Source: Candidatus Nitrospira nitrificans
GTDB taxonomy: Bacteria > Nitrospirota > Nitrospiria > Nitrospirales > Nitrospiraceae
NCBI RefSeq assembly: GCF_001458775.1
Contig: NZ_CZPZ01000032.1
Coordinates: forward strand, 1-64,000
Length of the DNA stretch: 64,000 nucleotides
Direction of reading: 5' to 3'
Part shown: piece by piece, positions 1-64,000 of the stretch
How positions within the stretch are numbered: position 1 is the stretch's first letter
Layout of the letters: each line of letters begins with the position of its first letter
Notes under the pieces: generated by a model
The model's database searches: none
What the model was told of the DNA's origin: nothing
The model's input: the letters and a program-made list of their open reading frames with translations, nothing else
Made by a program: the position numbers and the translations under genes

Positions 1-2
1 AG

Positions 3-1180
3 GGAAGGTCTGATTTATTCTTCCCGCGGGATGTGCTAAAGGACACGCAGTCCTGATGAGGAGGCGCATCTATGCAGCAATCGACGTTTGCCGAGGTCAC
101 GTTTGAGCAATATCGCAAGCCCACCCGCCGTGAGCAGTTCCTCGACGAGATGAATCGCGTGGTGCCATGGGCGGAATTAGTGGCCGTGATCGAGCCGGTT
201 TATCCCAAGGCCGATGGGCCGGGGCGTCCACCGGTCGGGATCGAACGCATGCTGCGCCTCCATTGCCTGCAACAGTGGTTTAACCTGTCGGACCCAGCTG
301 TGGAAGAAGCGCTGTATGACTCACGGGCCATGCGACAGTTCGTCGGGATTGATCTGGGCCGTGAGCCCGTACCCGATGAGACGACGATCTGCAAGTTTCG
401 CCACCTCCTGGAAGCCCACCAGTTGGGTGAGCAGCTCTTTGCACAGATCGGTGCGTATCTGACGAAGCAAGGGCTCCAGGTGAGCCGCGGCACCATCGTC
501 GATGCGACCATCATCAGTGCGCCCAGTTCGACGAAGAACCGGACAAAGGAGCGGGATCCCGAGATGCATCAGACCAAGAAGGGCAATCAGTGGTATTTCG
601 GTATGAAGGCCCATATCGGCGTGGACAGCCAGACGAAACTGATTCATTCGGTCGCGGCGACCGCTGCCAATGTGCATGACAGTCAGATGTTACCGGAGTT
701 GCTGCATGGCCAGGAGACTCGGGTGTGGGGCGATGCCGCCTACAGTGGGCAACGCGAGGTGATCCGGCAGCATGCGCCTAAGGCCAAGAGTTTCATCCAG
801 GCGAAAGCATACCGCTATCGACCGCTGAGTGAGGAGGAGCGGGCCAGGAACCGGACGAAATCGAAAGTGCGGGCCAAAGTGGAGCATACGTTCTTGGTGA
901 TCAAGCGCATCTTCGGCTGGGCCAAAGTCCGCTATCGCGGGTTGGCGAAGAATACCCATTGGCTGCATATCAGCTGCGGGTTGGCGAATCTGTACGTAGC
1001 GCGACGGCGGCTCATGGCGGGGACGTAGAAGACGTGTGTCCGGAGGCGGACAGCGGGCCATCGGACGGTGGGTGCGCCCGATAAAAAGGCTTCCGAGCCA
1101 GCGGATGCCCACCGAATTCACCCTGGTGATCACCCCAGAAACAGATTGCCGAGTGGAAACGTGAATTAATCAGATCTTCC
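3..1180 (+). mobile_element. IS5-family insertion sequence, complete
   Basis: A 1178-bp element carrying one transposase gene. The ends are inverted repeats: GGAAGGTCTGATTTATTC at 3-20 and its imperfect complement at 1163-1180, with 16 of 18 positions matching. The outer bases match the known E. coli IS5 end GGAAGGTGCGA. The four bases after the right end, CTAG (1181-1184), fit the YTAR target duplication of this family, and bases 1-2 (AG) are the last half of the left copy. The window therefore starts inside the left target duplication. Nothing in the ends or gene is damaged, so it may be active. Confidence 0.92.
72..1028 (+). CDS. IS5-family transposase (DDE)
   Basis: This 318-residue transposase catalyses cut-and-paste movement of the surrounding IS5 element. 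The N-terminal part resembles the DUF772 region found in IS5 transposases (GRPPVGIERMLRLHCLQQWF, about residues 51-70). The DDE catalytic core is visible: Asp in GTIVDATII, Asp in WGDAAYSG and Glu in VEHTFLVIKRIFG. Length is close to that of E. coli IS5 transposase (about 326-338 residues). The gene fills nearly the whole element between the inverted repeats and has no internal stop or frameshift. A purine-rich stretch (GAGGAGG, 58-64) lies just before the ATG. Confidence 0.93.
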   Translation: MQQSTFAEVTFEQYRKPTRREQFLDEMNRVVPWAELVAVIEPVYPKADGPGRPPVGIERMLRLHCLQQWFNLSDPAVEEALYDSRAMRQFVGIDLGREPVPDETTICKFRHLLEAHQLGEQLFAQIGAYLTKQGLQVSRGTIVDATIISAPSSTKNRTKERDPEMHQTKKGNQWYFGMKAHIGVDSQTKLIHSVAATAANVHDSQMLPELLHGQETRVWGDAAYSGQREVIRQHAPKAKSFIQAKAYRYRPLSEEERARNRTKSKVRAKVEHTFLVIKRIFGWAKVRYRGLAKNTHWLHISCGLANLYVARRRLMAGT

Positions 1181-4100
1181 CTAGGTTTTACTAATGGTGT
1201 AATACAGCGACACGGTTTCCGGAGTCGGCGGGACGCCGAGTTTGGTATGGAGTGCTTGGCTGAATCGCTGATACACGCCGATGGCCTCCGATCGACGTCC
1301 TAGCCGCACATAGGTCATCATCACCCGCCGGCACATCACTTCCGCAACCGGCTCCACCTCAAGCGCATGCAAATACTTTTGCGCCGCGTCGCCAACTTGA
1401 CCGCGCTCTTCCAAGAGTGCGCCCAGCCGTTCGGTGAGATCGAGGAACTGTGCGCGCAATCGTTCTCGAACTGGCAAAGCCCAGGAAGCAGTCTCGCCTT
1501 GCAGGAAATGTCCATGATAGAAGCTGAGCACGCGCTCAATGGCGATGGTGTCTGCGCGATCAACGTCATGGGCTAAACGTTCAAATGCCACGTGATCCAG
1601 CGACACCAGCGATGGATCGAGCGAGACGTGCCGATCGGAAAGTTGCACCGCGTCATCATGACGCAGGAGTTTTTGGAGGCGGTGCAGCGTCGTCCGAAAG
1701 GCCTGGTCGGCCGCTTCGCCATCGGCCTCTGGCCACAAGGCTTCTTCAATGAGTTCTTGATTCGCTCCTGATGGTCCAGCTGCACAGAGGTACTTTAAGA
1801 GTTCGAGGGGCTTGCGTTGAGTCTTCCCGGTGGTGGTCAGCGAAACGTCATCAATCGCCACTTCGAATTTCCCCAAGGTGGTAATCCTTACCGGGTAAGG
1901 CCAGTGTTTCACTCCAGCAGAAGGAGCGCGCAGGTTACGGCGACGGATCACGCTGCGGACGTACTCGATCTCGATATCCGCCTCCAGTGCATGAGTCAAA
2001 AGATCGGCCATCACCTTTGGTCGCCACCAAAAGTCCAATACGAGGTAGTCGTGACGACAAGCAATTCCCAGCCCTTTTCGAAGATGTTCATTAACCAGAT
2101 CAAATTGACCATCTAGCAGATGGGAGTGTGCGAACGTCATATGACATTCTGCTCTCATCCAAGGACTGCGTATCACTCGAGCATAGTCAATTACCGTCCC
2201 CAAATGCTCGCGGGCCTTCTCCATTTCACTCAATCCAATCAATACCTTTGCCATTCCACTATGGACATAACCAGCAAAGTAAGGCAGACAGAGGGAACTG
2301 ATTTTTTCGACTGCTGATAAGGCAAAGTCGAGAGCTGAAGAAAAATCTCCTCTCATGAGTGATGCCGCCGCCCGGTAGTGACTACACAGCCCAAGGGAGA
2401 ATTGTTGGTTGAAATGATTTTCCTCTTCCAATAGGTCAGCGAATCTTTCCACCCCTTGATTGTCTCCGACGACCGATGCATTACATGCCTGACAGGCTCT
2501 CACTAACGTCCTGAACACCAGGAGCCCGTGCCTTTCTGCGATCCCAAGCGCCTCCTCTAGCTTTGCCGTCGCCTGTGCAGGATGGCCGGTGCCCCATGCG
2601 TAATGTGCTTCCATTGCCTTCCAGGTTAAGAGATATACAGGCGAAAGAATGACACCCTTATTCCGTGTGGTTAAGCTACCCAGAGTTTGGCGCAGGCGAG
2701 GGAATTCTCCTCTCCAGAGCATCAGGTTCATGAATGTGGTTGCCACACCTACGCGAGCAGCCGGATCTTCTATCTCATTGAGGATTTGGTCTAAGGATTG
2801 ATCCAGTTCTTCGAGCAGCTGGTGATGTGGGCAGGCGAAGATCAGTCCTTGAAGATTTGCAAGTACGTTTACCTTAGTGGCTGAAGAGGGAAATCCATTA
2901 TGCTGCTGAAGGATTTTATGAAGCCGGTCTCCCCAGATAATAGCAGGGGCCATATCATCCGCGCGACAATAGTAGGCCTCAATAATGCCGCTGCAGGTGA
3001 GAAGCAATCCAGTAACGTCACCCCCAGTAGCTTTAAAGAGGTGATACGCCGTTTCTAAATCCGTTCGGGCGGTGATCGGATCGAACACTAATCGGCTGAT
3101 TCCAGACCAGTACAGTAGCCATGGCCGTTGTTCCTGCTCGTCATGCGGAAAGAGCGATATGTATCTCTGTAACGTTTGGTTTCGTCCTTGTTGGAGCAAC
3201 TTCTCAGCTATCTCGCAGATCAGCCGGCTGAGATCATCCCATGATTGTGTCTCCGCGTAGAGCGCGACGGCTGTATCCTGCTGCCCATGCCGCTCGGCCA
3301 CTTGCGCGGCGGTGTGCGTGATACTTTGCAGTGCCTCCGCGTCGAAATGCGCGCGGCCTTGATAGAGAAGAAACTCCCGGAACAGATCATGGTACTGATA
3401 GCGCACCTGCGCGTCGGCGCGCCGATCCACGAACAGCCCTCGTTCGTACAGATCGCGAACGATCCGCGCGGCATCGGGATTCCCGCTGACCTCTTCAGCC
3501 ATGGGCCCCGTCACCCACGGGAGAAGCGCCGTGCGCATCAAGACTTCTCTGGTGCGTGAATCCATGCCCATGAACACTTGTTTTGCGAAGTAGTGAAATA
3601 CTTCAGTCTTTGTTTCGGGTGGAGCGGGCATGCTTAGGCTTTCATTCACCTTGATCCGTTCCAACAACAGTATCGTGCCGGCCACCCAACCGTTGGCTCT
3701 AGCATGAAGAGACCGAAGAGCTTCTTCATCGATGTCTGATACAGACCTTGCTAATGAGGCGGTTTCTTCGAAGGTGAGTCTCAAATCTTCCCACCGAATG
3801 TGTCCCACCCCATTGTGCACCAGTTCTCTTACAAACGGCTCAGGCGCTTCTCCACGGCTGATGCTAATGAGCGCCGCTCCCTCTGGAAACTCGGCGAGCG
3901 CGATGGGAAGTATACTGTGAAGGGCCGCCCCGACCGGTACCTCTTGATAATTGTCGAGAACCAACACCGCCGGCAGGGGAACCTTCGACCACAGCTCGCG
4001 CATGAACCGTCTCGTGAATCCCGGCACATCCGCCATGAATTCCGGCGTCAGTGCCGGTAAGCGAAGCCGCCTCCGCCCGGCCGCGGCTTGAGCGGCCAGC

Positions 4101-4351
4101 GCAAGGTAGTGAAAAAATGTGGCAAGATCGGCATCGCCGGGATCGACGTGATACCACAGCGCGCGCTGCTTGTGCGCGGCGAGATAACTGGCGACGAGGG
4201 AAGTCTTGCCCGCTCCCGGAGGACCGGCCACCCAAATCAACGGGTGGTGCCGACATCGTTCTTTGACCAATGTGAAGAGGCGCTCACGAGGGGTTACTGC
4301 ATAGAGTCTGGGAGGAGTAAGTTTCGCGAGTGCGGCAGTCCGGCCCGGCAT
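1181..4351 (-). CDS. MalT/SARP-like ATP-dependent transcriptional regulator with BTAD domain
   Basis: A 1056-residue STAND-type regulator. Near the N-terminus a P-loop (GPPGAGKTS, residues 43-51) begins an NTPase of the MalT type, with a probable Walker B in VLVLDNYQ. The middle is helical TPR-like sequence. The C-terminal 250 residues carry a winged-helix-like segment (TLGKFEVAIDD onward) and then a bacterial transcriptional activator domain (RRSEAIGVYQRFSQALHTKL), as in AfsR/SARP proteins. Such proteins bind a ligand, oligomerise on ATP binding and activate transcription; the target here is unknown. It is divergent from the downstream Phd/RelE pair. Its TAG stop lies within the CTAG target site of the IS5 element, so the protein is intact but its former downstream sequence has been displaced. 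Confidence 0.85.
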   Translation of the reverse strand: MPGRTAALAKLTPPRLYAVTPRERLFTLVKERCRHHPLIWVAGPPGAGKTSLVASYLAAHKQRALWYHVDPGDADLATFFHYLALAAQAAAGRRRLRLPALTPEFMADVPGFTRRFMRELWSKVPLPAVLVLDNYQEVPVGAALHSILPIALAEFPEGAALISISRGEAPEPFVRELVHNGVGHIRWEDLRLTFEETASLARSVSDIDEEALRSLHARANGWVAGTILLLERIKVNESLSMPAPPETKTEVFHYFAKQVFMGMDSRTREVLMRTALLPWVTGPMAEEVSGNPDAARIVRDLYERGLFVDRRADAQVRYQYHDLFREFLLYQGRAHFDAEALQSITHTAAQVAERHGQQDTAVALYAETQSWDDLSRLICEIAEKLLQQGRNQTLQRYISLFPHDEQEQRPWLLYWSGISRLVFDPITARTDLETAYHLFKATGGDVTGLLLTCSGIIEAYYCRADDMAPAIIWGDRLHKILQQHNGFPSSATKVNVLANLQGLIFACPHHQLLEELDQSLDQILNEIEDPAARVGVATTFMNLMLWRGEFPRLRQTLGSLTTRNKGVILSPVYLLTWKAMEAHYAWGTGHPAQATAKLEEALGIAERHGLLVFRTLVRACQACNASVVGDNQGVERFADLLEEENHFNQQFSLGLCSHYRAAASLMRGDFSSALDFALSAVEKISSLCLPYFAGYVHSGMAKVLIGLSEMEKAREHLGTVIDYARVIRSPWMRAECHMTFAHSHLLDGQFDLVNEHLRKGLGIACRHDYLVLDFWWRPKVMADLLTHALEADIEIEYVRSVIRRRNLRAPSAGVKHWPYPVRITTLGKFEVAIDDVSLTTTGKTQRKPLELLKYLCAAGPSGANQELIEEALWPEADGEAADQAFRTTLHRLQKLLRHDDAVQLSDRHVSLDPSLVSLDHVAFERLAHDVDRADTIAIERVLSFYHGHFLQGETASWALPVRERLRAQFLDLTERLGALLEERGQVGDAAQKYLHALEVEPVAEVMCRRVMMTYVRLGRRSEAIGVYQRFSQALHTKLGVPPTPETVSLYYTISKT

Positions 4352-4520
4352 GCGTGCTCCGTATCTTTTAGCCGTGCGCCATTTTTATTGCCTCCGTAGA
4401 GGATAGCAACCGGCACAACTGACCCGACTTGTGATCCGCTTGCGCGATGCGAGCTGTTTCCACAGCGTGTCCGCATGTTGTTCAATAATCACCTTGCGGG
4501 CCGGAACCGAACCTGCTAAT

Positions 4521-4541
4521 GTCTATACAACTGCCATACAA
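4521..4541 (+). promoter_or_regulatory. possible autoregulatory operator of the Phd/RelE operon
   Basis: Upstream of the antitoxin start, ATACAA occurs twice, ten bases (one helical turn) apart, overlapping a TATACA -10-like hexamer. Phd/YefM antitoxins repress their own promoters by binding repeats at this position. The assignment is inference from position only. Confidence 0.3.
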
Positions 4542-4553
4542 ACGGAGATACGA

Positions 4554-4835
4554 ATGGGCGCGAGTAACTTGCTTCGAAATGCCAGGCCGGTCAATGTGCG
4601 GGAGGCACAGGCGCAACTTTCCAAACTCATCCGTTCAAAGTCTCCCTCCCTGGTGGTGTCCCATGGAAAACCCGTCTCATTCCTTGTGCCCTACGAAGAC
4701 ATGTTGGACTTGGTCGAAACCCTTGATGAGCTGAAGGACAAGAAGCTCCTCGGCGAAATTGAACGGGCGCGCGCCGAGCACGCCCAAGGCAAACAGGTTC
4801 CTGCCGAACGTCTCTTCAAAAAGATGGGGCTATAG
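4554..4835 (+). CDS. Phd/YefM-family antitoxin
   Basis: A 93-residue antitoxin that should bind and neutralise the RelE-type toxin encoded immediately downstream and repress the shared promoter. The Phd/YefM fold signature is RPVNVREAQAQLSKLI followed by SPSLVVSHGKPVSFLVPYED. The charged C-terminal tail (ERARAEHAQGKQVPAERLF) is the usual toxin-binding part. The reading frame is open from 4431, but the ATG at 4554 is preferred because ACGGAGA lies about seven bases before it and the protein then starts where the family starts. Stop and toxin start abut (TAG-TTG), which implies translational coupling. Confidence 0.88.
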   Translation: MGASNLLRNARPVNVREAQAQLSKLIRSKSPSLVVSHGKPVSFLVPYEDMLDLVETLDELKDKKLLGEIERARAEHAQGKQVPAERLFKKMGL

Positions 4836-5135
4836 TTGCCCTACGAAGTTGTCTTTCCGAGCGAGCGAGTCGAGCGTGCATTTCAAAAGTCGTTAGAGCA
4901 TGTTGCCGCCGACTACCGCGACGCTATTGTCACAGCCATTCGAACTCTCGCGACGAATCCGAAGCCTCAGGGCAAACGGACCAAGAAGCTCGCCGGTCGG
5001 CTCATCGTGTCGCAATTCACGGCTGAGTACCGCCTCCGCATCGGTCCTTACCGGGTGCTGTACGATGTCGACGATCAACAAAAAAAGGTAGTGATCTTGA
5101 AACTTGCCAAGCGGGATGAGCACACGTACAAATGA
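4836..5135 (+). CDS. RelE/ParE-family toxin
   Basis: A 99-residue toxin of the RelE/ParE superfamily, likely an mRNA interferase. It shows the family pattern: PYEVVFPSERVERAFQKSL at the N-terminus, a central KRTKKLAGRL basic segment, then YRLRIGPYRVLYDVDDQQKK with the conserved Tyr-Arg pairs on the beta sheet. Translation appears to start at TTG (4836), the base after the antitoxin stop, so it relies on coupling. No damage is visible. The following bases run directly into the remnant of another toxin-antitoxin pair on the other strand. Confidence 0.87.
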   Translation: MPYEVVFPSERVERAFQKSLEHVAADYRDAIVTAIRTLATNPKPQGKRTKKLAGRLIVSQFTAEYRLRIGPYRVLYDVDDQQKKVVILKLAKRDEHTYK

Positions 5136-5139
5136 CGGT

Positions 5140-5262
5140 GTTTGTCAACTCGCCTGTGGTCGGGGATGCCGCTTTGGTCCTTGGCTTGGCACCCATCAGT
5201 TCTTCGATACGGCGCGGCGCTCGTTCATAGTCTCGCTTTGATCTGATCGGCGCAATGGTCAT
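5140..5262 (-). pseudogene. truncated HigA-type antitoxin
   Basis: The first 25 or so codons encode TIAPIRSKRDYERAPRRIEE followed by LMGAKP. This matches the start of the large HigA antitoxins, which have an N-terminal segment ending in MGAxPGTPEGDEL before the helix-turn-helix domain. After about codon 28 the similarity fades and the helix-turn-helix domain is missing; the sequence runs into the 3' end of the neighbouring RelE gene. It begins 16 bases after the decayed HigB gene, the normal higBA order and spacing. Confidence 0.7.
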
Positions 5263-5277
5263 AGTTCCTCCGAACCG

Positions 5278-5574
5278 TCATATTGTTGTGACATCGGCAG
5301 AGTCGTACTCTTCTTTATGCATTCCAATAAAGCGTATGCGACGATTCGATAAGGGCAATTGATCTTGGTCACGATACGATAGTGATTGCACGTGATGTTG
5401 AAGACCACTCGGTTATCCTGCGATACGACCGACGGTCCTGAAGCGGAGTTTCACTGCCGACGGCGAAGCCCAATCGGCTCGCGCGGCTTCTTGATGTCAG
5501 GCTTCCAAAGGAGCCTTCGCCTGAGGTTGCCGTTGCCGGAAATCACGAAGAGTCCGCTTGGCGATGATGCGCAC
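5278..5574 (-). pseudogene. decayed HigB-type toxin
   Basis: Read on the minus strand from GTG 5574 (GGAG seven bases upstream), the sequence gives VRIIAKRTLRDFRQRQPQAK, the N-terminus of HigB toxins. A TGA at 5499-5497 replaces the conserved Trp of an LEAWH motif. The frame then shifts by one near 5418 (giving DNRVVFNITCNHYRIV) and again near 5342 (giving RIRFIGMHKEEYD..VTTI and a stop at 5278). The two shifts cancel, so stop and start are in the same frame. The three pieces together cover a full-length HigB, so this is recent decay. The intact neighbour at 4554-5135 may have made it dispensable. Confidence 0.8.
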
Positions 5575-5641
5575 GCAGATACTCCAGTATGATCTCAATA
5601 TGGGAGGAAGACCTCTGACGTTGGCGGTGCAAGCAATTCGG

Positions 5642-5671
5642 TTGACGAGACCCGCTGATCTGACGTATCGT
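5642..5671 (+). promoter_or_regulatory. candidate sigma70 promoter for ispH
   Basis: TTGACG at 5642-5647 and TATCGT at 5666-5671, spaced by 18 bases, lie about 55 bases before the ispH start codon. The match is reasonable but not decisive. Confidence 0.4.
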
Positions 5672-5724
5672 CAGCCCTTATATGCCGACATGGTTTTAGT
5701 GCTGAACCGAGGAGTTCCGCCATC

Positions 5725-6687
5725 ATGAAGATATATCTCGCCAATCCCCGTGGGTTTTGCGCCGGTGTCGATCGGGCGATCGATATCGTGGATTTGTCGC
5801 TCAAGAAGTACGGCGCTCCGATTTATGTTCGTCACGAGATCGTCCATAGCCGACACGTCGTGAATTCGCTCCGACGAAAAGGCGCGGTCTTTGTGGAAGA
5901 GTTGAACGAAGTGCCTGAGGGGTCGGTCGTCATTTTCAGCGCGCATGGCGTGGCGAAGTCGGTGTGGGAAGAAGCGAATCATCGTCGTCTGCACGTGATC
6001 GATGCAACCTGCCCGCTCGTGATCAAGGTTCACAACGAAGTCAACCGCGATTATACCCAGGGGTATGAATTGATTTTGATCGGTCACGCCGGTCACCCGG
6101 AAGTGATCGGGACGCTGGGTCAGGTTCCCGACAAGTTTCATTTGGTGTCTTCGGTGGAAGACGTAGAAAAGCTGCAGGTGGACAACACCGTCAATCTGTC
6201 GTATGTCACACAGACGACGCTGAGTGTAGATGAATGTCGGGACATCGTCGGCGCATTGCATCAGCGATTTCCCAACATCAAGGGTCCACATCAGGAAGAC
6301 ATCTGCTACGCAACGCAAAACCGGCAGAATGCCGTCAAGGAATTGTCTCGTTTGGTGGACGTCATTCTGGTCATCGGGTCGCCGAACAGCTCCAATTCCA
6401 ATCGTCTCCGCGAATTGGGGGAACAATGCGGCATTCCGTCGTATCTGATCGATTCAGCCGCCGACATTGATCCTGCGTGGCTGCAAGGGGCCAAGGCAGT
6501 CGGGATTGCGGCCGGCGCGTCAGCTCCGGAAATCCTGGTCACGGAGGTGGTTGCGTTCCTGAGAGCGTCGGAACCGTCCGATGTTGAAGAACTCACGGTG
6601 ATCGAGGAAGACGTCGAATTCCTCTTGCCGAAGGAACTTGTCCAGATAGAATCCTCGAAAAAGCCGGTAGGTAGCATCGCTGGTTAG
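5725..6687 (+). CDS. ispH: 4-hydroxy-3-methylbut-2-enyl diphosphate reductase
   Basis: IspH (LytB) performs the last step of the MEP pathway, reducing HMBPP to IPP and DMAPP with a [4Fe-4S] cluster in the cytoplasm. The 320-residue length is typical. Three cluster cysteines are visible: Cys12 in [12 protein letters not shown], Cys96 in DATCPLV and Cys194 in [11 protein letters not shown]. The HEIVH and SAHG histidine motifs and the [11 protein letters not shown] substrate loop are present. GAGGAG precedes the ATG. The other late MEP gene, ispG, and dxs lie 13-15 kb away with hopanoid genes between, so isoprenoid supply and hopanoid synthesis share a neighbourhood. A strong hairpin follows the gene. 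Confidence 0.97.
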
Positions 6688-6713
6688 CCGGCGGTGCCAT
6701 CCGCGCATATCCC

Positions 6714-6742
6714 ATATGGCCCTACATGTTGTAGGGCCATAT
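6714..6742 (+). terminator. stem-loop after ispH
   Basis: A perfect 13-bp stem (6714-6726 with 6730-6742, ATATGGCCCTACA on the left) closes a 3-base loop. No T-tract follows directly, but a T-rich stretch comes 20 bases later. It lies between ispH and smc and probably ends ispH transcripts or protects their 3' ends. Confidence 0.6.
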
Positions 6743-6858
6743 CAACCGCACACCATGCAATGTGTTTTATTTTGATTTCTCAGAACCCTTGTGATACAAG
6801 GCCGGAAACTTTTTTGTTTCTCGCACGTGCCTGATGTGGGCGTAACGAAGGTGAGCCG

Positions 6859-9800
6859 ATGCATCTGAAATCCATGAGCATGATGGGCTTCAAGTCGTTC
6901 GCGGAAGCCAAGATTGAATTTCCCGAGGGAGTCACCGCGATCGTCGGTCCGAATGGGAGCGGAAAGAGCAATGTCGTAGATGCCATCCTATGGGTGTTAG
7001 GCGAGCAAAGCACCAAAACCCTCAGAAGCGAAAAGATGGAAGACGTCATTTTTAACGGCACCGAACTTCGCAAACCCTTGGGAATGGCGGAGGTGTCGCT
7101 GGTGATCGGCGGTCTTGATCCCACGATGATGAGGTTGGATGGTGGCTCGGGGCTTCCAAGCGAGCTGACTGAAGCGCAAGAGATGATGATTACCCGCCGG
7201 TTGTACCGCAACGGTGAGAGTGAGTATCTCATCAACAAGATTCACTGCAGGTTGAAGGATATCCGCAGTTTGTTGCTCGATACACGGGCTGGGAGCAAAG
7301 GACACACGGTCATTGCCCAGGGCCAGATCGATCAGATTCTGAATGCATCGCCGCAAGACCGGCGTGAACTGATCGAGGAGACTGCGGGCATCGTCCGGTA
7401 TAAGAAGCAAAAGGCCGAGGCGTTGCGGAAGTTGGAATCGACGCAGCAGAATCTCTTGCGTGTCCGAGACATCGTGGCGGAGGTCAAGAAGCAACTCAAT
7501 TCGTTGGAACGCCAAGCGCGCCAGGCTCGCACGTTTCAGGCATTGCAGGGGGAGGCGCGTGAAATCGAAGTGATATTGTTGACCCGGGAATTCAAGGTGT
7601 TGCGACAGACGTTGCAGGAGGCGGACACCGACGTTCTGAACCTGGATCAACAAGAGTCTGAGAAAGCGGCCGACCTGGCTCGATTGACAACAGAGCTCGA
7701 ACAGGCTCGCCTTGATGCGATCGCGACCGCCGATTCCATCGGGAAGATTCGGGAGGAACTGGCGGGCGTCGAACAGCGGCAGGCCCACGCGCTGACGGCG
7801 GCGGAGGTCGAACGAAATCGAGGACTGTTATTCAGCCAACAACAGGTACAGGAGTCGGCTGAGCTGGAAGAACTGGTCCGATCACAAGAGCAGCTGGCCG
7901 CCGGCCTTCACGCCATCGAGTCATCATTGACGTCGGTCGAAGAGGAGATGGCGATTCGGGATCGGATTCTCGGGGAACTCGATGAAGAGCTGATGCGCTT
8001 GCTCAATCAACGGGCTGCAGCCGTTGCGGAAGAGGAGCGAGGGCGCAAAGATGTGCTGCAATTGGCGGTGCTTGTCGCGAATACAGAACAAGGCATCTCG
8101 CAATTGGCCAAGCGAATGGACGATCTCGCGGGCCGCGGTATTCGCTTATCCTCGGAGCGGGACGAACTGCGCAGCCAACGTGAATCGGCGATCGAACGCT
8201 ACGAGATCTTGCGCAAGGAATATGGAGAGGCCGATCGCCTGGTCACGCAACTTCGGACGGAGCAACGGACCGTGCAAGAAGAGGCCGCTCAAGCGACGAG
8301 CGTGCTCCAGTCGCTGGACCCGGTAATCTTACGACGTTCGGAAGAGCTGGCCGGAGTGGATTCCCGTCTTGAGGCATTGCAGGGTGTGGTTCGTGAGGAG
8401 ATGGGCTACGGTCGGCAGGGGGCCCAGCAAGGTCCCGCCTTGAAGTCTTGCGACGGGGTACGGGATGCGGTGGCTGAATGGTTGGTGGTTCCGTCAGGGA
8501 TGGAACGGGCGGTGGAGGCGGTGTTGGGGGAGCGCGTTCGAGGGTGGTTTGTGGATGAACCGTCCGTCGGGCGACGGTTGATTCGATTCCTTCAACAAGA
8601 ATCGCTGGGGCGAGGCAGCTTTATCCCACAGCGCCCACGATGGGAAGGCGGACGGACTCATGACTGGTGGACGTCGATCGCGGCGCAGCCGGGCGTTGTC
8701 GGGCTCGCCGTGGATCTGGTTCAAACCGACGCGGCTCGAACGGCGGCTCGCGATTCGTTGTTCGATCGTGTCGTCATTGTTCGCTCATTGGACCAGGCAA
8801 TGCAATTGTGGGAGCAACATGCGTGGAGCGCTCCGGACGGTCCCATCCTAGTGTCTCTGGACGGGGAAGTGGTGGATGCGTCGGGTATGGTGACGGGTGG
8901 TCAGGTTCAAGGAACGCCGGGGTTGCTGGAACGCCGGCGCGAGGTGATCGATCTTGAAACCAAACGCCAGGTGCTCGTGACGGAGCTCGATCAGAGCAAG
9001 CAACAGCGGGAGATGGTGTCCGTCCAGATCCAGATGCTCACTCAGCAGGACCGCCGACTCGGAGATGCGCTTCGTGACGCCGAGATGCAGGATCTGTCGC
9101 TGCGCAAGGATGCGGAGAAGCTTCAGCATGTGCTGAACGACCTTGACCATCGACTCGCTGCGATGGAGACGGAAATTCAGGACGGTGTCAGCGAAGGTCA
9201 GCGGTTGGAACAAGAATCGCACTCGCTCCAGACTCAATTGGGTCAGTGGCTGGCTGAGAAGAACGGACAGGACACGATGTTGGGGCGGGTGCGCGAGCGG
9301 CTGGGCCTGCTCGATCAAAATATGAGAACGCACCAGGAACATGTGACCGAGGCAAAGCTGACCGCAGAGAGCTTGCGAGCCAAACGGCAACATGAGCAAC
9401 TGAACCGGACTCGGGTGACCCAACAGATTCAGGAGACGGAAGATCGGCGTCGCGCATTGGGTGAACACCTGAACAGTCTGAAGGGGTTCATCGAGCAGAG
9501 CCAGACAGAACAAGCTCGACAGGAGGGCCTCTGCCAAGAGCTTGGTGTCATTGCCGGACGGGTGAAAGGAGAATTGGTCGCCGCTCAGGAACAACAGGCG
9601 CAACAACTGGTGGCGAGTCAAACGCGTGAGTCCGGTCTGGAAGAGTTGCGACGAGGGATTTCGGTCTTACGAGACGCTCGAATGACGGTTGAGGTTCGCC
9701 GAGCAGAAATTCGCACGCACCTGGGGACGGTCGAAGGAACATTGTCGGGAACGTATCAGCTTGATCCCCTTACACTCATTGACGATCCTAGGCAGTTGAG

Positions 9801-10539
9801 CGAACCGATACACGAGGCGGAGACCACGGCCGTCCAAGAAACTGCGCCCCGCTCCGATGCCGAGTTGAAAGAACAGTTGCAGAAGCTCCGTGACCGACTG
9901 GATCGAATGGGCCCCATCAATTTGGCGGCGATCAGCGAGCACCAAGCGCTGGAAGAACGCCATACGTTTTTGTCAGTCCAGGAGCAGGATTTGTCGAATT
10001 CGATCGCTTCACTGAAGGAAATTATTCAGCGGATTCACCAGACGACCAAAGAGATGTTTGCTGCCACGTACCAGGAGTTGCAGCAGAAGTTCACCGAGGT
10101 TTTCGGCCAATTCTTCCCTGGCGGGCGGGCCGAGCTGCAGTTGGTCGATGAGCCGCCGGCTGAAAACGGTGAATCTTCCGGCAGTCAAGAGCCGGGTATT
10201 GAAATCGTGGCGCAACCGCCTGGAAAACGGCTGAAGAGCATCACGATGCTGTCTGGCGGAGAAAAGACACTCACGGCGATGGCGCTGTTGTTTGCCAGCT
10301 TTCTGATCAGGCCGACACCGTTCTGTCTGTTGGACGAAATCGATGCCCCGCTGGACGAGGAAAACATCGGCCGGTTTACCGGAGTCTTGAAAGAGCTGGC
10401 GCAGAACGCGCAGTTTCTCGTCATCACGCACAATAAGCGGACGATGAGCATTGCTGATTCCCTCTTCGGCGTCACGATGGAAGAGCCGGGGGTGTCGAAA
10501 TTGGTGTCCGTCAGGCTCGGCGATTTGCAACCGGTATAG
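6859..10539 (+). CDS. smc: chromosome segregation protein SMC
   Basis: A 1226-residue SMC ATPase, the core of the bacterial condensin complex that compacts and separates chromosomes. The order of parts is classic: N-terminal ATPase half with Walker A (GPNGSGKS, residues 30-37), a long coiled coil, a hinge around residues 510-660 (GVRDAVAEWLVVPSGM through VTGGQVQGTPG), a second coiled coil, then the C-terminal half with signature LSGGEKTLTAMAL (about 1131) and Walker B FCLLDEIDAPLDEEN (about 1155). No scpA or scpB is adjacent. The start is ATG at 6859 with GGTGAG just before it. Confidence 0.96.
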   Translation: MHLKSMSMMGFKSFAEAKIEFPEGVTAIVGPNGSGKSNVVDAILWVLGEQSTKTLRSEKMEDVIFNGTELRKPLGMAEVSLVIGGLDPTMMRLDGGSGLPSELTEAQEMMITRRLYRNGESEYLINKIHCRLKDIRSLLLDTRAGSKGHTVIAQGQIDQILNASPQDRRELIEETAGIVRYKKQKAEALRKLESTQQNLLRVRDIVAEVKKQLNSLERQARQARTFQALQGEAREIEVILLTREFKVLRQTLQEADTDVLNLDQQESEKAADLARLTTELEQARLDAIATADSIGKIREELAGVEQRQAHALTAAEVERNRGLLFSQQQVQESAELEELVRSQEQLAAGLHAIESSLTSVEEEMAIRDRILGELDEELMRLLNQRAAAVAEEERGRKDVLQLAVLVANTEQGISQLAKRMDDLAGRGIRLSSERDELRSQRESAIERYEILRKEYGEADRLVTQLRTEQRTVQEEAAQATSVLQSLDPVILRRSEELAGVDSRLEALQGVVREEMGYGRQGAQQGPALKSCDGVRDAVAEWLVVPSGMERAVEAVLGERVRGWFVDEPSVGRRLIRFLQQESLGRGSFIPQRPRWEGGRTHDWWTSIAAQPGVVGLAVDLVQTDAARTAARDSLFDRVVIVRSLDQAMQLWEQHAWSAPDGPILVSLDGEVVDASGMVTGGQVQGTPGLLERRREVIDLETKRQVLVTELDQSKQQREMVSVQIQMLTQQDRRLGDALRDAEMQDLSLRKDAEKLQHVLNDLDHRLAAMETEIQDGVSEGQRLEQESHSLQTQLGQWLAEKNGQDTMLGRVRERLGLLDQNMRTHQEHVTEAKLTAESLRAKRQHEQLNRTRVTQQIQETEDRRRALGEHLNSLKGFIEQSQTEQARQEGLCQELGVIAGRVKGELVAAQEQQAQQLVASQTRESGLEELRRGISVLRDARMTVEVRRAEIRTHLGTVEGTLSGTYQLDPLTLIDDPRQLSEPIHEAETTAVQETAPRSDAELKEQLQKLRDRLDRMGPINLAAISEHQALEERHTFLSVQEQDLSNSIASLKEIIQRIHQTTKEMFAATYQELQQKFTEVFGQFFPGGRAELQLVDEPPAENGESSGSQEPGIEIVAQPPGKRLKSITMLSGGEKTLTAMALLFASFLIRPTPFCLLDEIDAPLDEENIGRFTGVLKELAQNAQFLVITHNKRTMSIADSLFGVTMEEPGVSKLVSVRLGDLQPV

Positions 10540-11033
10540 CTATCGGCCGTCCGGCGCCACGAGCTTCTGCGCAACGTAAGAATTTGGAGTTTTCACACCG
10601 TACGTCACTGTCCTGATTAGACTCGTTTCGGACGGGTTTACCGTCAGCCGTGGCTTGTCTCCAGGTGACGGACACAGCATTCTGCTTACCACCCGTTGCA
10701 TCTTTTGTCTCTGCAGGTGCCAATTCCCGTAGGTAATTGGCATTTTATTGTTCAAGAATGTCCAGGTCATATGCCGGGAAAGGCTCTAGTCATCCGAAAG
10801 AGCTACAGAGTTGTGGATCGTACTCCCATCACGTACTGAGACGTGGTTGCCCTTATTGAAGTAAGACGTAATTTGTCAACAGTTTATGGAGGTGATCACT
10901 CTTCTCCGCCAATAGTGGATGTGGGGTCAAAGAAAGTGGTTTTGTTATGAAATGGCGAATGACTCACGGTATCGTTGTTGCTCTAGCAAGAGTGTGAAAA
11001 CTGCTTCACAACCTGCATCAACGAGGAGGGATC
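10540..11033. other. intergenic region with a possible gene relic
   Basis: No intact gene is visible. On the minus strand between 10770 and 10550, two frames alternate in looking protein-like: residues ELAPAETKDATGGKQNA in one, then NPSETSLIRTVTYGVKTPNS in another, ending in TAG. That pattern suggests a small frameshifted relic, but I cannot name the family. The stretch 10771-11033 shows nothing recognisable. Confidence 0.3.
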
Positions 11034-11282
11034 ATGGCACTTTCGCAAATTCAGGATAGAGGGCTCCACCCACAGTCGGTCGCTCTTGCTCATGTGACCT
11101 TGGAAGCACTGCTCACGCCCAACTGCAAAGCGGAGGCGGAGCCATTGCGGGTGACGCAGTACGAGCGGAGGGACGAGTTGGAGCATGACCCTTTGAGGTC
11201 CGCAAGAGGTATTGTCAACGGACTACGTCTCTCAGTCACCTTGTGGAGCTTCGTTGCTCTCGTTGTCCTCTTGACGCGGTAA
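11034..11282 (+). CDS. small hypothetical protein with C-terminal membrane segment
   Basis: An 82-residue reading frame with a very good Shine-Dalgarno (GAGGAGGG, four bases before the ATG). The first 60 residues are soluble and charged; the last 20 (LRLSVTLWSFVALVVLLTR) form one hydrophobic helix that would anchor the protein in the membrane, with most of it cytoplasmic if the Arg-rich flank stays inside. I do not recognise the family. It stands alone between smc and the hopanoid genes, next to decayed sequence, so it could itself be a remnant. The ribosome-binding site and the intact hydrophobic tail favour a real gene. Confidence 0.5.
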   Translation: MALSQIQDRGLHPQSVALAHVTLEALLTPNCKAEAEPLRVTQYERRDELEHDPLRSARGIVNGLRLSVTLWSFVALVVLLTR

Positions 11283-12034
11283 TCTTTTCCCATCTTGTCC
11301 TCATTGCTTTCCTGTGCACACCTTTTTCTAACTCACACTCACGTGTCCTTGGTGAGGATATGTTGTGAATAGCAGCATAAGTCACCAATCGAACCAGCAT
11401 TCGTCATCCTAAGAAATCCCGAGCTGTCTCCGCCAGGGGAAAGGTGAACGGCGCCTCCGTCTCGCGTTCACTGGTGTGCGGCCCTAACTTTCTTTGCCCG
11501 GAGATTACTTACGCTGCAAGTCTCAACGAGAGTCGCGACCGGGCCGGTGACTGTGCCGGTTGGGGGGGTGCCTCGAATGGCATGAATTCCTGGATCGTTA
11601 CTCCTGCCTACAGCGAACCTCTGCGGTATTCAGCTTCCTACTCCCGGTGGGGGATACTTTCGCCTCTTGCCTTATGCCGATCCGGCACTGATCGCGGTGT
11701 CGATCAGTCACGCTTCGTGCAGGGTGCTGTCCACGTGCTATCTGTAGCTTTGACGAGAGAGGGGTGACGTCTCTCGCATGAAGTGGATGGTGGAGGAATG
11801 CCGCAACGTTCAGTTATGGATGCTGTGGAAGTGGTGTTCCCGATCGACGACACGAGCTAAAAACTATAGGTACATCAGGCACTTCTCAGGTCCCTCGCTT
11901 GACTCGTTTCCAATCGTCTGTTATAAGCCTCAGGTGTGTTCTCCGTGGGTATTGAAAAGGTTTACGAAGGGAGACCATTGCAAGATGCCGGTCTTTCACC
12001 CTCCTCAGCCCTGTCGATCAAGTCATAAAAATTC
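11283..12034. other. long gap containing a gene relic
   Basis: Apart from the polysaccharide-deacetylase-like relic at 11500-11747, I see no gene in this stretch. A GGAGGA-ATG at 11793-11801 opens a frame of only 19 codons. Promoters for the hopanoid genes probably lie in the last 200 bases, but no clear hexamer pair stands out. Confidence 0.4.
11500..11747 (+). pseudogene. relic resembling the C-terminal part of an XrtA-type polysaccharide deacetylase
   Basis: Reading the frame that starts at 11538 gives GPVTVPVGGVPRMA, a TGA at 11583-11585, then IPGSLLLPTANLCGIQLPT and PGGGYFRLLPYADP before a TAG at 11745. GGGYFRLLPY is a hallmark of the C-terminal DUF3473 region of polysaccharide deacetylases associated with exosortase systems. 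The N-terminal catalytic domain is not recognisable upstream and the frame is broken, so this is a fossil. The family call rests on one motif and its surroundings. Confidence 0.45.
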
Positions 12035-14218
12035 ATGAATATCATCAAGGCGTTGTTCAATCGCCTCTCCGACAGCCTACTCTCGACTGTGCACGGGCGA
12101 CTCGATCCTGCCGCGGAATTGACTCCTGTCGCGTCGCTTCGGTTGGTTTCTGACAAACCGGTTATTTTACCGTCATTGGATTCTTCAGCTACTCGCCGGC
12201 CCATCGGTCATGCCGTGAGTCAACCTGATGCGGTAGATGACGCGATCAGGCGGAGTCAGTCGTGGTTCTTCAACCGTCAGCATGCCGAAGGGTATTGGGT
12301 TGCCGAGCTGGAAGCGGACACCACGCTGACCTCCGAATACATCATGCTGCGTCGATTCCTTGATCGGATCGATCCTGATCGAGAGGCGAAGGCTGTCCGA
12401 TACCTCCAAACGACGCAACTACCCGATGGCGGATGGCCGATCTATTACGGCGGCCCGGCGGAGATCAGCGCATCGGTTAAGGCATACTTTGCGCTCAAAT
12501 TAAGCGGTGTGTCGGCGGACGAACCGTTTATGGTTCGGGCCAAAGAACGGATTCTGGCGATGGGCGGTGTCCTACAAGCCAACGTGTTTACAAAAATCAC
12601 GCTGGCCTTGTTCGATCAGTACGATTGGGAAGGTGTTCCCCACATGCCCGTCGAACTGATGTTGTTACCGAAGAAGTTCTACTTCAGCATCTATGCGATC
12701 TCGTATTGGTCTCGGGCCGTGCTGATTCCCTTGCTCATCGTCTTTGCCCACCGCCCGGTCTGTCGTATTCCACGTGAACAAGGTATCGATGAGTTGTATT
12801 CGACCCCGCGCCCGGAGGTTCGCTATTGGAAATACCCTCCGTTCAACAAGGATCAGGCCTGGTTCACTCCGCATAACTTCTTTGTGGCATTGGATGTGAT
12901 GCTGAAACTCTATGATCGGATGCCCATGCGGGTGTTACGGGAAAAGGCGTTGCACAAGGCCGCTTGCTGGATGGTGGATCACCTCAAAGGGTCCGGGGGG
13001 CTCGGTGCCATCTATCCGGCGATGGCCAACTCCATCATGGCGCTTAAATGCCTGGGATACGATGCCGATGACCCATTGGTGGTTAAGGCGCTTCGTGAGA
13101 TTGAGGCGCTGGAAGTTTGCGATTCCGCGATGATCGATAGTGAGGTCGTCCCGACTCTCCATCTCCAGCCCTGTTTTTCTCCCATTTGGGATACCGCGTT
13201 GCTCACGAATGCGCTGGTTGAAGCGGGAGTGCCGCAGGATCATCCGGCGCTCCAAAAGGCAGGCCGGTATCTGATGTCCCGGCAAACCAAGACAGTCGGC
13301 GACTGGATCATTTCCTCGCCGAACGCAGAACCGGGTGGATGGTACTTCCAGTTCGAGAATGAATCATATCCGGATGTTGACGATTCCGCAGTGGTCATCA
13401 TGGCGCTCTCCAAATTGAAGATCTCCGGCCAGGAGAACGAGCTGAACGAGTCTATTCGCCGCGGGATGCAATGGGTTTTGGCAATGCAGGGATCCGACGG
13501 TGGCTGGGGCGCATACGATAAAGACAACAATCGAGTCGTCTTCAACTATATCCCTTTTGCCGATCATAAAGCGCTCTTGGACCCCAGTACCTCTGATCTG
13601 GCCGGGCGTTGTCTGGAGATGCTCGGTGCATTGGGATATGACAAGACGCATCCAGCCGCCGGACCGGCCTTGGCGTTTCTGAAAAAAGAGCAGGAGAAAG
13701 ACGGCAGTTGGTACGGACGCTGGGGTGTGAATTATATTTACGGGACCTGGTCCGTCTTGGCAGGGCTCAGAGCCATCGGTGAGGATCTTTCAGCGCCGTA
13801 TATCCGTCGAGCGGTTGCCTGGTTGGAATCGAGACAGAATCCTGATGGCGGGTGGGGTGAGTCTTGTCTTTCCTATCGGGATGAGTGTGAGTTTCACGGG
13901 AAAGGGGACAGCACACCCTCACAAACCGCATGGGCGTTGATGGCGCTGATGTCAGCTGGTGCGATTGATTCCTTCAGTGTCGCGCGCGGGGTGCAGTTTC
14001 TCCTGCGTTGGCAGATGAAGGACGGATCGTGGGAGGAAATTAGCCATACCGGCACGGGATTTCCGCGTGTCTTTTATCTTCGCTATCATTGGTATTGCCA
14101 GTACTTCCCACTCTGGGCTCTGGCGATGTACCGTAACCTCCGTTCCCGCGGGAAGATACGGGCTGAGGAACTTCGCCATCATATTCAAGGACCTGACACA
14201 TATCGGTCCGAGCATTGA
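12035..14218 (+). CDS. shc: squalene-hopene cyclase
   Basis: A 727-residue membrane-associated cyclase that folds squalene into hopene/diplopterol, the core of bacterial hopanoids. The catalytic acid motif DVDD is at residues 447-450 (in YPDVDDSAVV). Several QW repeats are visible (DGGWPIYYGG, GGWYFQFENES, GSDGGWGAYDKDN, DGSWYGRWGVNYIYG, NPDGGWGESC, KDGSWEEISH). Length is at the upper end of the usual 630-720. The start at ATG 12035 lacks a clear Shine-Dalgarno; the first 70 residues are poorly conserved, so an internal start is possible. The stop overlaps the start of hpnG (TTGA), indicating a two-gene operon. Confidence 0.95.
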   Translation: MNIIKALFNRLSDSLLSTVHGRLDPAAELTPVASLRLVSDKPVILPSLDSSATRRPIGHAVSQPDAVDDAIRRSQSWFFNRQHAEGYWVAELEADTTLTSEYIMLRRFLDRIDPDREAKAVRYLQTTQLPDGGWPIYYGGPAEISASVKAYFALKLSGVSADEPFMVRAKERILAMGGVLQANVFTKITLALFDQYDWEGVPHMPVELMLLPKKFYFSIYAISYWSRAVLIPLLIVFAHRPVCRIPREQGIDELYSTPRPEVRYWKYPPFNKDQAWFTPHNFFVALDVMLKLYDRMPMRVLREKALHKAACWMVDHLKGSGGLGAIYPAMANSIMALKCLGYDADDPLVVKALREIEALEVCDSAMIDSEVVPTLHLQPCFSPIWDTALLTNALVEAGVPQDHPALQKAGRYLMSRQTKTVGDWIISSPNAEPGGWYFQFENESYPDVDDSAVVIMALSKLKISGQENELNESIRRGMQWVLAMQGSDGGWGAYDKDNNRVVFNYIPFADHKALLDPSTSDLAGRCLEMLGALGYDKTHPAAGPALAFLKKEQEKDGSWYGRWGVNYIYGTWSVLAGLRAIGEDLSAPYIRRAVAWLESRQNPDGGWGESCLSYRDECEFHGKGDSTPSQTAWALMALMSAGAIDSFSVARGVQFLLRWQMKDGSWEEISHTGTGFPRVFYLRYHWYCQYFPLWALAMYRNLRSRGKIRAEELRHHIQGPDTYRSEH

Positions 14219-15042
14219 CCCTCTCCGGCTCTCTTTCCACGCACTCAACTGGTGCTGCGCCAGCTAAGCGAATCGCCATTTTTGCAGCCACCCCATGGGA
14301 AATGAGGGCTGTTCAATCGGCGTTCTCTCCTGGGAGTGAACGCCGAATCTGTGGCCGCCAGGTTTTCGTGCGCACGATAGGTGACAGGGAGTATTGGCTG
14401 GCTCAAACCGGCGTCGGTCCTGATAAAGCGGGACAATGTGCCGCCCAGTTGCTCGACAACCAATCGTTCAACCTTGTGGTGTCGACGGGGTTTGCCTGTG
14501 CGCTTATTGCAGCGGATATCGGGGCGCTCTTGGTCGGTCGTGAGGTCGTGCGTCGAGGCAATCCCGGTGGCGAGCCGTCAGAAATTCTCGATATGCCGGG
14601 TGAGGAGCGAGATCTCGCGATGACGTTTGTCGAGACCCTGGTGCCGTTCGAGCGCATCGGGCGATTTATCTCGACCGATCATGTGATCGGCAGTGCCCAA
14701 GAAAAACGAAAGCTTGCGCAAAGCATTCAGGCCATCGGCCTCGATATGGAAAGTGCAACGTTGGCTGCTCACGCGCAACGCGCACAGGTTCCCTTTGTGA
14801 TCATCCGATCCGTTTCGGATCTCCAGGACGAAGATCTTCCGCTTGACTTCAATCTTTTTCTCAGGCCCACTGGGTGGATCAAAGGTATGGGCACCGTCTT
14901 GGCCGCCCCTTCATGCCTCTTGGGTCTTGGCCGGCTTCGTCGACAAAGTCTGATCGCAGCAGAGGCCTTGAGGGTCTTTTTCCGGACCTATGCGGCGGCC
15001 ATGGCGACCGAGCGACCGAAGAAAGAACTCTCGCCGACTTGA
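14215..15042 (+). CDS. hpnG: hopanoid-associated phosphorylase/nucleosidase HpnG
   Basis: A member of the nucleoside phosphorylase/MTA-SAH nucleosidase superfamily. HpnG removes adenine from adenosylhopane, the second step of bacteriohopanepolyol side-chain synthesis, acting after HpnH (also in this window at 24513). Family features: AIFAATPWEMRAV at the start of the fold, STGFACAL, and the nucleosidase active-site segment GLDMESATLAAHA followed by RSVSD. It overlaps shc by four bases and uses TTG as start, so it is translationally coupled. The extreme N-terminus (residues 1-17) is not conserved. mlaE follows after two bases, so the operon probably continues. Confidence 0.88.
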   Translation: MTLSGSLSTHSTGAAPAKRIAIFAATPWEMRAVQSAFSPGSERRICGRQVFVRTIGDREYWLAQTGVGPDKAGQCAAQLLDNQSFNLVVSTGFACALIAADIGALLVGREVVRRGNPGGEPSEILDMPGEERDLAMTFVETLVPFERIGRFISTDHVIGSAQEKRKLAQSIQAIGLDMESATLAAHAQRAQVPFVIIRSVSDLQDEDLPLDFNLFLRPTGWIKGMGTVLAAPSCLLGLGRLRRQSLIAAEALRVFFRTYAAAMATERPKKELSPT

Positions 15043-15044
15043 TC

Positions 15045-15812
15045 ATGAAGCTATTCGAGCTCGTGGGCCGTTGGGCCCTTACCTATGTGGCGGAAATGGG
15101 TCGGATGCTGATCTTTGTGGTCACGTCCTTCGCCTGGCTGGCGCGGCCGCCGCTGCGGGGCATCCAAATCATCAAGCAACTCCACTTCATCGGCTACAAG
15201 TCGACGTTCGTTGTCGTGCTGACGGCGGCCTTTACCGGCATGGTGCTGGCGCTGCAAGGCTACTATACGTTAAGAAAGTTTGGGTCGGAAGGACTGTTAG
15301 GTTCCGCGGTTGCGATCAGCATGATTCGCGAATTGGGGCCGGTGTTGGCTGCGCTCATGGTGACGGCCCGCGCCGGTTCCGCGATTACCGCGGAGATCGG
15401 CATTATGCGGATCACGGAACAGATCGACGCGCTCGACACGATGGCCATTAATCCGCTCCAGTATCTGATTACGCCGAAACTGGTCGCCGGGTTGATCGGA
15501 GTGCCGCTGTTGGTTGCAATCTTCGACGTGGTGGGAATCTACGGCGGCCATCTGGTCGGGGTGGAACTGCTTGGCGTCAACGCCGGCTCGTATTGGAACT
15601 CCATCGAGTCCGCGGTGGAATGGAAAGATGTCTACGGCGGCATTCTCAAATCGATTAGTTTTGGGCTGATCGTGAGCTGGATCTGTTGCTATAAAGGATT
15701 TTACACCAAGATGAGCGCTGAAGGGCTTGGCACCGCCACGACGGAGGCGGTCGTGTTGTCGTCGGTCTTGATTCTCATCTGGGACTATTTCCTGACATCG
15801 TTGTTGATGTAA
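15045..15812 (+). CDS. mlaE: Mla/MCE-type ABC transporter permease
   Basis: A 255-residue inner-membrane permease of the MlaE family, part of the system that moves phospholipids between the inner and outer membrane. Five or six hydrophobic segments are visible, and the family core is clear: GMVLALQGYYTLRKFGSEG, then MIRELGPVLAALMVTARAG and EIGIMRITEQIDALDTMA. The frame is open upstream to 14874 inside hpnG, but ATG 15045 matches the family start (MKLFELVGRWALTYV). Order with mlaF, mlaD and mlaC is the standard one. No mlaB (STAS) gene is present. Confidence 0.93.
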   Translation: MKLFELVGRWALTYVAEMGRMLIFVVTSFAWLARPPLRGIQIIKQLHFIGYKSTFVVVLTAAFTGMVLALQGYYTLRKFGSEGLLGSAVAISMIRELGPVLAALMVTARAGSAITAEIGIMRITEQIDALDTMAINPLQYLITPKLVAGLIGVPLLVAIFDVVGIYGGHLVGVELLGVNAGSYWNSIESAVEWKDVYGGILKSISFGLIVSWICCYKGFYTKMSAEGLGTATTEAVVLSSVLILIWDYFLTSLLM

Positions 15813-15814
15813 CC

Positions 15815-16627
15815 ATGCTGAAGCTCGTCGGCGTGACAAAGATGTTCGGAGGACAACCGGTGCTGCGAGGCATCGACCTTGTCGTGCCTGAAGGGAAGCT
15901 CACGACGATCATCGGCCGAAGCGGAGAAGGCAAGAGCGTGTTGCTCAAGCACATGATCGGCTTGCTCCAGCCTGACTCCGGGGAAGTGTGGGTCGACGGC
16001 GTCGAGATCTCGCGACTTCGCGGCCATGCCCTCAACGAAGTGCGCAAACGGTTCGCGATGTTGTTTCAAGGGGCGGCGCTGTTCGACTCGTTGACCGTTT
16101 TTGAAAACGTGGCGTTTCCCCTCAGAGAGCGACTGCGAATGAAGGGGCCGGATGTGACCAGCCGTGTCGATGAAAAGCTGGAACAAGTAGGGTTGGCCGG
16201 AATGGGTCACAAGTTTCCGGCGGAATTGAGCGGGGGCATGCGGAAGCGCGCCGGCCTGGCCCGCGCGTTGGTGATGCAACCGGAGATTATTCTTTTCGAC
16301 GAGCCGACGACGGGACTCGATCCGCTCATGGCCAAGTCGATTCATGATCTGATTACCAGCATGCAGCGGAAGTTCGGGTTTACCGCCGTGATGGTGAGCC
16401 ATGAGATTCCGGAGATATTCGGGATTTCGGATTATGTTGCGATGTTGAAGCGTGGGAGAATAGCCGTGATGGCGGAGCCGGAAGAATTTCAACGGACGAC
16501 CGATCCTGAAATCAGGGAATTCATTTCGGTCGGCGGCACGGTGTCGCTGACCAAAGCGGGTTCTTCGGACCAGCAGGATGCTGAAGTCTCAGACCATTCG
16601 CAAAAGCCCGCTAGAGGAGCGCCATGA
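15815..16627 (+). CDS. mlaF: Mla/MCE-type ABC transporter ATP-binding protein
   Basis: A 270-residue cytoplasmic ATPase that powers the MlaE permease. Walker A is GRSGEGKS (about residues 38-45), a variant typical of MlaF; the signature is LSGGMRKRAGLARAL and Walker B is IILFDEPTTGLDP. The switch His is in MVSHEI. It starts two bases after mlaE and its stop overlaps the start of mlaD by four bases (ATGA), so the three are co-translated. The C-terminal 30 residues are variable. Confidence 0.94.
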   Translation: MLKLVGVTKMFGGQPVLRGIDLVVPEGKLTTIIGRSGEGKSVLLKHMIGLLQPDSGEVWVDGVEISRLRGHALNEVRKRFAMLFQGAALFDSLTVFENVAFPLRERLRMKGPDVTSRVDEKLEQVGLAGMGHKFPAELSGGMRKRAGLARALVMQPEIILFDEPTTGLDPLMAKSIHDLITSMQRKFGFTAVMVSHEIPEIFGISDYVAMLKRGRIAVMAEPEEFQRTTDPEIREFISVGGTVSLTKAGSSDQQDAEVSDHSQKPARGAP

Positions 16628-17070
16628 TGGAGAAAAGCAAGTTGGAGCTGGTCGTCGGAGTGTTCGTGCTGGTCGGGATTGTCTGCTTAGGCTATCTGTC
16701 GATAAAACTCGGCAAATTAGAACTGATCGGGGGAGATGTCTACGAAGTGGATGCGCTGTTCAATTCAGCCACAGGGTTGAAAGCCGGAGCGGCTGTGGAG
16801 GTTGCCGGCGTGGAGGTGGGCCGAGTCAAGGGGATCAGTCTGAAAGAGGACCGGGCGATGGTGCGGTTGGCGGTGCAAAATGGGACGAAGCTCTACTCCG
16901 ATACCATTGCCTCGATCAAAACCAGGGGGATCATCGGCGAAAAATACCTTGCGCTTTCGCCGGGAGGAGGAGGAGATCCTTTGAAACCGGGTGATGCCAT
17001 TCGTGATACGGAATCAGGGCTCGACTTGGAGGAGTTAGTGAGTCAATACGTTCATGGTAAGGTCAACTAA
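16624..17070 (+). CDS. mlaD: MCE-domain substrate-binding protein MlaD
   Basis: A 148-residue protein with one N-terminal membrane helix (LVVGVFVLVGIVCLGYLSI) and a periplasmic MCE domain (YEVDALFNSATGLKAGAAVE). MlaD forms a hexameric ring on MlaE through which lipids pass. Family motifs AGVEVGRVKGISL and IKTRGIIGEKYLALSPGG are clear. It is a short MlaD without a long C-terminal tail. Two ATGs (16624 and 16627) are possible; the first overlaps the mlaF stop. Confidence 0.93.
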   Translation: MMEKSKLELVVGVFVLVGIVCLGYLSIKLGKLELIGGDVYEVDALFNSATGLKAGAAVEVAGVEVGRVKGISLKEDRAMVRLAVQNGTKLYSDTIASIKTRGIIGEKYLALSPGGGGDPLKPGDAIRDTESGLDLEELVSQYVHGKVN

Positions 17071-17150
17071 CCGGACTTGTTTGCGGACGTGGCGGGAAAG
17101 ACCAACCTAGATATACATTGATATATATTGGTGTCGGAGAGAGGGGTGCG

Positions 17151-17789
17151 ATGATAGCGATCAGGAATACTAGGGCTGAGCGGAGCGGCAGCTCCTGGTT
17201 CATGGTGCTCATGATGGTGCTTTGCCTCGGAGTGGTGGCGGTGCCGGGATACGCGGGGCCTCCGACGGACTCCATGAAGGCGACGATCGACGAAGTGCTC
17301 CGCCTCGTGCGGGAAAAGGAACTCAAGCAGCCGGAGAAGGCGGAGGAGCGGCGAAACCTGCTGGAAAAGGTGGTGGCGGCACGGTTTGACTATGCGGAGA
17401 TGTCCCGACGAGCGCTCGGGGCTCCCTGGAACCAGCTGACCCCTCAGCAAAAACAGGAATTTGTCGAGCTCTTTCAAACGTTGCTGACCAATTCGTATGC
17501 GGATAAGGTCGAAACCTATTCTGGCGAGGGCGTGCAGTATCTCAATGAGCTAACGGAGAAAGAGTACGCGGAAGTCAGGACCAAAGTGTTGTCAGGCAAG
17601 ACGGAGATTCCGCTTGATTATCGCTTGATCAACAAGGCAAATGATTGGCGAGTCTATGACGTGATCGTAGACGGCGTCAGTCTGGTGAACAACTACCGTG
17701 GGCAGTTTTCGAAGATTCTCCGCGCCTCTTCCTATTCGGATCTCGTCGATCAGCTCCGCAAAAAAACCGACAAGCTCAAGGCGCCATAA
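17151..17789 (+). CDS. mlaC: periplasmic lipid-binding protein MlaC
   Basis: A 212-residue exported protein, the shuttle that carries phospholipids across the periplasm between MlaD and the outer membrane. It has a signal peptide (hydrophobic WFMVLMMVLCLGVVAV, cleavage after GYAG) and the MlaC/Ttg2D fold, with FDYAEMSRRALGAPWNQL, QKQEFVELFQTLLTNSYA and the YDVIVDGVSLVNNYRGQF segment. The frame is open from 17118, but ATG 17151 is preferred because GAGAGGG lies close upstream and the signal peptide then has a normal basic N-region. An 80-base gap with AT-rich repeats separates it from mlaD. Confidence 0.92.
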   Translation: MIAIRNTRAERSGSSWFMVLMMVLCLGVVAVPGYAGPPTDSMKATIDEVLRLVREKELKQPEKAEERRNLLEKVVAARFDYAEMSRRALGAPWNQLTPQQKQEFVELFQTLLTNSYADKVETYSGEGVQYLNELTEKEYAEVRTKVLSGKTEIPLDYRLINKANDWRVYDVIVDGVSLVNNYRGQFSKILRASSYSDLVDQLRKKTDKLKAP

Positions 17790-17805
17790 CGTCGTTTGCG
17801 GAATC

Positions 17806-19014
17806 ATGAGTACGTCTATGCGTAGCCTTGTGGTCGGTGTCGCGCTCCTACTGCTTTGGGGCCTGTGCCCCGTTGCGCTCACCTGCGCGCTCGCCGATGT
17901 GCGGCTTTTCCCGATTCCTGCCGTCAGTTCCAGCAAAAACGACGGCAATGATGTAGGGATGATCGTACCGGCTCTCATCACCGGACCGGATGGAGACCTC
18001 AAGTATTTGGTCGCGCCGATGGTGGTCTATAATTCGATCGTAGGCACCCGTGGAACCGTCAATCTGTTCCGTTATGAGCCGGGGGGAAAGGAGCTCCGAG
18101 GCATCGCGTCCTGGACGGAAGAAATCGAGCGAAAATTCCTGTTGAGCTATGTCGACCCGGGTTTCAGTAATGGCCGGTATAGCATTGGGTTCAGCGCCAT
18201 GTATTTCAAGAACGCCACGGTGCGGTTTTTCGGGCTTGGTCCGACCACTGTGGAGGGCAGTGAGTCCAACTACACGGCTCCTGAGACGAGGTTGAACTGG
18301 AAATTCGGTGTCTATGCGAACGAGGTCACACAAATTGCGGTGAGCCAGCGATTGCGGCACATGCAATCGATCCAACAGGGCGCCACGGAACTCCCCTTTT
18401 CCAGGGATATTTTCCCCGATGCGCCGGGTGTGGGAGGGGCGACGATTCTCGGCCAGCGGATCAGCTTTCACTATGACACGCGGAATAACTTGGTGACCCC
18501 GACGGATGGGATGGCGGTTACGGCTTATGCTGAGCTGAACTACAACTTCAAAAATAGCGCGGATCCTCTGTATTCCAGGTACGGTCTCGAAATCAAAAAG
18601 ATGTTTGCGAGTGAATCCAAGCGGGCGATTTTGGTGATTCGCGGCGATCTCCAAGCCACACTCGGCTCGGATGTTCCGTTTTACGAGCAGAGCTCGTTAG
18701 GTGGACCGAATAATCTGCGCGGGTTTGGTGTTGATCGGTACATCGATAAGCAGCTGATTGCCTTCAGTATTGAAGAGCGCATTCATATACTGCGGACGCG
18801 TCTGGCCGGGGTCATGGCGGATTTCGAGATTGCGCCGTTCATCGATACGGGGCAAGTGTTCAACTCGTTTAAGAATGTAAGCTTCAAGGACTATCGCATT
18901 ACGCCGGGTATCGGATTTCGAGGGATCATTCGACCCAATGTCGTGGGACGGATCGACTACGGGTTCAGTAAAGAAGGAGGAGCTATTTTTGCTGGACTCG
19001 ACTTTCCATACTAG
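17806..19014 (+). CDS. Omp85-type outer-membrane beta-barrel without POTRA domains
   Basis: A 402-residue protein with a signal peptide (LVVGVALLLLWGLCPVALTC, ending at ALA) and a beta-barrel of the bacterial surface antigen family (BamA/TamA C-terminal part). The loop-6 signature LGGPNNLRGF is present, and the protein ends in a short aromatic beta strand (AIFAGLDFPY), as outer-membrane barrels do. There is no room for POTRA repeats between signal peptide and barrel. The start ATG 17806 is 16 bases after the mlaC stop, so it belongs to the mla operon. It could be the outer-membrane exit or entry point for lipids, a role played by lipoprotein MlaA in E. coli, which is missing here. Confidence 0.8.
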   Translation: MSTSMRSLVVGVALLLLWGLCPVALTCALADVRLFPIPAVSSSKNDGNDVGMIVPALITGPDGDLKYLVAPMVVYNSIVGTRGTVNLFRYEPGGKELRGIASWTEEIERKFLLSYVDPGFSNGRYSIGFSAMYFKNATVRFFGLGPTTVEGSESNYTAPETRLNWKFGVYANEVTQIAVSQRLRHMQSIQQGATELPFSRDIFPDAPGVGGATILGQRISFHYDTRNNLVTPTDGMAVTAYAELNYNFKNSADPLYSRYGLEIKKMFASESKRAILVIRGDLQATLGSDVPFYEQSSLGGPNNLRGFGVDRYIDKQLIAFSIEERIHILRTRLAGVMADFEIAPFIDTGQVFNSFKNVSFKDYRITPGIGFRGIIRPNVVGRIDYGFSKEGGAIFAGLDFPY

Positions 19015-19221
19015 CCGATCATCCGGTTCCCATACCACTAGGACAGTTCCCAGTCTCGCGATCATACGGTCTAGGAGAGAGGATGTTCACCACGACATCT
19101 TGCACAAGTGCTTGACTTCATGTGGTTCATGTGTGAAACTCCACCCAAATTTAGCACCTAGTGCCGGTCGGTCCTGTACGTAGGCCAGCTGCTAATGAGG
19201 CGTGAACGAAGGAGACCATCT

Positions 19222-21168
19222 ATGTCCATATTGAAGACGATCCATAGTCCTGCCGATCTGAAGCGGTTGTCTCCGGACAAATTTCCGGCATTGTGCCAGG
19301 AGATTCGTGAACAGATTATCGGAGCAGTCTCACATGTGGGCGGACATCTGGCTTCGAATTTAGGCGTCGTCGAGCTCACGGTCGCCTTGCAATATCTCCT
19401 GGACACGCCGACCGACAAAATCGTCTGGGACACCAGCAATCAGTCGTACACGCACAAACTCCTCACTGGCCGGCGTGAGCAGTTCCACACCCTTCGTCAG
19501 TATGGCGGATTGAGCGGGTTTTGTAAGCGGGAAGAGAGTGAATACGATACGTTCAACGCCGGCCATGCGGGGACCGGGGTGTCGGCCGCCTTCGGCATGG
19601 TCGAGGCCAGAGAGCAGTTGAAGCAGAAGAACAAGGTTGTCTGTGTCGTCGGCGACGGCGCCATGACGGCGGGGATGACGTTGGAAGGGCTGCACCATGC
19701 CGGGGGACTGGGAAAAGACTTTCTCGTGATTTTAAACGACAACCAAATGTCGATTTCGAAAAACGTGGGAGCCATTTCCGCCTACCTGAGTCGAACGATT
19801 ACCGGCGAATTCTATGGCAAGGTGCGCCAGGAGACCGGTCAGCTGCTGGGGAAGATTCCTCACATCGGCTCCGACATGCAGAAACTCGCTCGCCGAGCCG
19901 AAGAACTTGCGAAAGGCGTGATTCTTCCGGGATTACTCTTTGAAGAGCTGGGGTTTCAGTACAGTGGGCCCATCGACGGCCACAATTTCGAGCATCTCCT
20001 TCCCACGCTTGAGAATGTATTGAAGATGGGGGGGCCGGTCCTGCTGCATATCATCACGAAGAAGGGGCTCGGGTACGAGCCGGCCATGAAAAATCCGGTG
20101 TGGTTCCATGCCTGCCCGCCGTTTGTTCGGGAGACTGGGGCGCCAGCGAAAAAGGCAGCACGCCCTTCGTATACGGCGATCGCGATGGATGCACTCGTCA
20201 AATTGGCCCGTGAAGATAAGCGCGTGGTAGCCATTACGGCAGCGATGTGTGAAGGTACGGGGTTGACGGGATTTGAAAAAGAGTTTCCGGATCGTCTGTA
20301 TGACGTCGGGATTGCCGAGCAACATGCGGTGACGTTCGCGGCGGGGCTTGCGACGCAGGGCATGAAGCCGGTGGTGGCGATGTACGCGACCTTCCTGCAG
20401 CGAGCCTATGACCAGGTCGTGCACGATGTCGCCACCCAGAATCTTCCAGTGGCGTTCTTCATTGATCGAGGAGGACTCGTCGCGGAGGACGGGACGACTC
20501 ATCATGGGGCCTTCGACTACGCGTACCTGCGGCACGTACCCAATATGGTTGTCATGGCTCCCAAAGATGAAAACGAACTGCAGCACATGGTGAAAACCTG
20601 TTTGGAGTTCAACGGACCGATTTCGGTTCGATATCCACGCGGGGTGAGTCTTGGAGTGAAAATGGACTCGGTTCCTCAGGCCTTGCCTCTCGGGAAAGGT
20701 GAGCTTCTCCGTGAGGGAACGGATGTGGCGATCATTGCGATCGGTGTCTCAGTGTGGCAGGCTGTTCAGGCAGCCGAACGGCTCGGTAATGAAGGGATCT
20801 CCACGACGGTCGTGAACGGACGATTCGTCAAGCCACTTGATCATGAATTGATCGTCGATGTGGCGAAGAGAGTCCGTTACGTCGTGACGGTGGAAGAAGG
20901 TTGTAAGATCGGTGGGTTTGGGTCCGCCGTGCTGGAAACCCTTTCTGAAGCCGGGCTGACGGACGTGAAGACAAAGGTTCTAGGCCTGCCCGATTGGTAT
21001 ATCGAACAGGGGCCCCAGGATCTGTTGCGGGAACGGTATGGGTTGACGGCTGAAGGAATCTATCAAAGCGTGAAGGAAGTGATCGGTAAAGCCCCAGCCG
21101 TAAAATCCCCCCTCACAGGTGCAGCGCTCGCCGGCCATCTCCCTCATGGAGATGAACAGGGGAGCTGA
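19222..21168 (+). CDS. dxs: 1-deoxy-D-xylulose-5-phosphate synthase
   Basis: Dxs (648 residues) joins pyruvate and glyceraldehyde 3-phosphate with thiamine diphosphate, the first step of the MEP pathway. N-terminal domain: HVGGHLASNLGVVELTVAL, and the ThDP/Mg site GDGAMTAGM with LNDNQMS. Central pyrimidine domain: YDVGIAEQHAVTFAAGLA; transketolase C domain at the end. Start ATG 19222 is chosen over an upstream in-frame ATG at 19195 because AAGGAG lies directly before it. ispG follows 60 bases later, and the pair is likely co-transcribed. Confidence 0.97.
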   Translation: MSILKTIHSPADLKRLSPDKFPALCQEIREQIIGAVSHVGGHLASNLGVVELTVALQYLLDTPTDKIVWDTSNQSYTHKLLTGRREQFHTLRQYGGLSGFCKREESEYDTFNAGHAGTGVSAAFGMVEAREQLKQKNKVVCVVGDGAMTAGMTLEGLHHAGGLGKDFLVILNDNQMSISKNVGAISAYLSRTITGEFYGKVRQETGQLLGKIPHIGSDMQKLARRAEELAKGVILPGLLFEELGFQYSGPIDGHNFEHLLPTLENVLKMGGPVLLHIITKKGLGYEPAMKNPVWFHACPPFVRETGAPAKKAARPSYTAIAMDALVKLAREDKRVVAITAAMCEGTGLTGFEKEFPDRLYDVGIAEQHAVTFAAGLATQGMKPVVAMYATFLQRAYDQVVHDVATQNLPVAFFIDRGGLVAEDGTTHHGAFDYAYLRHVPNMVVMAPKDENELQHMVKTCLEFNGPISVRYPRGVSLGVKMDSVPQALPLGKGELLREGTDVAIIAIGVSVWQAVQAAERLGNEGISTTVVNGRFVKPLDHELIVDVAKRVRYVVTVEEGCKIGGFGSAVLETLSEAGLTDVKTKVLGLPDWYIEQGPQDLLRERYGLTAEGIYQSVKEVIGKAPAVKSPLTGAALAGHLPHGDEQGS

Positions 21169-21227
21169 TTCGGCAGTGAAACGTAAAAGGTGAGCGGTAA
21201 ACAGTAGGGGGCTAAGCGGTTCAGACG

Positions 21228-22412
21228 ATGCATATCAACAGACGCAAGACTCGGCAAATCCAAGTCGGCAAGGTGAAGGTCGGGGGCGATGCGCCCGTGT
21301 CCGTGCAATCCATGTGTTCGACGGACACACGCGATGTGACTGCAACGGTCGCGCAGATTCACCAGCTTGAAGCCGCCGGCTGCGAAATCATCCGCGTGGC
21401 CGTTCCGGACGACGAGGCCGCCCAAGCCCTTCCGCACATCAAAGCGGCCATGTCGGTACCGCTGATTGCCGACATTCACTTCGATCATCGGCTTGCCTTG
21501 AAGGCCGCCCAGATCGTCGATTGTGTCCGTATCAATCCCGGCAATATCGGTGCGTGGTGGAAAGTGGAAGAAGTCATCAAGGCCGTGAATGAGCGAGGAA
21601 TTCCGCTTCGAGTCGGCGTCAATGGCGGGTCGCTCGAACGACCATTGCTGGAGAAGTACGGATGGCCTTCTCCGGAGGCGTTGGCCGAGTCGGCGCTGAA
21701 CGCCGTGCGTGCGCTCGAAGACGTGGGCTTTACCAACATGAAAGTGTCGCTCAAAGCCTCGGACGTCCATCACGCGATCGATGCCTACTGGCTCTTTGCC
21801 CATCAGTCCGATTATCCTTTGCATATCGGGATTACCGAGGCGGGAACGGCCATGACGGGTGCGGTGAAGTCTTCCATCGGCCTGGGGTACTTGCTTTCGC
21901 AGGGCATAGGGGACACGTTGCGTGTGTCGTTGGCGGCGGATCCGGTCGACGAAGTCAAAGTCGGATTTGAAATTCTCAAGTCACTTGAATTACGTCATCG
22001 GGGTATCAATGTCATCGCGTGCCCGACTTGTGGGCGCGTTGAAATCGACGTCGTCCGGATGGCGAACGAATTGGAGAAGAAGCTCGGGCATATCAAGACC
22101 CCGTTGAACGTGTCGGTGTTGGGTTGTGTCGTCAATGGTATCGGAGAGGGGAAAGAGGCCGATATCGGGATTGCCGGCGGCGAGGGCAAAGGCATTTTAT
22201 TCAAGAAAGGGAAGCTCGTTCGCAAGGTTCCCATGGAAGAATTGATGGACACACTCATCGAAGAAGTCGAATTGCTGGCCAAGGAAAAAGAAGCAGAAAG
22301 CAACGGCGAAGCGATAGCATCTGTCCCTTCGAACGGCTGGGAATCGCTGGAGCCCCAATCCGATCATCCTTCGACGCGAGGAAAAGAAATACCGGTCTTG
22401 CCTCTCAGGTAA
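21228..22412 (+). CDS. ispG: (E)-4-hydroxy-3-methylbut-2-enyl-diphosphate synthase
   Basis: IspG (GcpE, 394 residues) converts MEcPP to HMBPP using a [4Fe-4S] cluster, the step before IspH. The N-terminal TIM-barrel shows VSVQSMCSTDTRDV and ADIHFDHRLAL; the C-terminal cluster domain has CPTCGR and LGCVVNGIGEG, giving the three cysteines. A tail of about 45 residues after the conserved end is charged and not conserved. ATG 21228 gives the standard N-terminus (MHINRRKTRQIQVG). It follows dxs in the same direction. Confidence 0.97.
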   Translation: MHINRRKTRQIQVGKVKVGGDAPVSVQSMCSTDTRDVTATVAQIHQLEAAGCEIIRVAVPDDEAAQALPHIKAAMSVPLIADIHFDHRLALKAAQIVDCVRINPGNIGAWWKVEEVIKAVNERGIPLRVGVNGGSLERPLLEKYGWPSPEALAESALNAVRALEDVGFTNMKVSLKASDVHHAIDAYWLFAHQSDYPLHIGITEAGTAMTGAVKSSIGLGYLLSQGIGDTLRVSLAADPVDEVKVGFEILKSLELRHRGINVIACPTCGRVEIDVVRMANELEKKLGHIKTPLNVSVLGCVVNGIGEGKEADIGIAGGEGKGILFKKGKLVRKVPMEELMDTLIEEVELLAKEKEAESNGEAIASVPSNGWESLEPQSDHPSTRGKEIPVLPLR

Positions 22413-22522
22413 CGGGCGCTGTGAAGACATAGTCACACTCACCGATAATCAAGCTTCCCACTCTTGTACAAAAGAAACGATTGACGCGCTTTCACCGCGT
22501 CATGTATTTGTGCCTCTGAATC

Positions 22523-23869
22523 ATGGAAGCCAAGCCTACCATCAGCCGACTCAGTGAGTTCATCAGATCTCCCTTGTCTGTAAGAGTGGTGAAGGTCGGT
22601 CTTATGATCGCGGCAGCGGTGCACGGCTACATCATCTCTTTTGGGCGGTCATTTCACTTCCGTGACATCGATATCCATCGCGAGATCGGACGGCGCTTTC
22701 TCTCAGGGGAATATCTCTACGCGAACGATTACTGTTACATGTATTTACCAACGACCGGCATCTATTTCTCCCCATTGCTTATCCTGAACAGAAACCCGAG
22801 CCTGGCCCTGCGGTACGCGGTCGCTGTCGGATGTTTGGTCATCACTGTCATGCTGTTCCACCGCATGTTGTGCGGCAGATCAGACATGAACGTGTGGAGT
22901 CGGCTCGTGGTCGGCATCGGCGCAGGGCTGTTGACCCTGCAATTCATCTTGAATGATCTTGATGACGGCGGCCCCCATCTCATCCTGTTGGGGATTCTGG
23001 CCGGCGGAATCTACGCGATATGGGTTGGGAGAGAGCGGCTGGGAGCGGCGTTGGTTGGGTTTGGCATCGTGCTCAAGATTACCCCGGCGCTCTTCGTGCT
23101 GCTGTTCCTTTGGAAGCGGCAATGGCGAGTCGCCTCGTACACGATGCTCGCGACGATCTTGTGGGTTCTGCTGCCCGTCCTCTATATGGGACCCACGAGT
23201 TGGTGGGAACATCACACGGAATGGACCAGGAATGCCGTGTTATCCGTGCTTGATCGGCAGGCAGAGGGTCGGCAGGAAAATGAGCTTCAGAAGGCGAACC
23301 TCTCGCTCCGCCATACCATGTTACGGTATTTGGTGACATATCCGCCGACTCATCGGCTTCGGCAGGTGGATCCGGGATATCAACCGGTATTAGATCTGCC
23401 GTCTCCCGTCGCGAACGGGATCTTTGGGGTTGCCGCGCTCAGCCTGCTTGGTGTATTTGCGTGGTCGAGTCGCCGGGCGTTTCAAGGGCCGGGAGATCCT
23501 ACGTGGGCAAGGGATTGCGCCGGAACCTTGGTCTTGGCCCTATTATTTTCTCCGATCACCTGGGACCAGCACCTGGTGTGGATGATTCCGGCGGCCTGTG
23601 TCGTCGTAGCGGCCGCAGCGAGATTGAGCGGAGCGTTAACCCGCACGGGATATATCATGCTGGCCGTGTATGTGGTGTTGACCATGGTCTTGAATTACGA
23701 GGTTGTGGGTTCAGCCAAATGGGAAGCGCTGAAAAGTTATCATCATCTTGGCATTGCCATGCTGATCCTGTATGCGCTGTTTCTGAGCAGCCGAGGCACA
23801 GGGAGCGATCTCGGCTCGCGTCTTGGGAAAATGCCGCCCGGCCACTCCCGCATGGTCCGTGACACCTAG
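22523..23869 (+). CDS. GT87-like (DUF2029) membrane glycosyltransferase
   Basis: A 448-residue polytopic membrane protein with about 9-10 hydrophobic segments. It resembles the DUF2029/GT87 group of GT-C glycosyltransferases, which use polyprenyl-phosphate sugars (the family includes mannosyltransferases). Visible features: an early periplasmic loop with acidic residues (HFRDIDIHREIGRRFLSGEY), GIVLKITPALFVLLFLWKR and a late SPITWDQHLVWMIP motif typical of the family. The sugar donor and acceptor are unknown. It sits between ispG and hpnH, so transfer to a hopanoid or polyprenyl lipid is possible but only suggested by context. Confidence 0.7.
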   Translation: MEAKPTISRLSEFIRSPLSVRVVKVGLMIAAAVHGYIISFGRSFHFRDIDIHREIGRRFLSGEYLYANDYCYMYLPTTGIYFSPLLILNRNPSLALRYAVAVGCLVITVMLFHRMLCGRSDMNVWSRLVVGIGAGLLTLQFILNDLDDGGPHLILLGILAGGIYAIWVGRERLGAALVGFGIVLKITPALFVLLFLWKRQWRVASYTMLATILWVLLPVLYMGPTSWWEHHTEWTRNAVLSVLDRQAEGRQENELQKANLSLRHTMLRYLVTYPPTHRLRQVDPGYQPVLDLPSPVANGIFGVAALSLLGVFAWSSRRAFQGPGDPTWARDCAGTLVLALLFSPITWDQHLVWMIPAACVVVAAAARLSGALTRTGYIMLAVYVVLTMVLNYEVVGSAKWEALKSYHHLGIAMLILYALFLSSRGTGSDLGSRLGKMPPGHSRMVRDT

Positions 23870-23976
23870 CACCCTGCTCCGGCCATGCTTGCGTGCTTAT
23901 GCCGAAACATTTCGTCGTAGCGAATTTGCCCGACTCATGAAGTTGTGGTCTGGCTGGTGATAGCTGTAGTCTCGGG

Positions 23977-24006
23977 TTGTGTTCCCGAAAACGAAGCGAC
24001 TATAAT
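23977..24006 (+). promoter_or_regulatory. promoter of tRNA-Cys
   Basis: A perfect TATAAT at 24001-24006 lies 12 bases before the tRNA, with TTGTGT at 23977-23982 and an 18-base spacer. Confidence 0.7.
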
Positions 24007-24017
24007 GCACGTTCCGA

Positions 24018-24092
24018 GGCGCCGTACCCAAGTGGTAAGGGAGCAGTCTGCAAAACTGCGATGCAGCGGTTCGAACCCGCTCGGCGCCTCCA
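24018..24092 (+). tRNA. tRNA-Cys (GCA)
   Basis: A 75-base cloverleaf. The acceptor arms GGCGCCG (24018-24024) and CGGCGCC (24082-24088) pair perfectly. The anticodon stem-loop GCAGT-CTGCAAA-ACTGC gives anticodon GCA. The T-arm is GCGGTTCGAACCCGC. The discriminator base is T and CCA is encoded. No variable-arm anomaly is seen. Confidence 0.97.
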
Positions 24093-24384
24093 TACCAACC
24101 TTTGGTTGACCCGCGCGCTATTTAACGCTTTATGGTGACTGGCGCGCGCGGATAAACTCCTCAAGTGTCCGGCTATTCACTGCGCTTGTGCCGCCGCGTT
24201 CGATTCAAATCGCGGCGAATAGGTACTTCCCCACCATTAGGCTCTCATTCTTCATTCGCACGATCCCGCGCTTTCAGGTTCGGCGCGAATGGATTACTTC
24301 TTGCTGTTCAGCGGATGGAGCGATGGGATCTTTTCCATGCGTCTGTGTGACGGCTGGAAGACCAGGAAATGGAAGACGTAAAAA
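24093..24384. other. intergenic stretch between tRNA-Cys and the hpnH promoter
   Basis: No gene is supported here. A short GC-rich inverted motif (GCGCGC...GCGCGC, about 24113-24148) follows the tRNA and may help end its transcript. Confidence 0.4.
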
Positions 24385-24413
24385 TTGACGCTTCTCAGGT
24401 GAGATGTTACAAT
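24385..24413 (+). promoter_or_regulatory. promoter of hpnH
   Basis: TTGACG (24385-24390), a 17-base spacer and TACAAT (24408-24413) form one of the best sigma70-type promoters in the window. It implies a 5' untranslated leader of roughly 90 bases before hpnH. Confidence 0.7.
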
Positions 24414-24512
24414 CCCGACCATTCTTGTGCTTCCAAGTGCAGCTACGGTTCGTAGCTGTTCATATATACAGGGCCGAAAGAACAACAACGCGAACTAGTT
24501 AAGGAGAACGGA

Positions 24513-25529
24513 ATGGCTGTTCCGATTTCCCAGATGTATACCGTGGCGACGTATGTGCTCTCCCAGAAGCTGAAGGGAGTGAAGCGATATCCCTTGGTAC
24601 TGATGCTCGAACCACTCTTTCGATGCAACCTGGCGTGCGCGGGCTGTGGGAAGATCCAGTATCCCGATCATATCCTCGACAAGCGGTTGACGCCTGAACA
24701 ATGCTGGGCGGCGGCGGAAGAATGCGGAGCGCCCATGGTGAGTATTCCAGGAGGGGAGCCGCTCATTCATCCTGAAATCGCCAAAATCGTCCAGGGCTTG
24801 GTGGACCGAAAGAAATATATTTATCTTTGTACGAACGCCATTCTCTTGGAGCGAAAGCTGGACGAGTATCAGCCTTCGAAGTACCTGACCTTCAGCGTCC
24901 ATATGGATGGACTCAAGGACGAACACGATTTAGCCGTCTGTCGGGACGGGGTCTATGAAGTGGCTGTCAGGGCGATCAAGGCGGCACTCAAGCGCGGGCA
25001 TCGGGTGACGACCAACACCACCTTATTCGATGATGCGAATCCAGAGCGGGTCAGAACATTTTTCGATGAAATGATGGCGCTCGGCGTCGAAGGGATGACC
25101 ATCTCTCCAGGGTATAGTTATCAAAAGGCCCCGGATCAGCAACATTTTTTGAAGCGGGCGCGAATTCAGGAACTCTTTTCCAAGATCCTTGCTCGCCCCA
25201 AGCCGGGTTGGCAGTTCAATCAATCACCCTTGTTTTTGGATTTCCTTATGGGTCGGCGTGAGTATCAATGCACGCCATGGGGGAACCCAACGTACAACGT
25301 CTTCGGATGGCAGAAGCCCTGCTATTTACTCCAAGAAGGATATGCCGCGACCTTCCAGGAACTGATGGACTCGACGGAGTGGGAGCGGTATGGGACCGGC
25401 CGAAATGAAAAGTGCGCCGATTGCATGGTGCATTGCGGCTACGAGGCATCGGCCGTTGAGGATACGTTCAGCACGGCCTCTGGATTTGTGAGGACAGCTA
25501 AATTGACCCTGTCGCCTACGTCTCGTTAA
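24513..25529 (+). CDS. hpnH: adenosyl-hopene transferase HpnH (radical SAM)
   Basis: HpnH (338 residues) adds the 5'-deoxyadenosyl group of SAM to hopene, making adenosylhopane, the committed step to bacteriohopanepolyols. The radical-SAM cluster motif is CNLACAGC (Cys38, Cys42, Cys45), followed by the GGEPL SAM-binding motif. The C-terminal segment has extra cysteines (CTPWGNP, KCADCMVHCGYE) typical of the family. AAGGAG sits seven bases before the ATG. Its partner hpnG is 9 kb upstream, and a dedicated promoter precedes it, so it is probably transcribed separately from shc-hpnG. Confidence 0.96.
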   Translation: MAVPISQMYTVATYVLSQKLKGVKRYPLVLMLEPLFRCNLACAGCGKIQYPDHILDKRLTPEQCWAAAEECGAPMVSIPGGEPLIHPEIAKIVQGLVDRKKYIYLCTNAILLERKLDEYQPSKYLTFSVHMDGLKDEHDLAVCRDGVYEVAVRAIKAALKRGHRVTTNTTLFDDANPERVRTFFDEMMALGVEGMTISPGYSYQKAPDQQHFLKRARIQELFSKILARPKPGWQFNQSPLFLDFLMGRREYQCTPWGNPTYNVFGWQKPCYLLQEGYAATFQELMDSTEWERYGTGRNEKCADCMVHCGYEASAVEDTFSTASGFVRTAKLTLSPTSR

Positions 25530-25605
25530 TCGTTCAACGTTAATCGCAGTCCTTGCACTCTTTTCGTTTAACGAGTGACGATTCACGGATAACGGCCTCC
25601 TGCAA

Positions 25606-25998
25606 ATGACTGACACGAAGAATCATATAGCCGGCATGGCCGGTTCTCTTGAAGGGCGTGTGTTTACGCCGAGTTCTACCGCGGAAATAACGGAAGCCGT
25701 CGAGCTCGCGTTCGACTATCGTGGCGATGTGACGTTAACGCTCCGTTCCGGCCAATCGGTCACCGGATATCTCTACAATCGATACGTCGCCGCTTCCGAG
25801 TCGTATCTTGAGCTATTCTCCACGGACTGCCCGGATGCTCAGCGCATTCCGTACTCTGAAATTGCCACGATTGCATTTACCGGGGAAGACACGGCAAATG
25901 GAAAATCGTGGGAGTCCTGGGTGTCAAAAAAAGAGTCCGAGCGTCAGACGGAAGCCGCAAAGATTGAAGCGGTTGCGCGCACAAAGGGCTATCTCTAG
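25606..25998 (+). CDS. conserved hypothetical protein, Sm-like beta fold possible
   Basis: A 130-residue soluble protein with no signal peptide or membrane segment. The middle (FDYRGDVTLTLRSGQSVTGY then LYNRYVAASESYLELF, and RIPYSEIATIAFTGED) alternates strand-like pieces in the way of small Sm-like or PRC-like beta barrels: a polar strand, a hydrophobic strand, and a turn with a YN pair. The last 35 residues are helical and charged. I do not know a function. It follows hpnH by 76 bases on the same strand, so co-expression with hopanoid synthesis is likely. Confidence 0.65.
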   Translation: MTDTKNHIAGMAGSLEGRVFTPSSTAEITEAVELAFDYRGDVTLTLRSGQSVTGYLYNRYVAASESYLELFSTDCPDAQRIPYSEIATIAFTGEDTANGKSWESWVSKKESERQTEAAKIEAVARTKGYL

Positions 25999-26145
25999 AA
26001 CTCCTGCCGGCCCGCCGATTCTTAACAATCAAAATTGTCCAAGACCTTTGTCTATCAGGGAAATCGCCTCCCTTTTCATTGACAAAGATGGAGTGCTGTG
26101 TTAGAAACGCCTGCCCAAATCTAGCGTGCTCGTTATACGGCGAGC

Positions 26146-26709
26146 GTGTATTTTTTAAAGGAGCGAGCGACGAGTCAGCGGTCAAGTTCGAAGCTTGCTA
26201 GTCAAAGTCTGGCAGGACTGTCTGTCCTGACTTGCGGTCTAGTAATGAGCATAATGTTTCCACCGGTGGCTTCAGCCACGCATGAAGCGGATCATCGTTT
26301 CATGGTGGAGGGTTATGTGTGCGGGCCGGACGGCAAGGGACTTTCGAATACCGAGGTTCTTGTCAAGGATACGAGAATTTCGTACGGTCAGGTCGTGCGG
26401 ACAGATGGGGATGGCTACTACAAGGCGATGTTCCATCTGCACAACGACAATTTGGGCGATCCCCTTTTGGTAGAGGCAAGAGGGGAACAGCAAAACTTTA
26501 AAGTTGAATTCGATCCAAAAGATCTAGAGAGTGACCGGAAGATCCGCGTTAACTTTGGAACCGGTTGTGATGCGGGTGGACCTCCTTCCTGGATTTGGTG
26601 GGGCGGCGGGGCGGTGGTTGCGGTAGTCGGCGGTGTGATCGGGATGAAGCTAGCCCGTTCTCAGCGGCAGCGGGTCAAGGTGAAGTCGCGGGGAAAAAGA
26701 AAATCTTAA
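26146..26709 (+). CDS. exported carboxypeptidase-regulatory-like (transthyretin-fold) protein
   Basis: About 187 residues: a signal sequence (SLAGLSVLTCGLVMSIMFPP, cleavage near VASA), a beta-sandwich of the carboxypeptidase regulatory-like type (FMVEGYVCGPDGKGLSNTEV, then VVRTDGDGYYKAMFHLH), and a C-terminal membrane helix (WIWWGGGAVVAVVGGVIGMK) with a basic tail. It would sit on the periplasmic face of the inner membrane. The start is uncertain: GTG 26146 has no Shine-Dalgarno, whereas AAAGGAG at 26156-26162 lies six bases before an in-frame ACG (26169). It precedes the respiratory cluster and may belong to it; the role is unknown. Confidence 0.65.
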   Translation: MYFLKERATSQRSSSKLASQSLAGLSVLTCGLVMSIMFPPVASATHEADHRFMVEGYVCGPDGKGLSNTEVLVKDTRISYGQVVRTDGDGYYKAMFHLHNDNLGDPLLVEARGEQQNFKVEFDPKDLESDRKIRVNFGTGCDAGGPPSWIWWGGGAVVAVVGGVIGMKLARSQRQRVKVKSRGKRKS

Positions 26710-26807
26710 TAGCTGATAATGGGCCCGAGGGCTGCGGGGTGTCTCGCCGAATCGGCTGAAGTGGGGCGAGGGGTATTGTGCAGGGCTATCGAAACGATTC
26801 TAAGCAG

Positions 26808-26855
26808 AACGCTTTTGTTGGGGGAAGTGAAGTGCCTCGGCGGAAGCGTTTTTTT
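26808..26855 (+). terminator. possible intrinsic terminator
   Basis: AACGCTT (26808-26814) pairs with AAGCGTT (26844-26850), and the strand continues as a run of seven Ts. The 29-base loop is long, so the call is moderate. It would separate the exported protein gene from the cytochrome cluster. Confidence 0.4.
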
Positions 26856-26929
26856 GTGTGCCTGCCGTTTTTTCGATCACTTTGTGGTTTCGGCGACAGT
26901 CTCCCCCAATGCAAGAGTGATGGATCGCA

Positions 26930-27442
26930 ATGAATGTGAGGATAGGCTCAATTCACGCGGTGTTGGTTATGAGTCTCGGGCTGTTGTCGAGTTGCGGTGG
27001 AGAGCAAGGCGGAGAGGGGCCGATCGTGCCGCCGCCTCCCCCTCCGGCTGAATATGCCGATAAACATATGCCGGCAGACTGGTGGGGGGATGCTCAGAAG
27101 TTTGAGCAAGGGCGGAAGTTGTACGTGGGTGAGACAAATCCCGACGTGAATTGTGCCAGCTGCCATGGCAAAGACGGAAAGCCGGTGAAGGCGGGAGCCA
27201 CCGATTTCAGAAATCCTGAGAGGATGAAGCTTTATTCAGACTCTGTGTGGTTCTGGCGCATCTCCGAGGGTGTACCCAATACCAAGATGAAGGGCTGGAA
27301 GAGCAAGCTCTCAGATGAAGATCGTTGGAAGCTTGTGCTGTATGAGCGGAATTTTGCAATGGCGGGAAAGACCTGGAGTGAAGAGAAAAAGCAGTGGGTC
27401 GATTCCGGAGGTCTTGCGGTAGTCTTGACCGACGCTAAGTAG
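26930..27442 (+). CDS. monoheme cytochrome c lipoprotein
   Basis: A 170-residue lipoprotein: signal peptide with lipobox LLSSC (Cys22), then a proline-rich spacer (PPPPPP) and a class I cytochrome c domain. Heme is bound by CASCH (residues 75-79); NTKMKGW near residue 95 probably supplies the Met ligand. It should sit in the periplasm, tethered to a membrane, and shuttle electrons. It opens the respiratory cluster and lies 52 bases before bd-like oxidase 1, the likely partner. Confidence 0.88.
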   Translation: MNVRIGSIHAVLVMSLGLLSSCGGEQGGEGPIVPPPPPPAEYADKHMPADWWGDAQKFEQGRKLYVGETNPDVNCASCHGKDGKPVKAGATDFRNPERMKLYSDSVWFWRISEGVPNTKMKGWKSKLSDEDRWKLVLYERNFAMAGKTWSEEKKQWVDSGGLAVVLTDAK

Positions 27443-27494
27443 GGTGTGTGGATTATATGGACAGAAAGAAAAGCATAGGGGGCATCGAGGCACC

Positions 27495-29207
27495 GTGAAA
27501 AAACTGTCGCGCAGTCTCCTGACTCTTGCAGCAATTCTGGCGCCGTGTGTGCTTGGTGTCGCCGGCGTGAGCGCCCAGGAGTCTGGGATGTCTCCGGTGG
27601 AGTTTCCGTACACGGGTAATCGAACGGCTGTATGGATCGTCGCCCAGCTTCATATCTTGTTTGCCGCGTTCATCCTGGGCGCGCCGATCTTTGTCGTCAT
27701 TTCGGAGTGGTTGGGCTATCGGAAGCAAGACCCACGTTATGATCGACTGGCGAAAGAGATCACAAAGGTCACGGTCATCCTCTTCAGCATGACGGCTGTG
27801 ACCGGCGGTTTGTTTATTTTCGTCCTACTTGCGGCCTATCCGCAGTTTACCACGTCGTTCATTAATCAATTTTATATGGTCTTTGCGATTCTCTATCCGG
27901 CGTTGTTTATCGCCGAGACCATTCTCATGTATGCCTATCTCTATACATGGGATATGTGGAAGGGCGAAAAGAAAGGGCGTCATATCGCCTTGGGCGTGCT
28001 CTTGAATCTCGTGTGTTTGCTGATCTTGTTCGTGATCAATGGCCCCACGTCGTTCATGAATACACCGCCGAAGGCCGAGGGGGTTTCGCCTCAAGATTTT
28101 ATCGCCGCGGCTACCTTGTGGGATAAGATTGCCAATCAAAGTTGGTTCCCTCTGAGTCTTCACCGGATTGATGGGAATGTGGCGTTCGGGGGTTTTATCG
28201 CCGGGATGATCGCTGCCTACATGTATATGGGGGCCAAGACGCAGGAGGAGAGGGCCTACTACGATTGGATGGGTTTCGCCGCCATTTGGATTGCGGTGGG
28301 TGGGTCATTGTTACAGCCGTTCACGGGACTCTTGTTGGCCTACGAAATGTGCGATTACGATTTTTCGTTTTGTCCGTACATGATGGCCGACCAGCTGTCC
28401 ATGTTCTTTGAAATGCAGGGGGTGATGATCGGGCTCCTGTTCTTGGCTATCAACTATTACAGTTGGCTCAGCCTCAAGCGAATCGAAGGCGCGGACAATG
28501 TTCGGATCACCATTCTCGCGCCTATCGTCTTGGTGGTGTTGCTCCCCGTCACGATGTGGGTCATGAATACCTATTGGATTCCAGATCCGATGTCCCTGGT
28601 ATTCCTCCTGCCCTTAGCGGTATCGCCGTTCCTGCTGGGTCGGTTCGTTCCAATGACCGTTTCCGCGAGGACCGTCATCAAGATCGGCTTTATCGTCATG
28701 CTCCTCAGCGATGCCGTCTGGCTGACTCCGGCCGGATTTGTGGCCACCGGCACCGATATGCCGGATGAGATGAAGTTGCCGGAGGGATGGGACTATCTGG
28801 CGTCGATGCCGGCAAAACTTTCTGCGATTTTGACGTTGGTGTTCGTAACGGTTGTCAACTTCGTTCTGTATAACCGGACCATCAAGCAAGGCACGATTCT
28901 CTGGGGAAAAATCGACTTCGCGTCGCAATTCGTGTTGATTTTCCTGGCCTTCACCTCGACATGGATCATGGGTTTGATGGGGGCGGTGCGGTCATTGCTC
29001 AAAAAATATTTCCATACCTATAGTTTGGTGTCGGATCTCGGCCCGGAATCGTTTACTCCGACGCTTTCGTATTCCGCGGGATGGATTACAGCGATTACCG
29101 TCGTGTTTATCGCGGTCGTTAGCGTGGCTGCGCTTGTGGCTCTTCGGACTTCCGTTGCGCGGGTGCGGGAGCCGGAGGGAAGCGCCGTTCCGATCGCGGC
29201 CAAATAA
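27495..29207 (+). CDS. cytochrome bd-like oxidase subunit 1 homologue
   Basis: A 570-residue polytopic membrane protein related to CydA. Helix I has the conserved heme-ligand His (IVAQLHILFAAF, His53), and a later LSLHRIDGNVAFGG matches the second CydA heme His region. It is longer than CydA (about 520 residues), begins with a cleavable signal-like segment (ending VSAQ), and no CydB partner is adjacent. Two cysteines in CDYDFSFC are absent from its paralogue at 33178. The GTG at 27495 is chosen for the signal-like N-terminus, with GAGG close upstream. In Nitrospira, proteins of this group have been proposed as the terminal oxidase because classical heme-copper oxidases are missing; enzymatic function here is inferred. 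Confidence 0.8.
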   Translation: MKKLSRSLLTLAAILAPCVLGVAGVSAQESGMSPVEFPYTGNRTAVWIVAQLHILFAAFILGAPIFVVISEWLGYRKQDPRYDRLAKEITKVTVILFSMTAVTGGLFIFVLLAAYPQFTTSFINQFYMVFAILYPALFIAETILMYAYLYTWDMWKGEKKGRHIALGVLLNLVCLLILFVINGPTSFMNTPPKAEGVSPQDFIAAATLWDKIANQSWFPLSLHRIDGNVAFGGFIAGMIAAYMYMGAKTQEERAYYDWMGFAAIWIAVGGSLLQPFTGLLLAYEMCDYDFSFCPYMMADQLSMFFEMQGVMIGLLFLAINYYSWLSLKRIEGADNVRITILAPIVLVVLLPVTMWVMNTYWIPDPMSLVFLLPLAVSPFLLGRFVPMTVSARTVIKIGFIVMLLSDAVWLTPAGFVATGTDMPDEMKLPEGWDYLASMPAKLSAILTLVFVTVVNFVLYNRTIKQGTILWGKIDFASQFVLIFLAFTSTWIMGLMGAVRSLLKKYFHTYSLVSDLGPESFTPTLSYSAGWITAITVVFIAVVSVAALVALRTSVARVREPEGSAVPIAAK

Positions 29208-29246
29208 TCACCGTTTCGAACGCCTGCCAAGGCAACGGGAATTTGC

Positions 29247-30065
29247 ATGGGGAACATAATCAATAAGCTGGGTTTGGGGTTAGTGGTTGGCGGTGTGCTT
29301 GTCGCCATCACGCACTCGCAGGAGCTGCCGTTCTCTTTCCAATTGCTCTTCTTCATCGTCTCGTTGGTCGGGGCATTGGTTTTCATACTGCTTGACGCGC
29401 GGCCGCTCGGTACGATGAGCGGTGGGAAGTCCCTATTGGCCGTGATCGCGTTCTGGGTCTTCATGCTGACCGTGTCTGTCGCTGGACCGTCCCTCTTGCC
29501 TCAGTTTGACCCCGAAGACGAAAAGGCAAAGATCGGCAAGTTGTTGGATAAAGAGCGAAAGCAGTCCGCGCAGGGTAAGGCGGAAGAGTTGATTGCCCGA
29601 GCCAAGGCTCTCGATGGGCAAGTGAAGGCTCTGGAGGACCGGCTTAAGGGACTGGGCGGCGGTCAGGCTGCAACGGCAACCTCGGCGCCTCCTGCTGGGA
29701 ATAAGCCTCCTTCGACAGCCGGTGCGTCTGCCGGGGGTGACGGCGATATTATGAAGGTGGGTGAGGAGCAGTGGCAACTGCAGGAATGTTACAACTGCCA
29801 CAAGCTGAGGGGCGAAGGCGGAAAGAAACGCGGCCCCGAATTGGATAATATCGGTACCTTGCTGACTGTCGATGAGATTCAAACGAAGATTGCGGACCCT
29901 AAGAGCTTTATGGCCGAGGGATATGAGAAGGAATGGCAGAAGGGCATTATGCCCAACAAGTTTAAGGATCTCATGGACCCCAAAGAAATGCAGGCCCTTG
30001 CCGCCTGGTTAGGGACCTTCAAGAACACCTCGGTGAATACCCCCAAGCCGATCAAGAAGAACTAA
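29247..30065 (+). CDS. membrane-anchored monoheme cytochrome c
   Basis: A 272-residue protein with three N-terminal hydrophobic segments (residues 8-20, 31-50, 63-80), a charged helical region and an Ala/Pro/Gly linker, and a C-terminal cytochrome c domain with CYNCH (181-185). NKFKD/MPNKF near residue 240 holds a Met that could be the sixth ligand. It would hold a heme on the periplasmic side next to the oxidase. Its TAA stop overlaps the ATG of the Rieske gene (TAATG), so the two are coupled. Confidence 0.87.
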   Translation: MGNIINKLGLGLVVGGVLVAITHSQELPFSFQLLFFIVSLVGALVFILLDARPLGTMSGGKSLLAVIAFWVFMLTVSVAGPSLLPQFDPEDEKAKIGKLLDKERKQSAQGKAEELIARAKALDGQVKALEDRLKGLGGGQAATATSAPPAGNKPPSTAGASAGGDGDIMKVGEEQWQLQECYNCHKLRGEGGKKRGPELDNIGTLLTVDEIQTKIADPKSFMAEGYEKEWQKGIMPNKFKDLMDPKEMQALAAWLGTFKNTSVNTPKPIKKN

Positions 30066-31000
30066 TGCTGCAACCGAAGCTGAAATCCAAGGTCCGGTGC
30101 ACCGACCACGACATTGGTGAAGTCACGAAGGTCGTGCTCGATCCGCTTTCCCACGAGATCAGCCACATCGTGGTGTCGATGAACGGGAGCGGCGAACGGC
30201 AAGTCGCCATGGGCCATGTCCAGGTCGTGACGGACGATCTTGTGCAGTTGCGCGCGCCGTCAACGGAAATTCTCGCGTTACCTCCTTTCAAGCGGGACGA
30301 CTATGTCACCACGCATGAAGTGGAGATCTCGCATCTCGAAGACCATATCCATGTGACTCCGGGCGAGGTGTTGGTGCCTCTGCCGGATTTGGAGAAAAGT
30401 GTCAAACGCCGCACGTTTTTCATGAATTTCACCAACGTCATCGGGTTTTTGATCGGTCTTCCCATTGCGTATCCGATCGTCCGCTTTCTCATGAAGCCGA
30501 TGTACGCGGATTTCGACAACGAATGGTTGAAGGTCGGGAATGTCAGCAAGATCAAGCAGGACGACGTTGGTGTGCAGTTTAAGTACAAAAAAAAGGTCAA
30601 AGAAGTGTATATGCCGGAGGCCGAAGTCGATAAAAACGTCTGGGTGTTGCGCGCCACTCCGGAGCTTCTTGAGAGAGTGTATCAAGGGAAGGATGCCGAA
30701 TTCCGTGATGCCAGAGGGAGGACGATCTGGACCAACAAGAAAGACGTTCCCTACCTGGCGTTCTCCGGCAAGTGCCCGCATTTGGGGTGCGCGTTCAAGT
30801 GGCGGCAACATAAATCACTCGGACAGGTGTTTCTCTGCCCGTGCCATCTCAGCATTTACGATGCTGCGGGACAGGTGCTCGACGGTCCGGCTCCGCGCGC
30901 GCTCGACGCCTTGCCCGTGAGGGTTTCTGCGGCGGGGGAAGTTGAGGTCATCGACATGGAGTTCAAGGCCGGTACGAAGTCGCAAATTCGGATCATTTGA
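30065..31000 (+). CDS. Rieske iron-sulfur protein with N-terminal PRC-like domain
   Basis: A 311-residue fusion. Residues 1-85 look like a PRC barrel (KVRCTDHDIGEVTKVVLDPL, then HIVVSMNGSGERQVAMG), followed by a second linker strand region, a membrane helix (NVIGFLIGLPIAYPIVRFLM) and a C-terminal Rieske domain. The [2Fe-2S] ligands are Cys237/His239 (CPHLGC) and Cys258/His261 (CPCHLS), with Cys242-Cys260 as the stabilising disulfide. It should accept electrons from quinol at the Qo site of the cytochrome b encoded next. Most Rieske proteins have only a short cytoplasmic N-terminus, so the PRC-like part facing the cytoplasm is unusual. Confidence 0.85.
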   Translation: MLQPKLKSKVRCTDHDIGEVTKVVLDPLSHEISHIVVSMNGSGERQVAMGHVQVVTDDLVQLRAPSTEILALPPFKRDDYVTTHEVEISHLEDHIHVTPGEVLVPLPDLEKSVKRRTFFMNFTNVIGFLIGLPIAYPIVRFLMKPMYADFDNEWLKVGNVSKIKQDDVGVQFKYKKKVKEVYMPEAEVDKNVWVLRATPELLERVYQGKDAEFRDARGRTIWTNKKDVPYLAFSGKCPHLGCAFKWRQHKSLGQVFLCPCHLSIYDAAGQVLDGPAPRALDALPVRVSAAGEVEVIDMEFKAGTKSQIRII

Positions 31001-31015
31001 AAGCTGGCGGTCGAT

Positions 31016-32143
31016 ATGGATAGTAAACAGTCATCTCCCGCAACGATTTCCGATCATCAGCCCAGCACGATGGAAAAGCTCGTCGCGTTCTTGGACGAAC
31101 GGGTCGGCCTCAAGGAAATGCAGGCCAAGATGCTCAACGAGCCGATCCCCGGCGGCTCTCGCTGGGCCTATGTGTTCGGCTCTATCTTGCTCTTCATCTT
31201 TGCGATGCAGGCGCTGACGGGTACGCTGCTCATGTTCTATTATGTGCCGACGGCGGACCATGCATGGGCCAGTACGCAATTTATCATTCACGATGTCGAT
31301 TATGGTTGGTTCATCCTGGGCTACCATTTCTGGGGGTCCAGCGCCATGGTCGTCTGTGTGATCGCTCACATGTCGCAGGTGTTTCTGTGGGGTGCCTATA
31401 AAAAGCCGAGAGAGTTGCTCTGGATCGTTGGTCTGGCCCTATTGGGTGTCGTCATTACCTTCGGCTTTACCGGCTATCTCCTGCCCTGGGATCAACGGGC
31501 GTTCTGGGCGACGACGGTTGGTGTCGAGATTCTCGATAAGACCCCCGTTATCGGTGATTTTATCGCTCGGTTTTTGAAAGGTGGGCCGACTCCCGGGCAG
31601 ATGACCTTGAGTCGTTTTTTTGTCCTGCATGTCATGATTCTCCCGGCCGCGCTCATGGCCCTTGCCGGGTTGCACATATTCCTGTTTCGCGTGGCCGCTC
31701 CCGCCGGTCCCTTCACCGGCACGGTGGAGGAGATCAAGGCAAAGACCGACTATTTCTTTCCCCGTCAAATTTGGAAAGACATGGTCGGGATGGCGTTCGT
31801 CTTCTTCAGTATCTGCGCATTGGCTCTCTGGGAGCCGGTGGTCCTCTTGGATGAGGCAGCGCCCGACCCCGGGGACTACCATCCCGAGCCTGAATGGTAT
31901 TTTCTGTTCTACTTCCAGCTCCTTCGGTTGAAACTGTTCGCCGGCGAGTTTGGCCAATTCATGGGGGCCGTGGCGTTGCCCGTCGCCTTCATGGCTTTGC
32001 TCGTCGCGCTTCCGTTCATCGACAAGGATCCCGAGCGAAATATTTTCAAACGGCCGATCGCCCTCATCAGCTGGATTGCCATCATGGTGGTCATCGTCTT
32101 GTTCACGGTGGCGTCGGTGATTAACCGGGAGTTCCTAGACTGA
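31016..32143 (+). CDS. cytochrome b of a bc-type quinol oxidoreductase
   Basis: A 375-residue integral membrane cytochrome b, joining both halves (b6 plus subunit IV) in one chain. Heme ligands: His104/His118 in helix B (13 residues between) and His205/His220 in helix D (14 between). The 13/14 spacing is that of b6-type proteins; mitochondrial-type cytochrome b has 13/13. The Qo-site motif is PEWYF (292-296), and Pro-Trp in GYLLPWDQRAFWATT is conserved. With the Rieske gene and the adjacent membrane cytochromes c, it forms a complex III. It lies 15 bases after the Rieske stop. Confidence 0.92.
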   Translation: MDSKQSSPATISDHQPSTMEKLVAFLDERVGLKEMQAKMLNEPIPGGSRWAYVFGSILLFIFAMQALTGTLLMFYYVPTADHAWASTQFIIHDVDYGWFILGYHFWGSSAMVVCVIAHMSQVFLWGAYKKPRELLWIVGLALLGVVITFGFTGYLLPWDQRAFWATTVGVEILDKTPVIGDFIARFLKGGPTPGQMTLSRFFVLHVMILPAALMALAGLHIFLFRVAAPAGPFTGTVEEIKAKTDYFFPRQIWKDMVGMAFVFFSICALALWEPVVLLDEAAPDPGDYHPEPEWYFLFYFQLLRLKLFAGEFGQFMGAVALPVAFMALLVALPFIDKDPERNIFKRPIALISWIAIMVVIVLFTVASVINREFLD

Positions 32144-32161
32144 TTCTGGTATACGTGGGCT

Positions 32162-33163
32162 ATGGCTGAAGAACGCGACTCCATGTCTCCAACGAAGATA
32201 GGGTTCAGCATCCTCTGGTCCGCCTGTTGGACCGGTATGGTGGTGAAGTCGGTGTTTGCCGTTCTTCTCTTGACGATGGGATTGGTGCATTTCGAAGGGA
32301 GATTCGGGCTTGCCGTGGTGATGTTGCTGATCAGCCCGGTCACCGTCTTTGCGATTCCGATCATCATGGCCGTGTTTGGGACGCACTTTGGCGAAGGGAT
32401 CGGCCTCGAGATCCTGTTCTGGCTCTCGATCCCGGTCGATATTTGGGCCCTCGGCCTGGTTGGCCGCACGTTTTTTCTTGAGCGACTCAGGAAAGAGCCG
32501 CCCGAAGGGCTTGGACTTGCCATTTGGTGGAGAGCCGCTCTCGTGGGGGCCTTCTTTCTCCCGGCGCTCTGGGGTGCCGTGAGTTTCGTCACGGATAACG
32601 CGATTACCGCGTCTCACTCGATGGCCGAAATAGAAAGTCTTCGGCACCTCTTTGACAACGGCCTGCCGATAGCCGAACGGATAGGTCTTGAACTGACCAT
32701 CTGGGGAACCATCTCTTCAGCCTTACTGACCGTCCTCTCGCTGATCGGAGTCTCCATTTTTGGACAAATCATTCGGCGCATTTCGGAAGATTGCAAACCG
32801 ACTTCAGAAAGTTATCAAGGACTCATTACGCGCTGGGACCTGATGCGTGTGCCGACCGATCAAGGGCTGCTGTTGACGACGCTCGCGGGCGTGGGCATCG
32901 TGTTTTCGGTGATGTTTTGGTCGATACTGCCCGTGACGACTCCCCATCCGCACGACTGCTGTAAAAAACCAGACGCACGGGTCGAGCCGGCATTCAAACC
33001 GGTCGAGTCGTTGAACAGCAGCGCTCAGCGTGTTGCGACGCTAGCGGCGCAAATCGAGACCATGGAGCAGCAAAAGGTCGCCGCAAAAGATCAAAAAACA
33101 AAGGGCAAGGGGAAGACCGAAGGCGGAACGATCGTGGATTCAACTGCCAAGGCGAAACCGTAA
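32162..33163 (+). CDS. unknown polytopic membrane protein in the respiratory cluster
   Basis: A 333-residue protein with about six hydrophobic segments (for instance FAVLLLTMGLVHF, LAVVMLLISPVTVFAIPIIM, LGLAIWWRAALVGAFFLPAL, LLLTTLAGVGIVFSVMFW) and a cytoplasmic-type charged C-terminal tail rich in Lys (TKGKGKTEGG). There is no CxxCH or other cofactor motif, but a HPHDCCKKPD stretch after the last helix has His and Cys residues. It is tightly packed between cytochrome b and bd-like oxidase 2 on the same strand, so it is probably a structural or assembly subunit of this complex. I do not recognise the family. Confidence 0.7.
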   Translation: MAEERDSMSPTKIGFSILWSACWTGMVVKSVFAVLLLTMGLVHFEGRFGLAVVMLLISPVTVFAIPIIMAVFGTHFGEGIGLEILFWLSIPVDIWALGLVGRTFFLERLRKEPPEGLGLAIWWRAALVGAFFLPALWGAVSFVTDNAITASHSMAEIESLRHLFDNGLPIAERIGLELTIWGTISSALLTVLSLIGVSIFGQIIRRISEDCKPTSESYQGLITRWDLMRVPTDQGLLLTTLAGVGIVFSVMFWSILPVTTPHPHDCCKKPDARVEPAFKPVESLNSSAQRVATLAAQIETMEQQKVAAKDQKTKGKGKTEGGTIVDSTAKAKP

Positions 33164-33177
33164 CTTTACGAGGTGAT

Positions 33178-35040
33178 GTGGTGAGTGCCATACGACAAGA
33201 GACGGAAACGATTCAATCAGCTTTTCGAACCGTCAGAAACCAGGGCGGATGGTTCGGAGGTCTCTTGTTGACGGCAGTCTGGCTGGCGCTTCCTTCGCTC
33301 GGCATCGCGGCGGAAGGCACGGCGGCCGGTCCGACGGAATATCGGGATATCCCCTATGTCGGCAGTCGGAATCTCGTATGGATCGTGGCGCAGTTGCATC
33401 TCCTGCTTGCCGGATTTGTCTTGGGCGTGCCCATCTTCGCATGGCTCTGCGAGGTGATCGCTTGGCGAGGGGGCGAAAAACGTTACGATAAGCTCGCAAA
33501 AGAGTTTACCAAGCTCCTGACCTCTGCCTATGCGACCACCGCGTTGTTCGGCGGGATCTTGTTGTTTCTCTTAGTCTCGTTTTACCCCAAGCTGATGAAC
33601 TATTTGACGGACGTCTTTTTCCCTTCCTTTTTGCTCTATTGCTTCCTGTTCTTATTGGAAACGGCGACGCTGTATCTGTACTGGTACGGATGGGATGCCA
33701 TGCAGCACGGCAGGAAGAAGACCTTGCACGTGTTTCTTGGGTTTCTCCTGAACTTCTTCGCTTTGTTCATTATGATTGTGCCCAATGCCTGGGCCACGTT
33801 CCAGTCCAGCCCGGTCGTGATTTCAGACGGGACCGCCTTTGAAAGGGCCTGGGCCGCGACGTGGAACCCGACGTGGTGGCCGATCAATATCCATCGGCTC
33901 ATCGCCAACGTCGTGCTGGGCGGATACATCTGTGGAGCCTATGCAGGCGTCCGGTACTTATCGGTCAAGAGCGCCGAAGAACGGGAGCATTACGATTGGA
34001 TGGGGTATGTCGGCAACTTTATCGGCGTGTTCGGTCTGCTGGCCCTGCCGTTTGCCGGCTATTGGCTCATGCGGGAGATCTACCAGTACAACCAGCAGAT
34101 GGGCATTACGCTGATGGGGGGATTCCTGTCCTGGCTCTTCATCATTCAGGCCATGTTGATCGGGGTGCTGTTCCTCGGATCGAACTATTACTTCTGGCTT
34201 GGGATTACCTATCGCATCCCCGGGTCGGAGCAAAAATACCGCCGAGCCATGTTGATGATGCTGATCAGTTTATTGCTGTGTTTGGCTGTGTGGATGACCC
34301 CGCACTCGCTGGTCGCCAGCATTGAAGAGGCTCAGAAAATGGGAGGGGCTCATCACCCGTTGCTTGGGGTTCTCGGTGTCATGTCGGCTAAAATGACGGT
34401 GTCGAATCTCATGATTCTGATTACCTTCATGAGCTTCGTCATGTATTGGCGGGCTGGGAAGCAAGATACAGCGGGATGGGCGAAGCTGGGAAAGGCGGTC
34501 ATGGGCGCCGTGTTGGTGCTGGCCAGCATCGCCGTCATCGTCCTTGGGGTATGGGGCTACTTTGTCCCGGCGATCGTTCGCATCAATTATTTCTCTACCT
34601 CTCAGGTCGCGATCGTGGGCTTCGTCATTCTCACGATCACCCCCTTGACAGCGCTCTTGCTCAAGAGTGCCAAGACGACGACGGAGATGGTCTGGGGCAG
34701 CATGCCCCCGCGCGCCGGCTATGCCCTCGTCCTCAATGCCGTCATGGTCATCCTCCTCATGACGTTGATGGGTTACGCCCGGTCCTCGTCCCGCGTCCAT
34801 TGGCATGTGTATGGGGTGATGCGCGATACGTCGCCGTACGCCTATTCGCCGGCTCTCGGCAGCGCCTCGCTGATTATGGCCTTCTGCACGTTTTTCTTCT
34901 GCATTCTCGTGGCGTTTATCTTCTGGGTCGCCACCATGGGCGATAAGTACAAGACCGCTTCCGGAACAGGAAAGGGAGACTTGCCGCACGGCATCCCGGC
35001 GATGGCCGGAGGGGCTCCGGAAGAGCGGCCACAGCAATAG
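33178..35040 (+). CDS. cytochrome bd-like oxidase subunit 1 homologue, second copy
   Basis: A 620-residue paralogue of the protein at 27495. Both share an extra N-terminal export-type segment (here ending GIAA), the PYVGSRNLVWIVAQLH block (His74 as heme ligand), NIHRLIANVVLGGY as the second His region, HYDWMGY, and a late His motif (VHWHVYGVM). CydA-type Met ligands could lie in FIIQAMLIGVLFLGSNYYFW. The two differ in the central loop: this copy lacks the CDYDFSFC cysteines. Starts GTG 33178 and 33181 are both possible, with GAGGTG upstream. Having two unlike bd-like chains around one complex III suggests a heteromeric membrane core or two enzymes with different donors. Confidence 0.8.
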   Translation: MVSAIRQETETIQSAFRTVRNQGGWFGGLLLTAVWLALPSLGIAAEGTAAGPTEYRDIPYVGSRNLVWIVAQLHLLLAGFVLGVPIFAWLCEVIAWRGGEKRYDKLAKEFTKLLTSAYATTALFGGILLFLLVSFYPKLMNYLTDVFFPSFLLYCFLFLLETATLYLYWYGWDAMQHGRKKTLHVFLGFLLNFFALFIMIVPNAWATFQSSPVVISDGTAFERAWAATWNPTWWPINIHRLIANVVLGGYICGAYAGVRYLSVKSAEEREHYDWMGYVGNFIGVFGLLALPFAGYWLMREIYQYNQQMGITLMGGFLSWLFIIQAMLIGVLFLGSNYYFWLGITYRIPGSEQKYRRAMLMMLISLLLCLAVWMTPHSLVASIEEAQKMGGAHHPLLGVLGVMSAKMTVSNLMILITFMSFVMYWRAGKQDTAGWAKLGKAVMGAVLVLASIAVIVLGVWGYFVPAIVRINYFSTSQVAIVGFVILTITPLTALLLKSAKTTTEMVWGSMPPRAGYALVLNAVMVILLMTLMGYARSSSRVHWHVYGVMRDTSPYAYSPALGSASLIMAFCTFFFCILVAFIFWVATMGDKYKTASGTGKGDLPHGIPAMAGGAPEERPQQ

Positions 35041-35095
35041 GTGAAAGTCATGCATCAAGAAGACACCGCACGACACACGTACGAGTTGGAGAGCT

Positions 35096-35719
35096 ATGAG
35101 TGAAGTCGCACAATTACAATTGATCGCACTGTCCATCATTGGGATCGGAATTCTGATCCTGTTGTTCATTAAGGCCGTGTTTATTAGGGTGACGGGGTTT
35201 GTCGCCATCGTATTGGGGTTGTTCTCGCTCATGTCACTCGCCGTTCCGCAGTTGGCGTCTCTCCCTCCGGCCGAGGAAAAGATCGACATCGCCAGCATCA
35301 AGACCCCGACGGACATCGCCGCCATCGGGCAAACGGTGTTCTTCAGCAAAGGCCAATGTGCGCTGTGTCATTCCATCGGCCCAAGTGAATCGGCCCGTTG
35401 CCCGGATTTGAAGGGAATCGGCGCCAAGCTGAGCAAGGATTTCCTCTATGAAAGCCTGACTGATCCTCAGGCGTTCGTGTATCAGGATTATCGTCATGGC
35501 GGCGTGCCGAAGGAATATCCAGCCACGATGCCCGCTATTAATAAGGATCCGATCGGGCTCTCGAAGAATGAAATCTTGGCCGTTATCGCGTTTCTGCAGC
35601 AAATGAGCGGGGAGCCGATCTCTGTCAGCACGTCGGAGCTCGAAATGCCGGGCCAGGCACCGCCGGCCCCGGTCAAAGCAGCCGCATCTGCTCCATTAGC
35701 CATTGCACAAGCGCACTAG
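35096..35719 (+). CDS. membrane-anchored monoheme cytochrome c
   Basis: A 207-residue protein with two N-terminal membrane helices (residues 9-25 and 31-50) and a periplasmic cytochrome c domain. The heme site is CALCH (88-92), and MPAIN about 60 residues later is the likely Met ligand. The C-terminal Pro/Ala tail is flexible. GGAGAG lies before the ATG. It is spaced 55 bases from bd-like oxidase 2 and 9 bases from the next cytochrome gene, so it is co-transcribed with both. Confidence 0.87.
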   Translation: MSEVAQLQLIALSIIGIGILILLFIKAVFIRVTGFVAIVLGLFSLMSLAVPQLASLPPAEEKIDIASIKTPTDIAAIGQTVFFSKGQCALCHSIGPSESARCPDLKGIGAKLSKDFLYESLTDPQAFVYQDYRHGGVPKEYPATMPAINKDPIGLSKNEILAVIAFLQQMSGEPISVSTSELEMPGQAPPAPVKAAASAPLAIAQAH

Positions 35720-35728
35720 GAGGAACAT

Positions 35729-36445
35729 ATGGGCGCGTTAGGGAAACCGATCATACTGATGGTAGCTATGTATGTGTTCCTGAAGTTCGTGCTGCCGAAT
35801 ATCCCAGGCTCAGCGCCCCTTCCCTCCAGCCTCATATTTCTGTATCTCCTGCTGACTGCGGCCGGCATCGTCATTTTTGAGACATTGAGCGGAGAATCAA
35901 AAGATGCCTTTTGGGGACCGATGCAACGGTTTCTGACCGGGGAGAATATCGGAGGGTTGACGGTGCTTCGCTATGGGGTTCTGGTTCTGTTTCCTCTGCT
36001 GGTAGGCTGGCAAACGTACGGCAGCACCGCCTCGAGTGATGCGCCGCCGGCGGAGAGTAGAACGATACATCCTGCGCCGCCCGGGGAGTATACGGGGCTG
36101 TCGAACCCTGTCCCGAAGACTCCGGAAAATATCATGCAGGGCAAAGGGTTTTATGCGGCTTTTTGCTCCCCTTGTCATGGTGGAAATTTTGACGGCAAAG
36201 GGCCTGCCGCAAGAGGGTATAATCCGCCGCCGGCCAATTTTGCCGATCCGACGACGATCGCCATGTTACAGGAAAGTTACCTCTTCTGGCGGATCAAGAA
36301 AGGCGGCGTCGGACTTCCGATCGAGGGCGCGCCATGGAAGTCCGCCATGCCTCGTTGGGAAGCGGAATTGCCGGACGAATGGATTTGGAAGATTATCCTG
36401 GGCGAATACGACGGAGCCCATCAGTCCCCACGAACATGGGAGTAA
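35729..36445 (+). CDS. membrane-anchored monoheme cytochrome c
   Basis: A 238-residue protein with three hydrophobic segments (residues 7-23, 33-50 and 81-94) and a C-terminal class I cytochrome c domain with CSPCH (146-150). SAMPRWEAELPDE supplies a probable Met ligand. The domain resembles that of the lipoprotein at 26930 (both contain a LFWRI/WFWRI block before the Met), so they may be duplicates adapted to different anchors. AGGAGG precedes the start. It is likely the electron donor or acceptor partner for bd-like oxidase 2. Confidence 0.87.
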   Translation: MGALGKPIILMVAMYVFLKFVLPNIPGSAPLPSSLIFLYLLLTAAGIVIFETLSGESKDAFWGPMQRFLTGENIGGLTVLRYGVLVLFPLLVGWQTYGSTASSDAPPAESRTIHPAPPGEYTGLSNPVPKTPENIMQGKGFYAAFCSPCHGGNFDGKGPAARGYNPPPANFADPTTIAMLQESYLFWRIKKGGVGLPIEGAPWKSAMPRWEAELPDEWIWKIILGEYDGAHQSPRTWE

Positions 36446-36539
36446 GGCAGAAAAGCAGTGTGGACAATCTAGCTGGCTACGGGAAAACTCGGTTGACATC
36501 CAAATGTGGCCGGAATTTCCGTACGGTGCTAATGCCAGA

Positions 36540-36690
36540 ATAATTTCCGGCGGTCCGGCAAGGTCGCAGCGAGTGAAGGGGCGAGGCGTACCCTTCGGTA
36601 CGTGGAGCCTCTGAGCCCGCATCGCCGACTTTGCGAGGCGTGCGATGCGAGAACGAAGCTGGCGGACTTTTTCAGCATCCTGCATTAGGT
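36540..36690. repeat. probable dispersed intergenic repeat with nested hairpins
   Basis: A GC-rich non-coding block between two cytochrome-cluster genes. It contains the hairpin GAGGCGTACC-CTTC-GGTACGTGGAGCCTC (36583-36611, two-part stem with a short bulge), a second pair GCATCGC (36619-36625) with GCGATGC (36642-36648), and an end reading GGACTTTTTCAGCATCCTG. I recall similar blocks recurring between genes in Nitrospira genomes, but no second copy occurs in this window. It might act as a transcription attenuator inside the cluster. Confidence 0.5.
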
Positions 36691-36709
36691 GTAGGAGAGC
36701 GAGGGTAGT

Positions 36710-37537
36710 ATGAAACCGGCGACTCAGTTGATGAAGCAGGTTCTGCGGGGTGGAACGGCTGTGATCGCGGCCATGATCATTGGGGGTGTGCCGTTCAGCG
36801 TTGCGCAGGAGAGCGTGGCCGTTCGGGCGACACTTGTGACGGGTGGCCTGCCCCTTGACGATCCGAACGCTGCGGCTTGGAGCAGTGCGGTGCCTGCGAC
36901 ATTTCCGATGTCGCCGCAAGTGCATTGGCCGAACCGCATTCAGGAAGTCACCGTCAAGGACGTCTCGGTGCGCGCGTTGCACGACGGCAAACAAGTGGTT
37001 TTTCTTCTTGAGTATAGCGACCCCAGCCAGGATCCTGACGACGCCGCGGCGTTCGAGTTCATGGTAGGCGACAAAAAGGCCCACTTTGCCCATGGTCAGC
37101 CGATGCTCCAGGTGGAAGGCGGGCCGGTCAATATTTGGTTTTGGAAAAATAAGTCCGACAAGGCCACCGATATGACTGCCAAAGGCTTCGGCACCTTGAA
37201 GCCGCAAACGCATCAAGATGTGAAAGCGAAGGGGACGTACTCGAACGGAGCGTGGAAAGTGGTCTTTTCCAGAAATCTGTCGACCGACCATCCCGACGAG
37301 GATGTCCAAATTACGCCGGGCGAATTTATCAGCATCGCGTTTGCCGTATGGGATGGACGAAAAGATGCCGTCGGTGAGCTGGTTGAAAAGGGGTCTCAAA
37401 AAGCCGTCTCGTCCTGGTGGTATTTCAGAGCCGATGCCCCGCCGGACTACTCCGGCTATATGTACGCGGCCATCGCCGCTGCATTAGCCTTGGGATTTCA
37501 GTTTGTCCTGATCCGAAAACTCAAGAAAGGGCAGTGA
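36710..37537 (+). CDS. NxrC-like heme-binding protein (ethylbenzene dehydrogenase-related)
   Basis: A 275-residue exported protein: signal peptide (cleavage near SVAQ), an immunoglobulin-like heme-binding domain of the EB_dh type, and a C-terminal membrane helix (YMYAAIAAALALGFQFVLIRK) with a basic end. The family contains the gamma subunits of nitrite oxidoreductase (NxrC), nitrate reductase NarI-like NapC-independent enzymes and ethylbenzene dehydrogenase, which bind one heme b through Met and Lys. Candidate residues lie in FEFMVGDKKAHFAHG and the ISIAFAVWDGRKD block. No catalytic nxrA or nxrB is in the window, so here it probably passes electrons to the cytochromes of this cluster. Confidence 0.78.
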   Translation: MKPATQLMKQVLRGGTAVIAAMIIGGVPFSVAQESVAVRATLVTGGLPLDDPNAAAWSSAVPATFPMSPQVHWPNRIQEVTVKDVSVRALHDGKQVVFLLEYSDPSQDPDDAAAFEFMVGDKKAHFAHGQPMLQVEGGPVNIWFWKNKSDKATDMTAKGFGTLKPQTHQDVKAKGTYSNGAWKVVFSRNLSTDHPDEDVQITPGEFISIAFAVWDGRKDAVGELVEKGSQKAVSSWWYFRADAPPDYSGYMYAAIAAALALGFQFVLIRKLKKGQ

Positions 37538-37539
37538 GC

Positions 37540-38565
37540 ATGAAGGCGCCAAGGCTGGGTCTCATAGGATTGGCGGTGGGTGTGATCGGAGGCGTGGCTT
37601 TGATCGCCGGTGGCTGCGCGAGCGAACAGGAAAAGCGAGGCCATGAACTCTATACCCATTATTGCAGCGATTGCCATGGCGAGAGCGGCAAGCAAAACGA
37701 AGGATTCAATTGGTCGTCCATGCCGGATCCAAAGCCGAAGGATCTCTCCAATAAGGGAGAAATGAGTACCTTCAAGGATGAGGAGCTCTTCGCGACCATC
37801 TCGCGGGACATGCTGGATACCAGCGAGGAAGGCGGCGATACGATCGGCGACGACGACTTTGCCGTGCCCACGATGCCGACATTCAAATATACGCTCTCTG
37901 AGGATGAAATTTGGGCGATCGTCGGGCATGTGCGTACGTTGCATGGCATGAAGATGGAGTTTAACGTCGCGGCGCGCAAGACCTCGCTTGAAGAAGGGTT
38001 GAAGACCGCGCAAGCCAAGTTTGAACAGGCCAAACAAGCCTATGAGGCGGCGGAGAAGAAAGCCAGCGACGAAGCGGAGCGGAAGAGTGAGCAGTTGAAG
38101 AAAGATGTCGATGTGGATGAGTCCGTCTATGCGGCTGAACAAGCGGCGATGGGGCAAGCCAAAAAAGAGATGGATGCCGCTCAGGTCGCCCTCAACAATT
38201 TTTCCACGAGACCGGGAAAGGGACTCAGTATATCTAGGCCGGATCTGACGACCAAGCCCGCAGACGTTGCAAAATTGGTCGATCGCGGCAAACGACTCTA
38301 CGAAAATAAGTATGGCTGCAACGGTTGCCACAATGTCGGCGGTGAAGGCGGCAAGATCGGTCCTGTGTTGGATCGGGCTGGCTTTCGATTGAATGCCACG
38401 TGGGTGTATCGTTGGCTCAAGAATCCACAGGCGATGGATGCGCACACGCGGATGCCGGCCTTGGGTTTGAGTGATGCGGATGCCAAAGCCGTGACCATGT
38501 ATGTGGCCACCTTGCGTGCACCGAAGGCGGAGCCCGTAGCCGAGAAGCCGGTCGAAAAACCTTAG
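37540..38565 (+). CDS. diheme cytochrome c lipoprotein with coiled-coil linker
   Basis: A 341-residue lipoprotein: lipobox IAGGC (Cys26), cytochrome c domain 1 with CSDCH (42-46), an Ala/Lys/Glu-rich helical stretch of about 90 residues (roughly 145-235, for example FEQAKQAYEAAEKKASDEAE), and domain 2 with CNGCH (260-264). The long helix would hold the two hemes far apart, as a spacer or arm. The ATG at 37540 lies six bases after a GTG that overlaps the upstream stop; AAGAAAGGG precedes both. Its last four bases overlap the end of the convergent ubiA gene. Confidence 0.87.
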   Translation: MKAPRLGLIGLAVGVIGGVALIAGGCASEQEKRGHELYTHYCSDCHGESGKQNEGFNWSSMPDPKPKDLSNKGEMSTFKDEELFATISRDMLDTSEEGGDTIGDDDFAVPTMPTFKYTLSEDEIWAIVGHVRTLHGMKMEFNVAARKTSLEEGLKTAQAKFEQAKQAYEAAEKKASDEAERKSEQLKKDVDVDESVYAAEQAAMGQAKKEMDAAQVALNNFSTRPGKGLSISRPDLTTKPADVAKLVDRGKRLYENKYGCNGCHNVGGEGGKIGPVLDRAGFRLNATWVYRWLKNPQAMDAHTRMPALGLSDADAKAVTMYVATLRAPKAEPVAEKPVEKP

Positions 38566-39449
38566 CCCGTTCCCGCGAGAAGTCCGACGACAATCGCCAC
38601 ACCGACCCATACGTGTTGTTGGAACATGGCAAAGGCGTGGGTAGGGGTTATTGGCTTTCGGAGCCGCCTGATCTGGAGAAAGAAAAATACCGTCACGCCC
38701 AAAAGCGCTATGTAATATGGCCACCCTAGCTGAGCAAACCACCCTGCAGCGGTCAAGCACGCCAGCATGATACCGAACGCCAAGCCCACGCCTTGGTGAA
38801 CTGAAGACCCGAAGTACAGGGCGGCGGACTTGACCCCAACGCGCCGATCATCCTCCTGGTCCTGGATCGCGTAGATCGTGTCATAGGCTACGGCCCAGGC
38901 CGCGGTTGCTCCAAAGAGACACCACGCCGGGGTGTCCAATTGCCCTTGCACCGCAGCCCAGGCCATGATCGTTCCCCAGCCGAACGCGAGGCCAAGCATG
39001 GCTTGCGGGATATGGATCCATCGTTTGGAGTATGGGTAGAGGGCGGCAAGAAAGACCGCGACCGGGGCGAGCCAGGTCACGATCGGCAGAAGGAAGAGCA
39101 GGAGGCTTGCCGCCATAACAAGCAGTACACTGAGCAGTATCAGCGCGTCGCGTCGCGATAATTCGCCGGAGGCCAACGGCCGCGTCTTGGTCCGGGCGAC
39201 TTGTCGGTCGAACGTTTGATCGGCCAAATCGTTCATGATGACGCCGGCGCTTCGCATGAGGAACGATCCGCCGATGAAAATAATTAAGAGGCGGGGCGGC
39301 GGAATTCCTCGGGCGGCGAGCACGAGACTCCATAGCGTGGGTAGGAGTAAGAGATAGGTGCCGGTTTGGTTCGGCAGCCGGATCAATCGGGCAAGCGCAG
39401 ACCAAAAAATACCCGAGGAGGCGGATGATGACGCGGCCGGACCTGACAT
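38562..39449 (-). CDS. UbiA-family prenyltransferase
   Basis: A 295-residue membrane enzyme with 8-9 helices that attaches a polyprenyl chain to an aromatic quinone precursor. Both Asp-rich motifs are present: NDLADQTFDRQ (first) with TKTRPLASG after it, and YAIQDQEDDRRVGVKS (second). The match is strongest with 4-hydroxybenzoate-type UbiA; in menaquinone users a close relative (MqnP) works in the futalosine route, so the exact substrate is open. It is convergent with the respiratory cluster, overlapping the diheme cytochrome by four bases, which fits a quinone-supply role. Confidence 0.86.
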   Translation of the reverse strand: MSGPAASSSASSGIFWSALARLIRLPNQTGTYLLLLPTLWSLVLAARGIPPPRLLIIFIGGSFLMRSAGVIMNDLADQTFDRQVARTKTRPLASGELSRRDALILLSVLLVMAASLLLFLLPIVTWLAPVAVFLAALYPYSKRWIHIPQAMLGLAFGWGTIMAWAAVQGQLDTPAWCLFGATAAWAVAYDTIYAIQDQEDDRRVGVKSAALYFGSSVHQGVGLAFGIMLACLTAAGWFAQLGWPYYIALLGVTVFFFLQIRRLRKPITPTHAFAMFQQHVWVGVAIVVGLLAGTG

Positions 39450-39534
39450 GCCGCGACCTTAGCCCACGTGAAATGGGCTGTCAATGCGTCTCCCCCCGGT
39501 TGTGAGGCCAGTGTGAATTCGGTATAACCACAAC

Positions 39535-41565
39535 GTGAACAAGCTACAACCCATACTGACGGTCTATTTCCTGCCCTGTCGACATGCGATTGCCTTCTGC
39601 GTGGTTTTGGCGGTTGCGTCGTCCGGGGGCGGCTGTTCGCTGCTCAAACGAGGGACGGAACCGGTCAGCGCTCAACCGATTCCACTGACGCCGGTGATCT
39701 GGTTCTCGCCTAGCGTGACCACGGCGGAGGTGTCCTACCACGATGGTTGTGGCGACAGGAGATCATTGGCCCTGGCTGACGCACTTGTCTCCTCCGTTCC
39801 AAAACAGTTGACGGGAGTCTTTACCGGCGTCCAGGCTCAGAGCCAAGCTGATGAACCCATCGCGTCAGACGGAGTGGTCGAGATCGGAGTGGGGGTGAGG
39901 AGGCTCGAGATCGCCGTCCCAAAGCAGAAGCCGGGAACCTATCCGGCAACGGCCACGGTGGGAATGGAAATGGTGTTTTTGGCGCGCGACGGAACGTTAC
40001 TCTTCAGTAAGAAGTTGGAAGGTACCGGTCGCGGCACAGTAGCGGTCGGGGGACAGTCGTGTGACGTAGAGGGGGTGGAGAGCATTGTCCAGAACGCCAT
40101 CGACTCGGCGACCCGCGGTTTGGCTCAACAGATCGCGCAATCGATGCAGATCAGGGAATACGCGGCTCAACAAAACACATGGGTCCCGGTGACGGCACGT
40201 CGACGCCCCTCCGTAGAGGCCTCAGCAGCGGGGGCCGGTACGTTACTCCCCACGGTGATTGAGACGGCGGACGATTCACCGAAGGTGGCTTCGACCACGA
40301 CCGGTGAGCCGGCCCAGCTCAGTTTTCGTGCCATCGTCCGAGATGAAAACCGTGACCAATTTCTCCAACCGGATGAATCCATCACGATCGAAATTGAAGT
40401 GAAGAACGAAGGCCCGGGAACAGCGCAAGATGTGACGCTGATGGCGGAAGGAAAAGCCGAGTTGGCGGCCTTGTTTCCCTCCGAAGTCCACCTCGGCCTA
40501 CTCCAACCGGGCGAAATCAAGCACACCTCGATTACACAACGGGTGACCGCCTCCCAAGAAGCTCTGTATGGAGAATTGACCCTGAACTTGCGGACGATGA
40601 GTCCGGTCATGTCCAGTCCCCCCCCCAAGGTCTTTCATTTCGCGGCCAAACCCAAGGGCATCGAGCCGGCCTTGGTTCCGGATGTCGATAACCTGCCGAA
40701 TGCTCTGGCGGCGTTTCATCAGCCGAAGGCCGTCATTATTTCGATCGGCGTCGGGACGTTTCGAGATGAACTGGTGCCGACCGTCAAGTATGCCCGCCAC
40801 GATGCGGAAGTCATGGCCGAATATCTCCGTATCATCGGCGGTGTCCCAGGCGAGCGCATCCGCATACTCCTCGACCGACAGGCTCTCGAACGGGATTTGG
40901 AAGACACCTTCGAGCGATGGCTTCGAAAGCGGGCGGATCGGGAGACCGTTGTGTATGTATTTTTTGCAGGCCGAGCACTCGTCGACGGCGGGACGGGCGC
41001 GATCTCGCTCGTGCCGTATGATGGCGCATTTTCCGAAGCGAAGCAGCTGTATCCCCTCGCCCGCCTTCAGGAAGCGCTCTCGCGACTGCCGATCCGCCGG
41101 GCGATTCTGATGTTCGATGTCTCGATGGACCCGTCTCCGGGCGCCGGCATCCCCGCGCCTGCCTGGGAATCCTCTGTCAGCGAAGCAAGGAAAGATGTGG
41201 AGATGTGGATGGTGGGCAATCGAAGTCTGCAAGAAGCTCATGCGTACGACGAAGGCAATCACGGATTGTTTACCTATCATCTGCTAAGAGGGCTGCAGGG
41301 CATGGCTGATGTGGATCGAGATGGAACGGTTATCGCCGGCGAACTCTGTACATATGCCCGTGGGCAGGCGGCGCTGGTCGCCCGTGAACAGTTCAGGAAC
41401 AAACAAGACGCGCTCTGTTTGCCCGCGACCGGGCGGGGAGGCATGGTGCGAATCCATCCGGTGGCGAGGGGCCATAACCCCAAGCCGGTTCCGGTACAGA
41501 AACCCGCACCCCTTCCTACCGATCCATCCGCAGCAGCCCCCAATCCGATGCAGATTGGTCCATAA
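39535..41565 (+). CDS. lipoprotein with caspase-like fold lacking catalytic residues
   Basis: A 676-residue protein starting at GTG 39535 with a lipoprotein signal (lipobox SGGGC). After an N-terminal domain of about 200 residues comes a CARDB-like beta domain (EITVEVKNEG-type, about 265-360) and then a caspase/metacaspase (C14) fold beginning PKAVIISIGVGTFRDELVPT. The catalytic His motif (normally YSGHG) reads FFAGRA (476-481), and the catalytic Cys motif (normally DACHSG) reads FDVSMD (527-532), so both dyad residues are lost. A possible EF-hand (DVDRDGTVIAGEL) is near the C-terminus. It is best seen as a surface scaffold or binding protein; function unknown. Confidence 0.75.
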   Translation: MNKLQPILTVYFLPCRHAIAFCVVLAVASSGGGCSLLKRGTEPVSAQPIPLTPVIWFSPSVTTAEVSYHDGCGDRRSLALADALVSSVPKQLTGVFTGVQAQSQADEPIASDGVVEIGVGVRRLEIAVPKQKPGTYPATATVGMEMVFLARDGTLLFSKKLEGTGRGTVAVGGQSCDVEGVESIVQNAIDSATRGLAQQIAQSMQIREYAAQQNTWVPVTARRRPSVEASAAGAGTLLPTVIETADDSPKVASTTTGEPAQLSFRAIVRDENRDQFLQPDESITIEIEVKNEGPGTAQDVTLMAEGKAELAALFPSEVHLGLLQPGEIKHTSITQRVTASQEALYGELTLNLRTMSPVMSSPPPKVFHFAAKPKGIEPALVPDVDNLPNALAAFHQPKAVIISIGVGTFRDELVPTVKYARHDAEVMAEYLRIIGGVPGERIRILLDRQALERDLEDTFERWLRKRADRETVVYVFFAGRALVDGGTGAISLVPYDGAFSEAKQLYPLARLQEALSRLPIRRAILMFDVSMDPSPGAGIPAPAWESSVSEARKDVEMWMVGNRSLQEAHAYDEGNHGLFTYHLLRGLQGMADVDRDGTVIAGELCTYARGQAALVAREQFRNKQDALCLPATGRGGMVRIHPVARGHNPKPVPVQKPAPLPTDPSAAAPNPMQIGP

Positions 41566-41588
41566 GGGTAGGTGAGGCTACTACTTGA

Positions 41589-41617
41589 TTGACAGGCTCG
41601 CCGGTGGTCGTTATCAT
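41589..41617 (+). promoter_or_regulatory. promoter of tRNA-Thr
   Basis: Consensus TTGACA (41589-41594), a 17-base spacer and TATCAT (41612-41617) lie 41 bases upstream of the tRNA. Confidence 0.75.
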
Positions 41618-41658
41618 GCCGGACTGAGATTCAGTCCCCCCTTCTGTCTCACCCAGGT

Positions 41659-41734
41659 GCCGGCGTAGCTCAGTTGGTAGAGCAGCGGTTTCGTAAACCG
41701 CAGGTCGCCCGTTCAATCCGGGTCGCCGGCTCCA
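41659..41734 (+). tRNA. tRNA-Thr (CGT)
   Basis: A 76-base cloverleaf. The acceptor arms GCCGGCG (41659-41665) and CGCCGGC (41724-41730) pair fully. The D-arm is GCTCAGTTGGTAGAGC. The anticodon stem-loop GCGGT-TTCGTAA-ACCGC gives CGT. The T-loop region is GTTCAATCC, the discriminator is T and CCA is encoded. Confidence 0.96.
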
Positions 41735-41887
41735 GCATTTCAACAACTTAGAGAAACCTTACCAGCCAACCTGATCCCGTCCCGTCTCTCTTCGGCATTG
41801 ACTCGACTTCGTACGTCTGATATATGGAGCAATCTATATATATGCATGTAGTGCAAGCACGGATGTCCGACGAGACGACGAGTTAGC

Positions 41888-42259
41888 ATGACAAAACTGA
41901 TCCTCACGGGAGGGCAATGTGCGGACGTCATGCGGGCGTTGGGGGATGAGACTCGCCTGAGGATTATGGAATCGCTTCTCAAAGAGGAAAAATGCGTGAG
42001 CGAGTTGGTCGTGGAGATGGGCAAGCAGCAGCCACATGTGTCGCATCATTTGCGTATCTTGCGTGATGCGGGGTTGGTCGAAGGGGTTCGCGAAGGACAG
42101 CGTGTCTGCTATCGGGTGTCTCCGTCTATCCAGCGCCATCACAGAGAAAGCAGGCAACCGACCCTTGAGCTGGGCTGTTGCCGTATCAGCTTTTCGCACG
42201 GGGTTCTCGCCTCTCGGATCCAAACCAAAGCGATTCTACTTGGCACAAGGAATTCATGA
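41888..42259 (+). CDS. ArsR-family metalloregulator-like repressor
   Basis: A 123-residue winged-helix regulator of the ArsR/SmtB type. The helix-turn-helix is CVSELVVEMGKQQPHVSHHL, followed by the wing (GLVEGVREGQRVCYRVSP). A Cys in KCVSEL and a Cys pair late in the chain (LGCCRISF) could bind arsenite or another thiophilic metal. The last 25 residues are unlike the family and may be altered: the overlapping +1 frame also looks protein-like there. It lies 90 bases before pstS on the same strand, and AT-rich repeats (TATATA, 41820-41842) upstream could be its operator. Confidence 0.82.
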   Translation: MTKLILTGGQCADVMRALGDETRLRIMESLLKEEKCVSELVVEMGKQQPHVSHHLRILRDAGLVEGVREGQRVCYRVSPSIQRHHRESRQPTLELGCCRISFSHGVLASRIQTKAILLGTRNS

Positions 42260-42349
42260 GCGTCTGGCCTCATCGCGATTGTATCGCCCCAAACCTAACC
42301 GCGCACAGGATCTAGCGCCGAGTCTCTACATCGTTGCTGTCCATATCGC

Positions 42350-43207
42350 ATGAAATGCTCTTGTGATCTCACGACACGGAAGGTGATCAGGGCAGTGCTG
42401 ATGGTCATCCTGCTGAGTGTGAATGTACTGGTCGGAGGCCAAGCTATTGCTACCGACCAACTGACCGGGAAGCTTGTCGTGACCGGCGCGAGCACCCTAG
42501 CCCCGCTGATTGCTGAAATCGGCAAACGATTCGAGAATCTTCACCCCAGAGTGCGCATTGACGTACAAAGCGGAGGCTCGTCGCGTGGCGTTGCCGACGC
42601 GCGTCAAGGGCTCGCCGATATCGGCATGGTCTCCCGCGCGATGAAAGATGAAGAAAAGGATCTGTACGCGTTTCCCGTCGCCCGCGACGGCGTGGGGATC
42701 ATTCTCCATAACGGCAATCCCGTTCAGGTGCTCGCTGATGAGCAGGTGGTCGCGATCTACAGGGGTAAGATCACCAATTGGAAGGATGTCGGCGGGAAAG
42801 ACGCTTCCATTACCGTCGTGAATAAAGCCGAGGGGCGGTCTACGCTGGAAGTGTTCTTGCACTACTTCAAGCTGAAAAATACGGACGTCAAAGCGCAGGT
42901 GGTCATCGGTGACAATGAGCAGGGCATCAAGACCGTCGCGGGGAATCGTCATGCAATCGGATACGTTTCCATCGGGACCGCTGAACATGACGAATCACAA
43001 AGTGTGCCGATTAAACTCCTTCCGATCGGAGGAATCCCTGCCTCCACTGAGAATGTTCGGAATGGAACCTTTCCCGTTTCCCGCACATTGCACATTATAA
43101 CCCGCACTCCACCGACCGGATTGGCCAAAGCCTTTATCGATTACACCCGATCCAAAGCCGTGCATGACATCATCCAACAGCAATACTTTGTGCCGCTGGT
43201 CGACTGA
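42350..43207 (+). CDS. pstS: phosphate ABC transporter substrate-binding protein
   Basis: A 285-residue exported phosphate-binding protein. After a signal segment (VLMVILLSVNVLVGGQ, cleavage near AIA) comes GKLVVTGASTLAPLIAEI, then QSGGSSRGVADARQGLADIG, the phosphate-binding loop type of the PstS family, and YRGKITNWKDVGG. It captures phosphate, or arsenate by mimicry, in the periplasm for PstCA. Its 3' end overlaps pstC by 44 bases in another frame. PstS copies of this shorter type often occur outside the main Pho regulon operon. Confidence 0.92.
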   Translation: MKCSCDLTTRKVIRAVLMVILLSVNVLVGGQAIATDQLTGKLVVTGASTLAPLIAEIGKRFENLHPRVRIDVQSGGSSRGVADARQGLADIGMVSRAMKDEEKDLYAFPVARDGVGIILHNGNPVQVLADEQVVAIYRGKITNWKDVGGKDASITVVNKAEGRSTLEVFLHYFKLKNTDVKAQVVIGDNEQGIKTVAGNRHAIGYVSIGTAEHDESQSVPIKLLPIGGIPASTENVRNGTFPVSRTLHIITRTPPTGLAKAFIDYTRSKAVHDIIQQQYFVPLVD

Positions 43208-44042
43208 CGATCTTCTGTGCTGGCTCTTGCGCGGCCTCGCGGCCATCGCCGGCACAATCGTCATGCTCATCGTAGTCTTCCTGATCGTGGAAGGCCTTCC
43301 TGTCCTTTACCACGTCGGGTTACTTCGATTCTTCACCGATCCTTCGTGGCACCCAGCCGAGGGATTTTACAACCTCACCCCGATGTTGTGGGGGACGCTG
43401 TTCGCCATGACCGGTTCCGTATTGATCGCCACGCCGTTGGGTATTCTCTCCGCCGTATTTTGCCATTACTATGCGCCGATCGGTCTGGCGCGACTCTATC
43501 GGGGCCTGATTGAGCTGCTTGCCGGTATACCTTCCGTGGTCTATGGATTCTGGGGGCTCGTGGTGCTGGTCCCGTTGATCGGAGAAATGCAACCGCCCGG
43601 GCCCAGTCTCTTAGCCGGCATCCTGATCCTCGCGATCATGATCCTTCCCACCATCGCCTTGATGGCCGATGCCAGTCTTGCCAATGTGCCTCAACAATAC
43701 CTACGCGGGGCTGCAGCATTGGGGCTTCCGCGATGGGCGACAATTCGAGGCGTTGTATTGCCGGCGGCAAGATCGGGATTGTTCACCGGAGTCATCCTTG
43801 AAACCGGGAGAGCCATCGGCGAGACGATGGCGATTTTGATGGTCTGTGGGAACGTGGTCCAAACGCCTTCCAGCGTTTTCGATCCGATCCGGACGCTGAC
43901 CGCCAACATCGCCCTGGAAATGGCCTATGCCCTCGGCGACCATCGTGCCGCGTTATTCGTCAGCGGCCTCGTGTTGATGGCCATGATCGTGGCTCTTGCG
44001 GCCTCGGCGGAATGGGTCAGTCGCGGGAGGATCTATGGCTGA
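43164..44042 (+). CDS. pstC: phosphate ABC transporter permease
   Basis: A 292-residue inner-membrane permease with six hydrophobic segments. The family core is visible: WGTLFAMTGSVLIATPLGIL, LAGIPSVVYGFWGL and the EAA-type loop GAAALGLPRWATIRGVVLPA, then GRAIGETMAILMVCGN. It starts inside the pstS gene (44-base overlap), so the true start could be a little later (for example GTG or CTG codons near 43200), but coupling is clear either way. It works with PstA in the transmembrane pore. Confidence 0.92.
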   Translation: MTSSNSNTLCRWSTDDLLCWLLRGLAAIAGTIVMLIVVFLIVEGLPVLYHVGLLRFFTDPSWHPAEGFYNLTPMLWGTLFAMTGSVLIATPLGILSAVFCHYYAPIGLARLYRGLIELLAGIPSVVYGFWGLVVLVPLIGEMQPPGPSLLAGILILAIMILPTIALMADASLANVPQQYLRGAAALGLPRWATIRGVVLPAARSGLFTGVILETGRAIGETMAILMVCGNVVQTPSSVFDPIRTLTANIALEMAYALGDHRAALFVSGLVLMAMIVALAASAEWVSRGRIYG

Positions 44043-44898
44043 GGTCCTGAGCCGATCACGGAATCCCCGTGAATGGCTTGCATCGGCCTGCGTGTGGGGA
44101 GCCGCAGCGTTCGTGACCGCCGCATTCTGCTGGCTGTTGGGGGACATCGTGTGGCATGGACTGAGTCATGTCTCCTGGATGTTTCTGACCGCCCCTCCGG
44201 AGAATGCAGGACGCCGAGGCGGGATCGGCCCTATTCTGGTCTCAACATCCTTGATTTTGGCTGTTTGTCTCGCCGTATCCCTCCCGATCGGGATCGGCAC
44301 CGCCGTTCTCCTCGCCGAATATACATCGGGCCAAAACCTGTTCGGACGGATGACTCGCCGCAGCCTTGATGTCTTGGCCGGTGTGCCGTCCATTGTCTTC
44401 GGCCTGTTCGGCAACGCGTTCTTTTGCAAAACGCTGGGGCTCGGCTTTTCGATCCTCTCCGGCGGGCTGACTCTGGCCTGCATGGTGCTGCCGATCCTGA
44501 TCCGATCAACGGAAGAAGGGTTTCGCGCCGTGCCGGCCGGTTACCGGCTGTCCGCCGCAGCATTGGGACTGTCGCGCGCCACGACCCTTCTTCATCTATT
44601 GCTGCCGGCAGCGGCGCCAGGCCTTTTGGTGGGTCTGGTCCTGGGAGTCGGCCGCGCGATTGCCGAGACAGCTGCGCTCATTTTCACCAGCGGCTATGTA
44701 GATCGGATGCCGGAGTCGCTGCTCGATTCCGGTCGCGCATTGTCTATCCACATCTTCGACCTCTCCATGAATGTGTCCGGAGGAGACGCGAATGCCTATG
44801 CCTCAGCGCTGGTCTTGGTCGTCTTGTTGCTCGCCATCAACGGTACCGCCTCCTGGCTGACAACATACGGGCTCCACCGAAAGGTCGTGACGGTATGA
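44035..44898 (+). CDS. pstA: phosphate ABC transporter permease
   Basis: A 287-residue partner of PstC with six hydrophobic segments. Motifs: LAVCLAVSLPIGIGTAVLLA, DVLAGVPSIVFGLFGNAFF, AAALGLSRATTLLHLLLPAA and GRAIAETAALIFTSG. An upstream in-frame start exists at 43996, but ATG 44035 is chosen because GGGAGG lies five bases before it. It overlaps the end of pstC by eight bases and the start of pstB by four (ATGA). Confidence 0.92.
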   Translation: MAEVLSRSRNPREWLASACVWGAAAFVTAAFCWLLGDIVWHGLSHVSWMFLTAPPENAGRRGGIGPILVSTSLILAVCLAVSLPIGIGTAVLLAEYTSGQNLFGRMTRRSLDVLAGVPSIVFGLFGNAFFCKTLGLGFSILSGGLTLACMVLPILIRSTEEGFRAVPAGYRLSAAALGLSRATTLLHLLLPAAAPGLLVGLVLGVGRAIAETAALIFTSGYVDRMPESLLDSGRALSIHIFDLSMNVSGGDANAYASALVLVVLLLAINGTASWLTTYGLHRKVVTV

Positions 44899-45734
44899 CG
44901 CCGGTCGAACCCATCACAGGACGACGCCCCCGACCTCCGCTCGACAATCGATCTGCTTGCTGTGAGCCTCAACCATTCATTGAAATCGATCGGCTCAGCT
45001 TGCACTACGGGGAAACACCGGCGTTTCAGGATGTGACCTTGTCGATCAACAAGGGATGCATTACGGCTCTCGTGGGACCGTCCGGCTGCGGAAAGACCAG
45101 CTTCCTCACCTGCCTAAACCGTCTCACCAATCTGATCGTCGGGTGTCGTGTTTCGGGGCGGATCACAATCGATACTCTCGATGTGTTGGCACCAAGCACG
45201 AATGTGATCCAGCTTCGCCGCCGCATCGGCATGATTTTCCAAAAGCCGAATCCATTTCCTTTCTCGATCCGAAAGAACATGGAATTGCCTCTGCGCGAGC
45301 ACGGGTTCCGAGATCGGAAAGAGATCGCCGGCATTATCGAGACAGGACTGCGTGACGTGGGCCTGTGGGACGAGGTCAAGGACCGCTTGGACTCGCCGGC
45401 ATTGGCGCTTTCTGGTGGCCAACAGCAGCGGCTGTGCATGGCCCGAGCACTGGTCCTTTCGCCAGAAGTACTCCTAATGGATGAACCATGCAGCGCACTC
45501 GACCCGATCTCCAGCGGCGTCGTCGAGGACTTGATCCTGAGCTTGAAGGGCCGCTATACCGTGTTGATTGTGACTCATAATCTTGCGCAAGCTCGACGCA
45601 TCGCAGATTATGCCGCGTTGCTTTGGGTGCAGGACGGAGCAGGGAGGCTGATTGAAGCGGGGATAGCAACACAGATATTCGAGGCCCCGCGTGAACCGCT
45701 GACTGCTGCCTATGTCAGTGGGATGCGAGGATAA
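44895..45734 (+). CDS. pstB: phosphate ABC transporter ATP-binding protein
   Basis: A 279-residue cytoplasmic ATPase of the phosphate importer. Walker A is GPSGCGKTS, the Q-loop region is IGMIFQKPNPFPFSI (the FQKPNPFP block is diagnostic of PstB), the signature is LSGGQQQRLCMARAL and Walker B is VLLMDEPCSALDPI. The frame stays open upstream to 44424 inside pstA, but ATG 44895, overlapping the pstA stop, is the natural start. The first 30 residues are unconserved. No phoU or phoBR follows, so this operon may answer to the upstream ArsR rather than to PhoB. Confidence 0.94.
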   Translation: MTPVEPITGRRPRPPLDNRSACCEPQPFIEIDRLSLHYGETPAFQDVTLSINKGCITALVGPSGCGKTSFLTCLNRLTNLIVGCRVSGRITIDTLDVLAPSTNVIQLRRRIGMIFQKPNPFPFSIRKNMELPLREHGFRDRKEIAGIIETGLRDVGLWDEVKDRLDSPALALSGGQQQRLCMARALVLSPEVLLMDEPCSALDPISSGVVEDLILSLKGRYTVLIVTHNLAQARRIADYAALLWVQDGAGRLIEAGIATQIFEAPREPLTAAYVSGMRG

Positions 45735-46120
45735 TATGATTGCCGCTCGCGCTGTGAAGAATCGGATATGACCCACGACCGGGATTTCTGGACAAGGGGA
45801 AAGGCTCCAAGGGCTCTGAAACCATTTTCACATAGGTCTTTGCGTAACGATGCCGGTGTTGTCACCTGCGAGCAGGGGAAGTCAGGACAACTGAGCATCG
45901 GTCAATCTTTAGGCCCAAGAGTATCAAGTCCTTTCGGAATACGAGAACAACGGGGCAACCATTTAAACACCGAGTCTTTCGCATCCTGTCGGATTCGAGG
46001 CGGGCGCAGATGTGTCGAGGCCGCTGATCGTTACCAATCTTTGCGGATCACGAGGCCGTCCGGGTGGTTCCCTCGAGGTGCAGAGGTAACGCGGCATAAA
46101 CAGAAAAGATAGGGAATACA
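45735..46120. other. intergenic region, nothing recognised
   Basis: No gene or clear RNA is supported. AGGGA just before 46121 is the ribosome-binding site of the following gene. Confidence 0.4.
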
Positions 46121-47287
46121 ATGACGAGAACAATCATCATCGTTGGCGCCTCGTTTGCTGGAATCAAAGCGGCGTGGGACCTGCGCCATCTTCTCGATGA
46201 GAAGCATCGAATTCTCATTATTTCCGACAAACCCCGGACTACATTTCGAGCCTCGTTTCCCCGGGTGTTGTTTGAAAATCTCGACCTTGAGAAGATCACC
46301 ATGAATCTTGCCGAAAATTTCAAGGCTACCGGCATTGAGTTCATCTGTGACCCCATGATTTCCGTAGACCAGCACAACGATGAAATTGTGTGTCAGAGCG
46401 GGCGTCGCCATTTCGATTACCTCATCTTGGCGACAGGCGCACGTCATGCCTATGAAGTCCTACCCGGATCACGCGAGTTTGCCTATTCGGTGTGCGATCC
46501 AGGAAGAATCCTTGAAACGCGGGAAGCTCTGCTGAAGTTTCAAGGCGGAGAGTTCTTCTGTGGGGTGGGCGCAGGTTATACACCCTGCGATGGTCCACCG
46601 ATGGAGGTCCTCATGGATCTCGATCACCGATTGCGCATGATAGGTGTTCGAGAGAATGCGCGTCTTCACCTGATCAGCGATAAGGAATGTCTTTTGCCCC
46701 CAGGCGGTCCGGAGGTTTGGAAATACCTGGAAGATCTCTTCGAAAAGCGCGGGATCATCGTCCATCTGGAAGTTGGTCTTGTACGAATGGATGCAAAGAC
46801 GCTCTATTTTAATGATCGGAGTGCTCTGCCCTATGACTTATGTGTCCTGGTGCCACCGTATCGAGGAATCAAGGCGCTGGAAAATTCCGGCCTGACAGAC
46901 GAACGAGGATTCGTCCCCGCAGACTGGAACACATGGCGCGCTGACCAATCAATCCACCGGAACATTTATGCGGTCGGGGATTGCATCGGCAATCCCGGTC
47001 CCCGGCAGGGGCATCTGGCCCTGATGCAGGCGACGGTCGCGGCTGAGCATGTCGCTTGGAGGATCAACCGGAAAGGCTCGGTGAGGGCATATCTGCCGGA
47101 GTTTCGTTGCGTGATGGATCAGGGGGGTGGGAATGGTCTGTATCTCTATTCGCAATACATGTCGGACGGCGATGTGTTGGAAATCAAACTAGGAACCGAA
47201 CCATATGCGTCAAAAATCCGCTTCGAAGAGATTTTCTTGGAAAAGAGGGGTGACATCGGCGAACTTCATCATCAAATGGTCAAATAA
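46121..47287 (+). CDS. SQR/NDH-2-like FAD-dependent oxidoreductase
   Basis: A 388-residue flavoprotein with two dinucleotide folds. The FAD-binding start is TIIIVGASFAGIKAAWDL, the ATG motif is DYLILATGARHAYE, and the second FAD contact is IYAVGDCIGNPGPRQG. Proteins of this shape include sulfide:quinone reductase, type II NADH dehydrogenase and AIF-like proteins. The SQR redox cysteines cannot be assigned with confidence (Cys in FFCGVGAGYTPCDG are candidates), so the substrate is open. Lack of a signal peptide places it at the cytoplasmic side of the membrane. It has its own ribosome-binding site (AGGGA) and stands alone. Confidence 0.78.
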   Translation: MTRTIIIVGASFAGIKAAWDLRHLLDEKHRILIISDKPRTTFRASFPRVLFENLDLEKITMNLAENFKATGIEFICDPMISVDQHNDEIVCQSGRRHFDYLILATGARHAYEVLPGSREFAYSVCDPGRILETREALLKFQGGEFFCGVGAGYTPCDGPPMEVLMDLDHRLRMIGVRENARLHLISDKECLLPPGGPEVWKYLEDLFEKRGIIVHLEVGLVRMDAKTLYFNDRSALPYDLCVLVPPYRGIKALENSGLTDERGFVPADWNTWRADQSIHRNIYAVGDCIGNPGPRQGHLALMQATVAAEHVAWRINRKGSVRAYLPEFRCVMDQGGGNGLYLYSQYMSDGDVLEIKLGTEPYASKIRFEEIFLEKRGDIGELHHQMVK

Positions 47288-47438
47288 CTCCGTATGCAAA
47301 CATGGATCTGTCTCTTTCCGACTGGTCAGCCATTCGAACCATCAGCGCGGGCTGTGCGACGGCGGATAACCATCTCCATGCTTCTCGTTTCAGATGACTT
47401 TGTCGGTTCCCTACAAACCGCAACGGCGAAGTCAAGCA

Positions 47439-47468
47439 GGACTGCGGAGCGAGTGAGCTCCGCAGTCC
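47439..47468. terminator. strong stem-loop between convergent genes
   Basis: A perfect 12-bp stem (GGACTGCGGAGC at 47439-47450, complement at 47457-47468) with a 6-base loop. It lacks a T-tract but lies between the flavoprotein gene and the minus-strand peptide gene, where a bidirectional terminator is expected. Confidence 0.5.
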
Positions 47469-47633
47469 CCCGGTGAAGGAGGTCTGTTTCGGCGGGTAAC
47501 GCTCAATAAATGAAAGGAACCATCCCTGCAAAGCTGTGGAGCTATAATTGGGAATTGCAAACCGGTCATCGCTCATCTGATGCTATAGATGAAGCAATAG
47601 ATCGTCAGCAATGAACGGATTGCACGAGTGAAG

Positions 47634-47717
47634 CTACCTGCCCTTTAGGTAAACGATCACTCCGCCGATGCCGAGCGCTACAATGACGAATGCGAAGGTG
47701 AGTGTATTGACGTCCAT
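47634..47717 (-). CDS. 27-residue single-span membrane peptide
   Basis: A tiny gene with an excellent Shine-Dalgarno (AAGGAGAA, three bases before the ATG). The product is MDVNTLTFAFVIVALGIGG followed by VIVYLKGR: a short polar start, one hydrophobic helix with a GxGG bend, and a positively charged end, as expected for an N-out/C-in membrane peptide. Peptides of this design often are accessory subunits of membrane complexes (CydX, KdpF type), but no such partner is adjacent and I see no sequence match. The clean ribosome-binding site and composition argue strongly against chance. Confidence 0.7.
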   Translation of the reverse strand: MDVNTLTFAFVIVALGIGGVIVYLKGR

Positions 47718-47883
47718 GATTTCTCCTTGTCTCGTGGGATATTACGTCATCGACATGTCGACTCCATATGGAGCCACACAGTCCGTACGAATGAGGCACT
47801 AGTCCGGAACATACGGTTCAATTCGGTGAGCGACATCGGCAGGCATCGCCGAGGAAAATTACGCCGCGTACAGGCACGGTCCA

Positions 47884-48072
47884 TCAATAGAGCGGAGCTT
47901 GAGGCCCCCATTGCAGTCCGGCAAGATCCGGGTCTTCGCCCTCTTGCGACGGACGATTGATCTTGGCGGACTTTCGTTGGACACGGCGCTCTTCCTTGTC
48001 CCGTTGCTTCTGCAGCCGTGCTTTTTCACGGTCCCGCTTTGCCGGTGTGGTTTTGCCTGTTCCTCCGATGAT
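47884..48072 (-). CDS. small basic protein with an apparent AUC start
   Basis: A 61-62 codon frame giving GGTGKTTPAKRDREKARLQK, then QRDKEERRVQRKSAKINRPS and a tail ending QAPLY. It is strongly basic and helical. In-frame sequence above it holds only AAG GAG GGC after a TGA, and no ATG, GTG, TTG or CTG. AAGGAGGG lies directly before two ATC codons (48072-48070 and 48069-48067); the second has normal spacing. Initiation at AUC, or a recently lost ATG, are the options. It precedes two similarly small minus-strand genes. Function unknown; the charge suggests nucleic-acid binding. Confidence 0.55.
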   Translation of the reverse strand: MIGGTGKTTPAKRDREKARLQKQRDKEERRVQRKSAKINRPSQEGEDPDLAGLQWGPQAPLY

Positions 48073-48106
48073 GCCCTCCTTTCAGGAACGATACGTCCCT
48101 GTTAAG

Positions 48107-48376
48107 CTACTGCGAAGCGGCGCCCCGCTTGCGGGTAACCGCCGACGCTTTCGATCCAGGTTTTTGGCGCCCTTCCTTCTCGCGAGAGCGGGAGAGCGTA
48201 TCGGGGCTCAATCCCTGACTCGCGGCTGAAGTGATCTGGCGGCGGATGTCCTCGATCGACGGCGCCAATGATGACTGCGCCGGATCTTGGAGCCCCAGCA
48301 TCTCCCAACGGACCTTGGTTCGAAGAATGGCTCGCTTCCGTCGGTGTGGGGCTTTGGTCCCCCATGATGTATTCAT
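48107..48376 (-). CDS. small basic hypothetical protein
   Basis: An 89-residue soluble protein rich in Arg, Lys and Ser. The middle, SLAPSIEDIRRQITSAASQG, followed by LSPDTLSRSREKEGRQKPG, predicts two short helices and a disordered basic tail. GGAGAAG sits right before the ATG, a good ribosome-binding site. No membrane segment, signal or cofactor motif is present. It lies between two other small minus-strand genes, with 34 and 61 bases to its neighbours, so they may form an operon. I do not recognise it. Confidence 0.6.
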   Translation of the reverse strand: MNTSWGTKAPHRRKRAILRTKVRWEMLGLQDPAQSSLAPSIEDIRRQITSAASQGLSPDTLSRSREKEGRQKPGSKASAVTRKRGAASQ

Positions 48377-48437
48377 GGCTTCTCCATCGTCTAAGATTGA
48401 AACGTATGAAACAGGCGGTAGGATTTCCGCCGTTCAC

Positions 48438-48809
48438 TCACCGCGACTTCTCGATAGATGCAGGCACTTTGCCCGTAGTCGTCACGAACCGATCTTCCTG
48501 AAAAACTGCTCGGAGTCGGTTGGTCACCGACTGCCGATAAAGTTCGGATTCACGCGCGAGAAGAACCATATTTTTGCTGTCGACCAGGATATTGAGGTGA
48601 TCCTCCGAGACGAGCAGCCGCGTACTGTCGCCCACATTCACGCGATACTGCGTTTTGCCGTCCGGGTTCCGTTCCGATCCGGATACGATCTCCGTCAAGC
48701 CGTCAATGACCCCTTCATAAGCCTCCGAGCGATGACGCACTTTCGTGCCGTCGGGGATGCGGACCCAACGCTCAACGGATGTCGGTTGGTTTGTTTTGGC
48801 GGCACTCAT
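48438..48809 (-). CDS. conserved-type hypothetical protein with SH3-like segment
   Basis: A 123-residue soluble protein. The middle reads like a small beta barrel: RWVRIPDGTKVRHRSEAYEG, VIDGLTEIVSGSERNPDG, then YRVNVGDSTRLLVSEDHLNI. This resembles KOW/SH3-like modules that bind nucleic acid or protein partners. The last 40 residues are polar and probably flexible. Its ATG overlaps the TGA of a ten-codon leader frame that carries the only good Shine-Dalgarno, so translation is likely by coupling. Function unknown. Confidence 0.6.
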   Translation of the reverse strand: MSAAKTNQPTSVERWVRIPDGTKVRHRSEAYEGVIDGLTEIVSGSERNPDGKTQYRVNVGDSTRLLVSEDHLNILVDSKNMVLLARESELYRQSVTNRLRAVFQEDRFVTTTGKVPASIEKSR

Positions 48810-48838
48810 GGGCGGTCACTTTGATTGCGGGTGTTCAT
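48806..48838 (-). CDS. ten-residue leader peptide
   Basis: AAGGAG about ten bases upstream of an ATG at 48838 opens a frame encoding MNTRNQSDRP and then TGA. Stop and next start overlap as ATGA with the gene at 48438-48809, whose own start has no Shine-Dalgarno. The arrangement suggests a leader frame that loads ribosomes for the main gene; alternatively a frameshift has split one gene. Confidence 0.45.
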   Translation of the reverse strand: MNTRNQSDRP

Positions 48839-49369
48839 CTGTGTAGTCTCCTTGATGCGAGGGCATCAGTGCACGAGTTGGTCCTGTGCGGCTTGCACCG
48901 GCTTCCATTATTCATCTGACGGTGATCGCGACGGCGTCGATGTCGGAGCCTTCGTCACGCCCACTAACGGCTTATACACCATGACCGTTGCCGTTAAGCT
49001 TGTTGTAGACTGATCATTGCAATCGCGCAGAAACTGAACAAGGAGGGAAGGCGCGAGGATCAGAACTCCTATGGATTTAGTCTACCATATGCCGATCTGG
49101 ATTGCGAATCCTGCCGTTCTCGACCGACGCCTCGGCGCTGAGGCTTATCGGATGCCGGCTCGATGTGCCGGCTGAGGGATAAATCGGGACGTGGCAGCCA
49201 TCAAGGTTCATATTGGCGCGCGATGAATGAGTTCCCTACGCCGTTGATGTGGGCTACGGTCACACTGGTTGAGAATTTGTCCAAGAAGGTGCGCCGTCGT
49301 CCGGATAATCGGCTCTGGCCCTCTCCTAGATGGTTCGCGCGCGCGCTTCCGGTGGTATGCAACGATAGG
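48839..49369. other. intergenic region, no supported gene
   Basis: An AAGGAGG at 49038-49048 is not followed by a start at normal distance. An ATG at 49071 opens a frame of only 34 codons. No RNA motif is recognised. Confidence 0.35.
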
Positions 49370-49666
49370 TCATGATCGCTCTGACGATTGCGGCCCATGC
49401 CAGATCAAGTATGGCGGTTTCTTCATAAATTCGGCTGCGCTCGGGTAGAGCCGGAGGGTGTAACTATAGGCCTGTTCTTGGGCGGTTAAACAGGTCGATG
49501 CAGAGAGGAAATGGCTGGCAACGTTGCGGAAGGCTGTGCGATCCCCATCCTCTAGGACTGTATAGACTGAGCAAGAGAAATGACCTTCCTTCGAACATTC
49601 CGTGCTGATGGCCAAAAACGATCCATCAGAAAATGTCATCAGGGGTTGTAGATTCAGACGGCTCAT
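49370..49666 (-). CDS. small hypothetical protein
   Basis: A 98-residue protein. GGAAGGAG lies just before the ATG at 49666, so this start is preferred over the open frame reaching 49750. The chain is soluble, without signal or membrane segment; FSDGSFLAISTECSKEGHFS and YSYTLRLYPSAAEF suggest strands in a compact beta fold. Three cysteines have no obvious metal-binding spacing. It stands on the minus strand with other small unknown genes. I do not recognise the family. Confidence 0.55.
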   Translation of the reverse strand: MSRLNLQPLMTFSDGSFLAISTECSKEGHFSCSVYTVLEDGDRTAFRNVASHFLSASTCLTAQEQAYSYTLRLYPSAAEFMKKPPYLIWHGPQSSERS

Positions 49667-49734
49667 CGGGACTCCTTCCGTTTCACAGTAAGGACAGGGG
49701 AGTACTGAGATGCGGGTGTATGGACCTGTTCCGG

Positions 49735-49905
49735 TTAGGCAGGACCGCAACCGGGTGGTCGGTCATACGCATACAGCTGGAACCGTTGCCACTCGCCGGC
49801 TGGTGAACGGTACCGGTCAAGGTATCGTTCGCGCGAATGCAGCCTTGGACGGGAGGCGCGAAGGACGGGATGTGCGTCGGTTAAGAATACCATATCGGCA
49901 GCCAT
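49735..49905 (-). CDS. doubtful small hypothetical protein
   Basis: A 56-residue frame from ATG 49905 (MAADMVFLTDAHPVLRASRP and a Tyr/Arg-rich tail). There is no ribosome-binding site. The sequence is not obviously random, but support is weak; it may be the end of a decayed gene. Confidence 0.22.
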   Translation of the reverse strand: MAADMVFLTDAHPVLRASRPRLHSRERYLDRYRSPAGEWQRFQLYAYDRPPGCGPA

Positions 49906-50023
49906 GATTGCGAATCGATACAGGGTGGGCGGAAAAGGAAAGGTCGAGCGAAAGAAACTCTTAGCAGGCTGCGAGTACGGCCTAACCGATTGGGTGAGAG
50001 CGAAGGCCCGAGAAAAATACGAG

Positions 50024-50743
50024 TCACTGAGTCTGGAGGTAGGTGAGAATGGCTTCGACACGTCCGTCGACGGAAAGTTTCTGATAAATATGATGCAGGT
50101 GTGTTTTCACGGTATCGATCGACACGCACAGTTGTTCGGCGATTTCTTTGTTGCTTCGGCCGGCTGCGGCGCAGGCTAATATTTCTCGTTCTCGCTCAGT
50201 CAGGCTAGAGAGCAGGGTGATGTGGTGCTCATGGGTTTGCCTGAGTGCGCCGGGAACGTTGTGAACGAAACCGTCCGGCCTGGTCGGTGACAGGATATGC
50301 TCTCCTCGAGCGATGGTCCTTATGATGCGGAGGAAGTCGGTCTGGTCGGTGTCCTTCAGCACATAGCCTGAGGCCCCAGCCTGCATGGCAGCCACGATCC
50401 GTGTGTCCTCATCATACCGGGCCAAGAGTAATACTCTCGTATCGGGTATGTGCCGGCGGATGAGTTTAGTGACCGCTTCCACATCGAGATCCAGCATGTC
50501 GACGTCCAGAAGGACAATATCGGGTTTGTGTTCCATCGCCAATCGATAGGCCTCGCGCCCGTTCGTCGCTTCCACGACAGCGTCGACGTCCCGCTCTCGT
50601 TCCAAGAGCAGCCGCAGGCTCTGTCGGAACAATCGCTGTGCTTCGACGATGAGCAGTTGGATGGATGTGGGGCGCACCCCACGATCGACTCGATAAGTTG
50701 CGTTTCTCGTGCGTCGGTTGGACGTTGATAATTCTTCTTTCAT
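50024..50743 (-). CDS. NarL/FixJ-type response regulator
   Basis: A 239-residue two-domain regulator. The receiver domain (about 28-145) has the phospho-acceptor Asp80 (DIVLLDVDM), a Thr/Ser position replaced in VLLLARYDED and the conserved Lys in GYVLKDTD. The usual acidic pair (VDD) at the end of strand 1 reads VEA (Glu34-Ala35), so metal binding and phosphorylation may be weak. The C-terminal LuxR helix-turn-helix is clear (LTEREREILACAAAGRSNKE to TVKTHLHHIYQKL). No histidine kinase is adjacent. It lies 81 bases downstream of the membrane protein at 50825 on the same strand. Confidence 0.9.
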   Translation of the reverse strand: MKEELSTSNRRTRNATYRVDRGVRPTSIQLLIVEAQRLFRQSLRLLLERERDVDAVVEATNGREAYRLAMEHKPDIVLLDVDMLDLDVEAVTKLIRRHIPDTRVLLLARYDEDTRIVAAMQAGASGYVLKDTDQTDFLRIIRTIARGEHILSPTRPDGFVHNVPGALRQTHEHHITLLSSLTEREREILACAAAGRSNKEIAEQLCVSIDTVKTHLHHIYQKLSVDGRVEAILTYLQTQ

Positions 50744-50824
50744 CCGATAGACCTCACCGATACCTCATGACGTACCGCTCGGATTTACGGCTTTCTCAGG
50801 CACCGGGACGGCTCGTGATGGTTG

Positions 50825-51775
50825 CTATGCGGCCATACGAAACGCCCAGCGGTCCGCATCGCGTCGTATCTGGGCGAGAGCCCGTGTCTCCCTCTGTTGC
50901 GCTGCCATGGAAAGCCCTCCCCAAAAGACGGCGGCCAGCATGAGACCGGCGGCGATCATGTAGCTCATCGGGATTTCGGGCCATGATGTTGGTTCCGTAG
51001 AGGCGACGGCGATGTCTCGAGAGGTCGCCGGGATAATCGGCTGCACAGCGACCTCTGCCGAGGTCGCATGGCGCACTGAAGCGAATATCAAGCTCGCCAG
51101 CCGCTCTTGCTGGACCGCGCGCTCTTGTTCTGACTTCATTTGTACGTGAATCACTTGAACGAGAGCTGTCCCGAGTCGCTCTTGGATCACCCTTGCCCGC
51201 AGCCAGTCCTGCTGGGCCGCCTCAACGATGCGGTGTCCAAGCGTGGCTTGCCAGGTCGAGGCGAACTCGTCATGCACACGTAGACCTTGGGCTTCGACCG
51301 CGCCGATCATCTTCATGTTGTAGATTGTGCCGTACTGATCACCCGACAAAAGACCGTTCCGAACGCCGCGGGTCGTGAAGTTGACGATGGCACGTCCCTT
51401 GATATTCTCGACGCGCGCCATGTGGTTGGCTGGTACGACCTCAGCGTGGTGGAGCACGAATCCCAACGCACGGCCCGAGCCTGATACGAACTCATGGAAC
51501 GCGAGCGTTGCGCGATTCCACTCGGCAACTGATTGAGTCATGACCTGGTCGATTTGACGCTCGAAAACCGCTTGGTTGAGAAGAGCTTGACCGAAAGTCG
51601 GCTGGAGCACACCCATCCCCATGTCACTAGTGGCTGGTTGTTCCGACGCAAGAGCCCCCGGCTGGACCGCCTGATAGGTGCCATTGGCCGCGGCGAATAG
51701 CAACAGCGCTCCGAACAGAATGGCGCAGAGTCCGACACCCACGATGATATCAATGGTGTTGTAGCGGTAGGACAT
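50825..51775 (-). CDS. membrane-anchored hypothetical protein
   Basis: A 316-residue protein with one N-terminal membrane helix (IIVGVGLCAILFGALLLFAA), a large periplasmic region of mostly helical sequence, and a second hydrophobic segment near the end (MIAAGLMLAAVFWGGLSMAA). The start is ATG 51775, directly after AAGGAGG; upstream in-frame codons to 51823 are ignored. The middle (VENIKGRAIVNFTTRGVRNG then YGTIYNMKMIGAVEA) looks like a folded sensor- or pore-type domain, but I do not recognise it. It precedes the response regulator, so a signalling link is possible. Confidence 0.6.
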   Translation of the reverse strand: MSYRYNTIDIIVGVGLCAILFGALLLFAAANGTYQAVQPGALASEQPATSDMGMGVLQPTFGQALLNQAVFERQIDQVMTQSVAEWNRATLAFHEFVSGSGRALGFVLHHAEVVPANHMARVENIKGRAIVNFTTRGVRNGLLSGDQYGTIYNMKMIGAVEAQGLRVHDEFASTWQATLGHRIVEAAQQDWLRARVIQERLGTALVQVIHVQMKSEQERAVQQERLASLIFASVRHATSAEVAVQPIIPATSRDIAVASTEPTSWPEIPMSYMIAAGLMLAAVFWGGLSMAAQQRETRALAQIRRDADRWAFRMAA

Positions 51776-52290
51776 ACATACCTCCTTGCCATATGGGACA
51801 GTCGCAGGTGCGCGACGTGTCACATGGGGATCGGGTCGTCGAGCATCGAGGCTCGATGACAGAAGGTGAAGGGAACGCCGCGAGATGATTGGGAAGGGAC
51901 GAACTGGAGCAGAGGCCGCGCGTACGATCTCCCCTCAGTTTGATTTCAGTTCGACGGATGACCATAGCCATCCTCCGAGACGAAGGCGGTTGGGAGTACG
52001 ATACTCACCCTACGCCCTGACGAGAGCCTGGTCAAGAGCCTGTGCCTCTCTACTTGGTCTCCGTTGACAGAGTCTACGGTTGCCTTGTAGGCTGAGGAAT
52101 GACGTACTGAGCCATCGCTGACTATCCTATCCCTCGCGCGATTCCTTCCCATACCGTTCATGCGCGTCTGATTCCCCGGTCGTCGCCGCTTCTACGCCAG
52201 AGTTTCCACGGTTGTCTCTCTACCGAGCAGGCCGGAGGCGTCTTGCCGTCGAGAGGAGTGGAGACCTCACCTTCTCACCAAGGAGTCCAT
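51776..52290. other. intergenic region between divergent genes
   Basis: No gene is supported. It must hold the promoters of the minus-strand membrane protein and the plus-strand CsbD-like gene; no hexamer pair is clear enough to assign. Confidence 0.35.
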
Positions 52291-52533
52291 ATGAATAAGG
52301 AGCAATTCGGGCAATTCTGGGAGCAACTCAAAACGCCGCTCAAGGCCAAGTGGGTGAATATCACGGAGGGGGACCTCGTTGAGATTAAGGGAGATCTGGA
52401 CAGGTTCGGCACAGTGCTTCAACAGCGGTATGGGGAGCTCCAAAAAGCCGAGGTCGAGCTATGGGCCGATCGCCGCTACGCGCATTGGTCAGGGAACTAT
52501 CTTGGGTATAAGGAAGAAGTTCCGACGCGGTAG
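52291..52533 (+). CDS. CsbD-like stress protein
   Basis: An 80-residue soluble protein of the CsbD type, small proteins induced by general stress in many bacteria with unknown biochemical role. The family pattern is visible: FGQFWEQLKTPLKAKWVNIT followed by EGDLVEIKGDLDRFGTVLQQ and a KGELK-like YGELQKAEVE segment. AAGGAG lies five bases before ATG 52291; the frame upstream is not used. It is followed after 53 bases by another small gene on the same strand, and the pair ends at a strong terminator. Confidence 0.82.
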   Translation: MNKEQFGQFWEQLKTPLKAKWVNITEGDLVEIKGDLDRFGTVLQQRYGELQKAEVELWADRRYAHWSGNYLGYKEEVPTR

Positions 52534-52586
52534 GCCGGCTGTCATCCGGCGTTTCGACAACGGATGCCGCAACCAAGGGAGTGAAC

Positions 52587-52931
52587 ATGAAGCGAATCGT
52601 GATTAACAGGAGCTATGACGAATTCTGTATCAGCCATAAGGCGCTGATTCGGCTGCGTGAGCTAGGCCAATTACAGGCGCTGGCGGAGACGGATCGTGGC
52701 GCCTATTGGCCGCAGGCAGCAGGGCCGCGGGAACCGAGCCTGAATCAATATGGGAAGCTCATCCCGCGGGATGATGAGAACCTGGTTCGTGTGGTGGAAG
52801 AACTTCGGGAAGCAGCCGATGGGCATGCTGCGAAGCTCAAAGTTGTATCCATCCCTGACGACGTGAACTGGGTGATTGCCAAGACCGAGGGGGGCGAACA
52901 GGTGAGCGAAGTCCACCGTACATGGGGATGA
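52587..52931 (+). CDS. hypothetical protein
   Basis: A 114-residue soluble protein. It starts MKRIVINRSYDEFCISHKAL and continues with IRLRELGQLQAL; the C-terminal half has KLKVVSIPDDVNWVIAKTEG, followed by GEQVSEVHRTW. The pattern of alternating strands and helices suggests a small alpha/beta fold, and IPDDVxWxIxxxEGGEQVxExHRTW looks like a conserved motif block, although I cannot name the family. An AAGGGAG lies before ATG 52587; a GTG two codons earlier is possible. It shares the terminator at 52989 with the CsbD-like gene. Confidence 0.65.
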   Translation: MKRIVINRSYDEFCISHKALIRLRELGQLQALAETDRGAYWPQAAGPREPSLNQYGKLIPRDDENLVRVVEELREAADGHAAKLKVVSIPDDVNWVIAKTEGGEQVSEVHRTWG

Positions 52932-52988
52932 GCGAGCCATTCACTACATGAAGATGGACGCGTGTAAAGTCAGATGAAGTCAGATCGA

Positions 52989-53014
52989 AGGGGCGCTTCG
53001 AGTGAAGCGCCCCT
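52989..53014. terminator. bidirectional intrinsic terminator
   Basis: An 11-bp perfect stem (AGGGGCGCTTC, 52989-52999, with 53004-53014), 4-base loop and a short T-rich tail. It lies between the convergent genes ending at 52931 and 53044. Confidence 0.85.
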
Positions 53015-53043
53015 TTCGTCTTCAGTCAGAATGCGTAGCGTGA

Positions 53044-53367
53044 TTAATAGCGGTTGCGGTTGCCCCCACCCCCGCCGAATCGTGAGCCACCGCCGCCCCC
53101 ACCCCCGCCGGAACGCGGCTCCATCGGCTTCGCTTCATTGACGGTCAACGACCGCCCGTCCATCTGTGACCCGTTCAGGGCAGTGATGGCCGCCTTGGCT
53201 TCCTCGGCGGTCGCCATTTCAACAAAGCCGAATCCTCGCGACTGGCCCGTGAATTTGTCCGCAATCACGCGGGCCGATTCGACCGTGCCGTGCTCCGCGA
53301 ACAGGCTGGTGAGTTGAGATTCGGTTGCCGAATAAGGCAATCCGCCGACATACAATTTTGAACCCAT
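53044..53367 (-). CDS. RRM-type glycine-rich RNA-binding protein
   Basis: A 107-residue protein: one RNA-recognition motif (residues 1-78) with RNP2 LYVGGL and RNP1 RGFGFVEM, then a Gly/Arg tail with long glycine runs ending GGGGGNRNRY. Bacterial proteins of this kind are RNA chaperones, often cold- or stress-induced. The start is ATG 53367; GGAAGGAGG sits ahead of it, and an upstream ATG at 53385 lies before that site and is not used. It is convergent with the CsbD-like pair across a shared terminator. Confidence 0.92.
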   Translation of the reverse strand: MGSKLYVGGLPYSATESQLTSLFAEHGTVESARVIADKFTGQSRGFGFVEMATAEEAKAAITALNGSQMDGRSLTVNEAKPMEPRSGGGGGGGGSRFGGGGGNRNRY

Positions 53368-53754
53368 GGGGGTTCCTCCTTCCAAAATGATATTGCCCGA
53401 GACACGAGAAGGACTTCAGAGGGGAAGGAGAGGGCCGAAGACGTAGTTGGTGAACGGCTCAGGTCAGGCTTCCGATCAGATTCTCGGCAGGAACAACATC
53501 GGTGACAGGCCGTTGAAATTCGTGTTTCATGCGAGGCCCTCCGCACTGAAACATCGACATCCTAACAGGTGCATACGGGAATAGCTACCATGAGCGCTCG
53601 GGAATGTCAGGACCCTCTTCCTCTAGGAGGGTGTGAGGGTTTTGCGCATTCCTCGCAAGGCCGTTGTGTAGCTGTACTCCGAAGGGAAAGCGTCTCAGTA
53701 GTAAAACCAAGAAATGATTGGCTGAATGGATTACTGACGGTAGCATACGCAATC

Positions 53755-54246
53755 ATGATGAACCGTCGTATCGCAATAGGCCTGGCGCTGGCGTTTATCC
53801 TCATCTCTCCTGCGCTTGCCCAGACCGAGTTCGTCGCACGAGTCTTGATCGTCCACGAAGGAGATCGCCTCACCATCCACCACCAAGGTAGAAAGGACAT
53901 GGTGTATCTTCGCGAGGTGGATTGTCCCGAGCTGAAACAGCCCTATGGGAAACAGGCGAAGCATGCCACAGCTGCTTATATCGCCAACCGTGAGGTCGTC
54001 GTACGGAATATGAAACGGGATCGGCAGGGTCGGATGACCGCCGATATTCTGCTGTCGGACGGGAGACAGATCGCGCATGAGCTGATTAAGGAAGGGTTGG
54101 CCTGGGCGCAACCTGGCGGGTCCGGCAATCAAGCTCTGAAAGATATGGAAGAACTAGCCAGAGCCGCAGGGACAGGCCTGTGGTCCGAGCCCAATCCCAT
54201 CCCACCGTGGACGTGGAAATCCACGAGGCCTGCTCGCCACCAGTAG
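53755..54246 (+). CDS. exported staphylococcal nuclease-like protein
   Basis: A 163-residue protein with a signal peptide (IAIGLALAFILISPALAQ) and one SNase-like OB fold. Motifs: DRLTIHHQGRKDMVYLREVD, CPELKQPYGKQAKHATAAYI, then DRQGRMTADILLSDGRQIAH and LIKEGLAWAQP. The calcium and catalytic set is partly visible: Arg in YLREVDCPE and Arg in DRQGR; the Asp of the DG motif is replaced by HEGD. It may be a periplasmic nuclease or a non-catalytic binder. The start is ATG 53755 or 53758, matching the signal peptide; the open frame upstream (to 53569) is ignored. No clear ribosome-binding site. Confidence 0.82.
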   Translation: MMNRRIAIGLALAFILISPALAQTEFVARVLIVHEGDRLTIHHQGRKDMVYLREVDCPELKQPYGKQAKHATAAYIANREVVVRNMKRDRQGRMTADILLSDGRQIAHELIKEGLAWAQPGGSGNQALKDMEELARAAGTGLWSEPNPIPPWTWKSTRPARHQ

Positions 54247-54422
54247 AACCTATTCTCCCCGCGCCTCGGTGAACCTATCTCAGTCCGGTCATGCTGCGCC
54301 TGGGTAACGACCATGTGGCACGGAATTTTTGAGTATTGTCTTGGATGAGCATGTCCCTAATTTCGAGACAATACGATCCAATCGTTAAGAAGCCTAAGAA
54401 TCTTAGAGGTTGACGGAAGCTA

Positions 54423-55323
54423 TAGCTAAGCCCACAATCATTGATAGCCTCTCACGATGTCGTCGAGGGTGGTCTGGTCCTGATACTCGCGGCGCTTCTT
54501 GAGAGCGGCGAAGTCATGCTCGATGGGATTGAGGTCGGGAGAATAGGGCGCGAGAAACAGCAGGGTCGCGCCAGTCGCTGCGATGAGCTGCGCTGTTTCG
54601 GGTGCGGTATGAAATGCGGCGTTGTCCATGATCACGAGATGGTGGACGTTCAGACGCGGGCACAGCCGCGTCTTCAGCCAGGCGTTGAAGACGGTTGTAT
54701 CGCAGGTGCCTTCGAATAGACAGGGTTCGGCGAGTCGCCCATCCATGCGAGCGGCGATGAGCGACGTGCGGGGCCGTCGATGCCCGGAAACCAGGCCGTC
54801 CACACGCTGGCCTTTGGGCGCATATCCATGCCGCCGCGCCGTCGAAGACACAAACCCGCATTCATCGATGTACACGGGGTGTTTGCCACGGCGCACGAAC
54901 CGCTCGCGAAGGCGGAGGAACTGTTTTCGTCGGAGCGGGTCGCGTTCGGAATAGCCCAGTCTTTTTTTTACGGGTCACCCCCAATTTTCGCAGCGCGTTC
55001 CAGATACAGTGCCGCGAGACCTGGAACTGCCGCGCCCGTTCCGCTTGAGTCTGATCGGGCTGTGCCTCCACATGCCGACGTAACTGCTCCCAATCCAGCT
55101 TGCGGGCCCGGCGAGGGCCGGGACGCTGGTACGTCAGGCCGCCAGGCTTGAGCCAGCGGTACACGCTCGCCTCACCGACCTTGAACCGCCGAGCCGCTTC
55201 GGCCTTGCTGCCTCCACCGCGAACAAACTCCACAACCCGTTGGCGCAAATCTGTTGAGCATCTCATCCCACAGGATCGCACATGTCTACCGTCAATAGCG
55301 ATCAGTAATTGAGGGCTTAGCCA
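54423..55323 (-). mobile_element. IS630-family insertion sequence
   Basis: A 901-bp element. Its ends are imperfect inverted repeats: GCTAAGCCCACAATCATTGA on the left (54425 on) and GCTAAGCCCTCAATTACTGA as the complement of the right end (inner boundary 55321), with 20 of 24 bases matching over the full repeat. Each end is flanked by TA (54421-54422 and 55324-55325), the target of this Tc1/mariner-like family. The length is short for IS630 (usually 1.0-1.2 kb), but both ends and the whole transposase are present. Confidence 0.85.
54438..55266 (-). CDS. IS630-type transposase, two frames joined at an A8 run
   Basis: The first frame (ATG 55266) encodes the helix-turn-helix part: RCSTDLRQRVVEFVRGGGSK, then VSRHCIWNALRKLGVTRKKK. 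At a run of eight A residues on the sense strand (54962-54969) the reading must move by +1 to continue as LGYSERDPLRRKQFLRLRER and the DDE core: Asp in YIDECGF, Asp in VIMDNAAFH and Glu in SPDLNPIEHDFAALK. Without the shift the first frame stops at 54862. Frameshifting or transcriptional slippage on A-runs is known in IS630 elements, so this is more likely programmed than damage. The full product would be about 275 residues. Confidence 0.8.
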
Positions 55324-55392
55324 TAGTCCAGGATAGAGAGTGTGGTATGAAAATTCCCATTCCACATCTTCTGTGGATAACCATGTGAACAA

Positions 55393-55825
55393 GTCTCATC
55401 ATTCCGCAAAAGACGGTGCAAATGGCATGTGTATTCAGCGAAGTGCCTATTTTCTAGGCATCCGCCTCATTCTGGTTGTGCCACAAGTAATAGTAGTACT
55501 AGGCTAAGTTAGTTACTTTCTTGCATATTCCTAGGAATATTCCTTGACAGGATTCTAGCAGCCTACGCTAAGAGGTGGACGCTTGCGGTAATCCAATGGT
55601 TATCCACAGGTTTGCCAGCTTTCTGGGGATGACGGCTCTCAGCAGCAGGAGCGAGGTTTCGTTTCTGTCAAGGGGGCGGAGAAGAAAAGACGGCTCCATT
55701 GATGGGGAAGAAGATCTAGAGACCAATTTCTTCAGGGCAGAGCCGAATGGCTGATGCCAGGCACAATCGTATCGCGGAAATGTATTTCTTGATCTGACAT
55801 TCCAGCGCACGAGGCGGCTGTCACA
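55393..55825. other. intergenic region upstream of an XRE-type regulator
   Basis: No gene is supported. It contains the 16-base palindrome at 55525-55540, a TTGACA at 55544-55549 and two short TAGTA repeats around 55492. Confidence 0.4.
55525..55540. promoter_or_regulatory. palindromic operator candidate
   Basis: ATATTCCTAGGAATAT is a perfect 16-base palindrome four bases before a TTGACA -35-like box and about 285 bases upstream of an XRE-type gene. Position and symmetry suit a dimeric regulator; whether it is that gene's product is inference. Confidence 0.4.
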
Positions 55826-56119
55826 TTGCTGCGGTGCCAGTTCGCTGAACTGTTTCGCAAGTGGGTGGACCGGGAAGGGGTAGGCCAGGCGCAAGCGGCG
55901 AAACGTCTTGCTGTTGTTCAGCCTCGTATCTCAGAGATCGCATGCAACAAGGTGGACAAGCTCTCGCTTGACTACCTCATGGGTCTTCGTGCTAAAGCCA
56001 AGTCTGCCGCATACATGCATAAGATCGGGTGGGAGCTTCAGGAGAGTGCTGTGTCAGTAGTCCGGCCGGCACGAACCCGAGATGCAGGGAAGGACGACGC
56101 GAGATGTTCAACCTCCTGA
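55826..56119 (+). CDS. XRE-type helix-turn-helix protein, start uncertain
   Basis: A roughly 97-residue DNA-binding protein. The helix-turn-helix is VGQAQAAKRLAVVQPRISEI then ACNKVDKLSLDYLMGL, the pattern of the small XRE/HigA-like regulators. Translation in the same frame from 55796 gives DIPAHEAAVTLLRCQFAELF, which matches the family N-terminus, but no ATG, GTG or TTG precedes it; the first in-frame start is TTG 55826. The start has therefore either moved or been lost. Its last 25 residues are unconserved. No toxin gene is adjacent. Confidence 0.6.
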   Translation: MLRCQFAELFRKWVDREGVGQAQAAKRLAVVQPRISEIACNKVDKLSLDYLMGLRAKAKSAAYMHKIGWELQESAVSVVRPARTRDAGKDDARCSTS

Positions 56120-56184
56120 CACGCTCCGGTCCAGACCCTTGCCCACACTTCGGTTGCAGGACGCTGAAGGCCGTAGGGCGGGTG

Positions 56185-56607
56185 TTATGACCGGGGGCCC
56201 TCTGACGACACGCCCACGAAGTAGAGGTGTTTCTCTCTGGTGAGATGCTGCGGTTGGACGATGTAGTCGCCTGTCATCGAAGGAACCCAGATAGACTTTG
56301 CAGCTTCCATGTTCCCGCCCGTAACCACCCAAGCGAAGCCGCCCACAATCCCTCCGCCGATCGCATAGGCCATTTTCGCGGCACCGTAGGGAATGGTCAG
56401 TGCCCAGCAGGCTGCTTGGAGCCGGGCTGCCTCGGGGCTGGCTAGATTTGATTGGTTGGACGGGCTCGATTGTGATGAACTCGTCTCGGGTATGCCGTCC
56501 CCATGAGCCAGCGCAGATTCCCCCGTTGCGACCAGTATGGTGCAGAAGATAGTCCCACTCAGAAGCACCCGTCCGGCCTGCACCCATGGAAAGCGACTCT
56601 TGCTCAT
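56185..56607 (-). CDS. exported hypothetical protein
   Basis: A 140-residue protein with a signal peptide (RVLLSGTIFCTILVATGESA, cleavage near LAHG), a Ser/Gln-rich spacer and a hydrophobic C-terminal domain (PYGAAKMAYAIGGGIVGGFA, WVVTGGNMEAAKSIW) ending in YIVQPQHLTREKHLYFVG. The glycine-rich helix could insert in a membrane. ATG 56607 is preferred because GGAGAACAGCC precedes it; the frame remains open to 56706. I do not recognise the family. Confidence 0.65.
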   Translation of the reverse strand: MSKSRFPWVQAGRVLLSGTIFCTILVATGESALAHGDGIPETSSSQSSPSNQSNLASPEAARLQAACWALTIPYGAAKMAYAIGGGIVGGFAWVVTGGNMEAAKSIWVPSMTGDYIVQPQHLTREKHLYFVGVSSEGPRS

Positions 56608-56718
56608 GGCTGTTCTCCTGTAATTTAGGTCTGTCCTAGCACGAGTGCTCGCTGACGTGCTCTTGGGTTTCTTGGACGGGAACTCCGTGATCGGGGTGTA
56701 TTCCACCAGATGTTTGGT

Positions 56719-57021
56719 TTATGGTTCTTCTTTAGGCGATTCCTCGCTCTGTTTGAGCCAGAGTTCAAGCAATCTGGTCTCGCGTTCAGACTGAGAAATG
56801 TGCTCCAGCGCGAACGCGCCTGTCAGGCGATCTTCATAAAACGCCCGTTGCTTCGCGTAGGTTTTTTTAAAGGCTTTTGTCTTGAGGACTTTCCACTCAG
56901 CATCGGATATTCCAGCATGGGAACGCAAGAGATCGATTTCAATGGCTTGGAACGCAAAGACTTTCGCCAGCACCTTGATGACCGTTGCATTGGTGAGGAA
57001 TCTTGGACCTTTATCGGCCAT
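56719..57021 (-). CDS. small hypothetical protein
   Basis: A 100-residue soluble, mostly helical protein (KVLAKVFAFQAIEIDLLRSH, then ALEHISQSERETRLLELWLK). It has no signal, membrane helix or cofactor motif. It is charged and could form helical hairpins. It lies 92 bases downstream of the ferredoxin gene on the same strand, so the two may be co-transcribed. I do not recognise the family. Confidence 0.5.
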   Translation of the reverse strand: MADKGPRFLTNATVIKVLAKVFAFQAIEIDLLRSHAGISDAEWKVLKTKAFKKTYAKQRAFYEDRLTGAFALEHISQSERETRLLELWLKQSEESPKEEP

Positions 57022-57113
57022 GACTCATCGTTTCGGTTAGGTCAAGGCACACGTGACCGCACAGGTGCGTTCTCAGCAACTGAGAATGGCACGGACCCTC
57101 GACGTGAAGACGA

Positions 57114-57805
<692 letters not shown>

Positions 57806-58306
57806 ATTCCCAACTTTATCAAAGCCCTCCGTTCCAAGATCGGTACGGATTTGCTGCAGGTTCCTACGGTTTCGGTGCTGGCTTACGACGACCAAGGGCG
57901 GCTGTTGCTCGTGCAAGACAAGGACTCTGGGTTGTGGGGAGCACCGAGTGGAATCCTCGATCCGTATGAGTTGCCGGCTGATGCGGCAGTGCGTGAGACA
58001 TGGGAAGAAGCCGGAGTGTTTGTCGATCTCACCCACATCATCGGCGTATTTGCAGGAGAACATTTTGCCGGTGTGTATTCGAATGGCGATCAGCTCGCCT
58101 GTGTCACGACGGTCTTTGGCGCGCGTCCTCTCAGAGGGACCCCTCGTCGGGATCATGAGGAGACATCCGATTCGCGCTACTTCGCTCCAAGTGAGATTGA
58201 TCGCCTGTCGTGCTATCCGCACTTCCAGGTGATTCGCAAGGTGGTGAGCCAGTGCCGATCGCAGGTCTACTTCGGACCGTCCACATGGCAACCCAGCAAC
58301 ACGTAA
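57806..58306 (+). CDS. Nudix hydrolase with apparent AUU start
   Basis: A roughly 166-residue Nudix-family pyrophosphohydrolase. The Nudix box is complete: GILDPYELPADAAVRETWEE followed by AGVF (GX5EX7REUXEEXGU). The family N-terminus IPNFIKALRSKIGTDLLQVP lies upstream of the first conventional start (TTG 57851), so translation should begin earlier. In that frame there is no ATG, GTG or TTG between a TGA at 57752 and 57851, but ATT at 57806 sits eight bases after GGGAGG. The substrate is unknown; the family cleaves nucleoside diphosphates linked to other moieties. The gene lies between the ferredoxin and the IS110 element. Confidence 0.8.
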   Translation: MPNFIKALRSKIGTDLLQVPTVSVLAYDDQGRLLLVQDKDSGLWGAPSGILDPYELPADAAVRETWEEAGVFVDLTHIIGVFAGEHFAGVYSNGDQLACVTTVFGARPLRGTPRRDHEETSDSRYFAPSEIDRLSCYPHFQVIRKVVSQCRSQVYFGPSTWQPSNT

Positions 58307-58316
58307 CCTAATGGAA

Positions 58317-59685
58317 TGGACCCATCCCTCTTTTCTCTTGGCTCAGATGAGCGCAAGCTGACGTTCGGGGCTGCACGTAACCTGAACAGGAGGTGATCCA
58401 TGCAGATAACGACGATGGGAATCGACTTGGCGAAGCAGGTATTCCAGGTGCACGGAATCGATACGCATGGTGCAGTCGTTGTGAAAAAGCGGTTCACGCG
58501 GTCGGCGTTGCCCACCTTCATGGCCAATCTGCCCCCGTGCCGAGTTGGCATGGAGGTCTGTGGAGGTGCCAACTTGGAGCCGACAGTTCCGAGCGTATGG
58601 GCATGATGTCCGTCTCATGAGTCCTCAGTTCGTAAAGCCCTATGTCAAATCCAATAAAAATGATTGTAACGATGCGGAGGCAATTTGCGAGGCCGTCTCT
58701 CGGCCGACGAGGCGGTTTGTAGCGCCCAAGACCGTGGCCCAGCAGGACCTGCAGGGGCTACATCGCATCCGCCAGCGGCTGGTTCAGTCACGCACGGCCC
58801 TGATCAACCAGACTCGCGGTCTCCTCGCTGAATATGGCATCACGGTTCCACAACAGGCTGCGCAACTGCGTCGTCGGTTGCCGATTGCCCTCGACGATCC
58901 CACAAATGAATTAACGCCGTTAGGCCGTGAGCTCTTTGCCGATCTTGCTCGCGAACTTGCCGGGCCTGAATGAGCGGATCAGTCAGGTCGAGGCCCGAAT
59001 CAAACACCTCTTTGCTGAGAACGAAGTCTGTCAGCGGCTCGCTCAAGTTGAAGGGGTCGGGCCATTAATCGCCACCGCGGTGATCGCGTCGGTATCGGAT
59101 CCTCGTGCATTTAAAAATGGCCGGCAACTGGCCGCGTGGCTTGGGCTTGTACCTCGGCAACGGTCAAGTGGCAACACCCAACGGTTATTGGGAATCAGCA
59201 AGCGGGGCGACCGATATCTCCGCACGTTGCTGATTCATGGGGCACGCGCAGTTGTCGCACGCGCTTCTGCCAAGCAGGACAGTCGGAGCCGCTGGATCAT
59301 GGAGATTCAGCGGCGGCGCGGTACGAATCGGACGTGTGTCGCAGTGGCGAATACGAATGCGCGCATCCTGTGGGCCTTGATGGCGAAGGGCGAAATGTAC
59401 CGTCAGGTTGCGTAACGCCACGGAGATCACAACACACATTCGGAGGTGACCCGCCCCAGACTGCAAGGGCAGAGACAGCGTGATGGCGTAACGGGGACGA
59501 CCAGCTCTTTTGAAACCTGTAAGGGGAGCAGGCCTTCGCGGCCGTTATCCTGTTAAGGCAAAAGAGCGCACATTCCATCAGGGCCAAGGAGGCATAGCCT
59601 CCTCATCATAAGGCCGAATATATGCTAGCAGTCGGGCCTCTCTGGGCCGTGACGTGACAAAGCCCTTGCAAAGAGGATGGGTCCA
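58317..59685 (+). mobile_element. IS110/IS1111-type insertion sequence, inactivated
   Basis: An element of about 1.37 kb around a broken IS110 transposase gene. TGGACCCATCCCTCTTT (58317-58333) has an inverted near-copy at 59670-59685 (complement TGGACCCATCCTCTTT), as subterminal inverted repeats do in the IS1111 group. IS110 elements make no target duplication, so exact ends may lie a few bases outside these repeats. With two frameshifts in the transposase it cannot move on its own. Confidence 0.7.
58400..59415 (+). pseudogene. IS110-type transposase with two frameshifts
   Basis: Three frames together give a full transposase of about 338 residues. Piece 1 (58400) starts QITTMGIDLAKQVFQVHGID, with the first Asp of the DEDD RuvC-like site, up to GMEVCGGAN. 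A one-base loss near 58570 moves the gene into the frame of WSRQFRAYGHDVRLMSPQFV and KSNKNDCNDAEAICEAV (more DEDD residues). An extra G near 58960 (GCCGGGCC) moves it into the frame of LNERISQVEARIKHL, the transposase C-terminal domain with EGVGPLIATAVIASV and KNGRQLAAWLGLVPRQ. Neither site looks like programmed frameshifting. Confidence 0.85.
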
Positions 59686-59958
59686 TATATGCTCCCCTTG
59701 GGCCGCGGTGAAGCTTTACGTGCGATGCCCCGTCACTGGAAATGCATCGGGTACCTGAGTGAAGGATGAGGCTGGGACTAGTTCTGTGTATCTCGACGAG
59801 ATAAACTAGGGTCATCGCCCAACCGCTATGCATGGAATCTCTTGGAGCGCTCTGCCATATCGCCGTTCGAGGTGAGACCCGGCAAAACATCTTTTCCGAC
59901 AACGAGGGTAACTGAAGACACAGGGGGCACGTTTACTTTCAACAAAGGAGCTTATTTC
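59416..59958. other. IS110 right flank and leader region
   Basis: The part to 59685 belongs to the IS110 element. After it, 59686-59958 holds no gene and precedes a small coiled-coil protein; no promoter is clear. Confidence 0.4.
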
Positions 59959-60222
59959 ATGGCAGACGTCAAAGAGCAGATCACGAACGCACTGGAGCAG
60001 TTCAACCAACAGCGCGATGAGCTTCAAGTTCAGCTTCACTTGGCAAAGGCGGAGGCAAAGGACGAGTGGGCTCGCCTGGAGACCCAGTGGGAAGAAATAA
60101 AGCCCAAGCTGGAGGCTGCAAAGGAGGAAGCCGGGAAGACGGCGGAATCCGTCGGCGCCGCGCTCAGCCTGGCAATCGACGAATTGAAGAAAGGCTATGA
60201 GCGGCTGCGCGGTCGGCTATGA
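59959..60222 (+). CDS. small coiled-coil protein
   Basis: An 87-residue soluble protein that is almost entirely helical and highly charged: ITNALEQFNQQRDELQVQLH, AKAEAKDEWARLETQWEEIK, then a more hydrophobic LSLAIDELKKGYERL. The pattern fits a dimeric coiled coil or a helical bundle. AAAGGAG precedes ATG 59959; the upstream open frame is not used. Proteins like this often are stress-linked in this kind of genome region, but I cannot assign a role. It is convergent with the OmpA-like gene. Confidence 0.65.
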   Translation: MADVKEQITNALEQFNQQRDELQVQLHLAKAEAKDEWARLETQWEEIKPKLEAAKEEAGKTAESVGAALSLAIDELKKGYERLRGRL

Positions 60223-60312
60223 GCAAGACATCATAATGAACGCGGCGACGAGCCGTCGAAGGGTCGTCAGTGCGGGGTAAAGGGGTCGGAGTGTCTCGGT
60301 ATCCACGAGGGG

Positions 60313-61998
60313 CTACCGTTTGAGGAGGGCATCCTTGGCGCTCCGACCGCCCTGTGTTTTCCCATCGCCGACGGCGCCACCCGATTCTGTCCCCTGGGTA
60401 ATCACGATTTCCATGCGGCGGTTCTTATTCCGGCCTTTTTCAGTCTCATTCGTCGCGATCGGCTTGCTATCGGCGTATCCAATGGCTTTGACGCGGTCGG
60501 CCTCGATCCCTCCGTTGATCAGGACCTGAACGGCATGTTCTGCTCGTGCGCGTGAGAGGTCGAGATTATCCCGAAAGCCCTTCCGAGGATCGTTCCGAAG
60601 CGGCGTGTTGTCGGTATGCCCGGCAATCTCGATGCTCTGGTAACGGAATCCGTGCAAGGCCACCCCGAGCCGCTCGAGTAACGAGGTCCCACCAAGGGTG
60701 ACGGTTGCATCGCCTGTGGAGAATAACTCACCGGTTGTCAACGCAAGGGTCAATCTATTTCCTCGCTGCCTCAAGGTCGCGCTGCCTTTCTTGAGTTCAG
60801 GCTGTAAGAGATTCGCCAGGCTTTCGCTGATTTTTCCGAGATCGCCGTTTGATGAGAAGGCTTCGCCGTCATCCGTGCCTTCAGGGTCGGGTCCGGTCGG
60901 AGTGCTCAAGGATAGGGTGTGATCGATAGGCAGCAGAGACAGGGTGGGAGGGCTCTCTTCTTGCGCGGCGGTCGGCGCGGCTGGTTTGGATGAATTGAGC
61001 TCAAACTCCACCAGCAATTGCTTTGCGCGCGTGAGTTCCGCATCCTTTGCCAGGAGTTGGGGATTGAGATCGGCCAGTTTTTGCGTGACGTGCTTGATCT
61101 CCTCCTTGACCTGCGCCAGTTCTTGCTCTTTCTTCGCCGTCTGCTGTTCCGCGTCGCCGGCGCGGCGCTTGGCCTGGGCCAGCTCCTGCTCTTTTCCCGC
61201 TGTCTGCTGGTCGGCTTCGGCTGTACGGCGCTTGGCCTGAGCCAATTCCTGTTCTTTCCCCGCCAACTGCTGTTCGACTTCACCGGCGCGACGCCTCGCC
61301 TGGGCCAGTTCTTGCTCTTTCCCCGACAGTTGTTGCTCAATTTCAGTGACACGACGCTTGGCCTGGGCTAGCTCTTGCTCCTTCCACGCCAATTGTTGTT
61401 CGGCTTCGGCAGCGCGCCGTTTCGCCTGCGTCAGTTCTTGCTCTTTCCCCGCCGCCAGCTGATCGGCTTCGACCGCGCGGCGCTTTGGCTGGGCCAGTTC
61501 CTGCTCTTTGGCCACAGCCGCCAGCTGTTGTTCGACGTCGGTGACACGGCGTTTGGCCTGGGCTAGTTCCTGTTCCTTCCTCGCTGCCAGTTGTTCGGCT
61601 TCGGCGACGCGCCGTTTCGCCTGCGCCAGCTCCTGTCCCTTCCCCGACGTGGCTATCTGTTGTTCGAGTTCAGCGACACGACGCTTGGCTTGGTTGAGTT
61701 CCTCGGTTCGTGACGCAAGGTCTTCCCGAAGCTGCTTGGAATTCGCATGGGCGTTGGTGATCTGGGTTGCGATCTCATTCTCCTTGGCATGAAGCTGGAG
61801 CACGAGTTCACCGATCCGTTGCTTGAGCTGTCGTTCGAGCTCATCGATTTTTTGCTTGGCCTGCTGAAGATGGGTCTTCGTCACGCTCAATTCGTCCTGC
61901 GGCTGTCCGTCTGAATCTTCGGCGGCTATTGCAATGGGGACGGTTCCGCAGCACATGACGATGGATATACAGGCAACGGCGGATAACTTGATGATCAT
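60313..61998 (-). CDS. OmpA/MotB-like peptidoglycan-binding protein with coiled-coil repeats
   Basis: A 561-residue exported protein. A signal peptide (AVACISIVMCCGTVPIAIAA) is followed by a long coiled coil of about 300 residues that holds ten copies of a repeat starting ELAQAKRR (residues 100-300, period 21, with two spacings of 23), and a C-terminal OmpA-like domain: SIEIAGHTDNTPLRNDPRKG, RDNLDLSRARAEHAVQVLIN and KNRRMEIVI. OmpA domains bind peptidoglycan, so the coiled coil may reach across the periplasm or link to another layer. The repeat array gives the DNA a 63-base periodicity at 61100-61705, where recombination could change its length. Confidence 0.85.
   Translation of the reverse strand: MIIKLSAVACISIVMCCGTVPIAIAAEDSDGQPQDELSVTKTHLQQAKQKIDELERQLKQRIGELVLQLHAKENEIATQITNAHANSKQLREDLASRTEELNQAKRRVAELEQQIATSGKGQELAQAKRRVAEAEQLAARKEQELAQAKRRVTDVEQQLAAVAKEQELAQPKRRAVEADQLAAGKEQELTQAKRRAAEAEQQLAWKEQELAQAKRRVTEIEQQLSGKEQELAQARRRAGEVEQQLAGKEQELAQAKRRTAEADQQTAGKEQELAQAKRRAGDAEQQTAKKEQELAQVKEEIKHVTQKLADLNPQLLAKDAELTRAKQLLVEFELNSSKPAAPTAAQEESPPTLSLLPIDHTLSLSTPTGPDPEGTDDGEAFSSNGDLGKISESLANLLQPELKKGSATLRQRGNRLTLALTTGELFSTGDATVTLGGTSLLERLGVALHGFRYQSIEIAGHTDNTPLRNDPRKGFRDNLDLSRARAEHAVQVLINGGIEADRVKAIGYADSKPIATNETEKGRNKNRRMEIVITQGTESGGAVGDGKTQGGRSAKDALLKR
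61100..61705 (-). repeat. 63-bp tandem repeats in the OmpA-like gene
   Basis: Ten units encoding variants of KEQELAQAKRRVAEAEQQLA. Units differ at the DNA level but keep the 21-codon period (23 codons in two units). Confidence 0.8.
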
Positions 61999-62622
61999 GT
62001 CTCACTCACCAATAGAGAAGGTGCAGGATTCAGAACGAATTCGCGCTCCACCAATGGATGGCGCGACACTCATATATCCACGAAGCCCGCTCGCGAGGCA
62101 TGGGCGGAAACGCCTCAATCAACCGCACCGAGGTCGGCATTTTCCCCGCTTCATGAAAGATAGAGAAAAAATGGAAGGAGATCCTATCGCCTTCGTAATT
62201 CGCTTTGCAACGGGTGCAGCGTCCTGATACCGGTTGAGCAGTTTGACGCGACGGAAGATCGAAGTCGCCAAGCCGCGAGGCCTCGAACTCTTCCGTGTTG
62301 GGGGCGGTTCGTTCAGTTCACGGACGTCTCGATGAACTGCTGCGCGCGGGGGACAAGATGAACAGCAAAATGCCGTGCCGCTGACAGTGAGGAATCGAGA
62401 ATTGTTCGTAATCTTGATGATCTTCAATACGAATAGTAATGAGGACATCATCGGGTTTCTCATGAAATGTGAGCACTTGTTCGTGAACGTGTCCATAACG
62501 GTGAAACTGTCCCGCAAACCCCTCATGTGCAGAGAGGCTCGATCTCCCCGTCTTGAATCTCATCGCCTGTCTCGCTAGACTGCGCCCCGCTCAAGTTTTC
62601 TCGCATTTTCGGAGGTTACCCC
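61999..62622. other. intergenic region with a doubtful small gene
   Basis: A minus-strand frame at 62318-62563 encodes 81 residues with a structured-looking middle (HEQVLTFHEKPDDVLITIRI then EDHQDYEQFSIPHCQRHGIL), but no good ribosome-binding site precedes it. It could be a real gene or part of one; nothing else is supported here. Confidence 0.3.
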
Positions 62623-63657
62623 ATGACGGTTCGCCCCCTCCTTCACGTAATCATTGCTGTCGCGGCGCTAGTCTCAGCGGGGATGAGACCTTCGGAGGCA
62701 GCCGATCAGCCGCAGCACCTGAAGACCATATGTGAGAAAGGCACTGTGACAGCATGCAACTCCCTCGGATTGTTGTCTATGAAAGGCGAGGGGGTGAAGC
62801 AAGACGATGCTCGCGCTGCAGCGCTTTTCAAGAAAGCCTGTGATGGCGGGGATTTGAGTGGCTGCGCCAACCTCGGCGTGATGTATGCCGAAGGAATCGG
62901 GGTCCCACAGGATGAGGCTCAAGCCCTCGCCCTTTCGAGGATCGCGTGTGATGGTGGAAACATGAAGGGCTGCTACAACCTCGGGGTGATGTATGCCGAC
63001 GGAACCGGGGGCCAGCAGGACGACGTTCAGGCCGCCGACTTCTATAGGCAAGCCTGTGACGGAGGGAATGCGAAGGGCTGCTACAATCTTGGCGTGATGT
63101 ATGCCGAGGGAATCGGGGTCTCTCAGGATGAGGTGCAAGCCGCGGCCTTCTCTCGGAAAGCCTGTGACGGGGGGAGCATGAAGGGCTGTTACAACCTTGG
63201 CGTGATGTATGCCGAGGGAGTCGGGATCCCACAGGACGACGTGCAAGCCGCCGGCTTCTACCGGAAGGCCTGCGACGGAGGGAATGCGAGGAGCTGCTAC
63301 AACCTTGGCGTGATGCATGCCGAGGGGAGCGGGGTCCAAACGGATAGTTTTCAAGCCGCCGATCTCTATCGGAAGGCCTGCGACGGGGGAAGCCTGAGAG
63401 GCTGCTCCAATCTCGGCGTGATGTATGCCCAGGGGACCGGGATCAAGCAGGACGACATGCGAGCGGCCACCCTCTATCGGAAGGCCTGTGACGCCGGAGA
63501 AGCGAAGGGCTGTATCCATCTCGGCATGGTCTATCAAGTCGGGCGAGGCGTCAAACAGGATGATGCCGAAGCCCTCAAGTATTACGGGAAAGCATGCGAT
63601 CTCCGAGAGCCCAAAGGCTGTGCGCATTACGCCAAGCTGAAGACGGGGAGACGGTGA
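62623..63657 (+). CDS. cysteine-rich Sel1-repeat protein
   Basis: A 344-residue exported protein. The signal peptide (LLHVIIAVAALVSAGMRPSE, cleavage near AA) is followed by eight to nine Sel1-like helical repeats of 36 residues, each of the type ACDGGNAKGCYNLGVMYAEG plus GxGVxQDxxxAxxxYxK. Each repeat carries two cysteines, which in the related Helicobacter Hcp proteins form a disulfide joining the helices. The protein is therefore likely a periplasmic or secreted protein-binding solenoid. The DNA shows a 108-base periodicity. GGAGG lies eight bases before the ATG. Confidence 0.88.
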   Translation: MTVRPLLHVIIAVAALVSAGMRPSEAADQPQHLKTICEKGTVTACNSLGLLSMKGEGVKQDDARAAALFKKACDGGDLSGCANLGVMYAEGIGVPQDEAQALALSRIACDGGNMKGCYNLGVMYADGTGGQQDDVQAADFYRQACDGGNAKGCYNLGVMYAEGIGVSQDEVQAAAFSRKACDGGSMKGCYNLGVMYAEGVGIPQDDVQAAGFYRKACDGGNARSCYNLGVMHAEGSGVQTDSFQAADLYRKACDGGSLRGCSNLGVMYAQGTGIKQDDMRAATLYRKACDAGEAKGCIHLGMVYQVGRGVKQDDAEALKYYGKACDLREPKGCAHYAKLKTGRR

Positions 63658-63708
63658 GCTCGTATGGTCGATAGGCGCGGTTCGCATGATCGCGCACGGG
63701 ATCCAGCT

Positions 63709-64000
63709 ATGAGCCGGTTTGTGTCGAACGTAAGGTTGCCGATGCGACGACTGCTCCTTGGCCTCTTACCCTTGGTTTTAGCCGGATGTCCCACGACGAC
63801 GGCCATGATGGTCGGAGCGCCGGCCCTCCTCTCCAAATCTGAGTTCGATGAGCGGCGGACGGAAACCAAACGGCAGATCGAAACGGGACTGATCTCGAAA
63901 GAGGCCGGGGAAACCAATTGTCGTCAGATGCTGAATGCCGTCGACCGGAATCATGCAGCGCCACCGCCGGTAGATCCTGCTGCCTGTGAATTCGGATCGT
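63709..64000 (+). CDS. lipoprotein, truncated by the window edge
   Basis: The first 97 codons of a gene that continues past 64000. The product begins with a basic N-region (MSRFVSNVRLPMRR), a hydrophobic core (LLLGLLPLVL) and a lipobox LAGC (Cys27), so it is a lipoprotein. The mature part is charged and helical (LLSKSEFDERRTETKRQIET), with a second Cys in ETNCRQM. Too little is visible to name the family. An alternative start at the ATG for MRRLLLGL (63742) is also possible, because the signal peptide would be shorter and more usual. Confidence 0.6.
   Translation, partial: MSRFVSNVRLPMRRLLLGLLPLVLAGCPTTTAMMVGAPALLSKSEFDERRTETKRQIETGLISKEAGETNCRQMLNAVDRNHAAPPPVDPAACEFGS

Follow-up and report, generated by a model that had tools for sequence, protein, structure and literature searches.

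Eleven co-directional genes on the forward strand (26930-38565 of the window, that is, the whole 64,000-nucleotide stretch of Candidatus Nitrospira nitrificans DNA that was analysed) probably form the main respiratory cluster of this bacterium, in which one of two bd-like chains, bd2, would act as a cytochrome c-fed O2 reductase and complex III would be connected to the same cytochromes c. The potential of nitrite is too high for direct quinone reduction, and nitrite electrons must enter at cytochrome c. In the proposed route, electrons from nitrite oxidation would pass to membrane-tethered cytochromes c, from which bd2 (of the OR-N2 type, NIDE0901-like) would accept them at the periplasmic face and reduce O2 on its bd-type heme core, using protons taken from the cytoplasm. 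Complex III would link the (methyl-plasto)quinone pool to these cytochromes c, working forward for low-potential donors and ammonia oxidation and in reverse from nitrite, and the NxrC-like protein and lipid-anchored cytochromes are probably the electrical link between nitrite oxidoreductase and the membrane. The second bd-like chain, bd1, which is tied genetically to complex III, would probably be an accessory or an A'-type partner. The donor (cytochrome c), the substrate (O2), the direction of flow and any physical complex are inferred. Nitrospira carries out much of the world's nitrite oxidation as well as complete nitrification, and its terminal oxidase is uncharacterised; if bd2 is a cytochrome c oxidase, enzymes other than those of the heme-copper type can also pass electrons from cytochrome c to O2. 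By comparison across genomes, the search for this oxidase is narrowed to bd2, and genomes are identified in which only bd-like candidates remain.

Gene content of the cluster and its host

The genes are tightly packed, with 1-55 bases between neighbours or a one-base overlap, except for a gap of ~265 bases upstream of the NxrC-like gene; scans for promoters and terminators in the cluster gave no clear signal above shuffles. The order begins with a monoheme cytochrome c (26930-27442, +), which is a predicted lipoprotein (LSSCGG lipobox by eye; PF13442, 1e-8) carrying one CxxCH in 63/63 sequences, and continues with bd1 (27444-29207, +), a CydA-like chain of 14 predicted transmembrane (TM) helices (PF01654, E 5.7e-24; 5doq_A, 4.3e-13) published as bd-like_1, for which the exact start codon is uncertain. 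A membrane-tethered monoheme cytochrome c with N-terminal hydrophobic segments (29247-30065, +; PF00034, 1.4e-9) precedes the complex III pair, namely the Rieske [2Fe-2S] subunit (30065-31000, +; PF00355, 7.2e-9; TIGR01416, 2.9e-17, below cut-off) and a cytochrome b having its N- and C-terminal parts on one chain (31016-32143, +; PF00033, 2.7e-48; PF00032, 2.9e-9), so that the Rieske profile and both cytochrome b profiles are represented. The Rieske protein has an N-terminal extension of ~110 residues (30065-30400) that looks PRC-barrel-like by eye and has no Pfam match.

Downstream of an unannotated membrane protein (32162-33163, +) lies bd2 (33178-35040, +; PF01654, 3.9e-13), again CydA-like with 14 predicted TM helices and published as bd-like_2 (NIDE0901-like, OR-N2). 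It is followed by two membrane-tethered monoheme cytochromes c (35096-35719, +; PF00034, 8.8e-8; one CxxCH in 77/77; and 35729-36445, +; PF13442, 5.4e-8; one CxxCH in 75/75) and by an NxrC-like heme b protein with a C-terminal TM helix (36710-37537, +; residues 250-268), published as alt_NxrC_1. Against the gamma-subunit profiles of type II DMSO reductases, this protein scores above cut-off for EB_dh (PF09459, 6e-25), and for TIGR03477 (1.1e-31) it reaches 109.8 bits, with a curated cut-off of 169.85. The last gene encodes a diheme cytochrome c (37540-38565, +), a predicted lipoprotein (IAGGC lipobox by eye) with two CxxCH in 43/43 sequences; its most likely start is ATG 37540 instead of the GTG at 37417 that was first assigned. 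All the parts named in the original prediction, that is, complex III, two CydA-like chains, five cytochromes c and an NxrC-like protein, are real by profile matches and CxxCH counts, but its inventory overlooked the conserved membrane gene at 32162-33163.

The product of this overlooked gene is a 6-TM protein of 333 aa with a near-invariant HPHxCC in its C-terminal tail; it is fast-evolving, lies between cytochrome b and bd2, and has orthologs in 52/52 loci that span the cluster. It gave no Pfam or NCBIfam match, PF02322 (CydB) included, and its AF2 model (pLDDT 69) had no PDB fold match, so that a role as a CydB stand-in is unsupported by the model. Seen only in Nitrospirales, it may belong to complex III or to the oxidase as a small subunit.

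The host genome (4.1 Mb, 99.8% complete) contains an ammonia monooxygenase gene and several genes for NxrA-like proteins, of the type II DMSO reductase kind, that score under the curated cut-off, and its nearest named relatives are Nitrospira; therefore, the host is most likely a comammox Nitrospira. Elsewhere in the window, hopanoid and isoprenoid genes occur together at 12035-25529 (squalene-hopene cyclase, a Mla lipid-transport set, Dxs, GcpE and a radical SAM protein with DUF3463), and a UbiA-type prenyltransferase (38562-39449, -), which could have a role in quinone or heme synthesis, faces the end of the cluster.

Conservation of the cluster and the partners of bd2

A scan of bacterial and archaeal genomes based on bd2 returned 80 loci, and in all 52 that span the whole cluster the 11 genes keep their order and strand, which argues that the cluster is not a product of chance. 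Both N. defluvii (L091) and N. moscoviensis (L102) have all 11 genes in order. The bd2 clade is well supported in the tree, and bd2 relatives were found in 197/197 of the Nitrospirales genomes searched and in 85/198 of the phylum. Outside the order, two genomes from the same class (L118 and L119) carry the cluster intact apart from the 32162-33163-type gene. In one Nitrospira genome (G088, L121, 2817-17420), bd2 is divergent (62% identity, with E161 replaced by S), ~3.3 kb is added between two of the cytochromes c, and the NxrC-like gene was not found in the cluster.

At other loci (L120, L122-L126), a bd2 of 57-63% identity is accompanied by nearby cytochrome c genes and usually by an NxrC-like gene, with bd1 absent and the Rieske/cytochrome b pair either divergent in sequence or not present on the stretch. 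Several of these stretches are short contigs, in which absence is weaker evidence than a whole-genome search; searches of the whole genomes for bd1 returned only bd2- or bd3-grade matches, and five genomes (G331, G329, G324, G302 and G314) have bd2 with no bd1-grade match anywhere. Thus, bd1 is not an obligate partner of the bd2-cytochrome c-NxrC block there. Clear bd1 orthologs were found at a cluster only where they are linked to this complex III (Nitrospirales, L118 and L119). From this distribution, it looks like bd2, its cytochromes c and NxrC are the older unit, to which bd1 and this complex III would have been added in Nitrospirales and near relatives, and partial bd1-like matches farther off in the phylum (G207 and G240) indicate that loss of bd1 in some lines could also have occurred. 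The two chains, which the original prediction describes together, are better separated: bd2 has an extra set of invariant His residues and its own conserved cytochrome c/NxrC block, and bd1 is associated with complex III and, in the window's lineage, is short of one extra ligand through loss.

These results bear on whether bd1 and bd2 together make one heterodimeric CydAA' oxidase, in which bd2 would be the catalytic chain and bd1 would take the structural position of CydB, a tentative reading to which we give somewhat less than an even chance. The two chains are found in the same cluster at every spanning locus, each is predicted to have 14 TM helices, their identity is ~30-40%, an OR-N2 + OR-N1 pair has been proposed (PMC12342949), and the absence of an H376 equivalent from bd1 in the window's lineage (37/61 sequences) might suit a non-catalytic partner. 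However, the five genomes with bd2 and no bd1-grade match weigh against an obligate pair, bd1 retains heme ligands for which a mere substitute for CydB would have no use, and the OR-N1 chain may be one of two further long bd-like chains rather than bd1; these chains, bd3 (638 aa) and bd4, lie in one neighbourhood at 18.7-25.9 kb of contig C36 (L135), as reported for other Nitrospira. The unbroken synteny and the tethered cytochromes c might also be taken to mean that the cluster products assemble into a physical complex III-oxidase supercomplex, as proposed in PMC6606698; we regard this as doubtful, because synteny denotes co-selection rather than contact, and outside the order there are bd2 genes accompanied by neither bd1 nor this complex III.

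The bd-like chains and other candidate O2 reductases

Both chains have the CydA fold, with PF01654 above cut-off for each and a Foldseek top 10 for the bd2 model that consists entirely of CydA chains. In alignment with E. coli CydA (sequence checked vs PDB 6rko), the His ligand blocks are kept, as had been predicted: the equivalents of H19 and H186 are invariant (H70/H240 in bd1, H74/H239 in bd2), and E107 is conserved in bd2 and in 52/61 bd1. Invariant positions comprise H70, H180, H240, M455 and H524 in the 61 bd1 sequences and H74, E161, H184, H239, H271, H376, H392, H393, M402, M531, R535, H541 and H543 in 77/77 bd2, and the invariant Met (M402 in bd2, M455 in bd1) could substitute for M393 of CydA. 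In bd1 and bd2, the helix that carries the heme b595 ligand E445 (GRQPW motif) in CydA contains no Glu, with L or S in place of the ligand; the high-spin site is thus altered, which makes O2 reduction less than certain.

The quinol-binding site shows a further departure from CydA. The equivalent of K252 is F/I or M and that of E257 is M (F309/M314 in the window's bd1, M308/M313 in its bd2), and helices occupy the place of the Q-loop, giving 14 predicted TM helices; the host's own canonical CydA retains the quinol-site residues (K249/E254, same alignment) and E445. Fourteen helices and the loss of quinol residues have likewise been reported for related bd-like proteins (PMC3578206), and for both chains here the alignment supports that the quinol site has been lost. 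The export-type N-termini described earlier do correspond to a hydrophobic segment before TM1, but this segment could be a 14th helix rather than a cleaved signal. In both chains K/R residues are in excess in the even loops (27 vs 10 in bd2, 24 vs 8 in bd1), so that by the positive-inside pattern the odd loops should face the periplasm.

The absence of a quinol site, together with that of a canonical heme-copper oxidase, makes cytochrome c the best inference for the donor, which is also the published view; the original prediction of cytochrome c instead of quinol is therefore supported as regards the loss of the quinol site. Of the two findings named beforehand as refuting it, a conserved Q-loop and a separate canonical heme-copper oxidase accounting for O2 reduction, neither was obtained. 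Profile searches of the host genome found no canonical COX1, no FixO and no AOX, and among the cluster proteins there is no PF00115 (COX1) match. The one COX1-like match in the genome is weak (PF00115, 35.8 bits) and belongs to an orphan ORF for a 502-aa membrane protein at 441 kb of contig C1 (L007), with no FixO in the genome; it is not counted as canonical, and similar weak matches occur in a few other Nitrospirales. The cluster has no CydB by profile search, as originally noted, and the only one in the genome adjoins the canonical CydA on contig C35. This canonical CydAB and a short CydA-like pair could both reduce O2 in the host. The short chains (419 and 437 aa) stand in tandem at ~92-94 kb of C35 (L006/L137), keep a Glu near the E445 position, have a molybdopterin-type protein match some kilobases away, and resemble the OR-N5 pair that has been described next to alternative complex III. 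In four Nitrospirales genomes (G045, G003, G007 and G025; 99-100% complete), the profiles found no COX1, CydB or AOX, and bd2 is present. If these organisms live by O2 respiration, as is the case for nitrifiers, one or another of their bd-like chains must be the reductase, these being the only candidates left. Among them, bd2 is the best candidate for the O2-reducing chain.

The case for bd2 draws on five additional invariant His residues (77/77), three in loop 9 (H376, H392 and H393) and two in loop 13 (H541 and H543), all in loops predicted to be periplasmic, where cytochrome c would dock; they are counted for the main reading. At position 430, the only place where bd1 has a counterpart of the loop-9 His residues, 24 sequences have H (those of N. 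defluvii and N. moscoviensis included) and 37/61 have A, G or N, among them the window's lineage; H524, the counterpart of H543, is kept in 61/61. Lacking this His set and E445, and having orthologs at clusters only with a linked complex III, bd1 might be the more likely of the two chains to serve reverse electron flow, as a module that transfers electrons or reacts with quinone, instead of being an oxidase; a reverse-transport role was raised for bd-like proteins in PMC3578206. This is unlikely in our estimate, since the quinol-site residues are gone and the heme ligands of the bd core are kept in bd1.

A bolder reading makes bd2 a hybrid oxidase: a bd-fold cytochrome c oxidase, able to work independently of bd1, with an added periplasmic copper centre formed by H376, H392, H393 and H541/H543, a centre that published work has put forward for the Nitrospira protein. 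If true, the chemistry of cytochrome c oxidase would also exist in an enzyme that is not a heme-copper oxidase. The invariance and predicted periplasmic location of these residues are consistent with it, as are the Q and F that bd3 of the same genome has at bd2 positions 392 and 541, replacements that agree with a report on Nitrospinae (PMC8026999). We nevertheless consider a copper centre improbable: the fold is bd rather than heme-copper, so that any likeness to CuB ligands would be convergent; Y replaces H541 in L119 and L127-L129, and A replaces H393 in L134; and the AF2 model of bd2 (46 sequences; pLDDT 51.8), whose fold still matches CydA first, is too poor to place the His residues together and is unusable for metal-site or cofactor geometry.

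Relation to known systems

The cluster is already known. The presence of all 11 genes in 52/52 loci, N. defluvii and N. moscoviensis among them, identifies it with the published CIII_1/bd-like_1/bd-like_2/alt_nxrC_1 cluster, for which a cytochrome c oxidase role and a III-IV supercomplex have been proposed. In N. moscoviensis, this cluster is highly transcribed, and bd-like_2 was put forward as the terminal oxidase (PMC6606698; Mundinger 2019). Complex IV of Nitrospira has been described as a member of the bd superfamily without a quinol site that likely uses cytochrome c (PMC12324825), and the oxidase has been assigned to the OR-N type CydAA' (PMC12342949, PMC10839748), for which experimental confirmation is lacking (PMC10839748); none of the papers found contains a biochemical characterisation of the enzyme. 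In light of these proposals, the original prediction is sound in outline, and the novelty it implied is forestalled by PMC6606698, PMC12324825 and PMC12342949. What is added here is the contrast between the five invariant periplasmic-loop His residues of bd2 and the loss of the loop-9 His from bd1 in the window's lineage, the bd2-cytochrome c-NxrC block without bd1 in related genomes, and the four near-complete Nitrospirales genomes in which bd-like chains are the only candidate O2 reductases.

Compared with the N. moscoviensis cluster (PMC6606698), the genes, order and strand are the same, and the differences are in sequence only (bd2 84% and bd1 70% identical), together with the loss of His 430 from bd1 in the window's lineage. 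By its orthology to the genes of N. defluvii and N. moscoviensis, and by the shared gene order, bd2 belongs to the OR-N family (bd-like_2/NIDE0901). As far as that family (Murali 2021) is portrayed in PMC12324825, PMC12342949 and PMC10839748, from which the OR-N1/OR-N2 labels are taken, the cluster shares its bd core ligands, missing quinol site, adjoining cytochromes c and occurrence in Nitrospirota, and nothing sets it apart. The homologous core with H19, H186 and E107 is held in common with canonical CydAB, whereas the bd-like chains have 14 TM helices and lack the Q-loop residues, E445 and CydB. With the heme-copper cytochrome c oxidases, the cluster would share the proposed role of cytochrome c oxidase, but it differs from them in fold, and its proteins are without a COX1 match.
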